Source: a virus
Virus record (IMG/VR): IMGVR_UViG_3300037070_005649
Location: 1-50,065 of that record
Reading direction: 5' to 3' (one strand)
DNA: 50,065 bases
A model generated the notes under the pieces. The model worked only from the letters and a program-made list of their open reading frames with translations. It had not been told where the DNA came from and did no database searches. Position numbers and translations under genes: made by a program. Every line of letters begins with the position of its first letter. Positions within the stretch are counted from its first letter, which is position 1. Positions 1 to 50,065 of the stretch are shown here, in pieces.

Positions 1-249
1 CCCCCGGCAGGCCGCGACGAAGGCTGCGGCTGGATCGGCGGGCATGGCGGCCGGCGACTCGGCGTCGGCCATCGACCTCAGCTCCCGGGCCCATACCCGG
101 CCCAACCCGCGGCGGCCGGCCTCGTCCTCGGTCACCTGCGAGCCCACCCACCCGGCGGCGGCCGCGACGGCCGCCGCTTCGGAGGGCGCCAGGTGCCCGG
201 CGCGGGTCGCCTCCACGAGGACATTGGTGAGGCGGTTCGCCAGTTTCAT
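1..249 (-). CDS. Hypothetical protein, 3' end beyond the window
   Basis: An ATG at 249 on the minus strand opens a frame that stays open for 83 codons to the left edge, so the end is missing. The visible part starts MKLANRLTNVLVEATRAG and is rich in alanine and charged residues, with no motif I recognise. It begins 25 bases after the previous gene stops, with an AGGA-type ribosome site about 11 bases upstream, so it continues the leftward early operon. The family is unknown; reality of the gene is supported by spacing, frame and coding bias only. Confidence 0.6.
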   Translation of the reverse strand, partial: MKLANRLTNVLVEATRAGHLAPSEAAAVAAAAGWVGSQVTEDEAGRRGLGRVWARELRSMADAESPAAMPADPAAAFVAACRG

Positions 250-274
250 CTCACACTTTCCTGCGTCTCTACGT

Positions 275-544
275 TCATCTCGGTTGCTCCTCCTCGGCCA
301 GTGCTCGGAGCGCGGCGGAGATTTCATCCCCGGCTCGACGGCCATCCCCCTTCCCCCACACGAACCTTCCTGCGTGGTTGTTCAGGGCAATCTCGGCCGC
401 TTCCAGCCAGACCGCCCGGCGCTCCGCGGCGAGGAGGGCGGCGAGTTCGCGCTGCATCATCCCGGAGGGGTAGTGCAGGTCCAAGTGCCAGCGGGCGGCG
501 AACGCCTCGGCCTCCGGGGAGAGGGCAGGTTTCGGGTCAGCCAT
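275..544 (-). CDS. Small hypothetical protein (89 aa)
   Basis: This gene starts at the ATG at 544, which overlaps the upstream stop in a TGATG junction. I preferred it to a longer upstream extension because of that overlap. The product (starting MADPKPALSPEAEAFAAR) is mostly helical, with alanine-, leucine- and arginine-rich stretches and the aromatic patch RWHLDLHYP near residue 20. No cysteine cluster, membrane segment or catalytic motif is visible. The overlap implies translation coupled to the gene before it. The function is unknown. Confidence 0.65.
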   Translation of the reverse strand: MADPKPALSPEAEAFAARWHLDLHYPSGMMQRELAALLAAERRAVWLEAAEIALNNHAGRFVWGKGDGRRAGDEISAALRALAEEEQPR

Positions 545-810
545 CAGGGCTTTCCTCCCCGCGCGATCCGGGCCGCGCGAGTCACGCTGTGGATGCAGCC
601 GGCACCCAGTGCGCAGTAGAGGCACCCGGGCGCGAGGTCGGGGAATTCGGTGCGGATCTCGGCCTCGCTGGCCTCCCGGCCGTCGAGCGTCCAGCCGGAC
701 CGGCGGCCGAGGTATTCCAACCGCACCCGCCCGCCGGTTCGCCGCTCCGGGAGCGAGAGGTGGATGAGGCTCTCGTTGCCGCTGTCGATCAGGGTATCTC
801 GAGGGTTCAT
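544..810 (-). CDS. Small hypothetical protein (88 aa) with a C-terminal Cys/His cluster
   Basis: The start codon at 810 follows a very strong ribosome site (AAGGAGG, 6 bases away) that lies inside the end of the upstream gene. The product is polar in its first half. Near its C-terminus it has CLYCALGAGCIHS, a C-x2-C-x5-C-x-H cluster that could bind one metal ion. Such short metal-binding proteins are common in phage early operons. I cannot place it in a named family. Confidence 0.68.
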   Translation of the reverse strand: MNPRDTLIDSGNESLIHLSLPERRTGGRVRLEYLGRRSGWTLDGREASEAEIRTEFPDLAPGCLYCALGAGCIHSVTRAARIARGGKP

Positions 811-1202
811 TATCGCCTCCTTAGTCCCTTGCCCCTGGACTTCATGCTGAGGTTGATGCGATCGAGGCGGGTCAACCCCGCGGCCTCCGCGAAGGGGCTC
901 CCCTCGAGGGCGGCCACCACGCGGTCCCTAACGGAGGGTGCCGCGGGCTCACGGTTGAGGAGAGCCTCGACCTCAGCCCACTCCTCGGCGGCGGTCGTCC
1001 GGCGGACCGGCTCGTCGCGGCTCGTCACATAGGCGGTCGGCTCAGTCGCCGGCTCCGGGCACTCGGGCCAGTGGGCCGCGTAGCCGGGGGCGTAAATGAT
1101 GGTGTCGCCCACCGCGTAGCGGCCGCGGCACTCGCGGCACTCGCCGGCGTACCGGCAGCCGTCGAGCACTTTGGCGTCGATCGGCAGAAACTCGTAGTTC
1201 AC
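810..1202 (-). CDS. Hypothetical protein with zinc-ribbon-like cysteines (130 aa)
   Basis: I place the start at the GTG at 1202, which has GGAG six or seven bases upstream and begins VNYEFLPID. Extending the frame further upstream would run through a near-consensus promoter, so the shorter form fits better. Residues about 13-45 carry CRYAGECRECRGRY and, later, HWPEC, giving four cysteines and a histidine that look like a metal site. The C-terminal half is charged and ends in a basic tail (RGKGLRRR), which could contact nucleic acid. It is the first gene after the promoter at 1267-1295. The function is unknown. Confidence 0.7.
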   Translation of the reverse strand: MNYEFLPIDAKVLDGCRYAGECRECRGRYAVGDTIIYAPGYAAHWPECPEPATEPTAYVTSRDEPVRRTTAAEEWAEVEALLNREPAAPSVRDRVVAALEGSPFAEAAGLTRLDRINLSMKSRGKGLRRR

Positions 1203-1266
1203 TTCGGTCTCCGCGCTCCGCTCTACGGACCCGCCTATCGCGGGCCCTCTGAAGCGCTCCGTGGTA

Positions 1267-1321
1267 ATTATACGCCGCCTGGCTCCTCCTGTAAACCTTA
1301 TTCCCGAGTTTTTTCTGCGGG
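1267..1321 (-). promoter_or_regulatory. Early promoter, copy C of a four-copy promoter family
   Basis: On the minus strand TTTACA (1295-1290) and TATAAT (1272-1267) are separated by exactly 17 bases, an almost perfect sigma-70-type promoter. Just upstream are an A-rich tract and a CCCGC...CGGG inverted repeat (1299-1321). The same arrangement recurs near 6198-6252, 10455-10509 and 13169-13215. It lies across the end of the gene at 1298-1687 and would drive the genes from 1202 leftward. No start site has been measured. Confidence 0.75.
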
Positions 1322-1687
1322 TTCCCCGCGGGTGGCGGCCGGGGTTTCGAGGGCCATCGTGAGCTCCCACCAAATGTTGAAGAGCATATGTGCGGCGGGC
1401 GACCCGCGGTCCAGGCCTCTCCAGGTTTCACCGTGCCAGTCCCTGTCGGCGCCTGGCGGGAGGGGGCGGAGGCGGGTCAGGATGGTCGGGCGGGCCACCG
1501 CCACGGCCGCGAGGGCGACCACATCCAGGCCACCCCAGGTCCAGTTGGCCTCAAGTGCCAGGCGGGCCGCCTCAGGTGCGGTGGCGCCGGTCTCGGCGGC
1601 TACCCGCCGGGCGCCCTCGACCAGGCCCTCGAATATGCAGTCGCCCAGCGAAATGCTAGGGCCGGGGTTGGTCCCGTTGCTATTCAT
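1298..1687 (-). CDS. Hypothetical protein downstream of the primase (129 aa)
   Basis: The ATG at 1687 overlaps the last codons of the primase gene by 8 bases, which makes it a better start than the longer form at 1744 that would lie deep inside the primase. The product contains alternating alanine-rich helices and a tryptophan-rich segment (ANWTWGGLDVV). It has no clear metal site or membrane span. Close overlap suggests co-translation with the primase-helicase, and perhaps a replication-related role, but that is inference from position alone. Confidence 0.6.
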   Translation of the reverse strand: MNSNGTNPGPSISLGDCIFEGLVEGARRVAAETGATAPEAARLALEANWTWGGLDVVALAAVAVARPTILTRLRPLPPGADRDWHGETWRGLDRGSPAAHMLFNIWWELTMALETPAATRGEPAEKTRE

Positions 1688-4592
1688 CACTGGCCATCCA
1701 TTGTCGCAATAGTTGGCGAAGGGCGGGCGTGGGGCGGTAGCCATCTCTCCCGTTACGCTGGACGAGTCTTATAGCCCGGTTAGCCTGAAGGGACTGGATC
1801 GCCTCCTGAGAGGCCAGGGACAGGGCGGCGGACGGAACCATCGCCGCCAGGTTGCGGATGGTAAGCAAGTCGGCCCGCATGACCTCCTCCGCTAACCGGC
1901 GGCCATGCGGCGCCGCCAGCTCGGTGAATATCCTCAGGACCGTCTCAGGGTCCACCAGGGACCGGTCTTCGGCCGCCCGCTGAGAGTAGGCGTTATACCC
2001 CATGGCTGGCTTGTCGTAGCCCCACTCCAACAGCCTGCGGGCCGCCTCGACGTGCTCTGCCCCGGCCTCGAGGATGTTTGGGTCGCCGGGGGCATGGGCA
2101 AAGGTAGCGGCGGCCATGGATATGGCCAGCTTGGCGATTCGTGTCCGCTGGTCAGCTGGCTCGACCAGTGGCACCGAGCGGTCGTACTTCTCGGCCATCG
2201 CCATCGCGGCCGTGGTGACGGCTGCCGCACCCTCTGGGGTGAACCGGGCCTGGTGGGGCTGCCTGGAATATGCCCAGCGTAGGAGTGCCCTGGCGCCTTC
2301 CTGGGGGTAGACCGGGGTGGCGGGAGCGACGACGGCCGCGACCACTTCTATGGGGACGTCCGTCATAGCCACGGCAACGGCCATATCGAACCTGGCGATG
2401 TCCTCGGGCTGCGGTATCAGCCGCTGTATCATTTCCACACCGGTGAGGCCGGCTTCCGACATGAGTTCCCCCAGGCCGGGATTGGCCAGCCAGATGGCCC
2501 GGACCCTGGCGCGGAACACGGCCGAGGCCGCTTTGCTGATGCGGACCACCCCCTCGGATCGGGTGGAGGACAGCGCTTCGATCAGGTTGCGGGTGCCTGT
2601 CCGCTCGGTATGGAACTCGTCGAAGCAGACCACGCGGCCGTCCTGTTGTGGGAGGATGCCGGCGACGACATAACGCTCGCCAGTTTGTGGCGACTGCACG
2701 ACGGAGCCGAGCACCCCGGCGACGGACTGCATTTTGCAGTCGATGTGTGCACCCACCCCGTACCACTCTGCCAGGCGCCGGAAAGCGACGGACTTGCCGC
2801 AGCGGGTGTCGCCGATGACCAGGCATTCGACCCAGCCACGCTCTACCGGCTCACCGCCGAGGTCGAAGGCGAGGAGAGAGTGCCACACCGCCAGATAGGC
2901 GGCGTGTAGGTCAGGGCGGCCCCGGATGAGGGTGACCGATGCCGCCAGGTCCTCGGCCACATGCATGATTTTGGATAAGACGTCCTGCCCGGGCGAGGGG
3001 CGGTAGGCGGCCAGGAGGTGGAGGTGGTCAGCCGGGTCGAACTCGTCCCACTCCGTGGCGATCGGGTCGGCGTGGTTGACGATGAACACAGCCGCTTGGG
3101 ACTTGGGGGTGGGCCACGGATAACCCACCATCTGGTAGTCCCGCGCCTCCTCAACCCTAATGCCCGGCGGCAGTACCAGGTAAGCTTCGCGCCGGTGACG
3201 TTCGGCTTGCCCAGCGTCCGTGGTTCCGACGGTCAGCGACTCGTTGATGATGACCGGCTCGACGTCGACAGTACCAAGGATCGTCATATTAGGGTCTGGG
3301 CATTGCTGGGGGATATGCTGATCCCGCTTGGCCTGGTCGAGTTGTTCCCTGTCCGAGACCTGCACTAACCCGAGGGTGCCGCGGGAGCGTGGATCATGGA
3401 CGAACTCGCCGGCGCCATGAAACTCGTTCCGCATTGGGCAGCGGGCGCAATAGGTGTGTCCCGTTGCCGGGCATGTCAGCCGGTAGCGGACCGGCAGCAT
3501 GTATCGTTGCTCGGAGCGGGCGGTTACCCGCGCTGGGAACGACACACGGCGACCGAGGTTGGCCGATGATAGAGCATCGACGAATGTGGTATCTATAGCC
3601 TCCATGTCCAGGTCGGAGTGTGCCGCCAGGACGGGCACGGCGTCCCGTATCAGCTCGGCTATGGCCCTGGTGGCGTCCTCGCGTGAGGACCCGGACGACA
3701 GCAGCCATGCGACGAAGTCGGACACGTCGCCGTTGTCGGGCGCTCCATCCCAGCGCGGGAGGTTTATCCACGAAACCTCAGAGGCGCCCGAACCGGCCAG
3801 GGTCTCGGCGGCGGCCCGCATTGCCTGGTCGCCGACTTCGTCCAGGTCGGGCAGGCAATAGACCCGCCGGCCGCGCCACCACATGCCCTCCGGCAAGATG
3901 GCGGAGGCGCCCATGTGGCCGGACACGCCGGGGAAGCCGAGGCTGCGGAGGGTGAGGGCGTCCGGCTCGCCCTCCACCAGGATCAGGACGTCGTCGAGCC
4001 AGGCCTGGTGCGGCCACGGCGTGTTCGCCGCCGCGCCCTCGATATACCACAGGAACTTGGGTTGTCCGCCGGGCATGTAGAGCCGGCAGTTGAGCACCCG
4101 GCCGCGGCGGTCCTGGACGGGAAATACAAGCCGGTTGGAGTCCTGGTCGTAGCCGACGTTGAGGTCCCGAAGCGTGGCGGCTGTCCACGGCTTGCGGGCC
4201 TGGACTTGGAGTAGGGCGGCGGGATGCTGAAGGGCGTCGCGGCACTGGACGAGCCAATGCGGGTCGACCGGTACGGCCAGGCCGACCTCCTCGAGGATGG
4301 TCTGCTCGGCCTCGCGGTAGTCCGGTATGACGTGCCCGGTGTCGTCGAATTCGGTGGCGTCCACCAGTGCGCGGAACATGACGTAGTTGCCGCTGCGGCC
4401 GCTGGAAAAGCAGCTCCAGGCGCCGGTGACCGTGTTGACGCTGAAGGAGGGGTGTGTGTCGTGTGTGTCGGGGAAGGGCGACCGCCCGTGCCGCTCGCCC
4501 TGTTGGTTGGGCTGGGCTAGCCCGTCGATGTGCCGCTCGTAGAGGCTATCCCACCCCACACGCTCCAGCGCGTTTCGCAACTGTTGATTCAT
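1680..4592 (-). CDS. DNA primase (TOPRIM) fused to an MCM-like AAA+ helicase (970 aa)
   Basis: This is the main replication enzyme of the window, predicted to make primers and unwind DNA. The N-terminus (about 36-73) resembles the DnaG CHC2 zinc domain (THPSFSV, WSCFSSGRSGNY) but most zinc cysteines are gone. A TOPRIM domain follows at about 202-255 with VEGEPDAL (E208) and PDLDEVG (D249, D251). Cysteines 374, 382, 385 and possibly 431 form a ribbon-like patch, then comes an OB-like region. The AAA+ part has Walker A GDTRCGKS (594-601), Walker B VVCFDEFH (654-661), the MCM-like ISKAAS segment at about 685-690 and sensor-1 LANP (702-705). It follows an intergenic terminator and has GGGGAGGGG just before the ATG. 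The TOPRIM and ATPase calls are firm; the MCM affinity is inferred from motif order. Confidence 0.87.
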   Translation of the reverse strand: MNQQLRNALERVGWDSLYERHIDGLAQPNQQGERHGRSPFPDTHDTHPSFSVNTVTGAWSCFSSGRSGNYVMFRALVDATEFDDTGHVIPDYREAEQTILEEVGLAVPVDPHWLVQCRDALQHPAALLQVQARKPWTAATLRDLNVGYDQDSNRLVFPVQDRRGRVLNCRLYMPGGQPKFLWYIEGAAANTPWPHQAWLDDVLILVEGEPDALTLRSLGFPGVSGHMGASAILPEGMWWRGRRVYCLPDLDEVGDQAMRAAAETLAGSGASEVSWINLPRWDGAPDNGDVSDFVAWLLSSGSSREDATRAIAELIRDAVPVLAAHSDLDMEAIDTTFVDALSSANLGRRVSFPARVTARSEQRYMLPVRYRLTCPATGHTYCARCPMRNEFHGAGEFVHDPRSRGTLGLVQVSDREQLDQAKRDQHIPQQCPDPNMTILGTVDVEPVIINESLTVGTTDAGQAERHRREAYLVLPPGIRVEEARDYQMVGYPWPTPKSQAAVFIVNHADPIATEWDEFDPADHLHLLAAYRPSPGQDVLSKIMHVAEDLAASVTLIRGRPDLHAAYLAVWHSLLAFDLGGEPVERGWVECLVIGDTRCGKSVAFRRLAEWYGVGAHIDCKMQSVAGVLGSVVQSPQTGERYVVAGILPQQDGRVVCFDEFHTERTGTRNLIEALSSTRSEGVVRISKAASAVFRARVRAIWLANPGLGELMSEAGLTGVEMIQRLIPQPEDIARFDMAVAVAMTDVPIEVVAAVVAPATPVYPQEGARALLRWAYSRQPHQARFTPEGAAAVTTAAMAMAEKYDRSVPLVEPADQRTRIAKLAISMAAATFAHAPGDPNILEAGAEHVEAARRLLEWGYDKPAMGYNAYSQRAAEDRSLVDPETVLRIFTELAAPHGRRLAEEVMRADLLTIRNLAAMVPSAALSLASQEAIQSLQANRAIRLVQRNGRDGYRPTPALRQLLRQWMASDE

Positions 4593-4607
4593 GGCCCCTC
4601 CCCAGAC

Positions 4608-4644
4608 AAAAAAGTAGGGGTAGGGACCGGTGGGTCCCTACCCC
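4608..4644 (-). terminator. Rho-independent terminator or attenuator before the primase gene
   Basis: Read leftward, a perfect 12-bp stem (GGGGTAGGGACC paired with GGTCCCTACCCC, 4617-4644) with a 4-base loop is followed three bases later by six T residues (4613-4608). This is a textbook intrinsic terminator. It lies 15 bases after the SSB-like gene and 16 bases before the primase start, and I see no separate primase promoter in between, so it probably reduces rather than abolishes primase expression. Confidence 0.85.
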
Positions 4645-4658
4645 GTAGACCGTCGACC

Positions 4659-5369
4659 CTAGGTGGTCGGCTGCGGCCAGTCGGGCTGAGTAGGTGTCTC
4701 AGCGGGGGTGGGCTGGGTGAGCTGGGCGGGCGGGGCGACCCACGTCGGGGCGCCGGTCGTGGTCGGGGCAGGAGTCGGGGCGGCGACATCCAGGCCGGGG
4801 GTCTCCCAGGCTTCTTCGTAACCGCCGGCGATCTTGTTCTTGGTCCGGCCCTGGTAGTTGTCGTGGAACACGGTCGCCCGCACCACGTTGCCCTGGAGGT
4901 CGGCATAGGAGCGACCAGTGAAGCGGCCGTTCTCGAGGAGCCCGCACGCTGCGAGGACGGACTTGACCTTCCACAGCGACGTCGGCTCGAACGAGCACTG
5001 GTCCCATACCTTCACGCCCTCATAGCCCTGCGGGAAGGTCGACACCATCTCCAGCACGATCATTTGGGACCGTGCTCCGGTCTTGGCCTGCTGAAGCTGG
5101 ACATTCTTGATCTCGAACTCGCACTGCACGTCCGTCGGCAGGAGGATCGTCCTGCCGGCATCCGGCACCGCGTTGAAGTCGATACTCCCTAGCGGGTTGC
5201 CAGCCCCTTGCGCCGGCCCGGGGGCGGCGCCGCCCATGAGAGCGGCCATCTGGCCGCCGAGCGCGTTGGCGACGGGCGGCGGTGGGGTCGGGGCGGTCGT
5301 GCTAGCCGGAGGCGGGCTCCAGGTTTGCCCGCCCTGTGTCGGCGCGACTGAGGTCTCTCTCTTAGCCAT
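4659..5369 (-). CDS. DUF669/SSB-like protein with proline-rich ends (236 aa)
   Basis: The central region (about residues 60-185) resembles phage DUF669 single-strand-binding or recombination-accessory proteins: CEFEIKNVQLQQAKTG, then a beta-rich stretch containing WDQCSF, and TSLWKVKSVLAACGL. Both termini are low in complexity and rich in proline, threonine and alanine. A disordered tail is typical of SSB proteins that recruit partners, although no classic acidic tip is present. The start overlaps the Sak4-like gene by 8 bases, matching the frequent pairing of Sak4 recombinases with SSB-type proteins. Transcription is predicted to meet a terminator right after its stop. Confidence 0.65.
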   Translation of the reverse strand: MAKRETSVAPTQGGQTWSPPPASTTAPTPPPPVANALGGQMAALMGGAAPGPAQGAGNPLGSIDFNAVPDAGRTILLPTDVQCEFEIKNVQLQQAKTGARSQMIVLEMVSTFPQGYEGVKVWDQCSFEPTSLWKVKSVLAACGLLENGRFTGRSYADLQGNVVRATVFHDNYQGRTKNKIAGGYEEAWETPGLDVAAPTPAPTTTGAPTWVAPPAQLTQPTPAETPTQPDWPQPTT

Positions 5370-6129
5370 TCTTGTCCTCCGTTGTAGCGATCATTTCCAT
5401 CTTTGCCCGCACCTTAGCGAGCATCCCATCGAGGACGGGCTGCTCCCACATGTCCAGGGCCGAGAACCGGTCCTTTGTGTGAGACCATCCGTCCGGCTGC
5501 GTCAGGATCGCCCTGACGACGGCTGTCTTGGGTCCGTCGGGAGTGGCGGTTTGCACCGCCCGAGCCACATACCGCCCGACAACGTCGAAGTGCTTGCCGT
5601 ACTCCGTCTTGAACGCACCCAGGAACGCCGGTCGGTACATCAGTCGCTTTTCCACCTCGTCCTCGCGCTCCATCTGGTGCGCCAGGTAGATGACGTGCTT
5701 ACCGAGCTCGCGGAACGATGTGGTAAGCGCCTCCATCATGCCCAGGGCTATGCCCCAGATACGCTGGTCGGGTACGGGCTCGCGCCCCTGCGCCGTCAGG
5801 TGCCGCACCACGATCGCCTGGAGCTCGGTCGCCGTGTCGACCACCACCAGGTCGTACGGCCCGTTTCGCGCCATCTCATACCCCGCCAGGATGTCCTCGT
5901 ATGACGACACCTCGGCGACCGTTACCAGGTCCCGCCTGGTTGGCGGGGCGCCGGTGGCCTCGTCGCCCAGGAAGCAGTTCGCCGACACCGGGCCCCTGTC
6001 GACGTCCAGCAGCAGGGTCCTCAGGGACTGGCTGCCGCACGCCCACACCGTCTTGCCCACACCCGTGGGCCCGTACACTATCGCCGCGAACCGCGGCGAC
6101 GTAGCCTTGGATAGCGGGTAAACCCGCAA
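5362..6129 (-). CDS. Sak4-like RecA-fold ATPase, recombination (255 aa)
   Basis: The protein has an N-terminal Walker A, YGPTGVGKT (about residues 19-27), a Walker B, YDLVVVDTAT (about 93-102), and a later VIYLAHQ strand typical of RecA/Rad51-fold phage ATPases (Sak4, AAA_24). At 255 aa it is the usual size for Sak4 single-strand annealing proteins. The start is the TTG at 6129 with GGAGGGGGAG just upstream. It is the first gene after promoter copy A, and the SSB-like gene overlaps its end. Role: homologous recombination or recombination-dependent replication together with that partner. A Cas4-type nuclease is not seen here. Confidence 0.78.
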   Translation of the reverse strand: MRVYPLSKATSPRFAAIVYGPTGVGKTVWACGSQSLRTLLLDVDRGPVSANCFLGDEATGAPPTRRDLVTVAEVSSYEDILAGYEMARNGPYDLVVVDTATELQAIVVRHLTAQGREPVPDQRIWGIALGMMEALTTSFRELGKHVIYLAHQMEREDEVEKRLMYRPAFLGAFKTEYGKHFDVVGRYVARAVQTATPDGPKTAVVRAILTQPDGWSHTKDRFSALDMWEQPVLDGMLAKVRAKMEMIATTEDKNG

Positions 6130-6148
6130 CTCCCCCTCCTCTTCTGTC

Positions 6149-6170
6149 CGGGCTGGAAGGACCCAGCCCG
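6149..6170 (-). promoter_or_regulatory. Stable hairpin in the leader of the Sak4-like gene
   Basis: A perfect 8-bp stem (CGGGCTGG / CCAGCCCG) with a 6-base loop lies in the predicted 5' leader, about 20 bases before the TTG start. It has no T-tract, so it is not a terminator in this direction. It may affect mRNA stability or ribosome access. Confidence 0.45.
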
Positions 6171-6197
6171 AGCCCCCTTGGGTAGGGGCGCCTCCTT

Positions 6198-6252
6198 ATT
6201 ATGGCGCACGGGGGGTGAGGGCGTAACTTTATTTTCCCGCTTTCTCAGCGGG
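6198..6252 (-). promoter_or_regulatory. Early promoter, copy A of a four-copy promoter family
   Basis: Read leftward: an inverted repeat CCCGCT/AGCGGG (6252-6236), then GGGAAAATAAAGTTACG, with GTTACG at 6227-6222 as the likely -35 and CATAAT at 6203-6198 as the -10 (18-base spacer). Twenty-two bases of the upstream part (6222-6243) are identical to 10478-10499. It would drive the Sak4-like and SSB-like genes. A-tract placement suggests an UP-element role, which is inference. Confidence 0.65.
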
Positions 6253-6267
6253 GGTATCGCGGGCGGA

Positions 6268-7986
6268 TCAGAGGATCCGCGGAGAGGCCCGCTGGGCGAA
6301 ATTCTCCTTGCGGGCGGTGGCTTCAAGGACGTCCGCGTCGATCGTACCCGGCATCACAAGGTCCCAATAGACGACCGGCTCGTCGCGGCCCTGCCTGTGC
6401 GAGCGGTCCTCCGACTGCGACCGCTGGACGTGCGACCACGTGTGAGAGACTCGCACGTGCTCGTCGGCAGCCTGCATGTTGTGGCCATAGGCCATCTTTT
6501 CCCACTGGCAGATGAACGCCCGCACCCCGTCCGGGTCGCGCGAGTTGAACGACTCTTTGGCCGCGGCGAGGTCGTCGGGAGTGGCTCGGCCGTCAGCCAC
6601 GAACACGGACATGTGTGGCCGGAGGGTGGCTGCGATCAGGTCGAGCTCGGCCCGCTCGTTCGCCCACAGCATTACGCGAGTAGTCGGGTTTCCGTCCCAT
6701 ACATCAGCCGCACGCTGGGCGATCCACAGGTACTTGGGCCCGCCCCACGGTTCTTTTGTCCACGTGTAGGCTGGGGAGTCGGGGGCGATGGGGGTGGCCA
6801 CGGGCAAGAGCCCGCCGGCTAGCTGGCGGCGCCGGATCAGGGCCACTCGTTCGTCGTTCAGTGACAAGACGGCGCCCAGCGCGGCCTCACCTTCCTCCTG
6901 TATCCGCCGGTCGAGGTTGGTGACCCAGGCAGGGGCAGGGAGGATGGCTCGGCGGTGGACCTTCGGTGGGAGAGTGAGGCAGGCGCCTTTCGTCGCCCTC
7001 CACCAGTACGGCTCGATGACGGCCATCAGCCCGCCCGGGTCCAACATGCCGACGGGACGTTGGATTGTCCGACGCCCGCGGTCGACCGGGACGGGCACGG
7101 TCCTGGCGTAGCGGGCGGCGAACCGCATAGCGGCCCTGGTCCGGGTCTCGTCCCACCCCTGCCAGGATGGATCGAGGAACCGCAACTGCGCCCACAGGTC
7201 GCCGACATGGTTACCGACAGGGGTGCCGGTGAGGGCCAGGACATGGGCGGCGCCGTCGGCCGCCGCGGCGGCGGCCCGTGACACGGCGGTGCCTGGCGTT
7301 TTGATCTTCCACGACTCGTCGAATACCACGGCGTCAGGGGCAAAGGTCGCGACGGCCTCAGGAATGCGGCGTAGGGCCTCACAGTTGAGCACGGCGGCCA
7401 CCGGGCGGGGGTGGTTGGCGAGAGCGGCGAGGGCGGCCCCCTTGTCGGCGGACCCGGCTGCATCGATAGAGACGCAGTCTATCCATCCCGCGGCGATCGT
7501 GGCCCGGTGCTCGGCCACCCACTCTCCGACCAGTGACTTTGGGCAGAGGATGAGGGTGCGGTGCGGGGACCAAACATGCAGCAGCACCCAGGCCGCGGCC
7601 GTCTTGCCCGTGCCTTGCTCCGACGCATTGATGACCCCGCGGCGTGGGGCGGCCCATGCCACGAATTCCTCCTGGTGCGGCAGCAGCGGGCGGGCCAGGC
7701 GAGGGCCGTGGGCGGCAAGCCACGCCCTGAACTGGGCCGTGTCCGTCGCCATGACCGCTGCGCGGGCCCCTACGTAGCCCCTACTGGTAGCCGTTGGGGC
7801 CCCTACTGCGTCGGCCGCCATAAATGAGGCCCTGGTGGGGGGTAGGCGGACCCAGGCGCCAGGCCCTCGGCCGTACACCTCGGCGCCGGGGCAGGCCGCA
7901 AGGTCCGCCAGGGTGTTCGGCGGCCCGCCCCTGGCGCAGGGGTTCCCAGCCTCATCGATGGCCAGCTCATAGGGCAGCGGGGTCAC
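6268..7986 (-). CDS. SNF2/DEAD-type DNA helicase (572 aa)
   Basis: The helicase motifs appear in order: LLPHQEEFVAW (Q-like motif, about 101-111), Walker A SEQGTGKTA (about 122-130), DEAH-type FDESWKIK (222-229), motif III LTGTPVGNH (about 252-260), and a C-terminal motif VI region QSEDRSHRQGR (about 533-543). The HRQGR arginines match SNF2-family helicases of tailed phages. Length fits the phage SNF2 group. The GTG start overlaps the preceding stop as GTGA. An N-terminal extension of about 95 residues precedes the motor. Likely role: remodelling or unwinding DNA during replication or recombination, next to the Sak4-like gene. Confidence 0.85.
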   Translation of the reverse strand: MTPLPYELAIDEAGNPCARGGPPNTLADLAACPGAEVYGRGPGAWVRLPPTRASFMAADAVGAPTATSRGYVGARAAVMATDTAQFRAWLAAHGPRLARPLLPHQEEFVAWAAPRRGVINASEQGTGKTAAAWVLLHVWSPHRTLILCPKSLVGEWVAEHRATIAAGWIDCVSIDAAGSADKGAALAALANHPRPVAAVLNCEALRRIPEAVATFAPDAVVFDESWKIKTPGTAVSRAAAAAADGAAHVLALTGTPVGNHVGDLWAQLRFLDPSWQGWDETRTRAAMRFAARYARTVPVPVDRGRRTIQRPVGMLDPGGLMAVIEPYWWRATKGACLTLPPKVHRRAILPAPAWVTNLDRRIQEEGEAALGAVLSLNDERVALIRRRQLAGGLLPVATPIAPDSPAYTWTKEPWGGPKYLWIAQRAADVWDGNPTTRVMLWANERAELDLIAATLRPHMSVFVADGRATPDDLAAAKESFNSRDPDGVRAFICQWEKMAYGHNMQAADEHVRVSHTWSHVQRSQSEDRSHRQGRDEPVVYWDLVMPGTIDADVLEATARKENFAQRASPRIL

Positions 7987-8297
7987 AGTTGGGTCCGCTT
8001 TAGTCGCTCGGCCTCACGGGCGGCGGCCTCAGCCTGGTCGTCGTCCGGGGTCCGGACCCGGCGAGCCCGTGGGGTATAGTCGAACCGGCCCGAAGCTACC
8101 CAGCGGCGGAATTCCTCGGCGGCCACGATCCACACTTTTCCCACTTTGCGGCCGCACAGCCCGGACGCCGGGTCCCGTACAGCGTCGATCACCTGGTAGG
8201 CCGGTACCCCCAGCGCGAGCCCCAACTGATGTGCAGTGTAATAGGCATAGTCGCCGATAACGATTGTCGGCTTCGGCAACATGTCCTCGGTTATCAT
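7983..8297 (-). CDS. Small helix-turn-helix protein, excisionase/MerR-like (104 aa)
   Basis: I chose the ATG at 8297 because a consensus AAGGAGG sits seven bases upstream; longer forms run into another gene's frame. The middle of the protein (YYTAHQLGLALGVPAYQVI, about residues 19-37, then GRKVGKVWIV and FRRWV) looks like a winged helix-turn-helix of the excisionase/MerR type: helix, recognition helix, beta wing, helix. The C-terminus is charged and disordered. It overlaps the helicase gene. It could be a regulator or a DNA-architectural accessory factor. The fold is likely; the exact role is unknown. Confidence 0.65.
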   Translation of the reverse strand: MITEDMLPKPTIVIGDYAYYTAHQLGLALGVPAYQVIDAVRDPASGLCGRKVGKVWIVAAEEFRRWVASGRFDYTPRARRVRTPDDDQAEAAAREAERLKRTQL

Positions 8298-8301
8298 CTC
8301 G

Positions 8302-8604
8302 TCACCTCCTTCCCGTTGTGTTTTGCCAGACCCAGTCCGCCCACTGGAGGAAGGCGGGTGTGGCCGCCATCGCCACCAGGACCGCGACCCCGAACAAGAC
8401 CCAGGCGCACAGGAAGATGGTCCAATGCTCCCGCGTCTTTTTGCGGTATTCCGTTGCCAGCAGCACGGCTTCGGCGCGGAGTTCGGCCTCCCGTTTGTCG
8501 AGTTCGGCCTCACGCTGGGCAAGCTCGTCCTGCTTCCTTAGTAGGTGCCGCGGCCACGAGCCCTGGAGGTTGTCCGCGGCTTCATCTATCCTCTGCCTTA
8601 CCAT
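8302..8604 (-). CDS. Coiled-coil protein with one C-terminal membrane segment (100 aa)
   Basis: Residues about 22-58 form a heptad-like charged helix (DELAQREAELDKREAELRAE). This is followed by a single hydrophobic span at about 62-84 (FLCAWVLFGVAVLVAM) and a short tail. The predicted topology is a soluble coiled coil anchored to the inner membrane. AGGAG lies six bases before the ATG at 8604, inside the end of the upstream gene. Such proteins in early operons can act in exclusion or membrane anchoring of replication, but nothing in the sequence decides this. Confidence 0.65.
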   Translation of the reverse strand: MVRQRIDEAADNLQGSWPRHLLRKQDELAQREAELDKREAELRAEAVLLATEYRKKTREHWTIFLCAWVLFGVAVLVAMAATPAFLQWADWVWQNTTGRR

Positions 8605-8839
8605 AGTCTACTCCTATTATATCGTCAACCGGCACTGAGCGCCCAGCGCCGAAGTGGACGTACCAGACGACATGTTTGGTTGGGTCCGTCAAGGCGCCGG
8701 TCAAGGCGGTTACCTGGCGAATAGACCCGTCCGCCAGCCTCACTGTCGTCCCAGGCCAGAACGGCGGTATCCGTGTTACGAGCTGAGCGTAGTCCGGCTC
8801 GCCATACTTGGGGCGCCGCTTTCGTCGCCTTATTGCCAC
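8582..8839 (-). CDS. Small hypothetical protein (85 aa)
   Basis: The GTG at 8839 follows GGGAGGGCCG, a good ribosome site, and overlaps the end of the upstream gene by 10 bases. The N-terminus is very basic (AIRRRKRRPKYG). The rest reads as a small beta barrel-like segment (TTVRLADGSIRQVTAL, then VVWYVHFGAG). This combination resembles small nucleic-acid-binding or SH3-like proteins, but I do not recognise the family. Overlaps on both sides support its being a real gene. Confidence 0.6.
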   Translation of the reverse strand: MAIRRRKRRPKYGEPDYAQLVTRIPPFWPGTTVRLADGSIRQVTALTGALTDPTKHVVWYVHFGAGRSVPVDDIIGVDYGKAEDR

Positions 8840-9234
8840 CGGCCCTCCCGCCTGGCGGCGTCGACAGCCGCCTGGAATTCGGCCTCGTCACGGGGCGGCG
8901 GCAGAATGGCGACCTTGCCGCCGCGGACGGCGTCCGCCACCGCCGCCCTGGCGTCGCGGCTATGCTTTGCCAGGACAAGATTGCCCAGGTGTTGGCAGTC
9001 AGGATGGTCGACCCGGTATCGCGTCACGGCGTAGGACTCCTCTTCCATCCGACGCTGGGCGTCAGTTGGTGTGGTCGCGATCCATAGGCCTGCCATGCAC
9101 GCTCCACACCACAGCACCAGATGGGGCGGGCCTTCCTGCGTCCACCCGAGGTGGAACTGGGTCAGCTCGGCCCACGCCCTGGTCTCTGGCGCCAGTCGCG
9201 GCAGGAGGACCCGCCAGAACTCCCCTCTATTCAA
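8830..9234 (-). CDS. Hypothetical protein with cysteine/histidine pairs (134 aa)
   Basis: The frame begins at a TTG at 9234 that overlaps the upstream stop by 8 bases; the start is therefore uncertain. The protein contains WCGACMAG near residue 42 and HPDCQHLGN near residue 77, two Cys/His pairs that could form a zinc-ribbon-like site. The C-terminal third is a charged helix ending in EAEFQAAVDAARREGRW. No known family is apparent. Its place among small overlapping genes suggests an accessory early function. Confidence 0.55.
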   Translation of the reverse strand: MNRGEFWRVLLPRLAPETRAWAELTQFHLGWTQEGPPHLVLWCGACMAGLWIATTPTDAQRRMEEESYAVTRYRVDHPDCQHLGNLVLAKHSRDARAAVADAVRGGKVAILPPPRDEAEFQAAVDAARREGRWQ

Positions 9235-9892
9235 TGTAGAGCCCTACGGGCCTCTCCCCGACCGCAAGGCCGTTCGGCAGTTCGCCGTAGGCGTCCACGA
9301 CGGCCGCCTTGGCGGCGGTCTGCGACAGCTCGAGGTCCTCGAGGTTGACGCCCAGCGCCGTCAGGATTTCGTGGTCGTCGGGCTCGCCGCCGAGCGCCTT
9401 GAGCACGGCATAGCCGGCCAGCAAGTCCGCCGGCTTGACCCGGACCGATCCGCACAGCCGTGGGTCGAGCGGGGTGGTCTGGTCCCACACGAGGGGCGCC
9501 GCTCCAACCGACTGAGTTCGCAGGCGCCAGGCCGGCCCAGTCAGCCGGCCGCCGAGTTTCTCGACCACCTCCCTGACCATGGCCCTGGCTCGGTCAAACC
9601 GACCGCGGCGGGCTTTGGCGGCACGCTGGACGCGAGCCTTCTCCACGTCCGCTGCGTCGGCATTGGCCCGGAGGGCGCACAACCAGGCGTGGACCCCGGG
9701 GCCGAGCTCCTGTACCCGGTCCGCGACAGCCGCGAACCGTTCGTCGACCGCCCGGAGAAGGGCGCCGCGGGCGGCCTCGTCGGCGGGGTCGTCAGACGGT
9801 ATCCACGCCTCCGCCTCCAGCATCAGGTCGGACAGCTCCTCGAGCTCGGCGGGCAAGTCGTGGAGCCTCATAACAGCCACGTCTCTTGGCAT
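9227..9892 (-). CDS. Siphovirus Gp157-like protein (221 aa)
   Basis: The start at 9892 lies three bases after the upstream stop; a longer version would overlap that gene by about 160 bases. The protein begins with LHDLPAELEELSDLMLEAE and continues as a long alanine/arginine-rich helical region to about residue 120. It then ends with a beta-containing tail (RLTGPAWRLRTQSVGAAP). The order - short acidic N-terminus, long helical rod, GxxTGPxWRLRTQ-type turn - resembles the siphovirus Gp157 family, linked in some streptococcal phages to host resistance. The extra C-terminal 80 residues are not typical. The assignment is tentative. Confidence 0.5.
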   Translation of the reverse strand: MPRDVAVMRLHDLPAELEELSDLMLEAEAWIPSDDPADEAARGALLRAVDERFAAVADRVQELGPGVHAWLCALRANADAADVEKARVQRAAKARRGRFDRARAMVREVVEKLGGRLTGPAWRLRTQSVGAAPLVWDQTTPLDPRLCGSVRVKPADLLAGYAVLKALGGEPDDHEILTALGVNLEDLELSQTAAKAAVVDAYGELPNGLAVGERPVGLYIE

Positions 9893-9894
9893 GG

Positions 9895-10179
9895 TTAGTC
9901 CACAATCCATCCGTCGGCGATCAGGTCGTCGACGGTATCGTACCAATAAACCTCTTTGGCGGCGATCGCCTTGCGGGCGGCCTCGGGCCCAGCCCACAGG
10001 TTCGCCTTGACCAGCATGAACCCGCCGCCGCTTATCTCCACCTGGCAGGCACACTCCACGTTGGGGGTATACCGCTTAAGCGGCAGCAAAGGCCAATGGG
10101 GCCAACTGTCCGGGTCGGCGACCATGCGCCGGGTCACGTCTTCGATGGTCTCGGCCTTGGCCTTAATAGTTGTCGCCAT
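9895..10179 (-). CDS. Small hypothetical protein (94 aa)
   Basis: The ATG at 10179 has AAGGGGG upstream and overlaps the previous gene by 17 bases. The product starts with a charged helix (ATTIKAKAETIEDVTRRM), then a beta-rich core (CACQVEISGGGFMLVKANLW) and another helix. It ends in WYDTVDDLIADGWIVD. The layout is that of a small alpha/beta protein; no motif identifies a function. Confidence 0.6.
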   Translation of the reverse strand: MATTIKAKAETIEDVTRRMVADPDSWPHWPLLPLKRYTPNVECACQVEISGGGFMLVKANLWAGPEAARKAIAAKEVYWYDTVDDLIADGWIVD

Positions 10180-10405
10180 AGCGGGCCCCCTTGTCGATGC
10201 AGTCGGGGCAGCGGACTTTGCCGTCGCACGGGCCGAGGACGGTGTGGCTTCCGCAGCCATCGTGGACGACCTTGAAGTTGTCGCCGGTCGCGTCGTAGAT
10301 CTTCCGCGAGGCCTCGGCCTCCGCCGCGGTCTCGAAGGATGCGTAGCGGATCGGCTCGACGGCGAACCCGTGGACCGAGGTGCGGGTCAGGTGGAACGTA
10401 GTCAC
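10163..10405 (-). CDS. Small zinc-ribbon-like protein (80 aa), first gene after promoter copy B
   Basis: I prefer the GTG at 10405, preceded by AAGGAGGAGACCATC with ideal spacing, over the ATG at 10444. The product has an N-terminal beta/alpha stretch (FHLTRTSVHGF, ASFETAAEAEASRKIYD). It ends in four cysteines, DGCGSHTVLGPC then VRCPDCIDKG, which is a C-x8-C-x6-C-x2-C zinc-ribbon-like arrangement. It is the first gene of the transcript that starts at 10455, so it would be expressed early and strongly. Its biochemical role is unknown. Confidence 0.68.
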   Translation of the reverse strand: MTTFHLTRTSVHGFAVEPIRYASFETAAEAEASRKIYDATGDNFKVVHDGCGSHTVLGPCDGKVRCPDCIDKGARYGDNY

Positions 10406-10454
10406 GATGGTCTCCTCCTTGTATGGAGCGGCCCCTTTGGCCACCCCTCACGTA

Positions 10455-10509
10455 ATGATATCACGCGGGGGAGGATTCGTAACTTTATTTTCCCGCTTTT
10501 TCTACGGGG
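10455..10509 (-). promoter_or_regulatory. Early promoter, copy B of a four-copy promoter family
   Basis: Read leftward: CCCCG(N)8GCGGG-type inverted repeat (10509-10492), then GGGAAAATAAAGTTACG, with GTTACG (10483-10478) and TATCAT (10460-10455) 17 bases apart. The 22 bases 10478-10499 match copy A exactly. It overlaps the stop of the gene at 10502-11614 and would drive the genes from 10405 leftward. Confidence 0.68.
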
Positions 10510-11614
10510 AGGCTGTGGGGAGCTCCCAGGCCTCGGCTCCGTCGTAGGCGGGGATGGTTGGCCCGCGGGGCTCCCAGGAGCGAGGGGCGGCCGATGGGGC
10601 GTACCTGCCTTTGGTTGCTCCGCCCGCCTTTGCCCGGACATACTTTTGCATTTCGCACAAAGCGTGCTCCACATCGACCACGCTCATGTGGACCCGCCCT
10701 CCGTCGCGACGGGTGATGGCCGGCGGCTCCACCCCGGCTGCGGCGCACTGCTCGGGGCCCAACTCAGCTAGGGCCACCATCGCGGCGGGGACGTCCCGTC
10801 TGGGGACGCCGAGCAGGGCCGCGCCTTTGTAGGCCCCTGGCCCGGGGAGGGCCCAGTTGCTCCGAAGCAGCGCTCGGCCGTCGATCAGCGTCGGGTGCGT
10901 CCAGTCTGCCGCCATCTGCCACGCCAGGAAGTCGCCGATGCCGGGCAGGCGCTTGAGCCGGACGACCACGACCTGCGGTCGGACCTCGGCGATGAGGGCG
11001 GCGACGCCCGGGGCCGCGGCGACGAGGCTCTCGACCACCAGCGCCGCGTCACGCTCTTTGTCGCCGCCTGTGCCCATGTCCGGGCAGTAGGTGGCGATAT
11101 ATGCTCCAGTGTAGAGCTTTTCGCCTTGGTAGCGGCGGTCCTTGAGGACGGCGTAGACCAGGTCCGCGATGTTTGGGCGGCCTGGGGTAAAGGCGCCGGC
11201 GGACCGTAAGTGCTGATGGGTTGGGATGTTGTTGAACCACCTGTAGACCAGCTGCTCCGCCACCCGGGACTGGAGCGAGGCAGGTGTCTCCATCACTTCG
11301 GCCACAACGAACTGCGTACCGCGATCCAGCGCCCGGAACACGTTGGTGAACTTGACATTGGCCAGGACCGGATCATTGGTCCAGGGAGGAGGGCCTGCTT
11401 GCTTGGCCTGTCGTAGGGCATCCCTGGCGGCGCAGAAAGTCCAGAAGGGGCTAGGGTCTCCCCAGGCCCATTTCTGGAGCGTGGGCGAGCCCGTGGTCAT
11501 CCTGGGGGTGTTTTCTGCCCCGGGCAGGGATAGTTGAATCGCCGGCGCGCGAGGGGCCAATTCGGCGGGGGAGGGCCGGGTCGGTGCCCCGGCCCTCCAC
11601 AGCGGGTTGGCCAC
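10502..11614 (-). CDS. Putative DNA base hypermodification protein (HMUDK-helical/aGPT-PPlase-like, 370 aa)
   Basis: The central region has the hallmark FTNVFRALDRGTQFVV (about residues 88-103), followed by LVYRWFNNIPTHQ and later LKRLPGIGDFLAWQMAADW (about 222-240), a helix-hairpin-helix segment as in DNA glycosylase-derived folds. These match phage proteins annotated as DNA base hypermodification factors: the helical domain of 5-hmdU DNA kinase and the alpha-glutamyl/putrescinyl thymine pyrophosphorylase group. Those act on hydroxymethyluracil in phage DNA. The P-loop kinase half and a dUMP hydroxymethylase are not in this window. The GTG start overlaps the upstream stop by one base. I am fairly sure of the superfamily, less so of the reaction. 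Confidence 0.65.
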   Translation of the reverse strand: MANPLWRAGAPTRPSPAELAPRAPAIQLSLPGAENTPRMTTGSPTLQKWAWGDPSPFWTFCAARDALRQAKQAGPPPWTNDPVLANVKFTNVFRALDRGTQFVVAEVMETPASLQSRVAEQLVYRWFNNIPTHQHLRSAGAFTPGRPNIADLVYAVLKDRRYQGEKLYTGAYIATYCPDMGTGGDKERDAALVVESLVAAAPGVAALIAEVRPQVVVVRLKRLPGIGDFLAWQMAADWTHPTLIDGRALLRSNWALPGPGAYKGAALLGVPRRDVPAAMVALAELGPEQCAAAGVEPPAITRRDGGRVHMSVVDVEHALCEMQKYVRAKAGGATKGRYAPSAAPRSWEPRGPTIPAYDGAEAWELPTASP

Positions 11615-12042
11615 TATGCCGCCGCTCCCGCCGTCGCGTTGGCCTGTGCCGCCGTCGCGGCACGCTGGGCGAGCTTCTCCTGGGCCGCCTGGAGCCGGGC
11701 CATCGCCGCGTCTGCCCGGGCCTTCAGCTTCTCCGCCAGCGCCTCGTCCTTGGCGGCCCTCTTGGCCTCGCGGGCCGCGGCTGCCTCAGTCTTGTTCTTG
11801 CGGGTCTCGGTGCCGGCCGCCTCGCGAGCCTCGCGCCCCGCTTCCCACTCCTGGAGCATCGGCGCCAGAGCCTCCTTGAGGGTGTTCTCGAACAGGTCCC
11901 GGCGGTTGACGCCCATCCCGTCGGCCATGTCGCTGATCGCCTCGGCCTCCGCGGGCTCGAAGTAGAACTCGCCCCACAGGCGAATGACTTCGACCTGTTC
12001 ACCGTCGCGCTCGATCGTCCTCGTCCTCATGCTACCGGCCAT
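11614..12042 (-). CDS. Hypothetical protein with a long alanine-rich coiled coil (142 aa)
   Basis: The ATG at 12042 has GGAGG nine bases upstream, inside the end of the previous gene. The N-terminal part (about 1-60) looks like a small folded domain (VEVIRLWGEFYFEPAEAE, then GVNRRDLFENTLKEAL). This resembles a ribbon-helix-helix-like or helical DNA-associated segment. Residues about 65-142 are an uninterrupted alanine/lysine/glutamate helix, likely a coiled coil, ending ANATAGAAA. A DNA-associated or oligomeric accessory role is possible. I do not recognise the family. Confidence 0.6.
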   Translation of the reverse strand: MAGSMRTRTIERDGEQVEVIRLWGEFYFEPAEAEAISDMADGMGVNRRDLFENTLKEALAPMLQEWEAGREAREAAGTETRKNKTEAAAAREAKRAAKDEALAEKLKARADAAMARLQAAQEKLAQRAATAAQANATAGAAA

Positions 12043-12745
12043 TGGTGTTTTCCTCCGCTTGGTCGTCTGGGGTCTGTTCCCCCATCGCAATCATATCGCG
12101 TTGGGCCGGCGCTGCGTCGGGGGAGTCGGGATTATTTTCCGCGAGCGCTCGCTCCATCCGGTTCGCCAGAGAGTCCGGCTTCTCGGCACCTGGTAGGCGC
12201 CAGGCCTCCTCAAGGGTCAGGGGACGCTGGGGGAGATTGGTCTGGGGTTGGGCACCTCTATCCCACCATCTCGGGTCCGACGCCGACATACCGAACGGCG
12301 GTTCCTCCGGTTTTGGCGGCTCCAATAGCAGCTGTGCTTCCTGGTTAGCCTTAGCAGGGCCGCCCCACGGCCGCTCTTTCGGCGGGGTGTAGATTGCCGC
12401 CCACTCCTGGTCGCGGTCGAACTTGGCGGCACGGGCCGCCCCGAATAGGTTGTTCGCGGTCCACGGGCGCCCGTTGATGGTGCTAGACCCGCACTGATTT
12501 AGCCCGGCCGCCAAGACGGCCCACGATGGGGGGCTGTCATACTCAAGGGCCACCGCCTTCTCGAGGGCCTTCCTCAACCAGGACGTGAGGCGAGCTGCCG
12601 CCATCTCTGCTGGGCTCATTGGCCTTGCAATGGCGACTGCCGCCGCGCAGTCCCGGCATAGCGGTATTGAGGGCAACGCTGGGTTGATCGGCACCGGGAC
12701 GATATCATTCGTTGCCCCGCATTTGAAGCATGTTGGCTCGTTCAC
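12032..12745 (-). CDS. Zinc-finger protein with recombinase-type DNA-binding segment, long paralogue (237 aa)
   Basis: The product begins with CFKCGATN and CRDCAAA, two C-x2-C pairs that form a likely zinc finger. A helical domain follows: SWAVLAAGLNQCG, INGRPWTANNLFGAARAAKF and EWAAIY. This LNxxG(x)nGrxWTxxxL pattern resembles the DNA-binding part of large serine recombinases, without a catalytic domain. The C-terminal 100 residues are proline-rich and probably disordered. The upstream gene is a clear paralogue. I favour the GTG at 12745 (AGGTGG six bases before) over the GTG at 12766. Likely a DNA-binding regulator. Confidence 0.6.
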   Translation of the reverse strand: MNEPTCFKCGATNDIVPVPINPALPSIPLCRDCAAAVAIARPMSPAEMAAARLTSWLRKALEKAVALEYDSPPSWAVLAAGLNQCGSSTINGRPWTANNLFGAARAAKFDRDQEWAAIYTPPKERPWGGPAKANQEAQLLLEPPKPEEPPFGMSASDPRWWDRGAQPQTNLPQRPLTLEEAWRLPGAEKPDSLANRMERALAENNPDSPDAAPAQRDMIAMGEQTPDDQAEENTNGR

Positions 12746-13124
12746 TGAGTTCCACCTTTCTGTCACGATAGCACCGCCACCATTCCTTGTTATAGTCGAA
12801 GCCTATCACTTCAGTCACCCTACGTAAGTTGAAATAAGTCCACATCCGTCCCTGTGTGGTTCGACTACCCCTGGCATTAAGCCAGGCCGCCAGGCTGTCG
12901 TATGTTGGCGGACTGCTCCACCCGTTTATAATGGTCTCGTCAATTGTCTCCCACAGATATTCGATTATCGACCTTGCCGTGGACTCAGTCGGACTCGGTG
13001 TAGCGGGTGGACGGCCGAATTTTCTGCACTCCGCACACATTGCCGCGGCGCCGGTTAATCCATAGAATGAGGTTTCTATTGTGTCATCAAGTTTGCCGCA
13101 AGATCGGCACGCTATCATTGTCAT
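12705..13124 (-). CDS. Zinc-finger protein with recombinase-type DNA-binding segment, short paralogue (139 aa)
   Basis: This is the first gene of the leftward module, directly downstream of the control region. It has CRSCGKLD and CAECRKFG as a zinc finger, then a helical block with YDSLAAWLNARGSRTTQG, RMWTYFNLRRVTEVIGF and EWWRCY. The same layout is seen in the next gene (12032-12745). The LNARGxxTxxGxxWT signature is the one found in serine-recombinase DNA-binding domains. The ATG at 13124 has AAAGGA five bases upstream. A DNA-binding regulator of the early/late switch is a reasonable guess because of its position. Confidence 0.65.
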   Translation of the reverse strand: MTMIACRSCGKLDDTIETSFYGLTGAAAMCAECRKFGRPPATPSPTESTARSIIEYLWETIDETIINGWSSPPTYDSLAAWLNARGSRTTQGRMWTYFNLRRVTEVIGFDYNKEWWRCYRDRKVELSERANMLQMRGNE

Positions 13125-13168
13125 AATTCCTTTAGTGCGTGGGACTGGCAGCTTGCCAGGCCACCGTG

Positions 13169-13215
13169 ATAATATCGTATCGGGGCGTCCGTTACCGAAC
13201 TTTTTCCCGCGGCGG
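13169..13215 (-). promoter_or_regulatory. Probable early promoter, copy D of a four-copy promoter family
   Basis: Read leftward: CCCGCCGCGGG (13215-13205), an A-tract (GGGAAAAAGTTCGG), CGGTAA as a weak -35 and TATTAT (13174-13169) as the -10 with a 17-base spacer. It is the most divergent copy but keeps the inverted repeat plus A-tract layout. It lies 45 bases before the first early gene (start 13124). Confidence 0.55.
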
Positions 13216-13275
13216 GTTGTGGGCCTGAGCTTGTCATACTTTGTGGTCCAGGTTGTTCCTTTCCCCGCTTAAAGG

Positions 13276-13302
13276 ACGCGCGCGAACAATCAACGCGCGC
13301 GT
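13276..13302. repeat. Perfect inverted repeat, 9-bp stem
   Basis: ACGCGCGCG and CGCGCGCGT flank a 9-base AT-rich loop (AACAATCAA). There is no T-tract on either side, so it is more likely a protein-binding or cruciform site in the control region than a terminator. Confidence 0.6.
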
Positions 13303-13309
13303 GGGCGCA

Positions 13310-13355
13310 CCGGACATAGTCCCGTGGGCGGGTACATGCCGGACTTAGTCCTGTG
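13310..13355. promoter_or_regulatory. Pair of operator-like direct repeats
   Basis: CCGGACATAGTCCCGTG (13310-13326) and CCGGACTTAGTCCTGTG (13339-13355) match at 15 of 17 bases and are spaced 29 bases apart. Each contains the palindrome GGAC-NNN-GTCC (13312-13322 and 13341-13351). Tandem palindromes in a divergent control region are typical repressor sites. The binding protein is unknown. Confidence 0.65.
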
Positions 13356-13398
13356 TGTGGGTGTGGGTGTGTGTGAGTGGGTGTGACGTGACGGGCTT

Positions 13399-13597
13399 CG
13401 TTTCGCGCGCGGGGACGGCATCCTCAATCATAATCATCGTAATGGTGGTACTGGTGACTGAGGGTCCCTGTCCCAACGCGCGAAACGTGTGCCGCGCCGG
13501 GGCACGCGAGGGCCCAGGTTCAGGAAGGTACTTAGCCAGGGTTTGGTGGGACATCGGGCTCCAGATGGTCGATCTTTGTCACGGTCTTCGCGCGAAG
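13399..13597. repeat. Inverted CGCGCGAAACG repeats and a CTTCGCGCGAAG palindrome
   Basis: CGTTTCGCGCG at 13399-13409 is the exact reverse complement of CGCGCGAAACG at 13477-13487. A related 12-base perfect palindrome, CTTCGCGCGAAG, lies at 13586-13597, about 44 bases before the late ribosome site. The shared CGCGCGAA core suggests sites for one protein, perhaps a late regulator or the terminase. Confidence 0.55.
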
Positions 13598-13640
13598 GGG
13601 TCGACCTTTTCCGTGGGGTATCACTTGTGGGAGGAAGGCC

Positions 13641-14480
13641 TTGGATGAAGGGATGAATTTGGAGCCCCGAGCGGTTGATCCGGCGGGTGATTGGATTGCC
13701 GAAGCTCGAAGGGCTGCGGCGCCGATTGAAGCGGCAGCTGGTCGAATGGAGCGGGATCGAGCTGCTGCCGAGGCGGCCGAGATAACGGCCAGGACGGCCC
13801 TTGTCGCGGCTCGGGAAGCTACCGAAGAGCGGGACGGGGTGGTGTGGGAGCTGCGGACTCGGCGAAATATGACGGTCCCACAGATTCGGGCTGAAATGGC
13901 CGCGAGTCATTGGGGGCCGATGAGCCGGGCCGAGGTTCGCGATTCTATTAATCGCACACGGGAGTTGTTGAGAGAAGAGCTGGTCGACCAGGAGCTGGCC
14001 ATGCGGGTCGAGCAAACTGAGGCCCTGACCGTGGTGGCTAACGAGGCGATGGAAGCCTGGCGGGCGTCGCAGGAAGATGTCGTATCGGTTGAGGTTGAGG
14101 TGGGCCGGGCTATCGTCGTGCCGCGGCGTGACGGGACTCTTGAAGCGGTGCCTATCCCCGACAGAACGACGACGCGGAGGACGGGCCAGACCGGGAACCC
14201 AGCTCACCTCCAGCGTGCCATGGAGGCCCATAGTCGGATCGCGGCTCTGTGGGGCCTGGATGCTCCGCGCCGGACTGATGTAACGACGGCCGGGCGGCCT
14301 GTCGGGGCGGTGGGGTATGTTATCGTGCCACCTGTCGGTGCGGACCTCTCGGACTGGGAGGGAGCGATGAACCGCTCATGGGGGCCCGGCGGGGAAATTG
14401 AAGAGTCGTCGAACGGCCACCATCTGACCGCGTTGGAGTCGGGCGGGGACGGCGAGGTCGGCGAGGTCGGCGGGGACTGA
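13641..14480 (+). CDS. terS: Terminase small subunit (279 aa)
   Basis: First late gene. The TTG at 13641 has GGAGG six bases upstream; the in-frame ATG at 13653 is spaced too far for that site. An N-terminal alanine-rich helical region leads to an HTH-like segment (RNMTVPQIRAEMA, about 75-87, then a helix NRTRELLREEL). Next come a central helix (VVANEAMEAWRASQ) and a later HLQRAMEAHSRIAALWGLDAP helix, the pattern of phage small terminases that recognise the packaging site and feed DNA to TerL. It overlaps TerL by one base (TGATG). The C-terminus is acidic and glycine-rich. It probably binds repeats in the region just upstream. Confidence 0.75.
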   Translation: MDEGMNLEPRAVDPAGDWIAEARRAAAPIEAAAGRMERDRAAAEAAEITARTALVAAREATEERDGVVWELRTRRNMTVPQIRAEMAASHWGPMSRAEVRDSINRTRELLREELVDQELAMRVEQTEALTVVANEAMEAWRASQEDVVSVEVEVGRAIVVPRRDGTLEAVPIPDRTTTRRTGQTGNPAHLQRAMEAHSRIAALWGLDAPRRTDVTTAGRPVGAVGYVIVPPVGADLSDWEGAMNRSWGPGGEIEESSNGHHLTALESGGDGEVGEVGGD

Positions 14481-23755: not shown

Positions 23756-24613
23756 ATGTACACTTATACGGCAGATGTGCAACTGGCCGACGACGAGGTA
23801 GGCCTCGTTGCTATTGGGTACGACCTTGTCAACGCGGACGATGAGGACGACGTTGTCGCGGTGCTGACCACGATCGGCGTTCGTGAGTCCGCCGTGCCCG
23901 GGCGGTATTACTCTCCTATCCAGCTGCCGGATGGGCGCCGAATCCGCATCAGGTGGCACGATGGGGCCGGCTATCGCTCGGCCGAAGTGGTCGACCCACG
24001 GGTGTTGGCTGCAACGGGGTCCGGGCGCTACATAGTCGAGGTAACCGTGATGACGGACCCGGGCCCGGGCCCTTACCCGGTCGCCAGCGCCTCTGTGACA
24101 ATTCAGCAGGCCGGGATGAACGTGGCCTGGGGCTACACGGGCCATGCCGGGGAGCCCCTGGCCCTCTCGCTGGTCCCGGGGACCTACCAGGCGCTGGTGG
24201 CCGGCCCGGGGCCGGGGTGGGCGCCTTTGCCGCCCCAGGCGCTCGTAGTGGCGGCGAACATGGCTGTGGAGTACGAGCTCGTCCAGCAGGCGCCGGCGCC
24301 GCCTACAGCCCTTCCCGGCTACTGCAATGTGTTGGTGGACACGCTGGACCTGGCAGATGTGGTCGTGGTCGGGGCGATGGTGACGGCCCGGGCGCTAACC
24401 CTGCCGATGCGGACCGGTACGGTCCTGGTGGGGCGAGCTCCGCTGACGGCCTCTACCGACGTGTTCGGTCGGGCTACGCTGGCCGTACCAGCTTCACCAC
24501 AGTTCGCCAGAGAAGCCCGGCGCTGGCTATTCGAGTGCCCCGAGCTGGGGCTGTCGGCGGCGGTCGAAGTGCCCGACGAGGGCGAGGTCTGGCTGGCCGC
24601 GCTGATGGGGTGA
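23756..24613 (+). CDS. Hypothetical virion-associated protein with beta-sandwich segments (285 aa)
   Basis: It starts six bases after the tailspike stop. The first 90 residues are beta-rich and acidic. Residues about 110-155 (SVTIQQAGMNVAWGYTGH...LVPGTYQALVAGP) resemble a carboxypeptidase-regulatory or Ig-like sandwich, and a second similar segment (CNVLVDTLDLADVVVVGA...RATLAVP) follows near 195-250. Such repeats decorate capsids, tails or baseplates. No signal peptide or catalytic residues are visible. Its position between tailspike and portal suggests a structural or adhesion role. Confidence 0.62.
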   Translation: MYTYTADVQLADDEVGLVAIGYDLVNADDEDDVVAVLTTIGVRESAVPGRYYSPIQLPDGRRIRIRWHDGAGYRSAEVVDPRVLAATGSGRYIVEVTVMTDPGPGPYPVASASVTIQQAGMNVAWGYTGHAGEPLALSLVPGTYQALVAGPGPGWAPLPPQALVVAANMAVEYELVQQAPAPPTALPGYCNVLVDTLDLADVVVVGAMVTARALTLPMRTGTVLVGRAPLTASTDVFGRATLAVPASPQFAREARRWLFECPELGLSAAVEVPDEGEVWLAALMG

Positions 24614-24617
24614 CGTA

Positions 24618-26207
24618 ATGGCGACGACGGACCCGAAACCGAAGGCCCTGAAGCCTGGAGGCAGCATAACGGTGGCTGCACCGCCGGCGCGTATCGTCGG
24701 CGACGTCGGCCCCGGCGGAAAGGCGGCCGAGCTCCTCCGCGAGTACGTCTCAGCGGAGGAGTTCCGCTGGTCCGACTACCTGCGCTCACTCCCGCCCTGG
24801 ATAGACGACACCACTCGCGACTTTGGCGAGGACCTGTATGAGCGGATGCAGCTCGACCCGCAGGTCGCCAAATGCGTGAACATCATCAAGATGGGCGTGC
24901 TGTCGCAGGGGGTACACATCACGCCCACGGTCGACGAGGAGGACCCGAAGTATCCCGCCGCGAAGGAGGTGGCGGACTTCTGCAAGCGCAATCTGGCGGG
25001 CCTTGAGGCGCCGTTCGGCCCGCAGACCACGGTGTCGCTTTACTGGCAGTTGTGGGACCTATTGGACGCCGTGGCGCTGGGGAGTAAAGTCGCCGAGCAG
25101 GTGTACGAGGTCCCGCCGGCTGGGCAGGACAAGGGTCGCCTCTGCCTCAAGGCCTTGAAGACGAGGCCGCGGCGGTCCACTGCGTTTGTCGTGGACGTCC
25201 ACATGAACGTCGTAGGCCTGCTGGGTATTATTCCGGGGGTCGCGGCCAGTGTCCTGACTGGGACCATGGTGGCGGAGAACGCGCCGAATATCCTGCCGCG
25301 GCGCAAGTTCGCCATTATGTCCGTCAGGCCGAAGGACGGCGACCCGCGGGGCCAGTCTATGTGTCGCCCAGCGTATAACGCATGGTGGCTCAAGCAGCAA
25401 GCGTGGCCCGAGTACCTCAAGTACCTGGCGCAGTTCGCGACACCCTCCTTGATCGGGTATACGGCCCCGGAGGCCGCCGAGGTGGAGGAGCTGGATGCGA
25501 CGGGGAGCCCGGTCTATGACGAGGATACGGGGTTCATTGCGACGGTGAAGCCGGAGCAGGTGATGTTGGCGGCGTTGGTCAAGCTCCGCAACGGGTCGGC
25601 GGCGGCGTTCCCCAATGGGTCCAAAGTCGATCCGCTTCAGGTTGGCCAGTCGACCACGAGTGAGTTTACGCAGTTCTTCAAGCTGGCCAACGACGAGATC
25701 GCCAACGCTATCCTCTGCCAGACGCTGGCCACGGAGGAGGGCAAGTACCAGACCAGGGCGGCCAGTGGCGACCACCAGGATATCCTGAGCCTTACGATAG
25801 ACCACGTGCGGCAAGCCCTGGTCAGCGTTCTGCGCTGCGATGTCCTGCGGAATCTGGTAGAGTGGAACTACGGCCCCGACGCCTTGGACCTGGTACCTGA
25901 GATAACGCTGGCCGGCTCAGAAAAGCATGACTTCAAGGAATTCGCGAGCGCCGTGGCGGCCCTGATGACTGCCGGGTACCTCGACCCCAGCCAGTACAAG
26001 CGGATCGACTCCTACATAGGCTTGCCGGAGCGCACCGACGAGTCGGTCGAGATGGCCATAGAGGGCAAAAAAATGGCCCACGACCAGGCGAAGGCCGCGG
26101 CGGCGGCCGGTACAGCGGCGGGGGTGCCGCCGGGCGAACCTCCGCCGCCCGGTGGGCCCCCGTCGGCCAAGGCAAGCGGGAAAAAGGCCCCAGCGGGGGG
26201 AGGGTAA
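24618..26207 (+). CDS. Portal protein (DUF935/Mu gp29-like, 529 aa)
   Basis: The portal forms the dodecameric DNA gate at the capsid vertex. Family features include YERMQLDPQVAKCVNIIKMGV (about residues 75-95), ALKTRPRR, a helical wing with WWLKQQAWPEYLKYL, ATPSLIG, and LCQTLATEEGKYQTRAASGDH before the C-terminal crown. These are characteristic of DUF935 portals. Length is normal. The C-terminus is an alanine/proline/lysine-rich disordered tail. In Mu-like phages the next genes are MuF and protease/scaffold; here about 17 kb of extra genes intervene before the protease. Confidence 0.83.
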   Translation: MATTDPKPKALKPGGSITVAAPPARIVGDVGPGGKAAELLREYVSAEEFRWSDYLRSLPPWIDDTTRDFGEDLYERMQLDPQVAKCVNIIKMGVLSQGVHITPTVDEEDPKYPAAKEVADFCKRNLAGLEAPFGPQTTVSLYWQLWDLLDAVALGSKVAEQVYEVPPAGQDKGRLCLKALKTRPRRSTAFVVDVHMNVVGLLGIIPGVAASVLTGTMVAENAPNILPRRKFAIMSVRPKDGDPRGQSMCRPAYNAWWLKQQAWPEYLKYLAQFATPSLIGYTAPEAAEVEELDATGSPVYDEDTGFIATVKPEQVMLAALVKLRNGSAAAFPNGSKVDPLQVGQSTTSEFTQFFKLANDEIANAILCQTLATEEGKYQTRAASGDHQDILSLTIDHVRQALVSVLRCDVLRNLVEWNYGPDALDLVPEITLAGSEKHDFKEFASAVAALMTAGYLDPSQYKRIDSYIGLPERTDESVEMAIEGKKMAHDQAKAAAAAGTAAGVPPGEPPPPGGPPSAKASGKKAPAGGG

Positions 26208-26211
26208 GGCC

Positions 26212-26577
26212 GTGTCGGCGGACAAACTAGTATTGAAGACCCTACTTCGTCACGAAAGGAAGCTGGCCAGAATGTCGCAAGAGGTGGTGGACCTGCAGAA
26301 AGCGGTCGCGGAGCAGGCGGAGGCCGTCGCAGAGGAGCATGAGCAGATTAACGCCGAGCTCGACGCAATGTCGGCGCGGATCGAGGAGCTTGAGGAGCAG
26401 CTTGTCGCCGAGAACCCCGACATGGAGCTGATCGCGGCGGCCACCGCGGACATCAGGAAGCACACGGAGACTATCCAAGGTTACGTGGAGGGCGAGGAGC
26501 CCGAAGTGCCGGTCGTGCCGGTCGTTGACAACACGTTGCCGGGCGGGCCGCCAACGGCGACTCAGTTGCCGGCTTGA
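26212..26577 (+). CDS. Small coiled-coil protein (121 aa)
   Basis: The GTG at 26212 follows GGGGGAGGGTAAGG and begins VSADKLVLKTLL. Most of the protein is one long heptad-like acidic helix (LARMSQEVVDLQKAVAEQ, then DAMSARIEELEEQLVAE), typical of a coiled coil of about 80 residues. It ends in a proline/valine-rich tail (VPVVPVVDNTLPGGPP). It could be a small scaffold or a spanin/holin-regulator-like protein given the lysis-like genes that follow. There is no lipobox or signal peptide. Confidence 0.65.
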   Translation: MSADKLVLKTLLRHERKLARMSQEVVDLQKAVAEQAEAVAEEHEQINAELDAMSARIEELEEQLVAENPDMELIAAATADIRKHTETIQGYVEGEEPEVPVVPVVDNTLPGGPPTATQLPA

Positions 26578-26592
26578 CGAGGAGGTGATACT

Positions 26593-26775
26593 GTGCCCAT
26601 CTCAGCATGGTTCTGGGTTATCGCGGTGTTCGCCCTGGTGGCGTCGTTTGTGGGCGTCTACGGTTCAATGGAGCCACGCAATTGGGGTTGGCGCGGTTAT
26701 TTCCTCGCTCTCCTGTTTCTATGGAGCGAAGTGTTGATCCTGGGGTGGGCACAGTTCGGAGGGGTGGTGAAGTAA
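26593..26775 (+). CDS. Small membrane protein, holin candidate (60 aa)
   Basis: A consensus AGGAGG lies upstream of the GTG at 26593. The 60-residue product has two hydrophobic spans: about 5-24 (AWFWVIAVFALVASFVGVYG) and about 36-54 (FLALLFLWSEVLILGWAQF), joined by a short polar turn with charged residues (SMEPRNWGWR). Two-span proteins of this size next to a candidate cell-wall enzyme are typical of class II/III holins, but no homologue is recalled. The lysis role is inferred from topology and position. Confidence 0.55.
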   Translation: MPISAWFWVIAVFALVASFVGVYGSMEPRNWGWRGYFLALLFLWSEVLILGWAQFGGVVK

Positions 26776-26800
26776 ATAGCGGAGGAACGGAGGTCGTGGT

Positions 26801-26893
26801 ATGGACCCGTTCCTGCATTTCGTTGGACAGTTCAACGTATGGTTGTGGCTCGCGAAGTTCCCAAGTGCGTTCGGCAACCTGCCGTCGTTCTGA
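26801..26893 (+). CDS. Very short ORF (30 aa), aromatic and amphipathic
   Basis: A good GGAGG ribosome site about nine bases upstream and fully open codons support a 30-residue peptide, beginning MDPFLHFVGQFNVWLWL and ending GNLPSF. It is rich in Phe, Trp and Leu, with one lysine. This suits a membrane-active peptide. It sits exactly between the two-span membrane protein and the candidate cell-wall enzyme. It could be a lysis accessory or a chance ORF. Confidence 0.45.
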   Translation: MDPFLHFVGQFNVWLWLAKFPSAFGNLPSF

Positions 26894-26902
26894 GGTAAGC
26901 CT

Positions 26903-27541
26903 ATGGCTATAACTCTCACAAACTCGATAATCCGCGAGTACGTCGAGTACTGCGGCCATCCCCGTCCTGGGGATGGCCGTTTACACCTCGGCGGCTTCCG
27001 GGGCAGTCGCCGTTACCCGGCCGACGGGGTGGTACTTAGCCTCGTCGAGCCTATCCCGAACAGTTACGACGATCAAGTCATTGCGTTCGGCTTAGATCTG
27101 CTTAGCTACACGGGTACGCTCGACCCAGGCCGGTTCTACAGCCAGCATCCGATGCGGCCGAAGGAGGGGTGTGCCCACATTGTTTGCATCGACGAGCCGT
27201 CGGGCAAGCCGTGCAACTACAAGCGTGGCCTGCACCGTGGCAAGAGCCCAGCGTTCGTGCAGGACGGGGCCATCGTGGTCTGGCGGGACAGGGACCGGGA
27301 CATGGGCCAGGACCCGAACGAAGTGGCGCGGACGGAGGGCCACATCGGGCTGAACGGGCATCGTATGGGCACGATCCGCGCTGACATCGGCAAGTGGTCG
27401 GCCGGCTGTTGGGGGACCATGGACAAGTATTGGCAAGAGTTCTGGAAGCGCACGGCCCTTACCTTCCCGCAGGAGTCGTATTCCTTCTACCCGATGGACT
27501 TCGCGCTGTTCGCCAAGTGGTACGACACGGAGAGAGGTTGA
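26903..27541 (+). CDS. Putative peptidoglycan-active enzyme, L,D-transpeptidase-like SAGC motif (212 aa)
   Basis: GAGGTAAG precedes the ATG at 26903. The C-terminal half holds GHIGLNGHRMG and, fourteen or so residues later, GKWSAGCWG (about residues 170-178). This His...Ser-x-Gly-Cys spacing is like that of L,D-transpeptidase (YkuD-type) active sites and of phage lysin-like proteins with an NIH...WSAGCQ motif. Acidic/aromatic segments before it (VVWRDRDRDMGQDPNE) are typical of that phage group. With the preceding small membrane proteins it may form the lysis cassette. No signal peptide is present, which fits holin-dependent export. The assignment rests on the motif only. Confidence 0.5.
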   Translation: MAITLTNSIIREYVEYCGHPRPGDGRLHLGGFRGSRRYPADGVVLSLVEPIPNSYDDQVIAFGLDLLSYTGTLDPGRFYSQHPMRPKEGCAHIVCIDEPSGKPCNYKRGLHRGKSPAFVQDGAIVVWRDRDRDMGQDPNEVARTEGHIGLNGHRMGTIRADIGKWSAGCWGTMDKYWQEFWKRTALTFPQESYSFYPMDFALFAKWYDTERG

Positions 27542-27768
27542 TGGCCCTTTACCCTGACCCCGATCGGCAACCGTTCGACTATCAGCGCCCGACCGAGGAC
27601 AGCGTCGGGAAGATCACCGCCGTGCGTGGCGCCCTCAGGGACGCCTATGCGGTGCTCCTGGTCGCGGTCCCGGAGTGCGCCGAGCGCACCCTGGCGATCC
27701 GTAAGCTGGAGGAGTGCTCGATGTGGGCGAACAAGGCGATTGTGTTTACTCAGGATGGTGAGAGCTGA
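27541..27768 (+). CDS. acb2-like: Probable Acb2/Tad1-hairpin-type anti-CBASS protein (75 aa)
   Basis: The protein has FDYQRPTEDSVGKITAVRGA, then a helix with VAVPECAERTLAIRKL, then EECSMWANKAIV. This matches the Acb2/Tad1-hairpin family (DUF7681), whose members are about 70-90 residues, begin with a YHxP-type segment and end with xxLxxLEEAxMWAxAAIAR. Known Acb2 proteins form hexamers that sequester cyclic di-, tri- or oligonucleotide signals of CBASS and so block abortive infection. Here position 2 of the end motif is Cys rather than Ala. It overlaps both neighbours (TGATG), inside the late operon. Family membership is likely; activity is not shown. Confidence 0.75.
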   Translation: MALYPDPDRQPFDYQRPTEDSVGKITAVRGALRDAYAVLLVAVPECAERTLAIRKLEECSMWANKAIVFTQDGES

Positions 27769-27953
27769 TGCCCCGCCGCCCGACGACGGAACCGGAATCG
27801 GAAGACGAGCCCCTTTGTCCCGAGTGCGGCGAAGATGCCCGGGCTCCGAAGTGCCTCTGGGAACTGGGCCGGGACTACCCGCGTCATCCGGTGCGGAAAG
27901 CCTGGGTGGCGAAGCGAGCAGCGGTGTTGCCTCGGCAGGAGGAGAGGCCCTGA
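27768..27953 (+). CDS. Small zinc-finger-like protein (61 aa), cassette copy 1
   Basis: It begins MPRRPTTEPESEDE (start cassette copy 1), followed by LCPECGEDARAPKCLWE, which gives C-x2-C and one further Cys. The last part is basic (RHPVRKAWVAKRAA). Only three cysteines are present, so a complete zinc site would need a histidine (RHP) or a partner. It overlaps the Acb2-like gene and the next gene by one base each. The function is unknown. Confidence 0.6.
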   Translation: MPRRPTTEPESEDEPLCPECGEDARAPKCLWELGRDYPRHPVRKAWVAKRAAVLPRQEERP

Positions 27954-28159
27954 TGCCCCGCCGCCCGCTGCCGGAACCGATCTTCCGAGAGTTCCGCTGG
28001 GACGGCTGGCCGCTCTGCCCCCGCTGCGGCGAAGACGAGCTGTACTCGGTGGTGCTGAAGGGGTGGAGGAACGGCCAACCGGTGCCGCCGCGGGCGCAGT
28101 GCTTCGCGGGTGCCTTCGAGTGCTACGCATGCGGATCGTTCTTTGAGGGGGTTGCCTGA
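27953..28159 (+). CDS. Small zinc-ribbon protein (68 aa), cassette copy 2
   Basis: Start cassette copy 2 encodes MPRRPLPEPIF. A ribbon follows: LCPRCGEDELYSVV, then CFAGAFECYACGSFF, with CPxCG and CYACG knuckles about 37 residues apart. That is a standard two-knuckle zinc ribbon. It is likely a small DNA/RNA- or protein-binding accessory. It overlaps its neighbours by one base on both sides. Confidence 0.65.
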   Translation: MPRRPLPEPIFREFRWDGWPLCPRCGEDELYSVVLKGWRNGQPVPPRAQCFAGAFECYACGSFFEGVA

Positions 28160-28197
28160 TGTCCCGCCGCCCACCGCCGGAAAGGAAGCCACGATGA
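28159..28197 (+). CDS. Twelve-codon leader-like ORF, cassette copy 3
   Basis: Cassette copy 3 encodes only MSRRPPPERKPR before a stop that overlaps the next ATG (ATGA at 28194). It may be a decayed gene start that now serves for translational coupling to the next gene. It contains its own purine-rich GGAAAGGAAG, which can serve as the ribosome site for 28194. Confidence 0.45.
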   Translation: MSRRPPPERKPR

Positions 28198-28423
28198 AAG
28201 TCAAGTGGGTCGGACGCTGGGACCCCTGTTCCCGGCTGCTGCGCCTCGCCCGCCTGATGTGGACGCGCGGCACTGTGGGTGACGGGCGGGGGTACAGCGC
28301 GAAGCTGACCCTCGCCCTCCGGCCGGCGCTGTTCGCCGTGCGCCGGGAGTGGCAGAGCGTGGCGGTTACCCTCCTGGGAGTGCAGGTCCATTATCAGCGG
28401 GCCTACGGGGGATCTTCGGCTGA
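28194..28423 (+). pseudogene. Small conserved-looking protein with an apparent -1 frameshift near its end
   Basis: The ATG at 28194 opens MKVKWVGRWDPCSRLLRLAR and a compact basic/aromatic protein up to VQVHYQRAYGG (nt 28411). Read on in the same frame it becomes a low-quality arginine/proline-rich extension that overlaps the next gene by over 200 bases and ends at 28634. A one-base shift at the G run 28407-28411 instead gives ...YGGIFG and a stop at 28421-28423. That recreates the TGATG junction seen at every other gene here. So either a G is missing (true mutation or sequencing/assembly error) or a frameshift is used. The function is unknown. Confidence 0.55.
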
Positions 28424-28737
28424 TGGCCCGCCGCCCGCCCACCGGACCCCTGGGCTCGCCCTTGCGTCGCCTGCCGCCGGAACCGGAAGATGGGTCCACC
28501 CCCTGGCCCGCCTGCCCATTCTGCGGCGGCGCGGTCGAGCGCAGCGTGCTGGCGGCGTTCCTGACCTGTCAGGGCTGTCAGTGGGAGTTCCACCCGCCGC
28601 GACGGCCGGGACCGTGGCGGCCGGAAACGGTTGATGCAGCATGGCAGAACCCCGGGGGGCATCTCTTACTCTCTGGCACGGAGTCGGACGCGGAGTCCCC
28701 GCCCGCCCCCAGCCCCACCCCGCTCGAATATTGGTAG
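28423..28737 (+). CDS. Small zinc-ribbon protein (104 aa), cassette copy 4
   Basis: Cassette copy 4 starts MARRPPTGPLGSP and includes a second partial copy (RRLPPEPED). The folded part has CPFCGGAVERSV and then CQGCQWEFHPP, a two-knuckle zinc ribbon with C-x2-C pairs about 23 residues apart. The remainder is a proline/serine-rich tail. It is probably the intended partner after the shifted frame at 28194. Its role is unknown. Confidence 0.65.
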   Translation: MARRPPTGPLGSPLRRLPPEPEDGSTPWPACPFCGGAVERSVLAAFLTCQGCQWEFHPPRRPGPWRPETVDAAWQNPGGHLLLSGTESDAESPPAPSPTPLEYW

Positions 28738-28746
28738 GAGAGCCTG

Positions 28747-29778
28747 ATGGCCCGCCGCCTGCCGCCGGAATCGGAAGACGACGAGTTGCTGAGATTGGAC
28801 CCGCAGGCGGTGGGCGCGATGATCGCCGGCTTTATTGTTGCCGGGATCGCTGAGGGAGAAAATACGATGAGCGACTTCAAGACTGAGCCCCCGGCTGAGC
28901 CGCCCGCGACCACGGATGCAACTGATGACGCGACGGCGCGGCGACCCGGTACTTCCTGGCGGCCCGGCGGCATACGTCCGCCGGCCGAGCCGGTCCGCCC
29001 TAGCCCGCCGACCGGGGTGGGCCCCATCGTCGAGGTGCGGAGCAAAAACGACCTTCGCGACATGAAGTCGGGGTATACTTACCAGTGGGTCGGCGGGTTC
29101 AAACTGCGCGAGCAGTTGGCGATGGAGGGGCTGAAGGGCGTCACCCTTGTGGACCCTTGGATTGAGCAGGCATATGAGTCCAACATCTATGCCCGTAACT
29201 TCACGGACCTCACCATCCTTAACGGTAACCTGCATCGGTCGAAGACGAAGAGTGGGCTTCTTACAGACGGCGACTGCCAGGGCCTCCGGGTCTACGGCAC
29301 CCAGGCCGACGAGAACGAGGAGCATGGCTTCTACTACGGGGCGCACAAGAAGAACGGGACCCCGTTTATCTTCGAGGACTGCATTGGGCGGCGCAACCAT
29401 AGGTGTGGCATCCAGATCAACCTTGAAGGTCGCAACTGGTGGGTCGTCGGCGGACATATTCTCCGCTGCACCTGGGATGGGAACGCCTCCGAGCAGGGCT
29501 CCCAGTGTAACCTCGGCGGGTGGGACCGCGGCCTCTTTAAGGACTGCACCGTCATCAACGGCCAGGACGACGGGGTGATCCTTTGCGCGGTGGACGGCAA
29601 GGCGTCGAAGACTTGCCGGGTCGAAAGCACCTTCTTCAAGAACAACCGGGACGCACCCCTGAAGACGGCCGACGGCTCGAAGGGCCACACGCTGAGCAAG
29701 TGTACCTTTGACGAAATGCCGACGATGGCGGGTATTCGCAGTGACAAGACCAACCTGTGTAACGGTAAGAAGTTCTAG
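28747..29778 (+). CDS. Right-handed beta-helix protein with a small N-terminal segment (343 aa)
   Basis: Cassette copy 5 (MARRLPPESED) begins the frame. Residues about 17-38 contain a hydrophobic stretch (AVGAMIAGFIVAGIA), then a proline-rich linker. From about residue 95 beta-helix rungs follow: LEGL-type turns such as LKGVTLVDPW, FTDLTILNGNLHRSK, CQGLRVYG, PFIFEDCIGRRN, DRGLFKDCTVINGQDDG, TLSKCTF. This is a pectin-lyase-like fold, common in virion proteins that bind or cut glycans. An internal start at 28867 (MSDFKTEPP, with GGGAG upstream) could yield the beta-helix alone, leaving the cassette segment as a separate remnant. Confidence 0.68.
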   Translation: MARRLPPESEDDELLRLDPQAVGAMIAGFIVAGIAEGENTMSDFKTEPPAEPPATTDATDDATARRPGTSWRPGGIRPPAEPVRPSPPTGVGPIVEVRSKNDLRDMKSGYTYQWVGGFKLREQLAMEGLKGVTLVDPWIEQAYESNIYARNFTDLTILNGNLHRSKTKSGLLTDGDCQGLRVYGTQADENEEHGFYYGAHKKNGTPFIFEDCIGRRNHRCGIQINLEGRNWWVVGGHILRCTWDGNASEQGSQCNLGGWDRGLFKDCTVINGQDDGVILCAVDGKASKTCRVESTFFKNNRDAPLKTADGSKGHTLSKCTFDEMPTMAGIRSDKTNLCNGKKF

Positions 29779-29787
29779 GAAAGTAGT

Positions 29788-30021
29788 ATGAAGCCCCGGC
29801 GCACGGATCGCCAGGCAGCCCAGGAACGAATGACGCTGGCCCTGGTAGAGGCGTTTCTCGCCTCGGGCCGGCCGGCGGTTTACGTCACTGCCGATGCTAC
29901 TCCGTCCCGGCGCCTCGCCATGGTGATGAATAACCTCGCCGCGGCTTGGGACCTGCCGGCAAGGGCGTCCGCGGAGGGGCCCAGGGTCTTGCTGAGGCGG
30001 ATAGGGGAGGGCGGCCAATGA
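29788..30021 (+). CDS. Small hypothetical protein (77 aa)
   Basis: AGGAAAGTAG precedes the ATG at 29788. The product alternates helices and strands: RRTDRQAAQERMTLALVEAF, PAVYVTADATPSRRLAMVMNN, then a basic end. It has no cysteine or membrane span. The alpha/beta pattern (strand VYVTAD followed by a helix) hints at a small nucleotide-binding-like or helicase-fragment fold, but there is no P-loop. It overlaps the RelA/SpoT-like gene as ATGA and could be its partner. Confidence 0.55.
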   Translation: MKPRRTDRQAAQERMTLALVEAFLASGRPAVYVTADATPSRRLAMVMNNLAAAWDLPARASAEGPRVLLRRIGEGGQ

Positions 30022-30902
30022 CCACGGTCTCGTTCACGGTCGATATGGACCGGCATACGACGATACGCCCCAAATCTTGCCCAGCGTCGTCTGACGGCGA
30101 CCTGGATGCCCTACGACCTGATCCAGCGTGGGAGGGCGAGCTAGGGGAGTCGCCGCTGGTCAGGTTCTGGGACCCGGACCAGCCCCGCGATGCTAGCGGG
30201 CGGTGGACGAGGGGCGGGTCGACTGCTACGGCCATTAAGAAGCCGGCCATCCAGGCGGCCAGGACCGAGAAGGGCGTCCAGACCGTGCCGGACGAGGTCC
30301 TTGACGCCCAGCTCGATGCCCTCTACCCTGTGGCGGAGTCGGCTAAAGCGGAAGTTGACGCTGAGGCCCACCGCATTGCCGTTACCGTGAACATGGGGTC
30401 GCGGGTGGCCAAGGCACCGCTAAAGGGCAAGGTCCGGGCCAAGCAAAAGGCGGTCGACTGGTTTGACAGCGATGTGACGAAGCTCGACGACATTGCGCGG
30501 AATACAATTGTCGCGAACCCTGTCGTTCACGATAAAATAGTAGGGGAGCTTACGGCGAAGGGGGCGGCGGTCCGCCACTTCAAGGCAGAGGAGAACCCGA
30601 TGGGCTACTCCGGGGTTAACCTCAAGCTCCCAACGTCGGCCGGCATGGTCGCAGAGGTTCAGCTCAATAGCCCGGCGATGATCTATGCCAAGGAGCCAGA
30701 GAAGACGGCCAGGGGTATCCTGGGGGACGCCCTTTACGATAAGCTCAGGGCGGCGTCGGGGGTCGAGGGCGGCAAAGGGCATGCGCTGTATGAGGAGTAC
30801 CGGGCGCTGCCGGAGAAGCACCCACGAAGGGCTGAGATAGAGGCCGAGAGCCGGGCGTATTATGACCACATGCGGGGGTTCACACATGGGCGTATCGAGT
30901 AA
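30018..30902 (+). CDS. RelA/SpoT-like nucleotidyltransferase-fold protein, candidate virion effector (294 aa)
   Basis: The ATG at 30018 overlaps the upstream stop. The N-terminus carries SSDGDLDALR and FWDPDQPRDASGRWTRGG (30171-30218), the signature shared with the next genes. The enzyme part (about 95-260) follows the Rel synthetase pattern: LKGKVRAKQKAVDW (basic substrate-binding helix), TKLDDIARNTIV (equivalent to the DxxGxR motif), MGYSGVNLKL (GYxxxN/H), AEVQLNS (the E-x-Q catalytic pair), and GHALYEEYRAL at the end. Rel-like enzymes make ppGpp/ppApp-type alarmones or pyrophosphorylate tRNA. No hydrolase or ACT/TGS domains are present, as in small alarmone synthetases and phage toxins. 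Fold moderately sure; substrate unknown. Confidence 0.65.
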   Translation: MTTVSFTVDMDRHTTIRPKSCPASSDGDLDALRPDPAWEGELGESPLVRFWDPDQPRDASGRWTRGGSTATAIKKPAIQAARTEKGVQTVPDEVLDAQLDALYPVAESAKAEVDAEAHRIAVTVNMGSRVAKAPLKGKVRAKQKAVDWFDSDVTKLDDIARNTIVANPVVHDKIVGELTAKGAAVRHFKAEENPMGYSGVNLKLPTSAGMVAEVQLNSPAMIYAKEPEKTARGILGDALYDKLRAASGVEGGKGHALYEEYRALPEKHPRRAEIEAESRAYYDHMRGFTHGRIE

Positions 30903-32736
30903 GCGGTTCCAGGAGGGCGACGTCTATCTGCGCGAGGACTACTTCAAGGTATTCTTCCGTTACGATAGCGCGGCCGAGAAGTTCTACCGCAAGTTCATGG
31001 ACAACCCCGGGGTCGAGAAAGAAGTCCACTATAGTAACGGTTTGCTCAACGAGGCGCTCCAGACCGGTGAGGAGGTCACGGCGGAGGAGTACCAGGCTGG
31101 GCGGCCGGGGGCGCCGCCGGGCAAGTCACCAAATACCGAGGGTGACCTGGATTTTAGTGTGGCCACCGGCACGGACCTCGACGTGTGGGTGGCCAGGTTC
31201 GCCTTCGAGGAGGGGCAGCACCCACGGGACGCCGGCGGCAGGTTCGCGCCGGCGGGTGGTGGAGCGGATGCCCTGTCCCATGAGTTGTTCAGCAATGGCG
31301 ACTATATATTTCATCGCATAACGGATCAGAACGAATTGGACGGGGCCACTACAGACCTATTCGGCAGGCCACTTACGAACAAAGAGATTAGCAACTTGGT
31401 GGGGGCAATAGACGGGGCCACGCTGAGGGTGTATGCCGCTCATATGAGGGTCCCTATCGCGGGTGTCGCCTCGTCTATCACTGTCGAAGTGGAGCACCCG
31501 CTGTATCGGCAGCGCCGGGAGATTATCAAGGATAGGGACGGGAAGACCATCATCAGGAACAAGTCGTTCACCGCCGTCCCTAATGCTCCATATGGGATGG
31601 GTACACGAATTACAGCAAAACAAGTTCAAACAGCCAGGGCATTGGGGGTGGATCGTATTGAAACATGGGCGGCTGGTGGGCCGGCGGAGTCTGCCAACAA
31701 TGGGTACTACACCTGGCCGCGGCTTGGGTATGAAATGCCGCTGATCGGCGGCACCCTAGACGCGGCATGGGCTGCCGGGTTCGAAGGCGCTAAGACAACG
31801 ATTGACCTCATGCGGGCGCCAGGCGGAGCTAAATGGTGGGAAAAACACGGTACTGGTGGATTGGCGAAATTCGACCTGGACCCGGATAGTGCGTCTTCCC
31901 AGGTACTGGACAATTATCTCGAGGAACGGGGTGTGCGGCTAGGCGGATCAGCGGCGTTCAGGTCCGACATGGAAACGTGGCAAGAGGAAGCGGCGTTCGC
32001 CTTTGACGAAGCCGAGCACCCGCGGGACGCGGCTGGCAAGTTCGCCACAGCCGCCGGCGGCGGGGCAGATGCTTTATCGGCGGCCATGTTCGGCAGCCAT
32101 AAACGGGAGTTCAAGGTCGAGGACGAGGAGGAGTTGCTCGCGGCTCAGGAGCACCTGTTCGGTAAGGCCATAACTAACGACGAGATCGCCGACCTGGTTG
32201 GCGCGGCGGATGGGGCCACCTTAGGGATAGAGGCCTACTACAATTACCATGCCTCCACTGAGTCACACATCACGGTGGAGGTAGACCACCCGTGGTATAC
32301 TCAAAACCGGGTGATATGCAAGTCGCCTGCCGGGGAGCTGGTCATCTACAACAAGTCGTTCGAGGCCGAGAAGGACGCCCCGGCGGGCATGGGGACGCGG
32401 ATCATAGCCAGGCAGGTTCAGGCAGCCCGGGCCATGGGCGTCAAGCGGCTCGAGACATGGGGCGCCGGTAGTTTCAATGGGAGCATGAATGGGTATTACA
32501 CGTGGCCGCGGCTAGGATATGTGGCGGAGCTGGACTACACCCAGAGGGAGATGGCGCGGGAGGCCGGGCTTGGGGAGGTTGAGACCACGGCGGACGTCAT
32601 GCGGGCGCCGGGCGGGCCGGCCTGGTGGAAGAGGAACGGGTCCGCTGGAGTGATGAAGTTTGACCTGGACCCGGACAGTGTGTCCTCCCAGGCGCTGGAA
32701 TACTACCTCGAGGAAAAGGGGGTGAAATTGTCATGA
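30886..32736 (+). CDS. Protein with two GNAT-like domains, candidate virion effector (616 aa)
   Basis: I use the ATG at 30886, overlapping the previous stop, with GGGGG upstream. An N-terminal 85-residue helical domain of unknown kind is followed by EGDLDFSV and FAFEEGQHPRDAGGRFA. Domain 1 (about 31330-31930) and domain 2 (about 32130-32736) are homologous. Each has a strand-rich start, then YGMGTRITAKQVQTARALG or AGMGTRIIARQVQAARAMG (the acetyl-CoA pyrophosphate-loop-like motif of GNAT folds), RIETW, and NGYYTWPRLGY. They end FDLDPDS(A/V)SSQ...YLEE(R/K)GV(R/K)L. A second signature copy, FAFDEAEHPRDAAGKFA, separates them. Likely an internal head protein with transferase activity; the substrate is unknown. 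Confidence 0.62.
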   Translation: MGVSSKRFQEGDVYLREDYFKVFFRYDSAAEKFYRKFMDNPGVEKEVHYSNGLLNEALQTGEEVTAEEYQAGRPGAPPGKSPNTEGDLDFSVATGTDLDVWVARFAFEEGQHPRDAGGRFAPAGGGADALSHELFSNGDYIFHRITDQNELDGATTDLFGRPLTNKEISNLVGAIDGATLRVYAAHMRVPIAGVASSITVEVEHPLYRQRREIIKDRDGKTIIRNKSFTAVPNAPYGMGTRITAKQVQTARALGVDRIETWAAGGPAESANNGYYTWPRLGYEMPLIGGTLDAAWAAGFEGAKTTIDLMRAPGGAKWWEKHGTGGLAKFDLDPDSASSQVLDNYLEERGVRLGGSAAFRSDMETWQEEAAFAFDEAEHPRDAAGKFATAAGGGADALSAAMFGSHKREFKVEDEEELLAAQEHLFGKAITNDEIADLVGAADGATLGIEAYYNYHASTESHITVEVDHPWYTQNRVICKSPAGELVIYNKSFEAEKDAPAGMGTRIIARQVQAARAMGVKRLETWGAGSFNGSMNGYYTWPRLGYVAELDYTQREMAREAGLGEVETTADVMRAPGGPAWWKRNGSAGVMKFDLDPDSVSSQALEYYLEEKGVKLS

Positions 32737-32867
32737 CGGAACCGAACAAGGACAAGGGGGTCGAGGAGCCGCCCAAGCTGACGCCGGCGGATGAGCGGGC
32801 GCTGGACAGGGCATGGGCCAAGGTCCGCGACAAGCCCAAGGCGCCGCCACCGCCTAAGGAGAAGTAA
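32733..32867 (+). CDS. Very small charged protein (44 aa)
   Basis: The ATG at 32733 overlaps the previous stop (ATGA). The product is all charged/proline residues around one short helix (TPADERALDRAWAKVRD) and ends KAPPPPKEK. It has no fold signature. It sits between two GNAT-like genes and carries the strong ribosome site AAGGAGAAG of the next gene at its end. It may be a linker remnant of a split fusion or a small accessory. Confidence 0.5.
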   Translation: MTEPNKDKGVEEPPKLTPADERALDRAWAKVRDKPKAPPPPKEK

Positions 32868-32868
32868 C

Positions 32869-33693
32869 GTGTCGTACGACGGCGACCTGGACGACGCTGG
32901 TGTCGCGGCGCCGGCGCATATCGACATGTCGGGGTGGGCTATGTTCTCGTTCGACGAGAACGAGGCCCGTGACAAAGCGGGGAAGTGGACCAAGGCTGGC
33001 GGTGAGGGCGCCGGTGACGCCCTCTCGCAGCAGTTGTTCGGCAAGGGCGAGCGGGCGTTCAAGGCGCCCGGCGATAAGAGGCTGGCCACGGCCACGGAGG
33101 AGCTCTTCGGCAAAGCCGTGACCAAGGACCAGATCGCGGACCTGGCCGGCGCGACGAACGGGGCCATCGTGAAGATAACCTTGGGCCAGTCCGGTGTTGG
33201 CGGCGTGTGGAGGACCATCGTCAAGGTGGACGTGAAGCACGCGCTGTATACGCAGAAGCGCGAGATCGTCAAGGGCAAGGACGGCAAGCTCGTCGTCAAG
33301 AACAAGTCGTTCTACTCCACCGAAGAGGCGCCGCCGGGCATGGGAACGCGAATGATGGCGAAGCAGGTGGAGACCGCCAGAGAGTTAGGCGTCGCGCAGC
33401 TCGAGACGTGGGCCGACGGCAACAAGCACTCGCACAACAACGGGTACTACACGTGGCCGCGGCTGGGGTACGACATGCCATTGCCTGATTATTTCACGCT
33501 CATGGCGGAAAAGAACGGGTTCAAAAGTCCTAAAACGGTGACTGATCTTATGTGTCAACCAGGCGGGGCTGAATGGTGGAAGGAATGGGGCCGTGGCGGG
33601 GCCGCGACGTTCGACCTGGACCCCGACAGTGTGTCCTCACAGGTGCATGCCGCCTACCTCGAGGAGAAGGGGGTGAGGCTTGGCACTGCTTGA
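32869..33693 (+). CDS. Single GNAT-like domain protein, candidate virion effector (274 aa)
   Basis: The GTG at 32869 has AAGGAG ten bases upstream. The N-terminus has SYDGDLDDAG and WAMFSFDENEARDKAGKWTK, matching the signature in neighbouring genes. The domain (about 33080-33690) is a third copy of the one in the preceding large gene: PGMGTRMMAKQVETARELG, QLETWADG, NGYYTWPRLGYDMPL, then FDLDPDSVSSQ and YLEEKGVRLG at the end. This reads as an ancestral single-domain version next to its tandem duplication. Acetyltransferase activity is inferred from the GxGxR-like loop, not proven. Confidence 0.62.
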   Translation: MSYDGDLDDAGVAAPAHIDMSGWAMFSFDENEARDKAGKWTKAGGEGAGDALSQQLFGKGERAFKAPGDKRLATATEELFGKAVTKDQIADLAGATNGAIVKITLGQSGVGGVWRTIVKVDVKHALYTQKREIVKGKDGKLVVKNKSFYSTEEAPPGMGTRMMAKQVETARELGVAQLETWADGNKHSHNNGYYTWPRLGYDMPLPDYFTLMAEKNGFKSPKTVTDLMCQPGGAEWWKEWGRGGAATFDLDPDSVSSQVHAAYLEEKGVRLGTA

Positions 33694-36600
33694 CAAACCA
33701 GGCCTGGTGTGGACCAGCGTGGTCGACGACCATGACGCGGATCTTGATGGGTGGGCGGCCTTCGCCTTTGAGGCCGAGAAGCACCCGCGTGGCCCTGACG
33801 GCAAGTTTATATCGCGTGAGAATATCACCGAGCAGCTGATCGCCAAGGGCTCGGAGCTCGGCGCGTCTGGTGCGGCCAAGGTGGCGGCCGTCAATATGGC
33901 CGAGGCGGCCATCGCCGAGGGTACTGCAACGGCCATTGCCTGGAACCAGGCCGTGGCGCACCTGGAGAGCTTGACACCGGCGAAGGCCGACTTTGCCACC
34001 CCTGCTGACTATGCCGCCCATGCCGCACTCAAGGCTAAGGGTACGGCGGAGGCCATGGACCCATCCTGGGCCCTGACGGCGGGTGAGGCGGGCAAGAAGC
34101 AGTCCTTCGGCGCGGTGTTAGTTGATGATACCGGACGCTTCCTCCTTCGCGAGCCGTCCGGCCACTACGGCGGTTATGCGTGGACTTTCGCTAAAGGCGG
34201 GGGCCACGCTGGGGAGAACCCGGTCGACGTGGCCGTTCGTGAGGTAGAGGAAGAAACGGGCCATACTCCGGTCCTAATCGGCACGGTCCCGGGCAAGTTC
34301 GCCGGCGACACCACGCTGAATCGGTTCTTCCTCGCCAAGTCCGGCGGCCACGACCCGTCCAAGATGGACGAAGAGACGGCCAGCGTTAAGTGGGCGACCC
34401 CCGAGGAGGCCGCGGCCCTGATCGGCCAGACCACCTCCGCCAAAGGCAAGGCGCGGGACCTGGCACTCCTGGCGGCTGCGCAGGAGGCTCTGGCCACTCA
34501 GGGGCAGCCAAAGGCCCAGTCGGAACCCCCTGAGACCGTAGCAGGGCCCGTGGTGACCCCAGGCGGCGTCCAGCTGCACGTCGTCGGCGGCCCCAAGTGG
34601 GCGGCACGGGCCGCGGCAGGTTGGACGACCTCGGAGACCGGCACAACCGGAAAGCTGAACCTGGTAGCCCCCGATGGTGAAGTCGCCGGTCAGATATATC
34701 CGGACAATAAGGGCGGCTATAAGGCGGTGCAGGCCGGCGGGATGCACCTAGGCGGGTCCAAGAAGTCACAGGATGCGGCATTGGAGGCGGTGGCGGCGGC
34801 ACATGTGTCCAGCGGCAAAAAGCCGGGTGCCCAGCTAGGCAATCAGAATGCCTACAAGGGTGGACCGACTGTGGCGGAGCCTGGTGGCAAGATCAGTATC
34901 GAAGAGGCCGCCGCCGAGCAGCAGGCCCTGACCGATGCCATGACGCCGGAGGACTGGGCTGAGATTATTGCGGAAGACCTGGGTGAGGATGAGGATGAAA
35001 AAGACCTGATATATCAGGTAGAATCGGTTCACAAAGAATTTGCGAAATGGGAGGTGAACCAGGCTGCTGGATGGACATTAAGCGGCTTCGGCACTATGGA
35101 GCTCAAAAACCCATCCGGGGCCGTTGTCGGCGTTATATCCAGCGCCAGCGGCAAATGGCTAATAGTGTCGGGGCCAGGCCAAGGGCCTAAGTCGTACCCA
35201 AGCTGGTCGGCCACCACTAACGCTATGATAGCGGCCTACAAGGCTGCCGGGCCCGTGGCAACCCAAGGGGGCGACCTGGGAGAGGGCCCGTATGGCACAT
35301 GGCCGACGGCAGAGAACGTGCCAGTCGCAGAGTCCGTCGCCGAGGCCGGTCTTTCCGACCCTGAGGACGGGACCCACCTTCACCCGGACGCCAAGCCTTC
35401 TGCCGCGGTCGGGCCGGCCTCCAATCCGTACGGCTGGGTGTTCAAGAAGGGGTCGCAGTGGGCAGCCCTGGCGCCTGACGGGTCGTCGAAGAACTTCTCC
35501 AGTGCCAAGAAGGCCGGGGCCTATCTCGGGACCAAGGCGGGCGCGGACGCCGCGGCAGAGGTGTCGAGCGGGAAGGCGCCCGGGGGCCAACCCGGGAATC
35601 AGAATGCTTACAAAGGCGGTAGTGCCCAGCAGGAGAAGGATAGGTGGGCCGCCCGTAATGACGCCGGGTGGACGGCGGTCAAGCACCCCGGCAACTCCAA
35701 TCGGCATGATGTTAAGGCCCCCGGTGGTGAGCTGGTCGGCCGTGCGGAGTACAACGACGATACCGGCTACTTCCAGGCCTATGACTCTAATGGCACACTC
35801 CTTGGGGACGACTATGCTACCAGGGCCACGGCTTTAAACGCAGTGGCGACGGTCTATAGTAACAAGAAGCCCGGGGCGCAACCAGGGAATCAGAACGCCT
35901 ACAAGGGTGGGGCCGCGTGGCAGGAGAACGACAAGTGGAATGGCCTTGAGGCCACGGGGTGGGACTCGGTTCAGGACACGAGTAACACCCACCGGTATAA
36001 TATCAAAGCCCCTGGCGGTCAGCCGGTCGGTCGTATAGAGTACCGCGACGCTGACGGCCACTACTCGGCCTATGACGTCAACAGCGTTTTCCTTGGCAAC
36101 TACGACATTAGGGCGAGGGCCCAGAACGCCGTCGTGGCAGCCCACAACAGTAAGAATGCCCTTGAGGGAGCGCTGGGTGCCGCCGGCTGGACGAAGGGCG
36201 AGGGAATACTCGGCGGGTCGAAAGTGGTAGCCCCTAACGGCGAAGTCGCCGGCTCCGTGTGGCTGGACGGCAACGGGAATTGGGCGGCGGTCGACGCCGC
36301 CGGGAAGGAGATCGGCGGTCACAAGAAGTCGCAGGAGGCGGCTCTAAAGGCAGTGGCGGATGCGTCGGGGTATGCCGCGGCGCTGAAGAGCGGGAAGAAG
36401 CCAGGGGCTCAACCTGGCAATAAGAACGCGTACAAGGGGGGCCCGACCGCCCTCGAATCGGACAAGTGGTGGTCAGCGGTCAGCGCCGGTTGGTCCCTTG
36501 AGGGCGAGGGCACCATGACGGTCAAGGACCCGACCGGGGCTACCGTCGGGCTCGTGTCGAACGCCGATGGCCGCTGGAAGGGGTACTACACCGCCACGGC

Positions 36601-39600
36601 CGGGCCGATCCAGGACCTTGGGGTCCAGCCGCACTGGTCCACCGCTGCGAACGCCGTCAAGGCCGCCCACGAGGAGCAGGGCGGTACGATGGGGGTTGCC
36701 CACGGGGCCGAGGCCGACCCGGATGCCAAGGAGGCGGCGATCGCCCAGTGGGGCGTGCTGAAGGACCAGGGGTGGTCCCTCGAGGCGACCATCGGCGGCA
36801 TTGTCGCCGGCATGGCCACTGTCACGGCCCCGAACGGCTCCGCCGCCGGCTACGTGAAGCCGTCCGCCAGCGTCGGGGCCTGGGACGCTGTCAACACGAT
36901 GAACCAGCCGATCTCCACCCACACCAAGAAGGGGTGGGCGGTGTTGGCCGTCGTTAAGGACTGGCAGGAGAACAAGGCCGCCGCGGATCAACTGGCCGAA
37001 GAGGTGAGCATATCGCACCCGGCCCACCCGCCGCTGATGGCCCCGGTGCAGGCGACGGGGGCCATCGCCGACGCGTGGGCCGCCCATAGGGCCGCCCTGG
37101 TGGCCAAGGGCCTTCCGCCGGGCGAGCCGGGGCTGCCGGGGCTGCACAAGGCTGCGATTGACTCTGAGCTTGAGGCGGCGATCGGCCAGTCTGACATATC
37201 GGGCACCACTCCCACGACCCAGGGTGGGTCATGGGCTAACCCCGCGGAGTGGCAGCCTGGTGGGACGTGGTCGAACCACCTCGTGCCCAAGCTGGTGGCG
37301 CTCGGCGTCGATCCAAATACGGCCACCGAGTCTGTTACCAACTACCACAACCTCCACGGGGCAGGGACAGCCGCGGTCGGCGGCGACCCGGCCGTGGCGT
37401 GGGGCAAGCAGCTCGCCGCTGGGTGGTCGGCGCAGACTAATGGAATTGGCAGCAGTGCCGAGGTATACCCGCCCGGCGGCGGCATGTCCGTGGGTTACGC
37501 GGTCAAGCAGACGGATGGGACGTGGGCGGCTGTCGGCACCACCACTGGGGTTGGGGTGGACCTCGGTAACCATGCGACCAAGGAGGGGGCCCTGGCGGCG
37601 ATCGTGACGGGCAAGAAGCCCGGGGCCCAGCCAGGTAACAAGAACGCCTACAAGGGCGAGTCCCTTGAGCGCGAGGGCAAGAAGTGGGCCAAGAACGAGG
37701 GTAAGGGGTTCTGGTTCGAGAACAGCCCGCTACCCGACGGCACGCCGTCCAAGTCGGTGAAGGACCCTGGCGAGGCGGACATTGGTCGGATCGTGTCTGG
37801 CGACGGTGACAACTGGCACGCCCTAGGGCCAGACGGTGCCGCCCTCGGCACGTACGACAGTCGGTTCGGCGCCCTCAACGCTGTTGTCCACGCGGCCGCC
37901 CAGCCCGCCAGCGGCAAGGCGCCCGGGGCCCAGCCCGGTAATAAGAATGCGTGGAAGGGCGGGCCGCACGACATACCTGGTATGTCGGATCATGAGCACG
38001 CGGCGATCGAGGTACTTAAGGGCGGGCCACTTGCCTATTCCGAGGTCCAGGCTGCCTGGCCATCGGATATGGACAAGACGTACGCGGCTCAGGCCCTTCA
38101 CAGCCTCGAGGGCCGTGACCTGGCGGAGCAGAGCCAGGATGGGACATGGCACCTGACTACGATACCAACGCCGGCGGCCAGTGGCGACCTGGACCAGCCG
38201 GCGCCTGTTACGACGGCCGGCGGTTACGTAGCGGAGCCATCTGAATTTTATCCTGGCACGCATAACGTTAAGGACCCTGTTGGTCTCACTATCGGTTCCC
38301 TGACGATTGGCCCGTCCGGTTACAAGGCGATGACGGGCACGAAGAGCCTCGGCTACTACGACTCGATGGACAAGGCGTTGGCTGCGGTTGAGACGGCACA
38401 TAAGGGGGCATCGACCACATATCAGCCCGGCACCTACAACGAGGAGGCGACCAAATGGCACGGGCTCACGGACAATGGGTGGGCGACCGAATTCGTAGAC
38501 TCGAAGACTTTCAAGGTGTTGGCACCTGGCGGAGTCCACGCTGGGACCAGCCTTGAGGACGACGACGGGAATTTCGCCGCCCATGGGCCCAATGGGGAGT
38601 CGCTCGGCACCTTCCTGTACCATGTGGATGCCGTTAACGCCGTCGCAGAGGCCTACAGTGGGAAGAAGCCCGGGGCGCAGTTGGGCAACCAGAATGCCTA
38701 CAAGGGGGGCCCGTCCGGAGACGAGCTGCACAAGTGGGTGCAGCAGCATGTAGCGGCTGGGTGGGACCATGCCTACTCCATGCTCAACGGCGAGGAGGTC
38801 GACAACGTCTACTCGCCGGCCGGCATCAAGGGCGGGTACATCAAGGAGGAGACGGTCGACGGTAATAACATCCACACGGCGACCGCCCCCGACGGCACGG
38901 CGTTGGGCTCCTTCGACAACCACTATGCCGCCATGAACGCCATCGTGCAGTACCACAAGGACGTGGGGTACGAGTCGCTATCTGACAAGGGCCCCATCGC
39001 CCTCGGCAGCGGTATGGAGGGTATGGTAGAGGAGGGGAGCGACGACATCCGGGTCATGCATGAGGACCATGGCCACGTCGGCTGGCTGTCACCGGGGGCG
39101 TCCGGCACATGGAAGGCGATCGGCAAAGATGGGATGTTGTTGGTAGCCGGCCTGGACAGGGAGGAGGCGGCCAAGGCGCTCCTGAACGACGCCGTCACTG
39201 GTGCAGGAACGGCAGAGGCCGACGCGGCGGAGGCGGCCGATGCGGCGGCTGATGCAGCGGCACCGCCGCACTACCAGGAGGCCAGCGAGGGCAATGGCCA
39301 CATAGAGGCGGCCAAGTGGAAGGAGCGCGAGGACGCCGGGTGGACGACGGTTGTATCCGGCATGGGCTCCGAGGCTACCATCCAGGAACCGGGTGGGATG
39401 GTGGTCGGCTCGGCCGTCATGGACATCGAGGGTTACTGGACGGCCAAGGGCGCGGACGGCGGGACAATTGGTACCTACCTCTACCACACTGCCGCCCTCA
39501 ATGCCGTGGCCCACGCCCACGATGGTGGGATAGGTAAGAAGCCTGGGGCTCAGCCTGGTAACCAGAACGCCGACGCCAAATGGGCTATCGCCACCGTCGA

Positions 39601-42600
39601 CGGGTGGGGAACATCCGTCTTTGACGACGATGGCAATATGGAGGTTTATGCGCCAAATGGGGAAACGGTTGGGAAGATCCAGCTCAGCGATACGGTAGAT
39701 GCTACTGTACTTGGCGAAGATGGCCTTAGCCACGATATTGGCCAGTTTGGCACTATCACGGATGCCAAGAATGCCATAGTCTCGTACCACAGCGGCAAGA
39801 AACCAGGCGCCCAGCCAGGGAACAAGAACGCATACAAGGGCGGGCCTGACCTGGAGGAACAGGCCAAGTGGGAGGCGCACGTCGACGAGGAGAATTGGCA
39901 GGAGTCGTACGGTGCCGGTGAGGAGCTACTACTCACCTCGCCGGAAGGTGATACCGCCGGGACCGTCCACGAGAACGAGGACACCGGCAACTTCGATGCT
40001 ACCGCAGTCGACGGCGCGTATCTCGGCGAGTACATGACCTCGGCGGCCGCCAAGAACGCCGTCGCGCACTACCACGAACAGACCCAGAGTGGGCCAGGGC
40101 CAGCGATTCACCCCGATGCCATATGGGGCGGCCACGTCTCTGCCGGGTGGGGGTACCACGCCGAGGGCGACGAGATACATATAACTTCGCCCACCGGCAT
40201 CACGGTCGGCGTCCTCAGTGAAGGCCCGCATGGCCTCATAATGGCGCAGGTGGTGAATGGTCCCGACCTTGGTGCGTTCGATAATAGCGCAGAGGCCAGA
40301 AACGCCATAGTCGCCCACCATAGTGGCAAGGCGCCCGGAGCCCAACCGGGGAACCAGAACGCATACAAGAACGGGCCAGCCGACGAGGAGGCCGTGAAGT
40401 GGCAAGCCGGACCCGGCGGATCCAGTTGGTACATTGACAGTGAGGGTTCGGTGTACACCGGCGCCAATATGTTTGCCGGGCGTGTTGAGGAAACCGCTGA
40501 TGGTTGGAAGGCATACAAGGCTCATGGCGGAGAGGTAGGGACATATGCAACCAAGTTAGGGGCGTACAATGCGGTCGCGTGGTCCGCCGGATACCCCTAC
40601 CCGGGGCAGTATGAGGAGTCATACACCGAGGCCACGGCCGGAGACGTGGGCGACCTGGACGTCGCCGCGCCATCGGTTGCTGCGCCGGCCGCCGCAGACC
40701 TGACGGCGGCGATTGCGGCGATCGGCCCCACTGGGCCGGTCAAGCCGGCCGCCCCGTTGCCGTCGCTCGGGACACTGCCGAAGCCCGCGACCACCACCGA
40801 GCTCAAGGCCAAGGTGATGGAGCTCGTCGACCAGGGTTACTCCTCGGCCGACGTCGCGACCGCTCTCGGGGTCAAGCAGACCTACGTCTCGGACCACGCC
40901 TCACGAACACGTGCCCAGCGTAAGAAGGACGTCGCCGCCCTCCAGGCCGGTGCGGCTGCGGCTCCGGCCGCTCCGGCCACTCCGGCCACTCCTGTCAAGC
41001 CCTACGTAGCGACTGGCCCCGTGCCCGCCGGCTTCCCGGCCGAGCCGCACAAGTTGGAGTTCGTCAAGGCCCTTGGCGGGTCGACCGGGGCCAAGCAGTA
41101 TCGGGATGCCGAGGGCGGGCTGTGGGTGTTGAAGAAGGGTAAGTACGCGGACCACGTGAAGTCCGAGTCCGACGCCGATGCCGCCTACGCGGCCGCCGGC
41201 ATCGACGTGCCGGAGCACCACCTCTACGACACCGCGGAGGGGCCGCTGAAGGTCGCCAGGTGGGTAGAGGGCGTGGAGCTCGGCAAGTGGGCGGCGAAGG
41301 CCACGCCGGCCCAGAAGGCCGAGCTGGTCGCCAGGCTGCAGCGCGGGTTCGCCATGGACGCGCTCATGGGCAACTGGGACGTCACCGGGGCGTCCGCCGA
41401 CAATGTCAAGGTGGACGCCACGGGACGACCCTGGCGTATCGACAACGGCGGGTCAATGGACCACCGGGCGCAGGGGGAAAAGAAGGAGCCCGAGCAGTGG
41501 AACGAACACCCGACCGAGCTGTGGACGCTGGACGACCCTAGTAAGAAGACGGCGGAGTGGCTTGGTGCTCCCAGCCATGATACCAAGGTCGCCCAGATGA
41601 AGGACCTGTTGACCAGGCGGGCCTCTATTCTGGCGTCGATCCAGGACCCGGGGCGGCGCGGGGTCGTCGCCGGGCGGCTGGACTCCATGGCCAGAGTGGT
41701 CAAGGCGTCCGATGCGATGAAGGCCGACAATTTCTCGCAGAAGCACCGCGGGGAGTTCGCCCGCCACCAGGTCGGAATGGCGGCCCACGGGGCATTCGGG
41801 ATGCTGCCGAAAAAGCTCGTGCCGCAAGGCGGGCCCAAGTCCGTCACCCTCATCAACCCGGAGAACGGCGTAGCGTTCGACGGCATGCGGGCGGCCGGAT
41901 ACACTCCCGTGAAGCACTACACAGTCAATCTGGTGGAGGGGTCGCACGGGCAGGGGCAGAAGTGGAAGGAACAGGTCCTGGTCAATGGGGCGGTTGTCGG
42001 CACCGTCGAGAAGGTGTCCAGCGGCGTGTACAAGGCCACTGACTCTAAAGGGGAGGTCACGAGGTTTACCACGGGTTCGGCGGCAACCACGGCTATAGCG
42101 GAACCATACAAGGGGGCGGCAGCCGTGGCTGCCGGCGGCTCCAAGTTCAAGTCAATGACCGATGGCGTATACGACTACATCAAGCAGCAGGGCGGCAACC
42201 CGGAGATCATCAAGCAATGGACGGAGTCGCAGGGCGGCGGGTCGCAGTCCGGCCACTCGCTGGCGGTCAAGTACTACCTGGCCACGCAGAACTCCTCGGA
42301 CTTGCAAGGTGACTACTATTGGACCAGCGGTTTGGCCTCTTCCAAAGCGGAGTACGAGAAAAAGGTACAGAAGTACGGCGCAGACGTCTTCCGCAAAACG
42401 ATTGAGGCGTACCACGCGGCGACATATGAATTGCTGTCGCGGGTCGATTTGCCTCACCTCGACCGGGCCGCCGGCACTATCGAGGTGATGAGGTCCGAGC
42501 GGAAGGCCGTCGACAACGCCATGCAGAAGGCCGGCATACCGCAGTTGCCTCCCAGCGGCCCCAACAAAGTGGTCAAGGACCTGAACATCCTGTCCGGGCC

Positions 42601-42820
42601 GCTGGAGTCCTTCTCGCTGATGAAGCGGGTATTTACCGGCGACAAGTACAACTGGCGGATGAAGGTGCCGCTGCACCGGATATTCGGAACCTACCTGACG
42701 GAGCGGGACCCGGGCCACGGTAACTCGCCGTTCCTCGGCGACACCGAGAACGAGATCATGGTCATGACCGACAAGAACATCAAGGCCGAGGCGACGCTGA
42801 ACAAGAATTCGGCATGGTAG
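33680..42820 (+). CDS. Giant multi-enzyme protein: Nudix, linker-repeat modules, HTH, kinase-like, ADP-ribosyltransferase-like (3046 aa)
   Basis: The TTG at 33680 overlaps the upstream gene by 14 bases, with GGAGAAGGGGGTGAGG before it. Residues 35-43 (HPRGPDGKF, after WAAFAFEAEK) carry the shared signature. Residues about 140-270 are a Nudix hydrolase with a perfect box: G173, E179, R187-E188, E191-E192, G194. Residues about 290-2300 are repeated 60-90-residue modules separated by GKKPGAQPGNQNAYKGG linkers. An HTH (SSADVATALGVKQTYVSDH) lies at about 2387-2405. A kinase/PI3K-like domain follows (about 2457-2600: ALGGSTGAKQY, WVLKKG, GNWDV, DNVKVD, IDNGGS). The C-terminus looks like an ADP-ribosyltransferase: R2938 (VMRSER), LESFSLMK (2975-2982), E3023-x-E3025. 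It is probably packaged in virions. Confidence 0.75.
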   Translation: MALLDKPGLVWTSVVDDHDADLDGWAAFAFEAEKHPRGPDGKFISRENITEQLIAKGSELGASGAAKVAAVNMAEAAIAEGTATAIAWNQAVAHLESLTPAKADFATPADYAAHAALKAKGTAEAMDPSWALTAGEAGKKQSFGAVLVDDTGRFLLREPSGHYGGYAWTFAKGGGHAGENPVDVAVREVEEETGHTPVLIGTVPGKFAGDTTLNRFFLAKSGGHDPSKMDEETASVKWATPEEAAALIGQTTSAKGKARDLALLAAAQEALATQGQPKAQSEPPETVAGPVVTPGGVQLHVVGGPKWAARAAAGWTTSETGTTGKLNLVAPDGEVAGQIYPDNKGGYKAVQAGGMHLGGSKKSQDAALEAVAAAHVSSGKKPGAQLGNQNAYKGGPTVAEPGGKISIEEAAAEQQALTDAMTPEDWAEIIAEDLGEDEDEKDLIYQVESVHKEFAKWEVNQAAGWTLSGFGTMELKNPSGAVVGVISSASGKWLIVSGPGQGPKSYPSWSATTNAMIAAYKAAGPVATQGGDLGEGPYGTWPTAENVPVAESVAEAGLSDPEDGTHLHPDAKPSAAVGPASNPYGWVFKKGSQWAALAPDGSSKNFSSAKKAGAYLGTKAGADAAAEVSSGKAPGGQPGNQNAYKGGSAQQEKDRWAARNDAGWTAVKHPGNSNRHDVKAPGGELVGRAEYNDDTGYFQAYDSNGTLLGDDYATRATALNAVATVYSNKKPGAQPGNQNAYKGGAAWQENDKWNGLEATGWDSVQDTSNTHRYNIKAPGGQPVGRIEYRDADGHYSAYDVNSVFLGNYDIRARAQNAVVAAHNSKNALEGALGAAGWTKGEGILGGSKVVAPNGEVAGSVWLDGNGNWAAVDAAGKEIGGHKKSQEAALKAVADASGYAAALKSGKKPGAQPGNKNAYKGGPTALESDKWWSAVSAGWSLEGEGTMTVKDPTGATVGLVSNADGRWKGYYTATAGPIQDLGVQPHWSTAANAVKAAHEEQGGTMGVAHGAEADPDAKEAAIAQWGVLKDQGWSLEATIGGIVAGMATVTAPNGSAAGYVKPSASVGAWDAVNTMNQPISTHTKKGWAVLAVVKDWQENKAAADQLAEEVSISHPAHPPLMAPVQATGAIADAWAAHRAALVAKGLPPGEPGLPGLHKAAIDSELEAAIGQSDISGTTPTTQGGSWANPAEWQPGGTWSNHLVPKLVALGVDPNTATESVTNYHNLHGAGTAAVGGDPAVAWGKQLAAGWSAQTNGIGSSAEVYPPGGGMSVGYAVKQTDGTWAAVGTTTGVGVDLGNHATKEGALAAIVTGKKPGAQPGNKNAYKGESLEREGKKWAKNEGKGFWFENSPLPDGTPSKSVKDPGEADIGRIVSGDGDNWHALGPDGAALGTYDSRFGALNAVVHAAAQPASGKAPGAQPGNKNAWKGGPHDIPGMSDHEHAAIEVLKGGPLAYSEVQAAWPSDMDKTYAAQALHSLEGRDLAEQSQDGTWHLTTIPTPAASGDLDQPAPVTTAGGYVAEPSEFYPGTHNVKDPVGLTIGSLTIGPSGYKAMTGTKSLGYYDSMDKALAAVETAHKGASTTYQPGTYNEEATKWHGLTDNGWATEFVDSKTFKVLAPGGVHAGTSLEDDDGNFAAHGPNGESLGTFLYHVDAVNAVAEAYSGKKPGAQLGNQNAYKGGPSGDELHKWVQQHVAAGWDHAYSMLNGEEVDNVYSPAGIKGGYIKEETVDGNNIHTATAPDGTALGSFDNHYAAMNAIVQYHKDVGYESLSDKGPIALGSGMEGMVEEGSDDIRVMHEDHGHVGWLSPGASGTWKAIGKDGMLLVAGLDREEAAKALLNDAVTGAGTAEADAAEAADAAADAAAPPHYQEASEGNGHIEAAKWKEREDAGWTTVVSGMGSEATIQEPGGMVVGSAVMDIEGYWTAKGADGGTIGTYLYHTAALNAVAHAHDGGIGKKPGAQPGNQNADAKWAIATVDGWGTSVFDDDGNMEVYAPNGETVGKIQLSDTVDATVLGEDGLSHDIGQFGTITDAKNAIVSYHSGKKPGAQPGNKNAYKGGPDLEEQAKWEAHVDEENWQESYGAGEELLLTSPEGDTAGTVHENEDTGNFDATAVDGAYLGEYMTSAAAKNAVAHYHEQTQSGPGPAIHPDAIWGGHVSAGWGYHAEGDEIHITSPTGITVGVLSEGPHGLIMAQVVNGPDLGAFDNSAEARNAIVAHHSGKAPGAQPGNQNAYKNGPADEEAVKWQAGPGGSSWYIDSEGSVYTGANMFAGRVEETADGWKAYKAHGGEVGTYATKLGAYNAVAWSAGYPYPGQYEESYTEATAGDVGDLDVAAPSVAAPAAADLTAAIAAIGPTGPVKPAAPLPSLGTLPKPATTTELKAKVMELVDQGYSSADVATALGVKQTYVSDHASRTRAQRKKDVAALQAGAAAAPAAPATPATPVKPYVATGPVPAGFPAEPHKLEFVKALGGSTGAKQYRDAEGGLWVLKKGKYADHVKSESDADAAYAAAGIDVPEHHLYDTAEGPLKVARWVEGVELGKWAAKATPAQKAELVARLQRGFAMDALMGNWDVTGASADNVKVDATGRPWRIDNGGSMDHRAQGEKKEPEQWNEHPTELWTLDDPSKKTAEWLGAPSHDTKVAQMKDLLTRRASILASIQDPGRRGVVAGRLDSMARVVKASDAMKADNFSQKHRGEFARHQVGMAAHGAFGMLPKKLVPQGGPKSVTLINPENGVAFDGMRAAGYTPVKHYTVNLVEGSHGQGQKWKEQVLVNGAVVGTVEKVSSGVYKATDSKGEVTRFTTGSAATTAIAEPYKGAAAVAAGGSKFKSMTDGVYDYIKQQGGNPEIIKQWTESQGGGSQSGHSLAVKYYLATQNSSDLQGDYYWTSGLASSKAEYEKKVQKYGADVFRKTIEAYHAATYELLSRVDLPHLDRAAGTIEVMRSERKAVDNAMQKAGIPQLPPSGPNKVVKDLNILSGPLESFSLMKRVFTGDKYNWRMKVPLHRIFGTYLTERDPGHGNSPFLGDTENEIMVMTDKNIKAEATLNKNSAW
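34813..40375 (+). repeat. Ten GKKPGAQPGNQNAYKGG linker repeats inside the giant gene
   Basis: Copies start near 34813, 35570, 35861, 36391, 37610, 37913, 38660, 39533, 39793 and 40325. They vary as GK(K/A)PG(A/G)Q(P/L)GN(Q/K)NA(Y/W)KGG. Between them lie modules with a common pattern: KW...AGW...APGGxxVG...DxxGxxxAxxxxGxxLG...ALNAV. Spacing is from about 290 bases (one module) to over 1200 bases (several modules without a linker). The GNxNAxK core resembles short motifs found at the start of phage terminase small subunits. Confidence 0.8.
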
Positions 42821-42828
42821 GAGGGGCG

Positions 42829-43227
42829 ATGAACCTTGAGGTGTGGGGTGGGCGGAGGGGGTTCGACGACCACGGCATGGCCTGGCTGGAGCTCGACATA
42901 GCCGGGTGGCCCGCGCACCCCGACGGCACGTCGGCAGGGCGGGCACGAATTCCAATAGAGGACAGCGCGAGTAGGCCAGCCTTGCGCGCGGGGTATATAT
43001 TCATGGGGGCGGAGGCGGAGGGGTTCCTCCCGGCGCTCCCGCTTCCACCGGACCCGGAGGCCGGGCGGTATGAGGTTCATCGCCTCGAGGGCTTCACAGA
43101 CGACCCCGCCGTGCGGTGGTTGTTCAACGAGGCCGAGGAGGCGATAGAAGCCGGGCTGGACTACGAGCGCGAGCTGACGGCGGTCGACCTGGCTGAGGCG
43201 GTTAAGGCCCGGAAGGGGGTATTATGA
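42829..43227 (+). CDS. Hypothetical protein before the protease (132 aa)
   Basis: AGGAGGGGCG precedes the ATG at 42829. The N-terminal half is beta-rich and tryptophan-containing (LEVWGGRRGF, MAWLELDIAGWPAHP). The middle has PALRAGYIFMGAEAEGFLP and the end is helical and acidic (RWLFNEAEEAIEAGLDYEREL). No known motif is seen. It overlaps the protease gene as ATGA, so it is probably a head-assembly protein or a small regulator of the giant gene's product, by position only. Confidence 0.58.
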   Translation: MNLEVWGGRRGFDDHGMAWLELDIAGWPAHPDGTSAGRARIPIEDSASRPALRAGYIFMGAEAEGFLPALPLPPDPEAGRYEVHRLEGFTDDPAVRWLFNEAEEAIEAGLDYERELTAVDLAEAVKARKGVL

Positions 43228-44186
43228 GCGAAGTTGTGCGTAAAGGCCTGTTGTTCCGGGCTGGCCAGTACCCCGACAAGGGCTATTCGATGACCCCTGA
43301 GGAGCTTACCGCGGCTGCCGCGGCGTTCTCCGGGCCGCTCAAGCTCGACATGGAGCACACGCCGACCCCACTGGACGGGGCGCTGGGCGAACTCAGGTCG
43401 GTTGAGGTCCGCGATGGGGTGATGTACGGCGAGGTCGCCCTGCCGACGTGGCTTGACGGCGAGCTCGAGAAGTCCGGCAATGGACGCAAGGTCTCCTGCC
43501 TGTGGGACCGCGCAACCAAACAGCTGCGGGGCCTGTCGCTGGTCCGTACCGGTCGCCTCGAGGACGCCGCCCTGATGGCCGCATTCTCGGCGGCCCACCC
43601 CGTAGAGGAGCAACCTGCCCAGCGTAAGGGTTGGCTGGCTTCTCTGGTTGCCAAGTTCACCAGGGCCGCCGAGGAGACAGCTGACGAAGCCGCCGCTGAG
43701 GCCAAGGCCGCTGCTGAGGCGGCGTTCACCGCCGAGGTGGCCCGGATTAGGGCCGACGCCGAGGAGACCGTCAAGGAGCAGCGCCGGGTCGCCGCGGTTG
43801 AGCGAGCCGCCAGGGTCGAGTCCGAGTCGGCGGCGTTCGCCGACTGGGCTGTGACGTCCGAGCGGGCGATGCCGGCCGAGCGAGACCAGCTCAAGGCGCA
43901 GTTCGCGCAAGCCCTGTCCGACGACCTCGCGTCCCCCGCCAAGTTCACGATCGGCAACAAAGAGGGCGGGCGGGCCGACCTGCTTCGGTCACAGGTCGCG
44001 GCTCGCCTGCCCCATGGATTAGGCCGCGAATTGGTGGAAGCTCGGCCGGCAGCCGGTGTCACGATCCTCGCGGCAGAGTTCAGCGGCGAGGCCGGCCCGA
44101 GCGGCGGTAACGGCATGAGCGCCGAGCGGAAGCAGAAGCTGATGGAAATGACCTCGCTCGGGCGTTCTGCCCGCGGGTCCAATTAA
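43224..44186 (+). CDS. Prohead protease fused to scaffold (320 aa)
   Basis: The first 120 residues resemble phage prohead proteases of the assemblin/GpI type: LKLDMEHTPTPLDGALGEL with the catalytic His in MEH, a beta barrel, and GNGRKVSCLWDR with Ser in the VSC strand. Residues about 125-230 are a long alanine/glutamate coiled coil (the scaffold), and the C-terminus is flexible and glycine/serine-rich. A single-chain protease-scaffold that processes itself and the capsid is usual just before decoration and major capsid genes, as here. Confidence 0.75.
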   Translation: MSEVVRKGLLFRAGQYPDKGYSMTPEELTAAAAAFSGPLKLDMEHTPTPLDGALGELRSVEVRDGVMYGEVALPTWLDGELEKSGNGRKVSCLWDRATKQLRGLSLVRTGRLEDAALMAAFSAAHPVEEQPAQRKGWLASLVAKFTRAAEETADEAAAEAKAAAEAAFTAEVARIRADAEETVKEQRRVAAVERAARVESESAAFADWAVTSERAMPAERDQLKAQFAQALSDDLASPAKFTIGNKEGGRADLLRSQVAARLPHGLGRELVEARPAAGVTILAAEFSGEAGPSGGNGMSAERKQKLMEMTSLGRSARGSN

Positions 44187-44215
44187 AGCCAGATGATTGG
44201 CTGGAGGGCGACGAA

Positions 44216-44644
44216 GTGCCGACCGCACCGAGCGTGATATTCACCAATAACGGCCTCACCCCGTGGCAGAACCCGGAGGAGGCGCGGACCATCCAGGTCA
44301 AGTTCCCGAATGCCACCGGAGCTGTTGCCAAGGGCACGGTCATCGGGCAGCTGACGGGCGTCGGAACCAACTGGGGCGCGTACAATGACGGCGTGGCGAC
44401 GGGGCTCGAAGTGGCCAGGGCCATCCTCCAGTACGACGTCTACGTGGACGCCAATGGGGTCCATACCATCACCGGCGCCGGGTCCACGCAAGGCGAGAAG
44501 GGTGAGAAGGCTGAGGGGTGCCCCGCCTTCGTCGCCGGCACCTTTGCGACGGCCGAGCTGGTGGGCCTGAACGCTGCTGGAGTAACGGACCTTGGCCGAC
44601 TGATCCAGGGCACCCTGGCTGACGGCATACTGCGCATGGGCTGA
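44216..44644 (+). CDS. Head decoration protein, lambda gpD-like (142 aa)
   Basis: The GTG at 44216 follows GGAGGGCGACGAA. The protein is a small beta-rich barrel with the HDPD/gpD pattern: VAKGTVIGQLTGVG, NDGVATGLEVARAILQYDVYV and a C-terminal helix (TLADGILRMG). Decoration proteins bind at three-fold sites and stabilise expanded capsids. It sits right between protease/scaffold and major capsid, the lambda-like order. Size is close to gpD plus a short N-terminal extension. Confidence 0.75.
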   Translation: MPTAPSVIFTNNGLTPWQNPEEARTIQVKFPNATGAVAKGTVIGQLTGVGTNWGAYNDGVATGLEVARAILQYDVYVDANGVHTITGAGSTQGEKGEKAEGCPAFVAGTFATAELVGLNAAGVTDLGRLIQGTLADGILRMG

Positions 44645-44662
44645 TAGGAAAGAGAGACAACA

Positions 44663-45694
44663 GTGCCCACATATGTATATCCGACCAGCCAGGAGTTGTC
44701 GGAGATCGCACAGGAGAAGGCGCCGCGCCTGATGCAGGACCGGCCCGTCTTCCAGATTCTGCCCATCCGTACCGTCGACGCCTTCCTGGTCTCCTGGGAG
44801 CAGAAAGACAACTACACCGGGCTACAGCAGTTGCGCGGCATCAACGGCGAGCCAGCCCGTGTCAAGCACGTCGGCGGCAAGCGATTCGATGTGCAGCCAG
44901 GCATCTACGGCGAGTTCAAGAACATCGACGAGCTGATGCTGATGCAGCGCCGCCAGTGGGGTACCTTCGGGACCCCGATCGACATCTCGGACCTCGTCAT
45001 GGAGGCACAGGACCACCTGCTCGAGAGGCGGCTCGACCGGATCGAGCTGATCGGGTGGACCCTACTGTCGACCGGGACATTCTCGGTCGCGATGCCCGGG
45101 GTCACTGCGTCGCAGGGCGGCATTGCCCATACCGACACTTATCCCCTCCAGACGTATGGGGCGGGCGTGGCGTGGGCGACGGTAGCGACAGCGACGCCGC
45201 TTCTGGACTTCAGGGCGGTCAAGCTGCTGGGGCGGGGCAAGGGCGTGTCGTTCGGCACCGGGGCGCGGGCGCTGATGAATCAGACGACCGCCAACAACAT
45301 GCTGAACAACACGAACCCCAACGACCTGTTTGGTCGGCGCCACACGGGGCTTCAGACGCTGAACAACATGGGTGACATCAATCGCCTGCTGGCCGGCGAC
45401 GACCTGCCTCAGCTTGAGATCTATGACGAGGGCTACCTGGACGATGCCGGTACCTTCCAGCTGTACATCCCGAACAACAAGGTCATCTTGATCGGCAAGC
45501 GATCGGCCGGGCAACAGATCGGCGAGTACCAGATGGTGCGGAACGTCAACAACGCGAACCTGGAGCCTGGCGTGTACATGAAGGTCATCGACCGTGGCGA
45601 CACTGAGGTACCACGCAGCATCGAGGTCCACGACGGGCACAACGGCGGGCCGGCGCTCCATTACCCCGGTTCCGTGGTTGTCATGACGGTCTAG
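44663..45694 (+). CDS. Major capsid protein, lambda gpE-like (343 aa)
   Basis: The GTG at 44663 has AGGAAAGAGAG upstream. Features of the gpE family are RTVDAFLVSWEQKDN, then GGKRFDVQPGIYGEFKNIDE, WGTFGTPIDISDLVMEAQDHL (spine helix), MNQTTANNMLNN, and the C-terminal IPNNKVILIGKR before VNNANLEPGVYM. Length of about 343 matches lambda E (341). This is the HK97-fold capsid subunit. Its neighbours (decoration upstream, joining genes downstream) agree. Confidence 0.86.
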   Translation: MPTYVYPTSQELSEIAQEKAPRLMQDRPVFQILPIRTVDAFLVSWEQKDNYTGLQQLRGINGEPARVKHVGGKRFDVQPGIYGEFKNIDELMLMQRRQWGTFGTPIDISDLVMEAQDHLLERRLDRIELIGWTLLSTGTFSVAMPGVTASQGGIAHTDTYPLQTYGAGVAWATVATATPLLDFRAVKLLGRGKGVSFGTGARALMNQTTANNMLNNTNPNDLFGRRHTGLQTLNNMGDINRLLAGDDLPQLEIYDEGYLDDAGTFQLYIPNNKVILIGKRSAGQQIGEYQMVRNVNNANLEPGVYMKVIDRGDTEVPRSIEVHDGHNGGPALHYPGSVVVMTV

Positions 45695-45704
45695 GGAGAG
45701 AGAC

Positions 45705-46175
45705 ATGCCCAGCGAATCGAAGTTCGGCACCGGGCCGGAGCCCGGCGAAGGGTTAGCGGCGATGCCGGAGGCCAGTGCCCCGGCGACCGGTGCGATAGCA
45801 GGCCCGGCCCGGCGCCGCGGTGGCCGGAGGGTGGGCGAGGACGAGTCGGACAGGCCGACCGGGCGCGGCGGCGAGGCGCCCAGCGACGACACTGTCCTGT
45901 GCGTCACAGTAACGAGCCTGATGGGCATGTGGGGCCGCGACGAGCTGGTGACGGCCGGCGAACTGGCCGACAACGGGGCCGACGTCGCGCACGTGCTGAA
46001 GTCCGGCTCGGCCAGGAAGGCCACCGCCGAGGAGGCGGAGGAATACGTCCGGTTCGAGGGCGCCGCCGAGGCGGCCGAGGCGAAGAAGGTAGAGGCCGTG
46101 GAAGCGAAGAAGGTGGAGGCTGCCGAGCCGCCAAGGCCGACCCAGGCGCCGGCGCTGGGGCCCCTGAGGCGCTGA
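45705..46175 (+). CDS. Hypothetical low-complexity head-region protein (156 aa)
   Basis: GGAGAGAGAC precedes the ATG at 45705. The N-terminal 65 residues are glycine/proline/arginine-rich and disordered. A short folded core follows (CVTVTSLMGMWGRDELVTAGELADNGADVAHVLK split over residues about 67-105), and the end is an acidic helix with the duplicated VEAVEAKKVEA. It may be a head-tail joining or linker protein. No family recognised. Confidence 0.58.
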   Translation: MPSESKFGTGPEPGEGLAAMPEASAPATGAIAGPARRRGGRRVGEDESDRPTGRGGEAPSDDTVLCVTVTSLMGMWGRDELVTAGELADNGADVAHVLKSGSARKATAEEAEEYVRFEGAAEAAEAKKVEAVEAKKVEAAEPPRPTQAPALGPLRR

Positions 46176-46176
46176 G

Positions 46177-46620
46177 ATGCCCGTCTCGGAACCGGGTTAC
46201 AAGGAGTTGATTCTGTCGAGCCTCGGCCAGGGTCCCACGGACCCCCTGGCCGGGGCCCTTGACGTGATATGGGAAGACAACGCGGATAAGGCGTCCGGGG
46301 CGTACCTCAGGCTGCAGTACTTGTGCTCGCGGCGTGATGCCGTGGCCTGGATGCGGGACAACCGGTTTCAGTACCACCAGGTGTCGGAGCAGGGCGTCAG
46401 TGAGGCCCTCAACCAGGTATTCCAGAACCTGGATGCGATCTACAAGTCCACGGTCGAGGCGATAACGCTGGAGGAGAAGAAGAGGGCGGCCAGCCGGGGT
46501 GGGGCATATGCCACCATCGAGAGGGTGCAACCGGTTGCACCGCCGAGTGTTGGGCCCGATCCGTCGGACCGGGCGTACAGGGGGGACCCGTTGCGCCGCA
46601 CGGCATGGGATAGGCGCTGA
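46177..46620 (+). CDS. Probable head-tail connector protein (147 aa)
   Basis: The ATG starts one base after the preceding stop. Helical content with LGQGPTDPLAGALDVIWED, RLQYLCSRRDAVAWMRDN and a following helix LNQVFQNLDAIYKSTVEAI fits the small all-helical adaptor-type connectors of siphophages. The C-terminal 40 residues are a proline/arginine-rich tail. Location directly after capsid genes supports the call; the family match is by pattern only. Confidence 0.55.
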   Translation: MPVSEPGYKELILSSLGQGPTDPLAGALDVIWEDNADKASGAYLRLQYLCSRRDAVAWMRDNRFQYHQVSEQGVSEALNQVFQNLDAIYKSTVEAITLEEKKRAASRGGAYATIERVQPVAPPSVGPDPSDRAYRGDPLRRTAWDRR

Positions 46621-46650
46621 GCCGTGCGGCGGGCGGGGCTGGAGGAAACC

Positions 46651-46848
46651 ATGGCCGAGCTGAGCGCCAAGAAACGGGACAGGCTGAAGACAGGTTCCTT
46701 CGCGCTGCCGAGGGAGCGGGCGTACCCAATCCACGACATCTCCCACGCAAGGAATGCCCTCGCCAGGGCGGCGCAGCACGCGTCGCCGGTGGAACAGGCG
46801 AAGATCAGGGCGGCGGTGTGCAAGAAGTACCCGTCGCTTAAGAAGTGA
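46651..46848 (+). CDS. Small conserved phage protein with HARNALAR motif (65 aa)
   Basis: GGAGGAAACC precedes the ATG at 46651. The sequence FALPRERAYPIHDISHARNALAR, split here as FALPRERAYPIHD and SHARNALARAAQHA, and the end AKIRAAVCKKYPSL form a known small phage motif (DUF6582-like, seen in head or structural cassettes of many phages). It probably folds as two helices. Its role is undefined, possibly a head accessory. Confidence 0.68.
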   Translation: MAELSAKKRDRLKTGSFALPRERAYPIHDISHARNALARAAQHASPVEQAKIRAAVCKKYPSLKK

Positions 46849-46851
46849 GCC

Positions 46852-47283
46852 ATGCCGGCGCCGCTCACGTGGAGGCAGGACTACCTCTACCAGCATACCT
46901 TCGACATCTGGAAGGTGGTGGTATACGGCGGCGAGCACCCCGACGACAATGAGTACGAGCTGGTCGAGGAGGGCGTGCGTGGGCTGCTAGTGACGAAATC
47001 GTCCATCGACTCGGTCTCGGACCTGGCGTTGATGGAGGGCGACGACATGCTCACCGTCGACACGCTTAATATGGCAGAGGCCCAGCCGATAGCGTCGAGC
47101 TGGATTGCGCTAAACCGGTCGAAACTGTCGGACGGGTCTAACCACCCGCAGTACGGCATCGGGTGGGTGGTCCGTGGGGCGCCGCTGAGGGTGACGGGAA
47201 CGGCGACCAGGCCGACCGGACACTCGACGGTCTATGCCGCGAGGATGCCTAAGCTCCCGCGGCAGATACAGGCGGCGGTCTGA
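46852..47283 (+). CDS. Putative head-tail joining protein (143 aa)
   Basis: It starts three bases after the previous stop. The protein is beta-rich and compact: LYQHTFDIWKVVVYGGEHP, GVRGLLVTKSSIDS, DMLTVDTLNMAEAQPI and WVVRGAPLRVTGTATR. The N-terminal W-x-x-D-x-x-Y-Q-H pattern and its place between the connector and tail genes fit a stopper/head-closure protein. I do not recall a specific homologue. Confidence 0.5.
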   Translation: MPAPLTWRQDYLYQHTFDIWKVVVYGGEHPDDNEYELVEEGVRGLLVTKSSIDSVSDLALMEGDDMLTVDTLNMAEAQPIASSWIALNRSKLSDGSNHPQYGIGWVVRGAPLRVTGTATRPTGHSTVYAARMPKLPRQIQAAV

Positions 47284-47786
47284 TGCCGGCGCCTGGCGGG
47301 CAGACCAATGCTCTGCTGGACGAGCTCCAGAGTGGGCTGTGGGCGCTGTGGCCCGAACTACAAGCCACGCCCAGCGTCGGGCAGGTGCGAGGCGTGTGGA
47401 TCGGCGAGCATGTCGAGAATGTGCCTTTCGACCTGATCGACGCGCCGTACGCGGTGATAGCGGTACCGGACTGGTCGGTGGGCGACTGGTCGCCGGACGT
47501 GTTCTCGTGGGAGCAGCCCGTCCACATCTACTACGTGGGGCGGACGGAGGAGGACCCGGGCGCCGAGACACCGGGCCAGGACGGCAGTGGGATCAGGGAC
47601 AAGCTGGAGCAGTTGGCGCACTGGCTCGAGCCGGGCAACCAGCCTGACCCGCTGGTGTACGGGCAGGTGATGGACGTAATGGGGATATCGACGAGCCGCG
47701 GGCTGCCGTTCAACCAGATACTGCGGAGCAAGAAGTTGCCGCTGATGGCTGGTAGGTTGATGACGAAGATTCTGATGGAGCACTGA
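47283..47786 (+). CDS. Putative tail terminator protein (167 aa)
   Basis: The start overlaps the previous stop (TGATG). An N-terminal helix (NALLDELQSGLWALWPE) is followed by mixed strands, including YAVIAVPDW, VHIYYVGRTEED, and a helix DKLEQLAHWLE. The alpha/beta layout and the order (joining protein, this, gp10-like, tail tube) match tail terminator/minor capsid proteins of siphophages that cap the tail tube. The call is mostly positional. Confidence 0.52.
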   Translation: MPAPGGQTNALLDELQSGLWALWPELQATPSVGQVRGVWIGEHVENVPFDLIDAPYAVIAVPDWSVGDWSPDVFSWEQPVHIYYVGRTEEDPGAETPGQDGSGIRDKLEQLAHWLEPGNQPDPLVYGQVMDVMGISTSRGLPFNQILRSKKLPLMAGRLMTKILMEH

Positions 47787-47793
47787 GGGTACC

Positions 47794-48267
47794 ATGGACC
47801 CGGCAGAGGCGGCACGAAGGTTCGAGAAGGGCGCGGATCGGCTTGGGCCCGAACTCGTGCGGGCGACCGAGGCGGCGATCCGGCACACGCTGGATATGGC
47901 CCGTATGGTATCATCCGGGCCCCACAGTACAGCCGCCCTGCGCCGGGCCGGTCACCCGTACGCCAGGAGGGGCGGACCACGAGTGCAGGCAGGGTCCCCC
48001 GGCTACCCGTCCGGTATCATCAACGTCCAATCTGGCGACTTCCTGGCCGGCTGGCGACGCGGGGGGCCATTCGCGACCTCGGACGGCGTGACGGGGCACG
48101 TGTTCCAGTCCGACTGGAAGGGGCCGCTGCTGCAGGGCGGGACGACAACGATGATCGCCAGGCCGGCCGCCGAGGAGGCCGCTGAGGAAGCGCAGGACAT
48201 GTGGGAGGACGGGGTCACCGCCGCGGTCACCTCCATCCTCGAGTGGATGGCTGAGGAGGGACCATGA
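47794..48267 (+). CDS. Putative HK97 gp10-like neck/tail completion protein (157 aa)
   Basis: The ATG at 47794 has TGAGGGTACC upstream. It starts with a helix (AARRFEKGADRLGPELVRATEAAI), then HTLDMARMVSSGPHS, a glycine-rich loop region and a strand GDFLAGWRRGGP, and ends in a helix. The HK97 gp10 group has this helix-loop-strand layout with a conserved ...A+...+tG.L+.S.. region. Position next to the tail tube gene supports it. The tail genes follow with overlaps. Confidence 0.5.
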   Translation: MDPAEAARRFEKGADRLGPELVRATEAAIRHTLDMARMVSSGPHSTAALRRAGHPYARRGGPRVQAGSPGYPSGIINVQSGDFLAGWRRGGPFATSDGVTGHVFQSDWKGPLLQGGTTTMIARPAAEEAAEEAQDMWEDGVTAAVTSILEWMAEEGP

Positions 48268-48473
48268 GCAAGGACGACGAGGCCAAGGCGACCCCGGCCC
48301 TGAAGGCGGGGAGGAAGGTGCGCGAGCGGCGCGCCGGCGAGGTGGGCTTCTCCGGCCGTCCGGAGTCCCGGGTCCGCGAGCTGGCCGAGGGCGAGGCGGT
48401 GCCGGAGGGCGCCGAAACGACCAACGAAGCGCCGCACGACTGGCGCCCGGAGGGGAAGGCGACCCATGCCTGA
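48264..48473 (+). CDS. Small charged protein (69 aa)
   Basis: The ATG overlaps the previous stop (ATGA). The whole protein is charged and low in complexity (ATPALKAGRKVRERRAGEVG, then RELAEGEAVPEG) and likely disordered. It overlaps the tail tube gene by eight bases. Similar tiny basic/acidic proteins occur between neck and tail genes, but no function is known. Confidence 0.52.
   Translation: MSKDDEAKATPALKAGRKVRERRAGEVGFSGRPESRVRELAEGEAVPEGAETTNEAPHDWRPEGKATHA

Positions 48474-50065: not shown

Follow-up and report, generated by a model that had tools for sequence, protein, structure and literature searches.

A short peptide tag that precedes unrelated effector modules is real and is spread far beyond the window, that is, the whole 50,065-nucleotide stretch of viral DNA analysed here (IMG/VR record IMGVR_UViG_3300037070_005649). 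From its sequence and placement, the chances seem to us about even that this tag serves as an N-terminal address, a docking peptide that directs proteins to the interior of the phage head. Effector sets in the MuF position are already a known kind, described in parts of Iyer et al. 2017 (PMC5512222), and what the earlier note on this DNA adds to them is the tag. A literature search of incomplete coverage brought up no account of such a shared tag.

Tag copies in the window

A profile search, with the copies concerned in its training set, finds five tags in the record and no sixth, all within 30162-33826 on the plus strand, as are all features below, and at the five places proposed in the earlier note. 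They are a W-type copy at 30162..30230 (DPDQPRDASGRWT) on a Tas1-like protein, F-type copies at 31198..31269 (FEEGQHPRDAGGRF) and 31996..32067 (FDEAEHPRDAAGKF), a W-type copy at 32950..33012 (DENEARDKAGKWT) on the third GNAT-like protein and the weakest, an F-type copy at 33761..33826 (FEAEKHPRGPDGKF) on a 3046-aa protein. The two forms are HPRDxxG(K/R)F (F-type) and (Q/E)PRD- or (E/Q)ARDxxG(K/R)W (W-type), and the F-(D/E)-E before HPRD in the F-type is replaced in the W-type by F-(D/N)-P, one residue closer. The tag is about 16 residues long, and a Gly/Ser-rich stretch follows it. The pattern HPRDxxG(K/R)(F/W), claimed for all five copies, fits the three F-type copies and not those at 30162 and 32950, which read QPRD..GRW and ARD..GKW. 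The proposed 'DGDLD' element falls outside the general signature, because the 31996 copy lacks it and the 12 positions upstream of the core carry little information (0.3-0.9 bits in 112 tags of other phages).

A profile built from other phages only gives copies 1-5 scores of 25.8, 27.3, 31.4, 8.7 and 8.6 bits, against a best score of 6.9 bits among 2000 shuffled proteins (4 proteins x 500 shuffles). Run against all 701 ORFs of the window, this profile finds three copies clearly (E 4.3e-9 to 2.8e-7) and the one at 33761 weakly (E 0.066, where the best reversed-sequence control has E 2.1), and it does not report the one at 32950. A W-type profile made from 20 tags of other phages, 18 of them distinct, picks up the copies at 32950 (E 2.5e-6) and 30162 (E 1.1e-8). 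Since three of the five copies are on paralogous GNAT proteins (50% identity), the record represents three independent tag attachments.

Enzymes of the block and flanking genes

The effector block is encoded among virion genes. Upstream is a Mu-type portal protein at 24618..26207 (Portal_Mu PF06074, E 1.7e-46; phrog_113), as the earlier note had claimed, and downstream is the major capsid protein at 44663..45694 (PF03864, E 5e-12; phrog_29, E 6.1e-18). The ORF at 43224..44186, proposed as the protease, has no Pfam or PHROG match; its position and a weak match by hhalign (probability 32, P 4.9e-4) to a set of six DUF2213 domains make it a probable head maturation protease. The block is not immediately downstream of the portal, as about 3.8 kb with several ORFs lies between the portal end at 26207 and the block start at 30018. 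MuF (PF04233) has no match in the record, and a comparison of the block proteins with all Pfam is also without a MuF model.

The first tagged gene, at 30018..30902 (ATG at 30018, 294 aa), had been called RelA/SpoT-like. It does resemble an alarmone synthetase, and more exactly belongs with Tas1 in the (p)ppApp-synthetase family: residues 91-286 match Tas1 (PDB 6ox6_A) at E 3.8e-43, with the matching runs RVAKAP-K, ARNTI, GYSGVN and E-(V/I)-Q-(L/V)-NSP-MIYAKE, so that both the synthetase-domain homology and the motifs expected of Tas1/Apk (p)ppApp synthetases are present. The end of this gene is overlapped by a 624-aa ORF (30862..32736) that encodes a Tis1-like immunity domain and then tag-GNAT-tag-GNAT in one reading frame, with no stop codon separating the immunity domain from the tagged GNATs. 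The Tis1-like domain (about 30892-31101) matches PF24154 over residues 11-80 (E 3.8e-14) and 6ox6_B (E 1.8e-7), and was absent from the earlier note. Tis1-type immunity is thus encoded next to the Tas1-like gene, as for Tas1/Apk synthetases, which convert ATP to (p)ppApp, and we predict that the Tas1-like protein is an alarmone-making toxin beside its likely antidote.

The third tagged GNAT-like protein (32869..33693, GTG at 32869, 274 aa; an in-frame ATG is also present at 32791) shares 50% identity with either GNAT unit of the 624-aa ORF. The best Foldseek matches of its AlphaFold model (pLDDT 69.6) are ICL2 with acetyl-CoA (E 4.9e-4), whose C-terminal domain is GNAT-like, and the acetyltransferase Naa50 (E 9.4e-4), so the three GNAT-like domains that had been proposed are supported by fold only. 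The 3046-aa protein (33680..42820) has, after its tag, a Nudix domain (34097..34420, residues 140-247; PF00293, E 1.4e-13), which bears out the earlier reading, and 19 copies of a repeat of about 70 aa, 18 of which form an array at 34595..40579 together with ten linkers of the type GK(K/A)PG(A/G)Q(P/L)GN(Q/K)NA. The domain called kinase-like (41000..41704) is supported as HipA-like: homologues of it exist in named phages, and also among the tagged proteins of other phages, and HipT/HipA are among the best Foldseek matches (E from 2.6e-4) of a low-confidence model (pLDDT 57). On this model, disparate enzyme domains, a Nudix and a HipA-like kinase, are joined in one polypeptide. The C-terminal region (42200..42820) was proposed as an ADP-ribosyltransferase from a reading of motifs; this is unconfirmed, with no such match by Pfam or PDB sequence and an hhalign probability of 0.1 against three tagged ADP-ribosyltransferases.

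The tag in other phages

IMG/VR was searched with DNA patterns for the tag, and tag counts across phages refer to the matches listed. Across phages, the present one included, the tag precedes unrelated modules, among them ADP-ribosyltransferases, zeta toxins, topoisomerase IB, Nudix, kinases, PBECR RNases and alarmone synthetases, which are free-standing (for example an ADP-ribosyltransferase and PBECR3 RNases) or fused to portals, MuF or proteases. Among the matches listed, 71 segments scanned on the N-terminal side of the tag include Phage_portal_3 (14), Portal_Mu (5), Phage_portal_2 (4) and MuF (4), and 103 segments on the C-terminal side include topoisomerase IB (6), zeta toxin (4), ADP-ribosyltransferase (4), LPD3 (3), PBECR3 (3), PI3/PI4-type kinase (3) and others. 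A W-type sample of 79 whole proteins, again among the matches listed, has MuF in 11, ADP-ribosyltransferase in 7, zeta toxin in 5, Phage_portal in 5, Phage_portal_3 in 3 and topoisomerase IB in 3, where one protein may count under several families. One protein of 1354 aa has six tags, with a kinase-type domain above Pfam's cut-off after one of them and ParB- and GNAT-like matches, below cut-off, after two others. At a BLAST E of 1e-3 the sequences downstream of 131 tags (among the matches listed) fall into 96 clusters, an upper bound on the number of downstream families.

The tag is directional. Among the matches listed, fewer than 60 residues lie N-terminal to it in 35 of 97 cases and C-terminal to it in 3 of 88 (P 1e-8); in the W-type sample, also among the matches listed, the figures are 27 of 112 before the tag and 1 of 92 after it. 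A PF06381 portal occurs together with a DUF2213 protease in 15 records, and of the 29 tags there 23 are located between the two genes, against 3.9 expected; many of these tags are within the portal ORF itself, and this region is in any case the known location of packaged effectors. According to the earlier note, a search with a tag profile should turn up unrelated enzymes attached to the tag in the portal-protease interval, and such joins were found; the outcome that it named as contrary, hits only to unrelated proteins at random positions, was not seen. Of the 46 tagged records (among the matches listed) 26 also contain MuF, and so the tag is not a general replacement for it.

With two seeds left out, 2 of 563 cellular genomes match (1/273 and 1/290), and the match in the set of 273 is a phage portal. 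Two of the four cellular genomes with an exact pattern match have no profile match at E 1e-5, which indicates that some of the 17 genome matches are due to chance. In the published phage Forza gp78 is tagged and the neighbouring ADP-ribosyltransferase gp80 is not. Phage 7-7-1 has a tag-like sequence (E 3.7e-5) in a protein annotated as baseplate hub, outside the head.

Likeness of tags within genomes

Tags of one record resemble each other more than those of different records. With unrelated flanks, agreement at the non-core positions is 0.313 within and 0.176 between records, and in the flank controls it is 0.073/0.066, 0.069/0.065 and 0.079/0.066; over 15 tag columns the observed likeness was reached in 0 of 1000 label permutations. 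When the comparison is restricted to tags on different ORFs, the agreement within records is 0.270 against 0.176, exceeding the between-record mean in 22 of 28 records, and same-ORF tags are more alike (0.541) than different-ORF tags (0.270) of one genome. The W-type sample behaves similarly (0.461 within, 0.318 between; 0 of 500 permutations). Synonymous codons at identical residues agree at 0.479, with 0.423 expected, and the tag is conserved mainly at the level of protein, not DNA. Since same-ORF tags are closer and codon agreement is slightly above expectation, tag copying accounts for part of the within-genome likeness.

Possible roles of the tag

If the tag is an address peptide, it may be bound by a head component that is the same throughout one phage and differs between phages, such as the inner capsid surface, portal, scaffold or protease. 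Binding would bring each module into the prohead, and the modules, presumably packaged in this way, would be ejected together with the DNA to act in the next host. The load of the present phage would be the Tas1-like (p)ppApp synthetase, three GNAT-like enzymes and the long Nudix/repeat/HipA-like kinase protein, and the Tis1-like domain may shield the cell in which the synthetase is being produced. A tag of about 16 residues would here do the job supposed for the MuF domain in MuF-(p)ppApp synthetase toxins. A difficulty for this reading is that modules fused to portals or proteases would get into the head with no need of an address; in those proteins the tag must have another role or have been inherited with the module. 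We put forward only tentatively, and would sooner doubt than assume, the wider proposal of a portable cargo-loading peptide across unrelated tailed phages, with a phage-specific head reader and independent of MuF, that would make almost any enzyme virion cargo and let phages build and exchange injected arsenals, including Tas1-Tis1 toxin-immunity pairs.

The main rival, which we judge unlikely, is that the tag marks where the head maturation protease binds or cuts, and that modules produced as fusions with portal, MuF, protease or one another are cut apart in the prohead. T4 trims packaged proteins with its head protease. For P1, PMC12810830 describes trimming of packaged DarA by the head protease. 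Cleavage is consistent with tags at fused-module junctions spaced about a domain apart (36 of 39 gaps measure 98-493 aa), with proteins of the form portal-tag-effector, DUF2213-tag-ART-like (L159, ART by eye) and tag-effector-like-protease-like-capsid, and with the DUF2213 protease in 15 of 15 PF06381 records. However, many tags are fewer than 60 residues from the ORF start, where cutting frees nothing large; the one-residue shift between F-(D/E)-E and F-(D/N)-P leaves no constant single upstream site; and three protease-capsid fusions, two of them near-duplicates, have by eye no tag beside the capsid part. The Gly/Ser-rich sequence, the many module types joined and the slight excess of codon agreement suit a partnerless tag, merely a structured flexible linker or recombination joint of exchangeable modules, yet a passive joint would not be expected to show the strong direction, the near-random synonymous codons and the within-genome likeness, which extends to different ORFs and to a second sample, and the tag is almost absent from the cellular genomes searched; we find this linker reading improbable. 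A role after ejection, in which the tag keeps modules unfolded, threads them through the tail or activates them in the host, fits the N-terminal position and the portal fusions and is, in our judgement, very improbable: we found no specific support for it, and tags are also on DUF2213- and capsid-fused proteins, which need not exit the head whole.

Comparison with known systems

To our knowledge, the selection of unrelated internal head proteins for packaging is understood for few phages, and a searchable sequence tag would make it a testable question. An address tag would also flag injected effectors whose domains match nothing known, as the many downstream clusters illustrate, and might allow chosen proteins to be loaded into phage heads. 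Whether phages deliver enzymes that make (p)ppApp is a further question, prompted by the Tas1-like toxin that has a tag and lies with its likely antidote among the head genes. In T4 a capsid-targeting sequence, a short N-terminal signal on packaged internal proteins, is required for incorporation and is cut by the head protease. We know of no resemblance between it and the present tag, which differs in occurring across several portal families and also inside long proteins. The cargo-loading peptides of encapsulins likewise combine a short peptide with a flexible linker and load unrelated enzymes into an HK97-fold shell. They are usually C-terminal on the cargo, whereas the present tag is N-terminal to its modules, and any binding of it to a shell is putative. 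The Tas1-Tis1 pair of Pseudomonas aeruginosa (PDB 6ox6), reportedly described by Ahmad et al. 2019, also has synthetase and immunity domains in adjacent genes; the match covers only residues 241-434 of the Tas1 chain, and the preceding 90 residues of the phage protein hold the tag.

Virion-delivered effector sets are known as polyvalent and MuF proteins from parts of PMC5512222, PMC5576092 and PMC12226406. Polyvalent proteins, as portrayed in parts of PMC5512222, are large multidomain proteins (ART, kinase, GNAT, RelA/SpoT, Nudix, PBECR, InPase) whose genes stand among those for the phage head and for which injection has been proposed, and the present block too has disparate enzymes among head genes. 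They differ in that the parts of PMC5512222 covered here describe no short common peptide, and in that their commonest element there is the metallopeptidase domain, of which Pfam finds none in this block. MuF-fused (p)ppApp synthetases exist elsewhere (parts of Paulet et al. 2025, PMC12226406). The MuF polymorphic toxins, especially Apk2, share with the present genes a (p)ppApp synthetase with an adjacent immunity gene in the phage head region, as far as parts of PMC5576092 and PMC12226406 go; here, in contrast, PF04233 is unmatched in the record, the synthetase has a tag of about 16 residues ahead of it, and tagged GNATs form one protein with the Tis1-like domain.

The tag in the window and in other phages

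A short peptide, here called the tag, stands before unrelated effector-type modules in the block at 30018-42820, either as an F-type, HPRDxxG(K/R)F, or as a W-type, (Q/E)PRDxxG(K/R)W or (E/Q)ARDxxG(K/R)W. A profile of 55 tags, the window's own five among them, matches the window record of 50,065 bases five times, always inside 30162-33826. When a profile from other phages only was run against 701 window ORFs, three copies were clear (E 4.3e-9, 8.3e-8 and 2.8e-7), the copy at 33761 was weak (E 0.066) and the copy at 32950 was not reported. The five score 31.4, 27.3, 25.8, 8.7 and 8.6 bits with the other-phage profile, against at most 6.9 bits for 2000 shuffled proteins. A W-type profile built from 20 tags of other phages, 18 of them distinct, recovers the copies at 32950 (E 2.5e-6) and 30162 (E 1.1e-8). 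Since three of the five copies are on GNAT paralogues, the independent attachments in the window number three. The earlier note had claimed a common N-terminal signature in the portal-protease interval, on five proteins or domains with effector-type enzymes, and had taken it for a packaging or processing tag on a set delivered by the virion; the profiles bear out the five copies, but its 'DGDLD' stretch is not general and was rejected as a component of the wider signature seen in the tags of other phages.

The DNA pattern for F(D/E)ExxHPRDxxG(K/R)F has at least 120 matches in IMG/VR, and a second pattern retrieved W-type tags, for which the number listed is a lower bound; both samples are the matches listed and not random draws. 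They overlap: two loci of the W-type sample (L009 and L057) were already in the first and were omitted from the direction count, and L194 and L080 lie on the same contig. The record-level tag search covered 48 records, a subset of those behind the 120 loci. Among the ORFs retrieved, a looser motif gives 197 hits, versus 3 when those ORFs are reversed; most of the 197 are the matches by which the loci were selected. The F-type pattern has 17 stretches in a genome collection of 257 billion bases, some of them due to chance, since the profile found no match at E 1e-5 in two of four genomes checked. At the same threshold, two samples of cellular genomes gave profile matches in 2 of 274 and 2 of 291 genomes, one per sample being the seed; the other match is a phage portal in the first sample and sits in a 38-aa frame in the second. 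Three short queries returned 19 records of named phages (E up to 10, several per phage or from near relatives), four of them annotated as portal and two of these four from one phage. Four named phages were checked with the profile. The matches in Forza, FP_Brigit and Orimi01 are at E 1.6e-6 or better; the one in 7-7-1 (E 3.7e-5) lies in a gene whose annotation is baseplate hub, which is a counter-example. In the Gordonia phage Forza, whose host is G. terrae, gp78 has a tag followed by a kinase-like domain; its gene comes straight after that of the portal gp77 and ahead of that of the protease gp84. Nor is the tag universal within one block, as Forza gp80 is without it.

Proteins of the block and its flanks

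The window record has a Mu-type portal and a capsid of the PF03864 family, and a protease is probable between block and capsid. The first ORF of the block (30018-30902) resembles Tas1 (PDB 6ox6) along the synthetase domain with E 3.8e-43 and retains the main motif runs. The product of Tas1 is (p)ppApp. The MuF-fused Apk2, which is related to Tas1, is also reported to make (p)ppApp (PMC12226406). The next ORF overlaps the Tas1-like gene, opens with a Tis1 immunity domain (PF24154, E 3.8e-14; 6ox6_B, E 1.8e-7) and runs on as tag-GNAT-tag-GNAT in one frame with no intervening stop; a third tagged GNAT follows. The GNAT proteins of the block had no match among Pfam families or PDB sequences. For an AlphaFold model (pLDDT 69.6), Foldseek gave two matches at E <0.001, ICL2 with acetyl-CoA and the acetyltransferase Naa50, and the rest of the best 50 are mostly acetyltransferases or ICL2 chains, with low TM-scores; the C-terminal domain of ICL2 is GNAT-like.

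The last protein of the block (33680-42820, 3046 aa) consists, in order, of a tag, a Nudix domain, 19 copies of a repeat of about 70 aa with ten linkers, a HipA-like kinase and a C-terminus; the count of 19 discards two of 21 rows (E 0.55 and 1). The repeat copies are degenerate, and Tandem Repeats Finder gave no array of a unit of about 70 aa. Neither repeat nor linker is present in the other tagged loci compared, and the linker GKKPGAQPGNQNAYKGG was not supported as a second universal tag, its pattern having 0 stretches in IMG/VR. Homologues of the kinase region occur in named phages and also among the tagged proteins of other phages, and its model (pLDDT 57) has HipT and HipA among its best Foldseek matches (E from 2.6e-4), alongside other kinases. 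An ADP-ribosyltransferase (ART) had been proposed at the C-terminus; we could not confirm it, and the assignment of the last 200 residues is uncertain. No match was found to the MuF family PF04233 in the window record or to PF14550 in the window, and PADLOC returned nothing for four block proteins.

Several further features lie between portal and block. Shortly 3' of the portal, a protein at 26903-27541 matches phrog_3000 (E 8.6e-21) and the endolysin family phrog_33083 (E 3e-6). A 30-base sequence starting CTGATG has five copies at 27765, 27950, 28156, 28420 and 28744 (27765-28773 overall), with 80-100% identity to the first, and looks like a copied start region. The ATGs of the last two copies start ORFs, one of 104 aa at 28423 and one of 343 aa at 28747, and Cys-x-x-Cys pairs occur in some of the stretches encoded at the copies. 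The 343-aa product (28747-29778) is a right-handed beta-helix protein (PF13229, E 3.6e-8).

Scans of IMG/VR confirmed no close relatives of the Tas1-like gene or of the kinase and C-terminal region, tblastn of the third GNAT against named phages found nothing, and the Tas1-like query has weak matches to three named-phage records. W-type contigs carry homologues of the GNAT (L232, E 1.5e-15) and of the kinase (L270, E 4e-12). They also carry synthetase-like domains, for which the tag was excluded from the score (L197, E 3.3e-9; L242, E 8.2e-6; L282, E 1e-4; L221, E 0.002); a further such domain is in L171 (E 0.002). The synthetase-like domain is C-terminal to a W-type tag in L197, L242 and, weakly, L221, with tag positions judged by eye. 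No Tis1 homologue was found at E<=1 among the tagged loci searched. Nudix and HipA-like kinase homologues lie close together at three tagged loci (L064, L031 and L087), as in the window, and a Nudix lies near an ART at L156; such neighbours in different phages are perhaps a functional set.

Modules joined to the tag

Pfam scans covered 71 of 74 segments before the tag and 103 of 108 after it, with near-duplicates and any second tag in one protein omitted, and the tallies are member counts, not independent origins. The segments before the tag include Phage_portal_3 (14), Portal_Mu (5), Phage_portal_2 (4), MuF (4), and also Nudix, Acb1, 2H and others. Those after it include topoisomerase IB (6), zeta toxin (4), ART (4), the DUF2213 protease (3), LPD3 (3), PBECR3 (3) and kinase (3), as well as Nudix, SAM lyase, CdiA-C and others; at the sensitivity of BLAST (E 1e-3), 131 tags are followed by 96 clusters, a ceiling on the number of families. 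Searches for other portals in the 31 records without PF06381 found Phage_portal_2 in none, yet it is present in those four N-side segments. In the W-type sample, where size limits allowed whole proteins from 79 of 112 tagged ORFs to be scanned, many of the same families recur, together with capsid (3) and S78 protease (3). No Pfam match was obtained for seven of ten tagged proteins scanned, Forza gp78 included.

Single proteins combine these modules in various ways. One protein (L008) has six tags with a kinase-type domain and with ParB and GNAT below the curated cut-offs, while others read portal-tag-kinase-Nudix-tag with an ART match below cut-off (L064), Nudix-tag-ART (L156), 2H-tag-tag-topoisomerase with the 2H below cut-off (L101) and MuF-RelA-tag-tag-tag with the MuF below cut-off (L023). 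Some tagged proteins are free-standing, among them an ART (L147) and PBECR3 RNases (L152 and L163). A basic YRxRR-like stretch was seen by eye before the tag in four of six small tagged proteins (L147, L148 and L150, in records G035 and G023). The search on tags joined to protease or capsid covered 41 records. Three loci (L195:1897-5442, L205:3327-7514 and L206:1899-6197) each have one ORF with tag, effector-like and protease-like regions and a PF05065 capsid, and are possible capsid polyproteins with an effector; the S78 identity of the protease-like region is taken from the tally, and L205 and L206 are near-duplicates.

Position, direction and resemblance

In 15 records with both PF06381 and DUF2213, the portal-protease interval holds 23 of 29 tags versus 3.9 expected under uniform placement; this test and the retrieval of the records are not independent, because many tags lie inside the portal ORF itself. 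The remaining six comprise two on the protease protein and four outside the block. Only tags at E<=1e-4 were counted, and the portal, protease and MuF searches covered 46 of 48 records, two near-duplicates being omitted. The tag also has a direction: it is near the start of the ORF (fewer than 60 residues preceding) in 35 of 97 cases versus near the end in 3 of 88, and in the W-type sample in 27 of 112 versus 1 of 92.

The codon and resemblance tests used 131 of 147 tags, with seven groups omitted that came from duplicate or near-duplicate contigs, and pairs with similar flanks set aside. At non-core positions of tags with unrelated flanks, agreement is 0.313 within records versus 0.176 between them, while flanking windows as control give 0.07-0.08 versus 0.065-0.066. 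The W-type sample behaves alike (0.461 versus 0.318; controls 0.071/0.067 and 0.088/0.071). Tags in different ORFs of one record agree at 0.270, with 22 of 28 records above the mean for pairs between records, and tags in the same ORF at 0.541. Codons at identical residues of tag pairs in one record agree at 0.479 versus 0.423 expected from codon use, which does not support a DNA-level repeat as the main cause of tag conservation. This slight excess and the high agreement within ORFs show that part of the within-record likeness comes from copying of tags from module to adjacent module.

Possible function of the tag

Judged from sequence, the tag may be an address peptide that would carry the modules into the prohead, the reading that we favour, at about even chances. 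The strongest case for it is made by free-standing proteins with the tag near the start, four of which are well outside the portal-protease block (G023 and G035). The main rival, that the tag is a site of the head protease, draws its strongest argument from tags that mark where fused modules meet and from those on protease and protease-capsid proteins; we consider it rather unlikely. In T4 the targeting peptide gets removed, and by analogy both roles could hold. Delivery of the tagged modules from the virion to the host is predicted by analogy with the known polyvalent and MuF proteins.

Relation to known systems

We found no prior description of the shared tag in a literature that included few subscription papers and in which a motif is poorly findable as text. 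The block falls outside the MuF family because the defining MuF domain was not found. Multidomain effectors carried by virions, in which ART, Nudix, GNAT, kinase and RelA/SpoT domains occur near portal and MuF, are known from earlier studies (PMC5512222, PMC9503650), as are (p)ppApp synthetases fused to MuF, with immunity proteins (PMC12226406, PMC11699363). The block of the window is like these systems in content and in place; what seems to be new is that a tag is shared, that it has two forms and a direction, and that its copies resemble each other within genomes.
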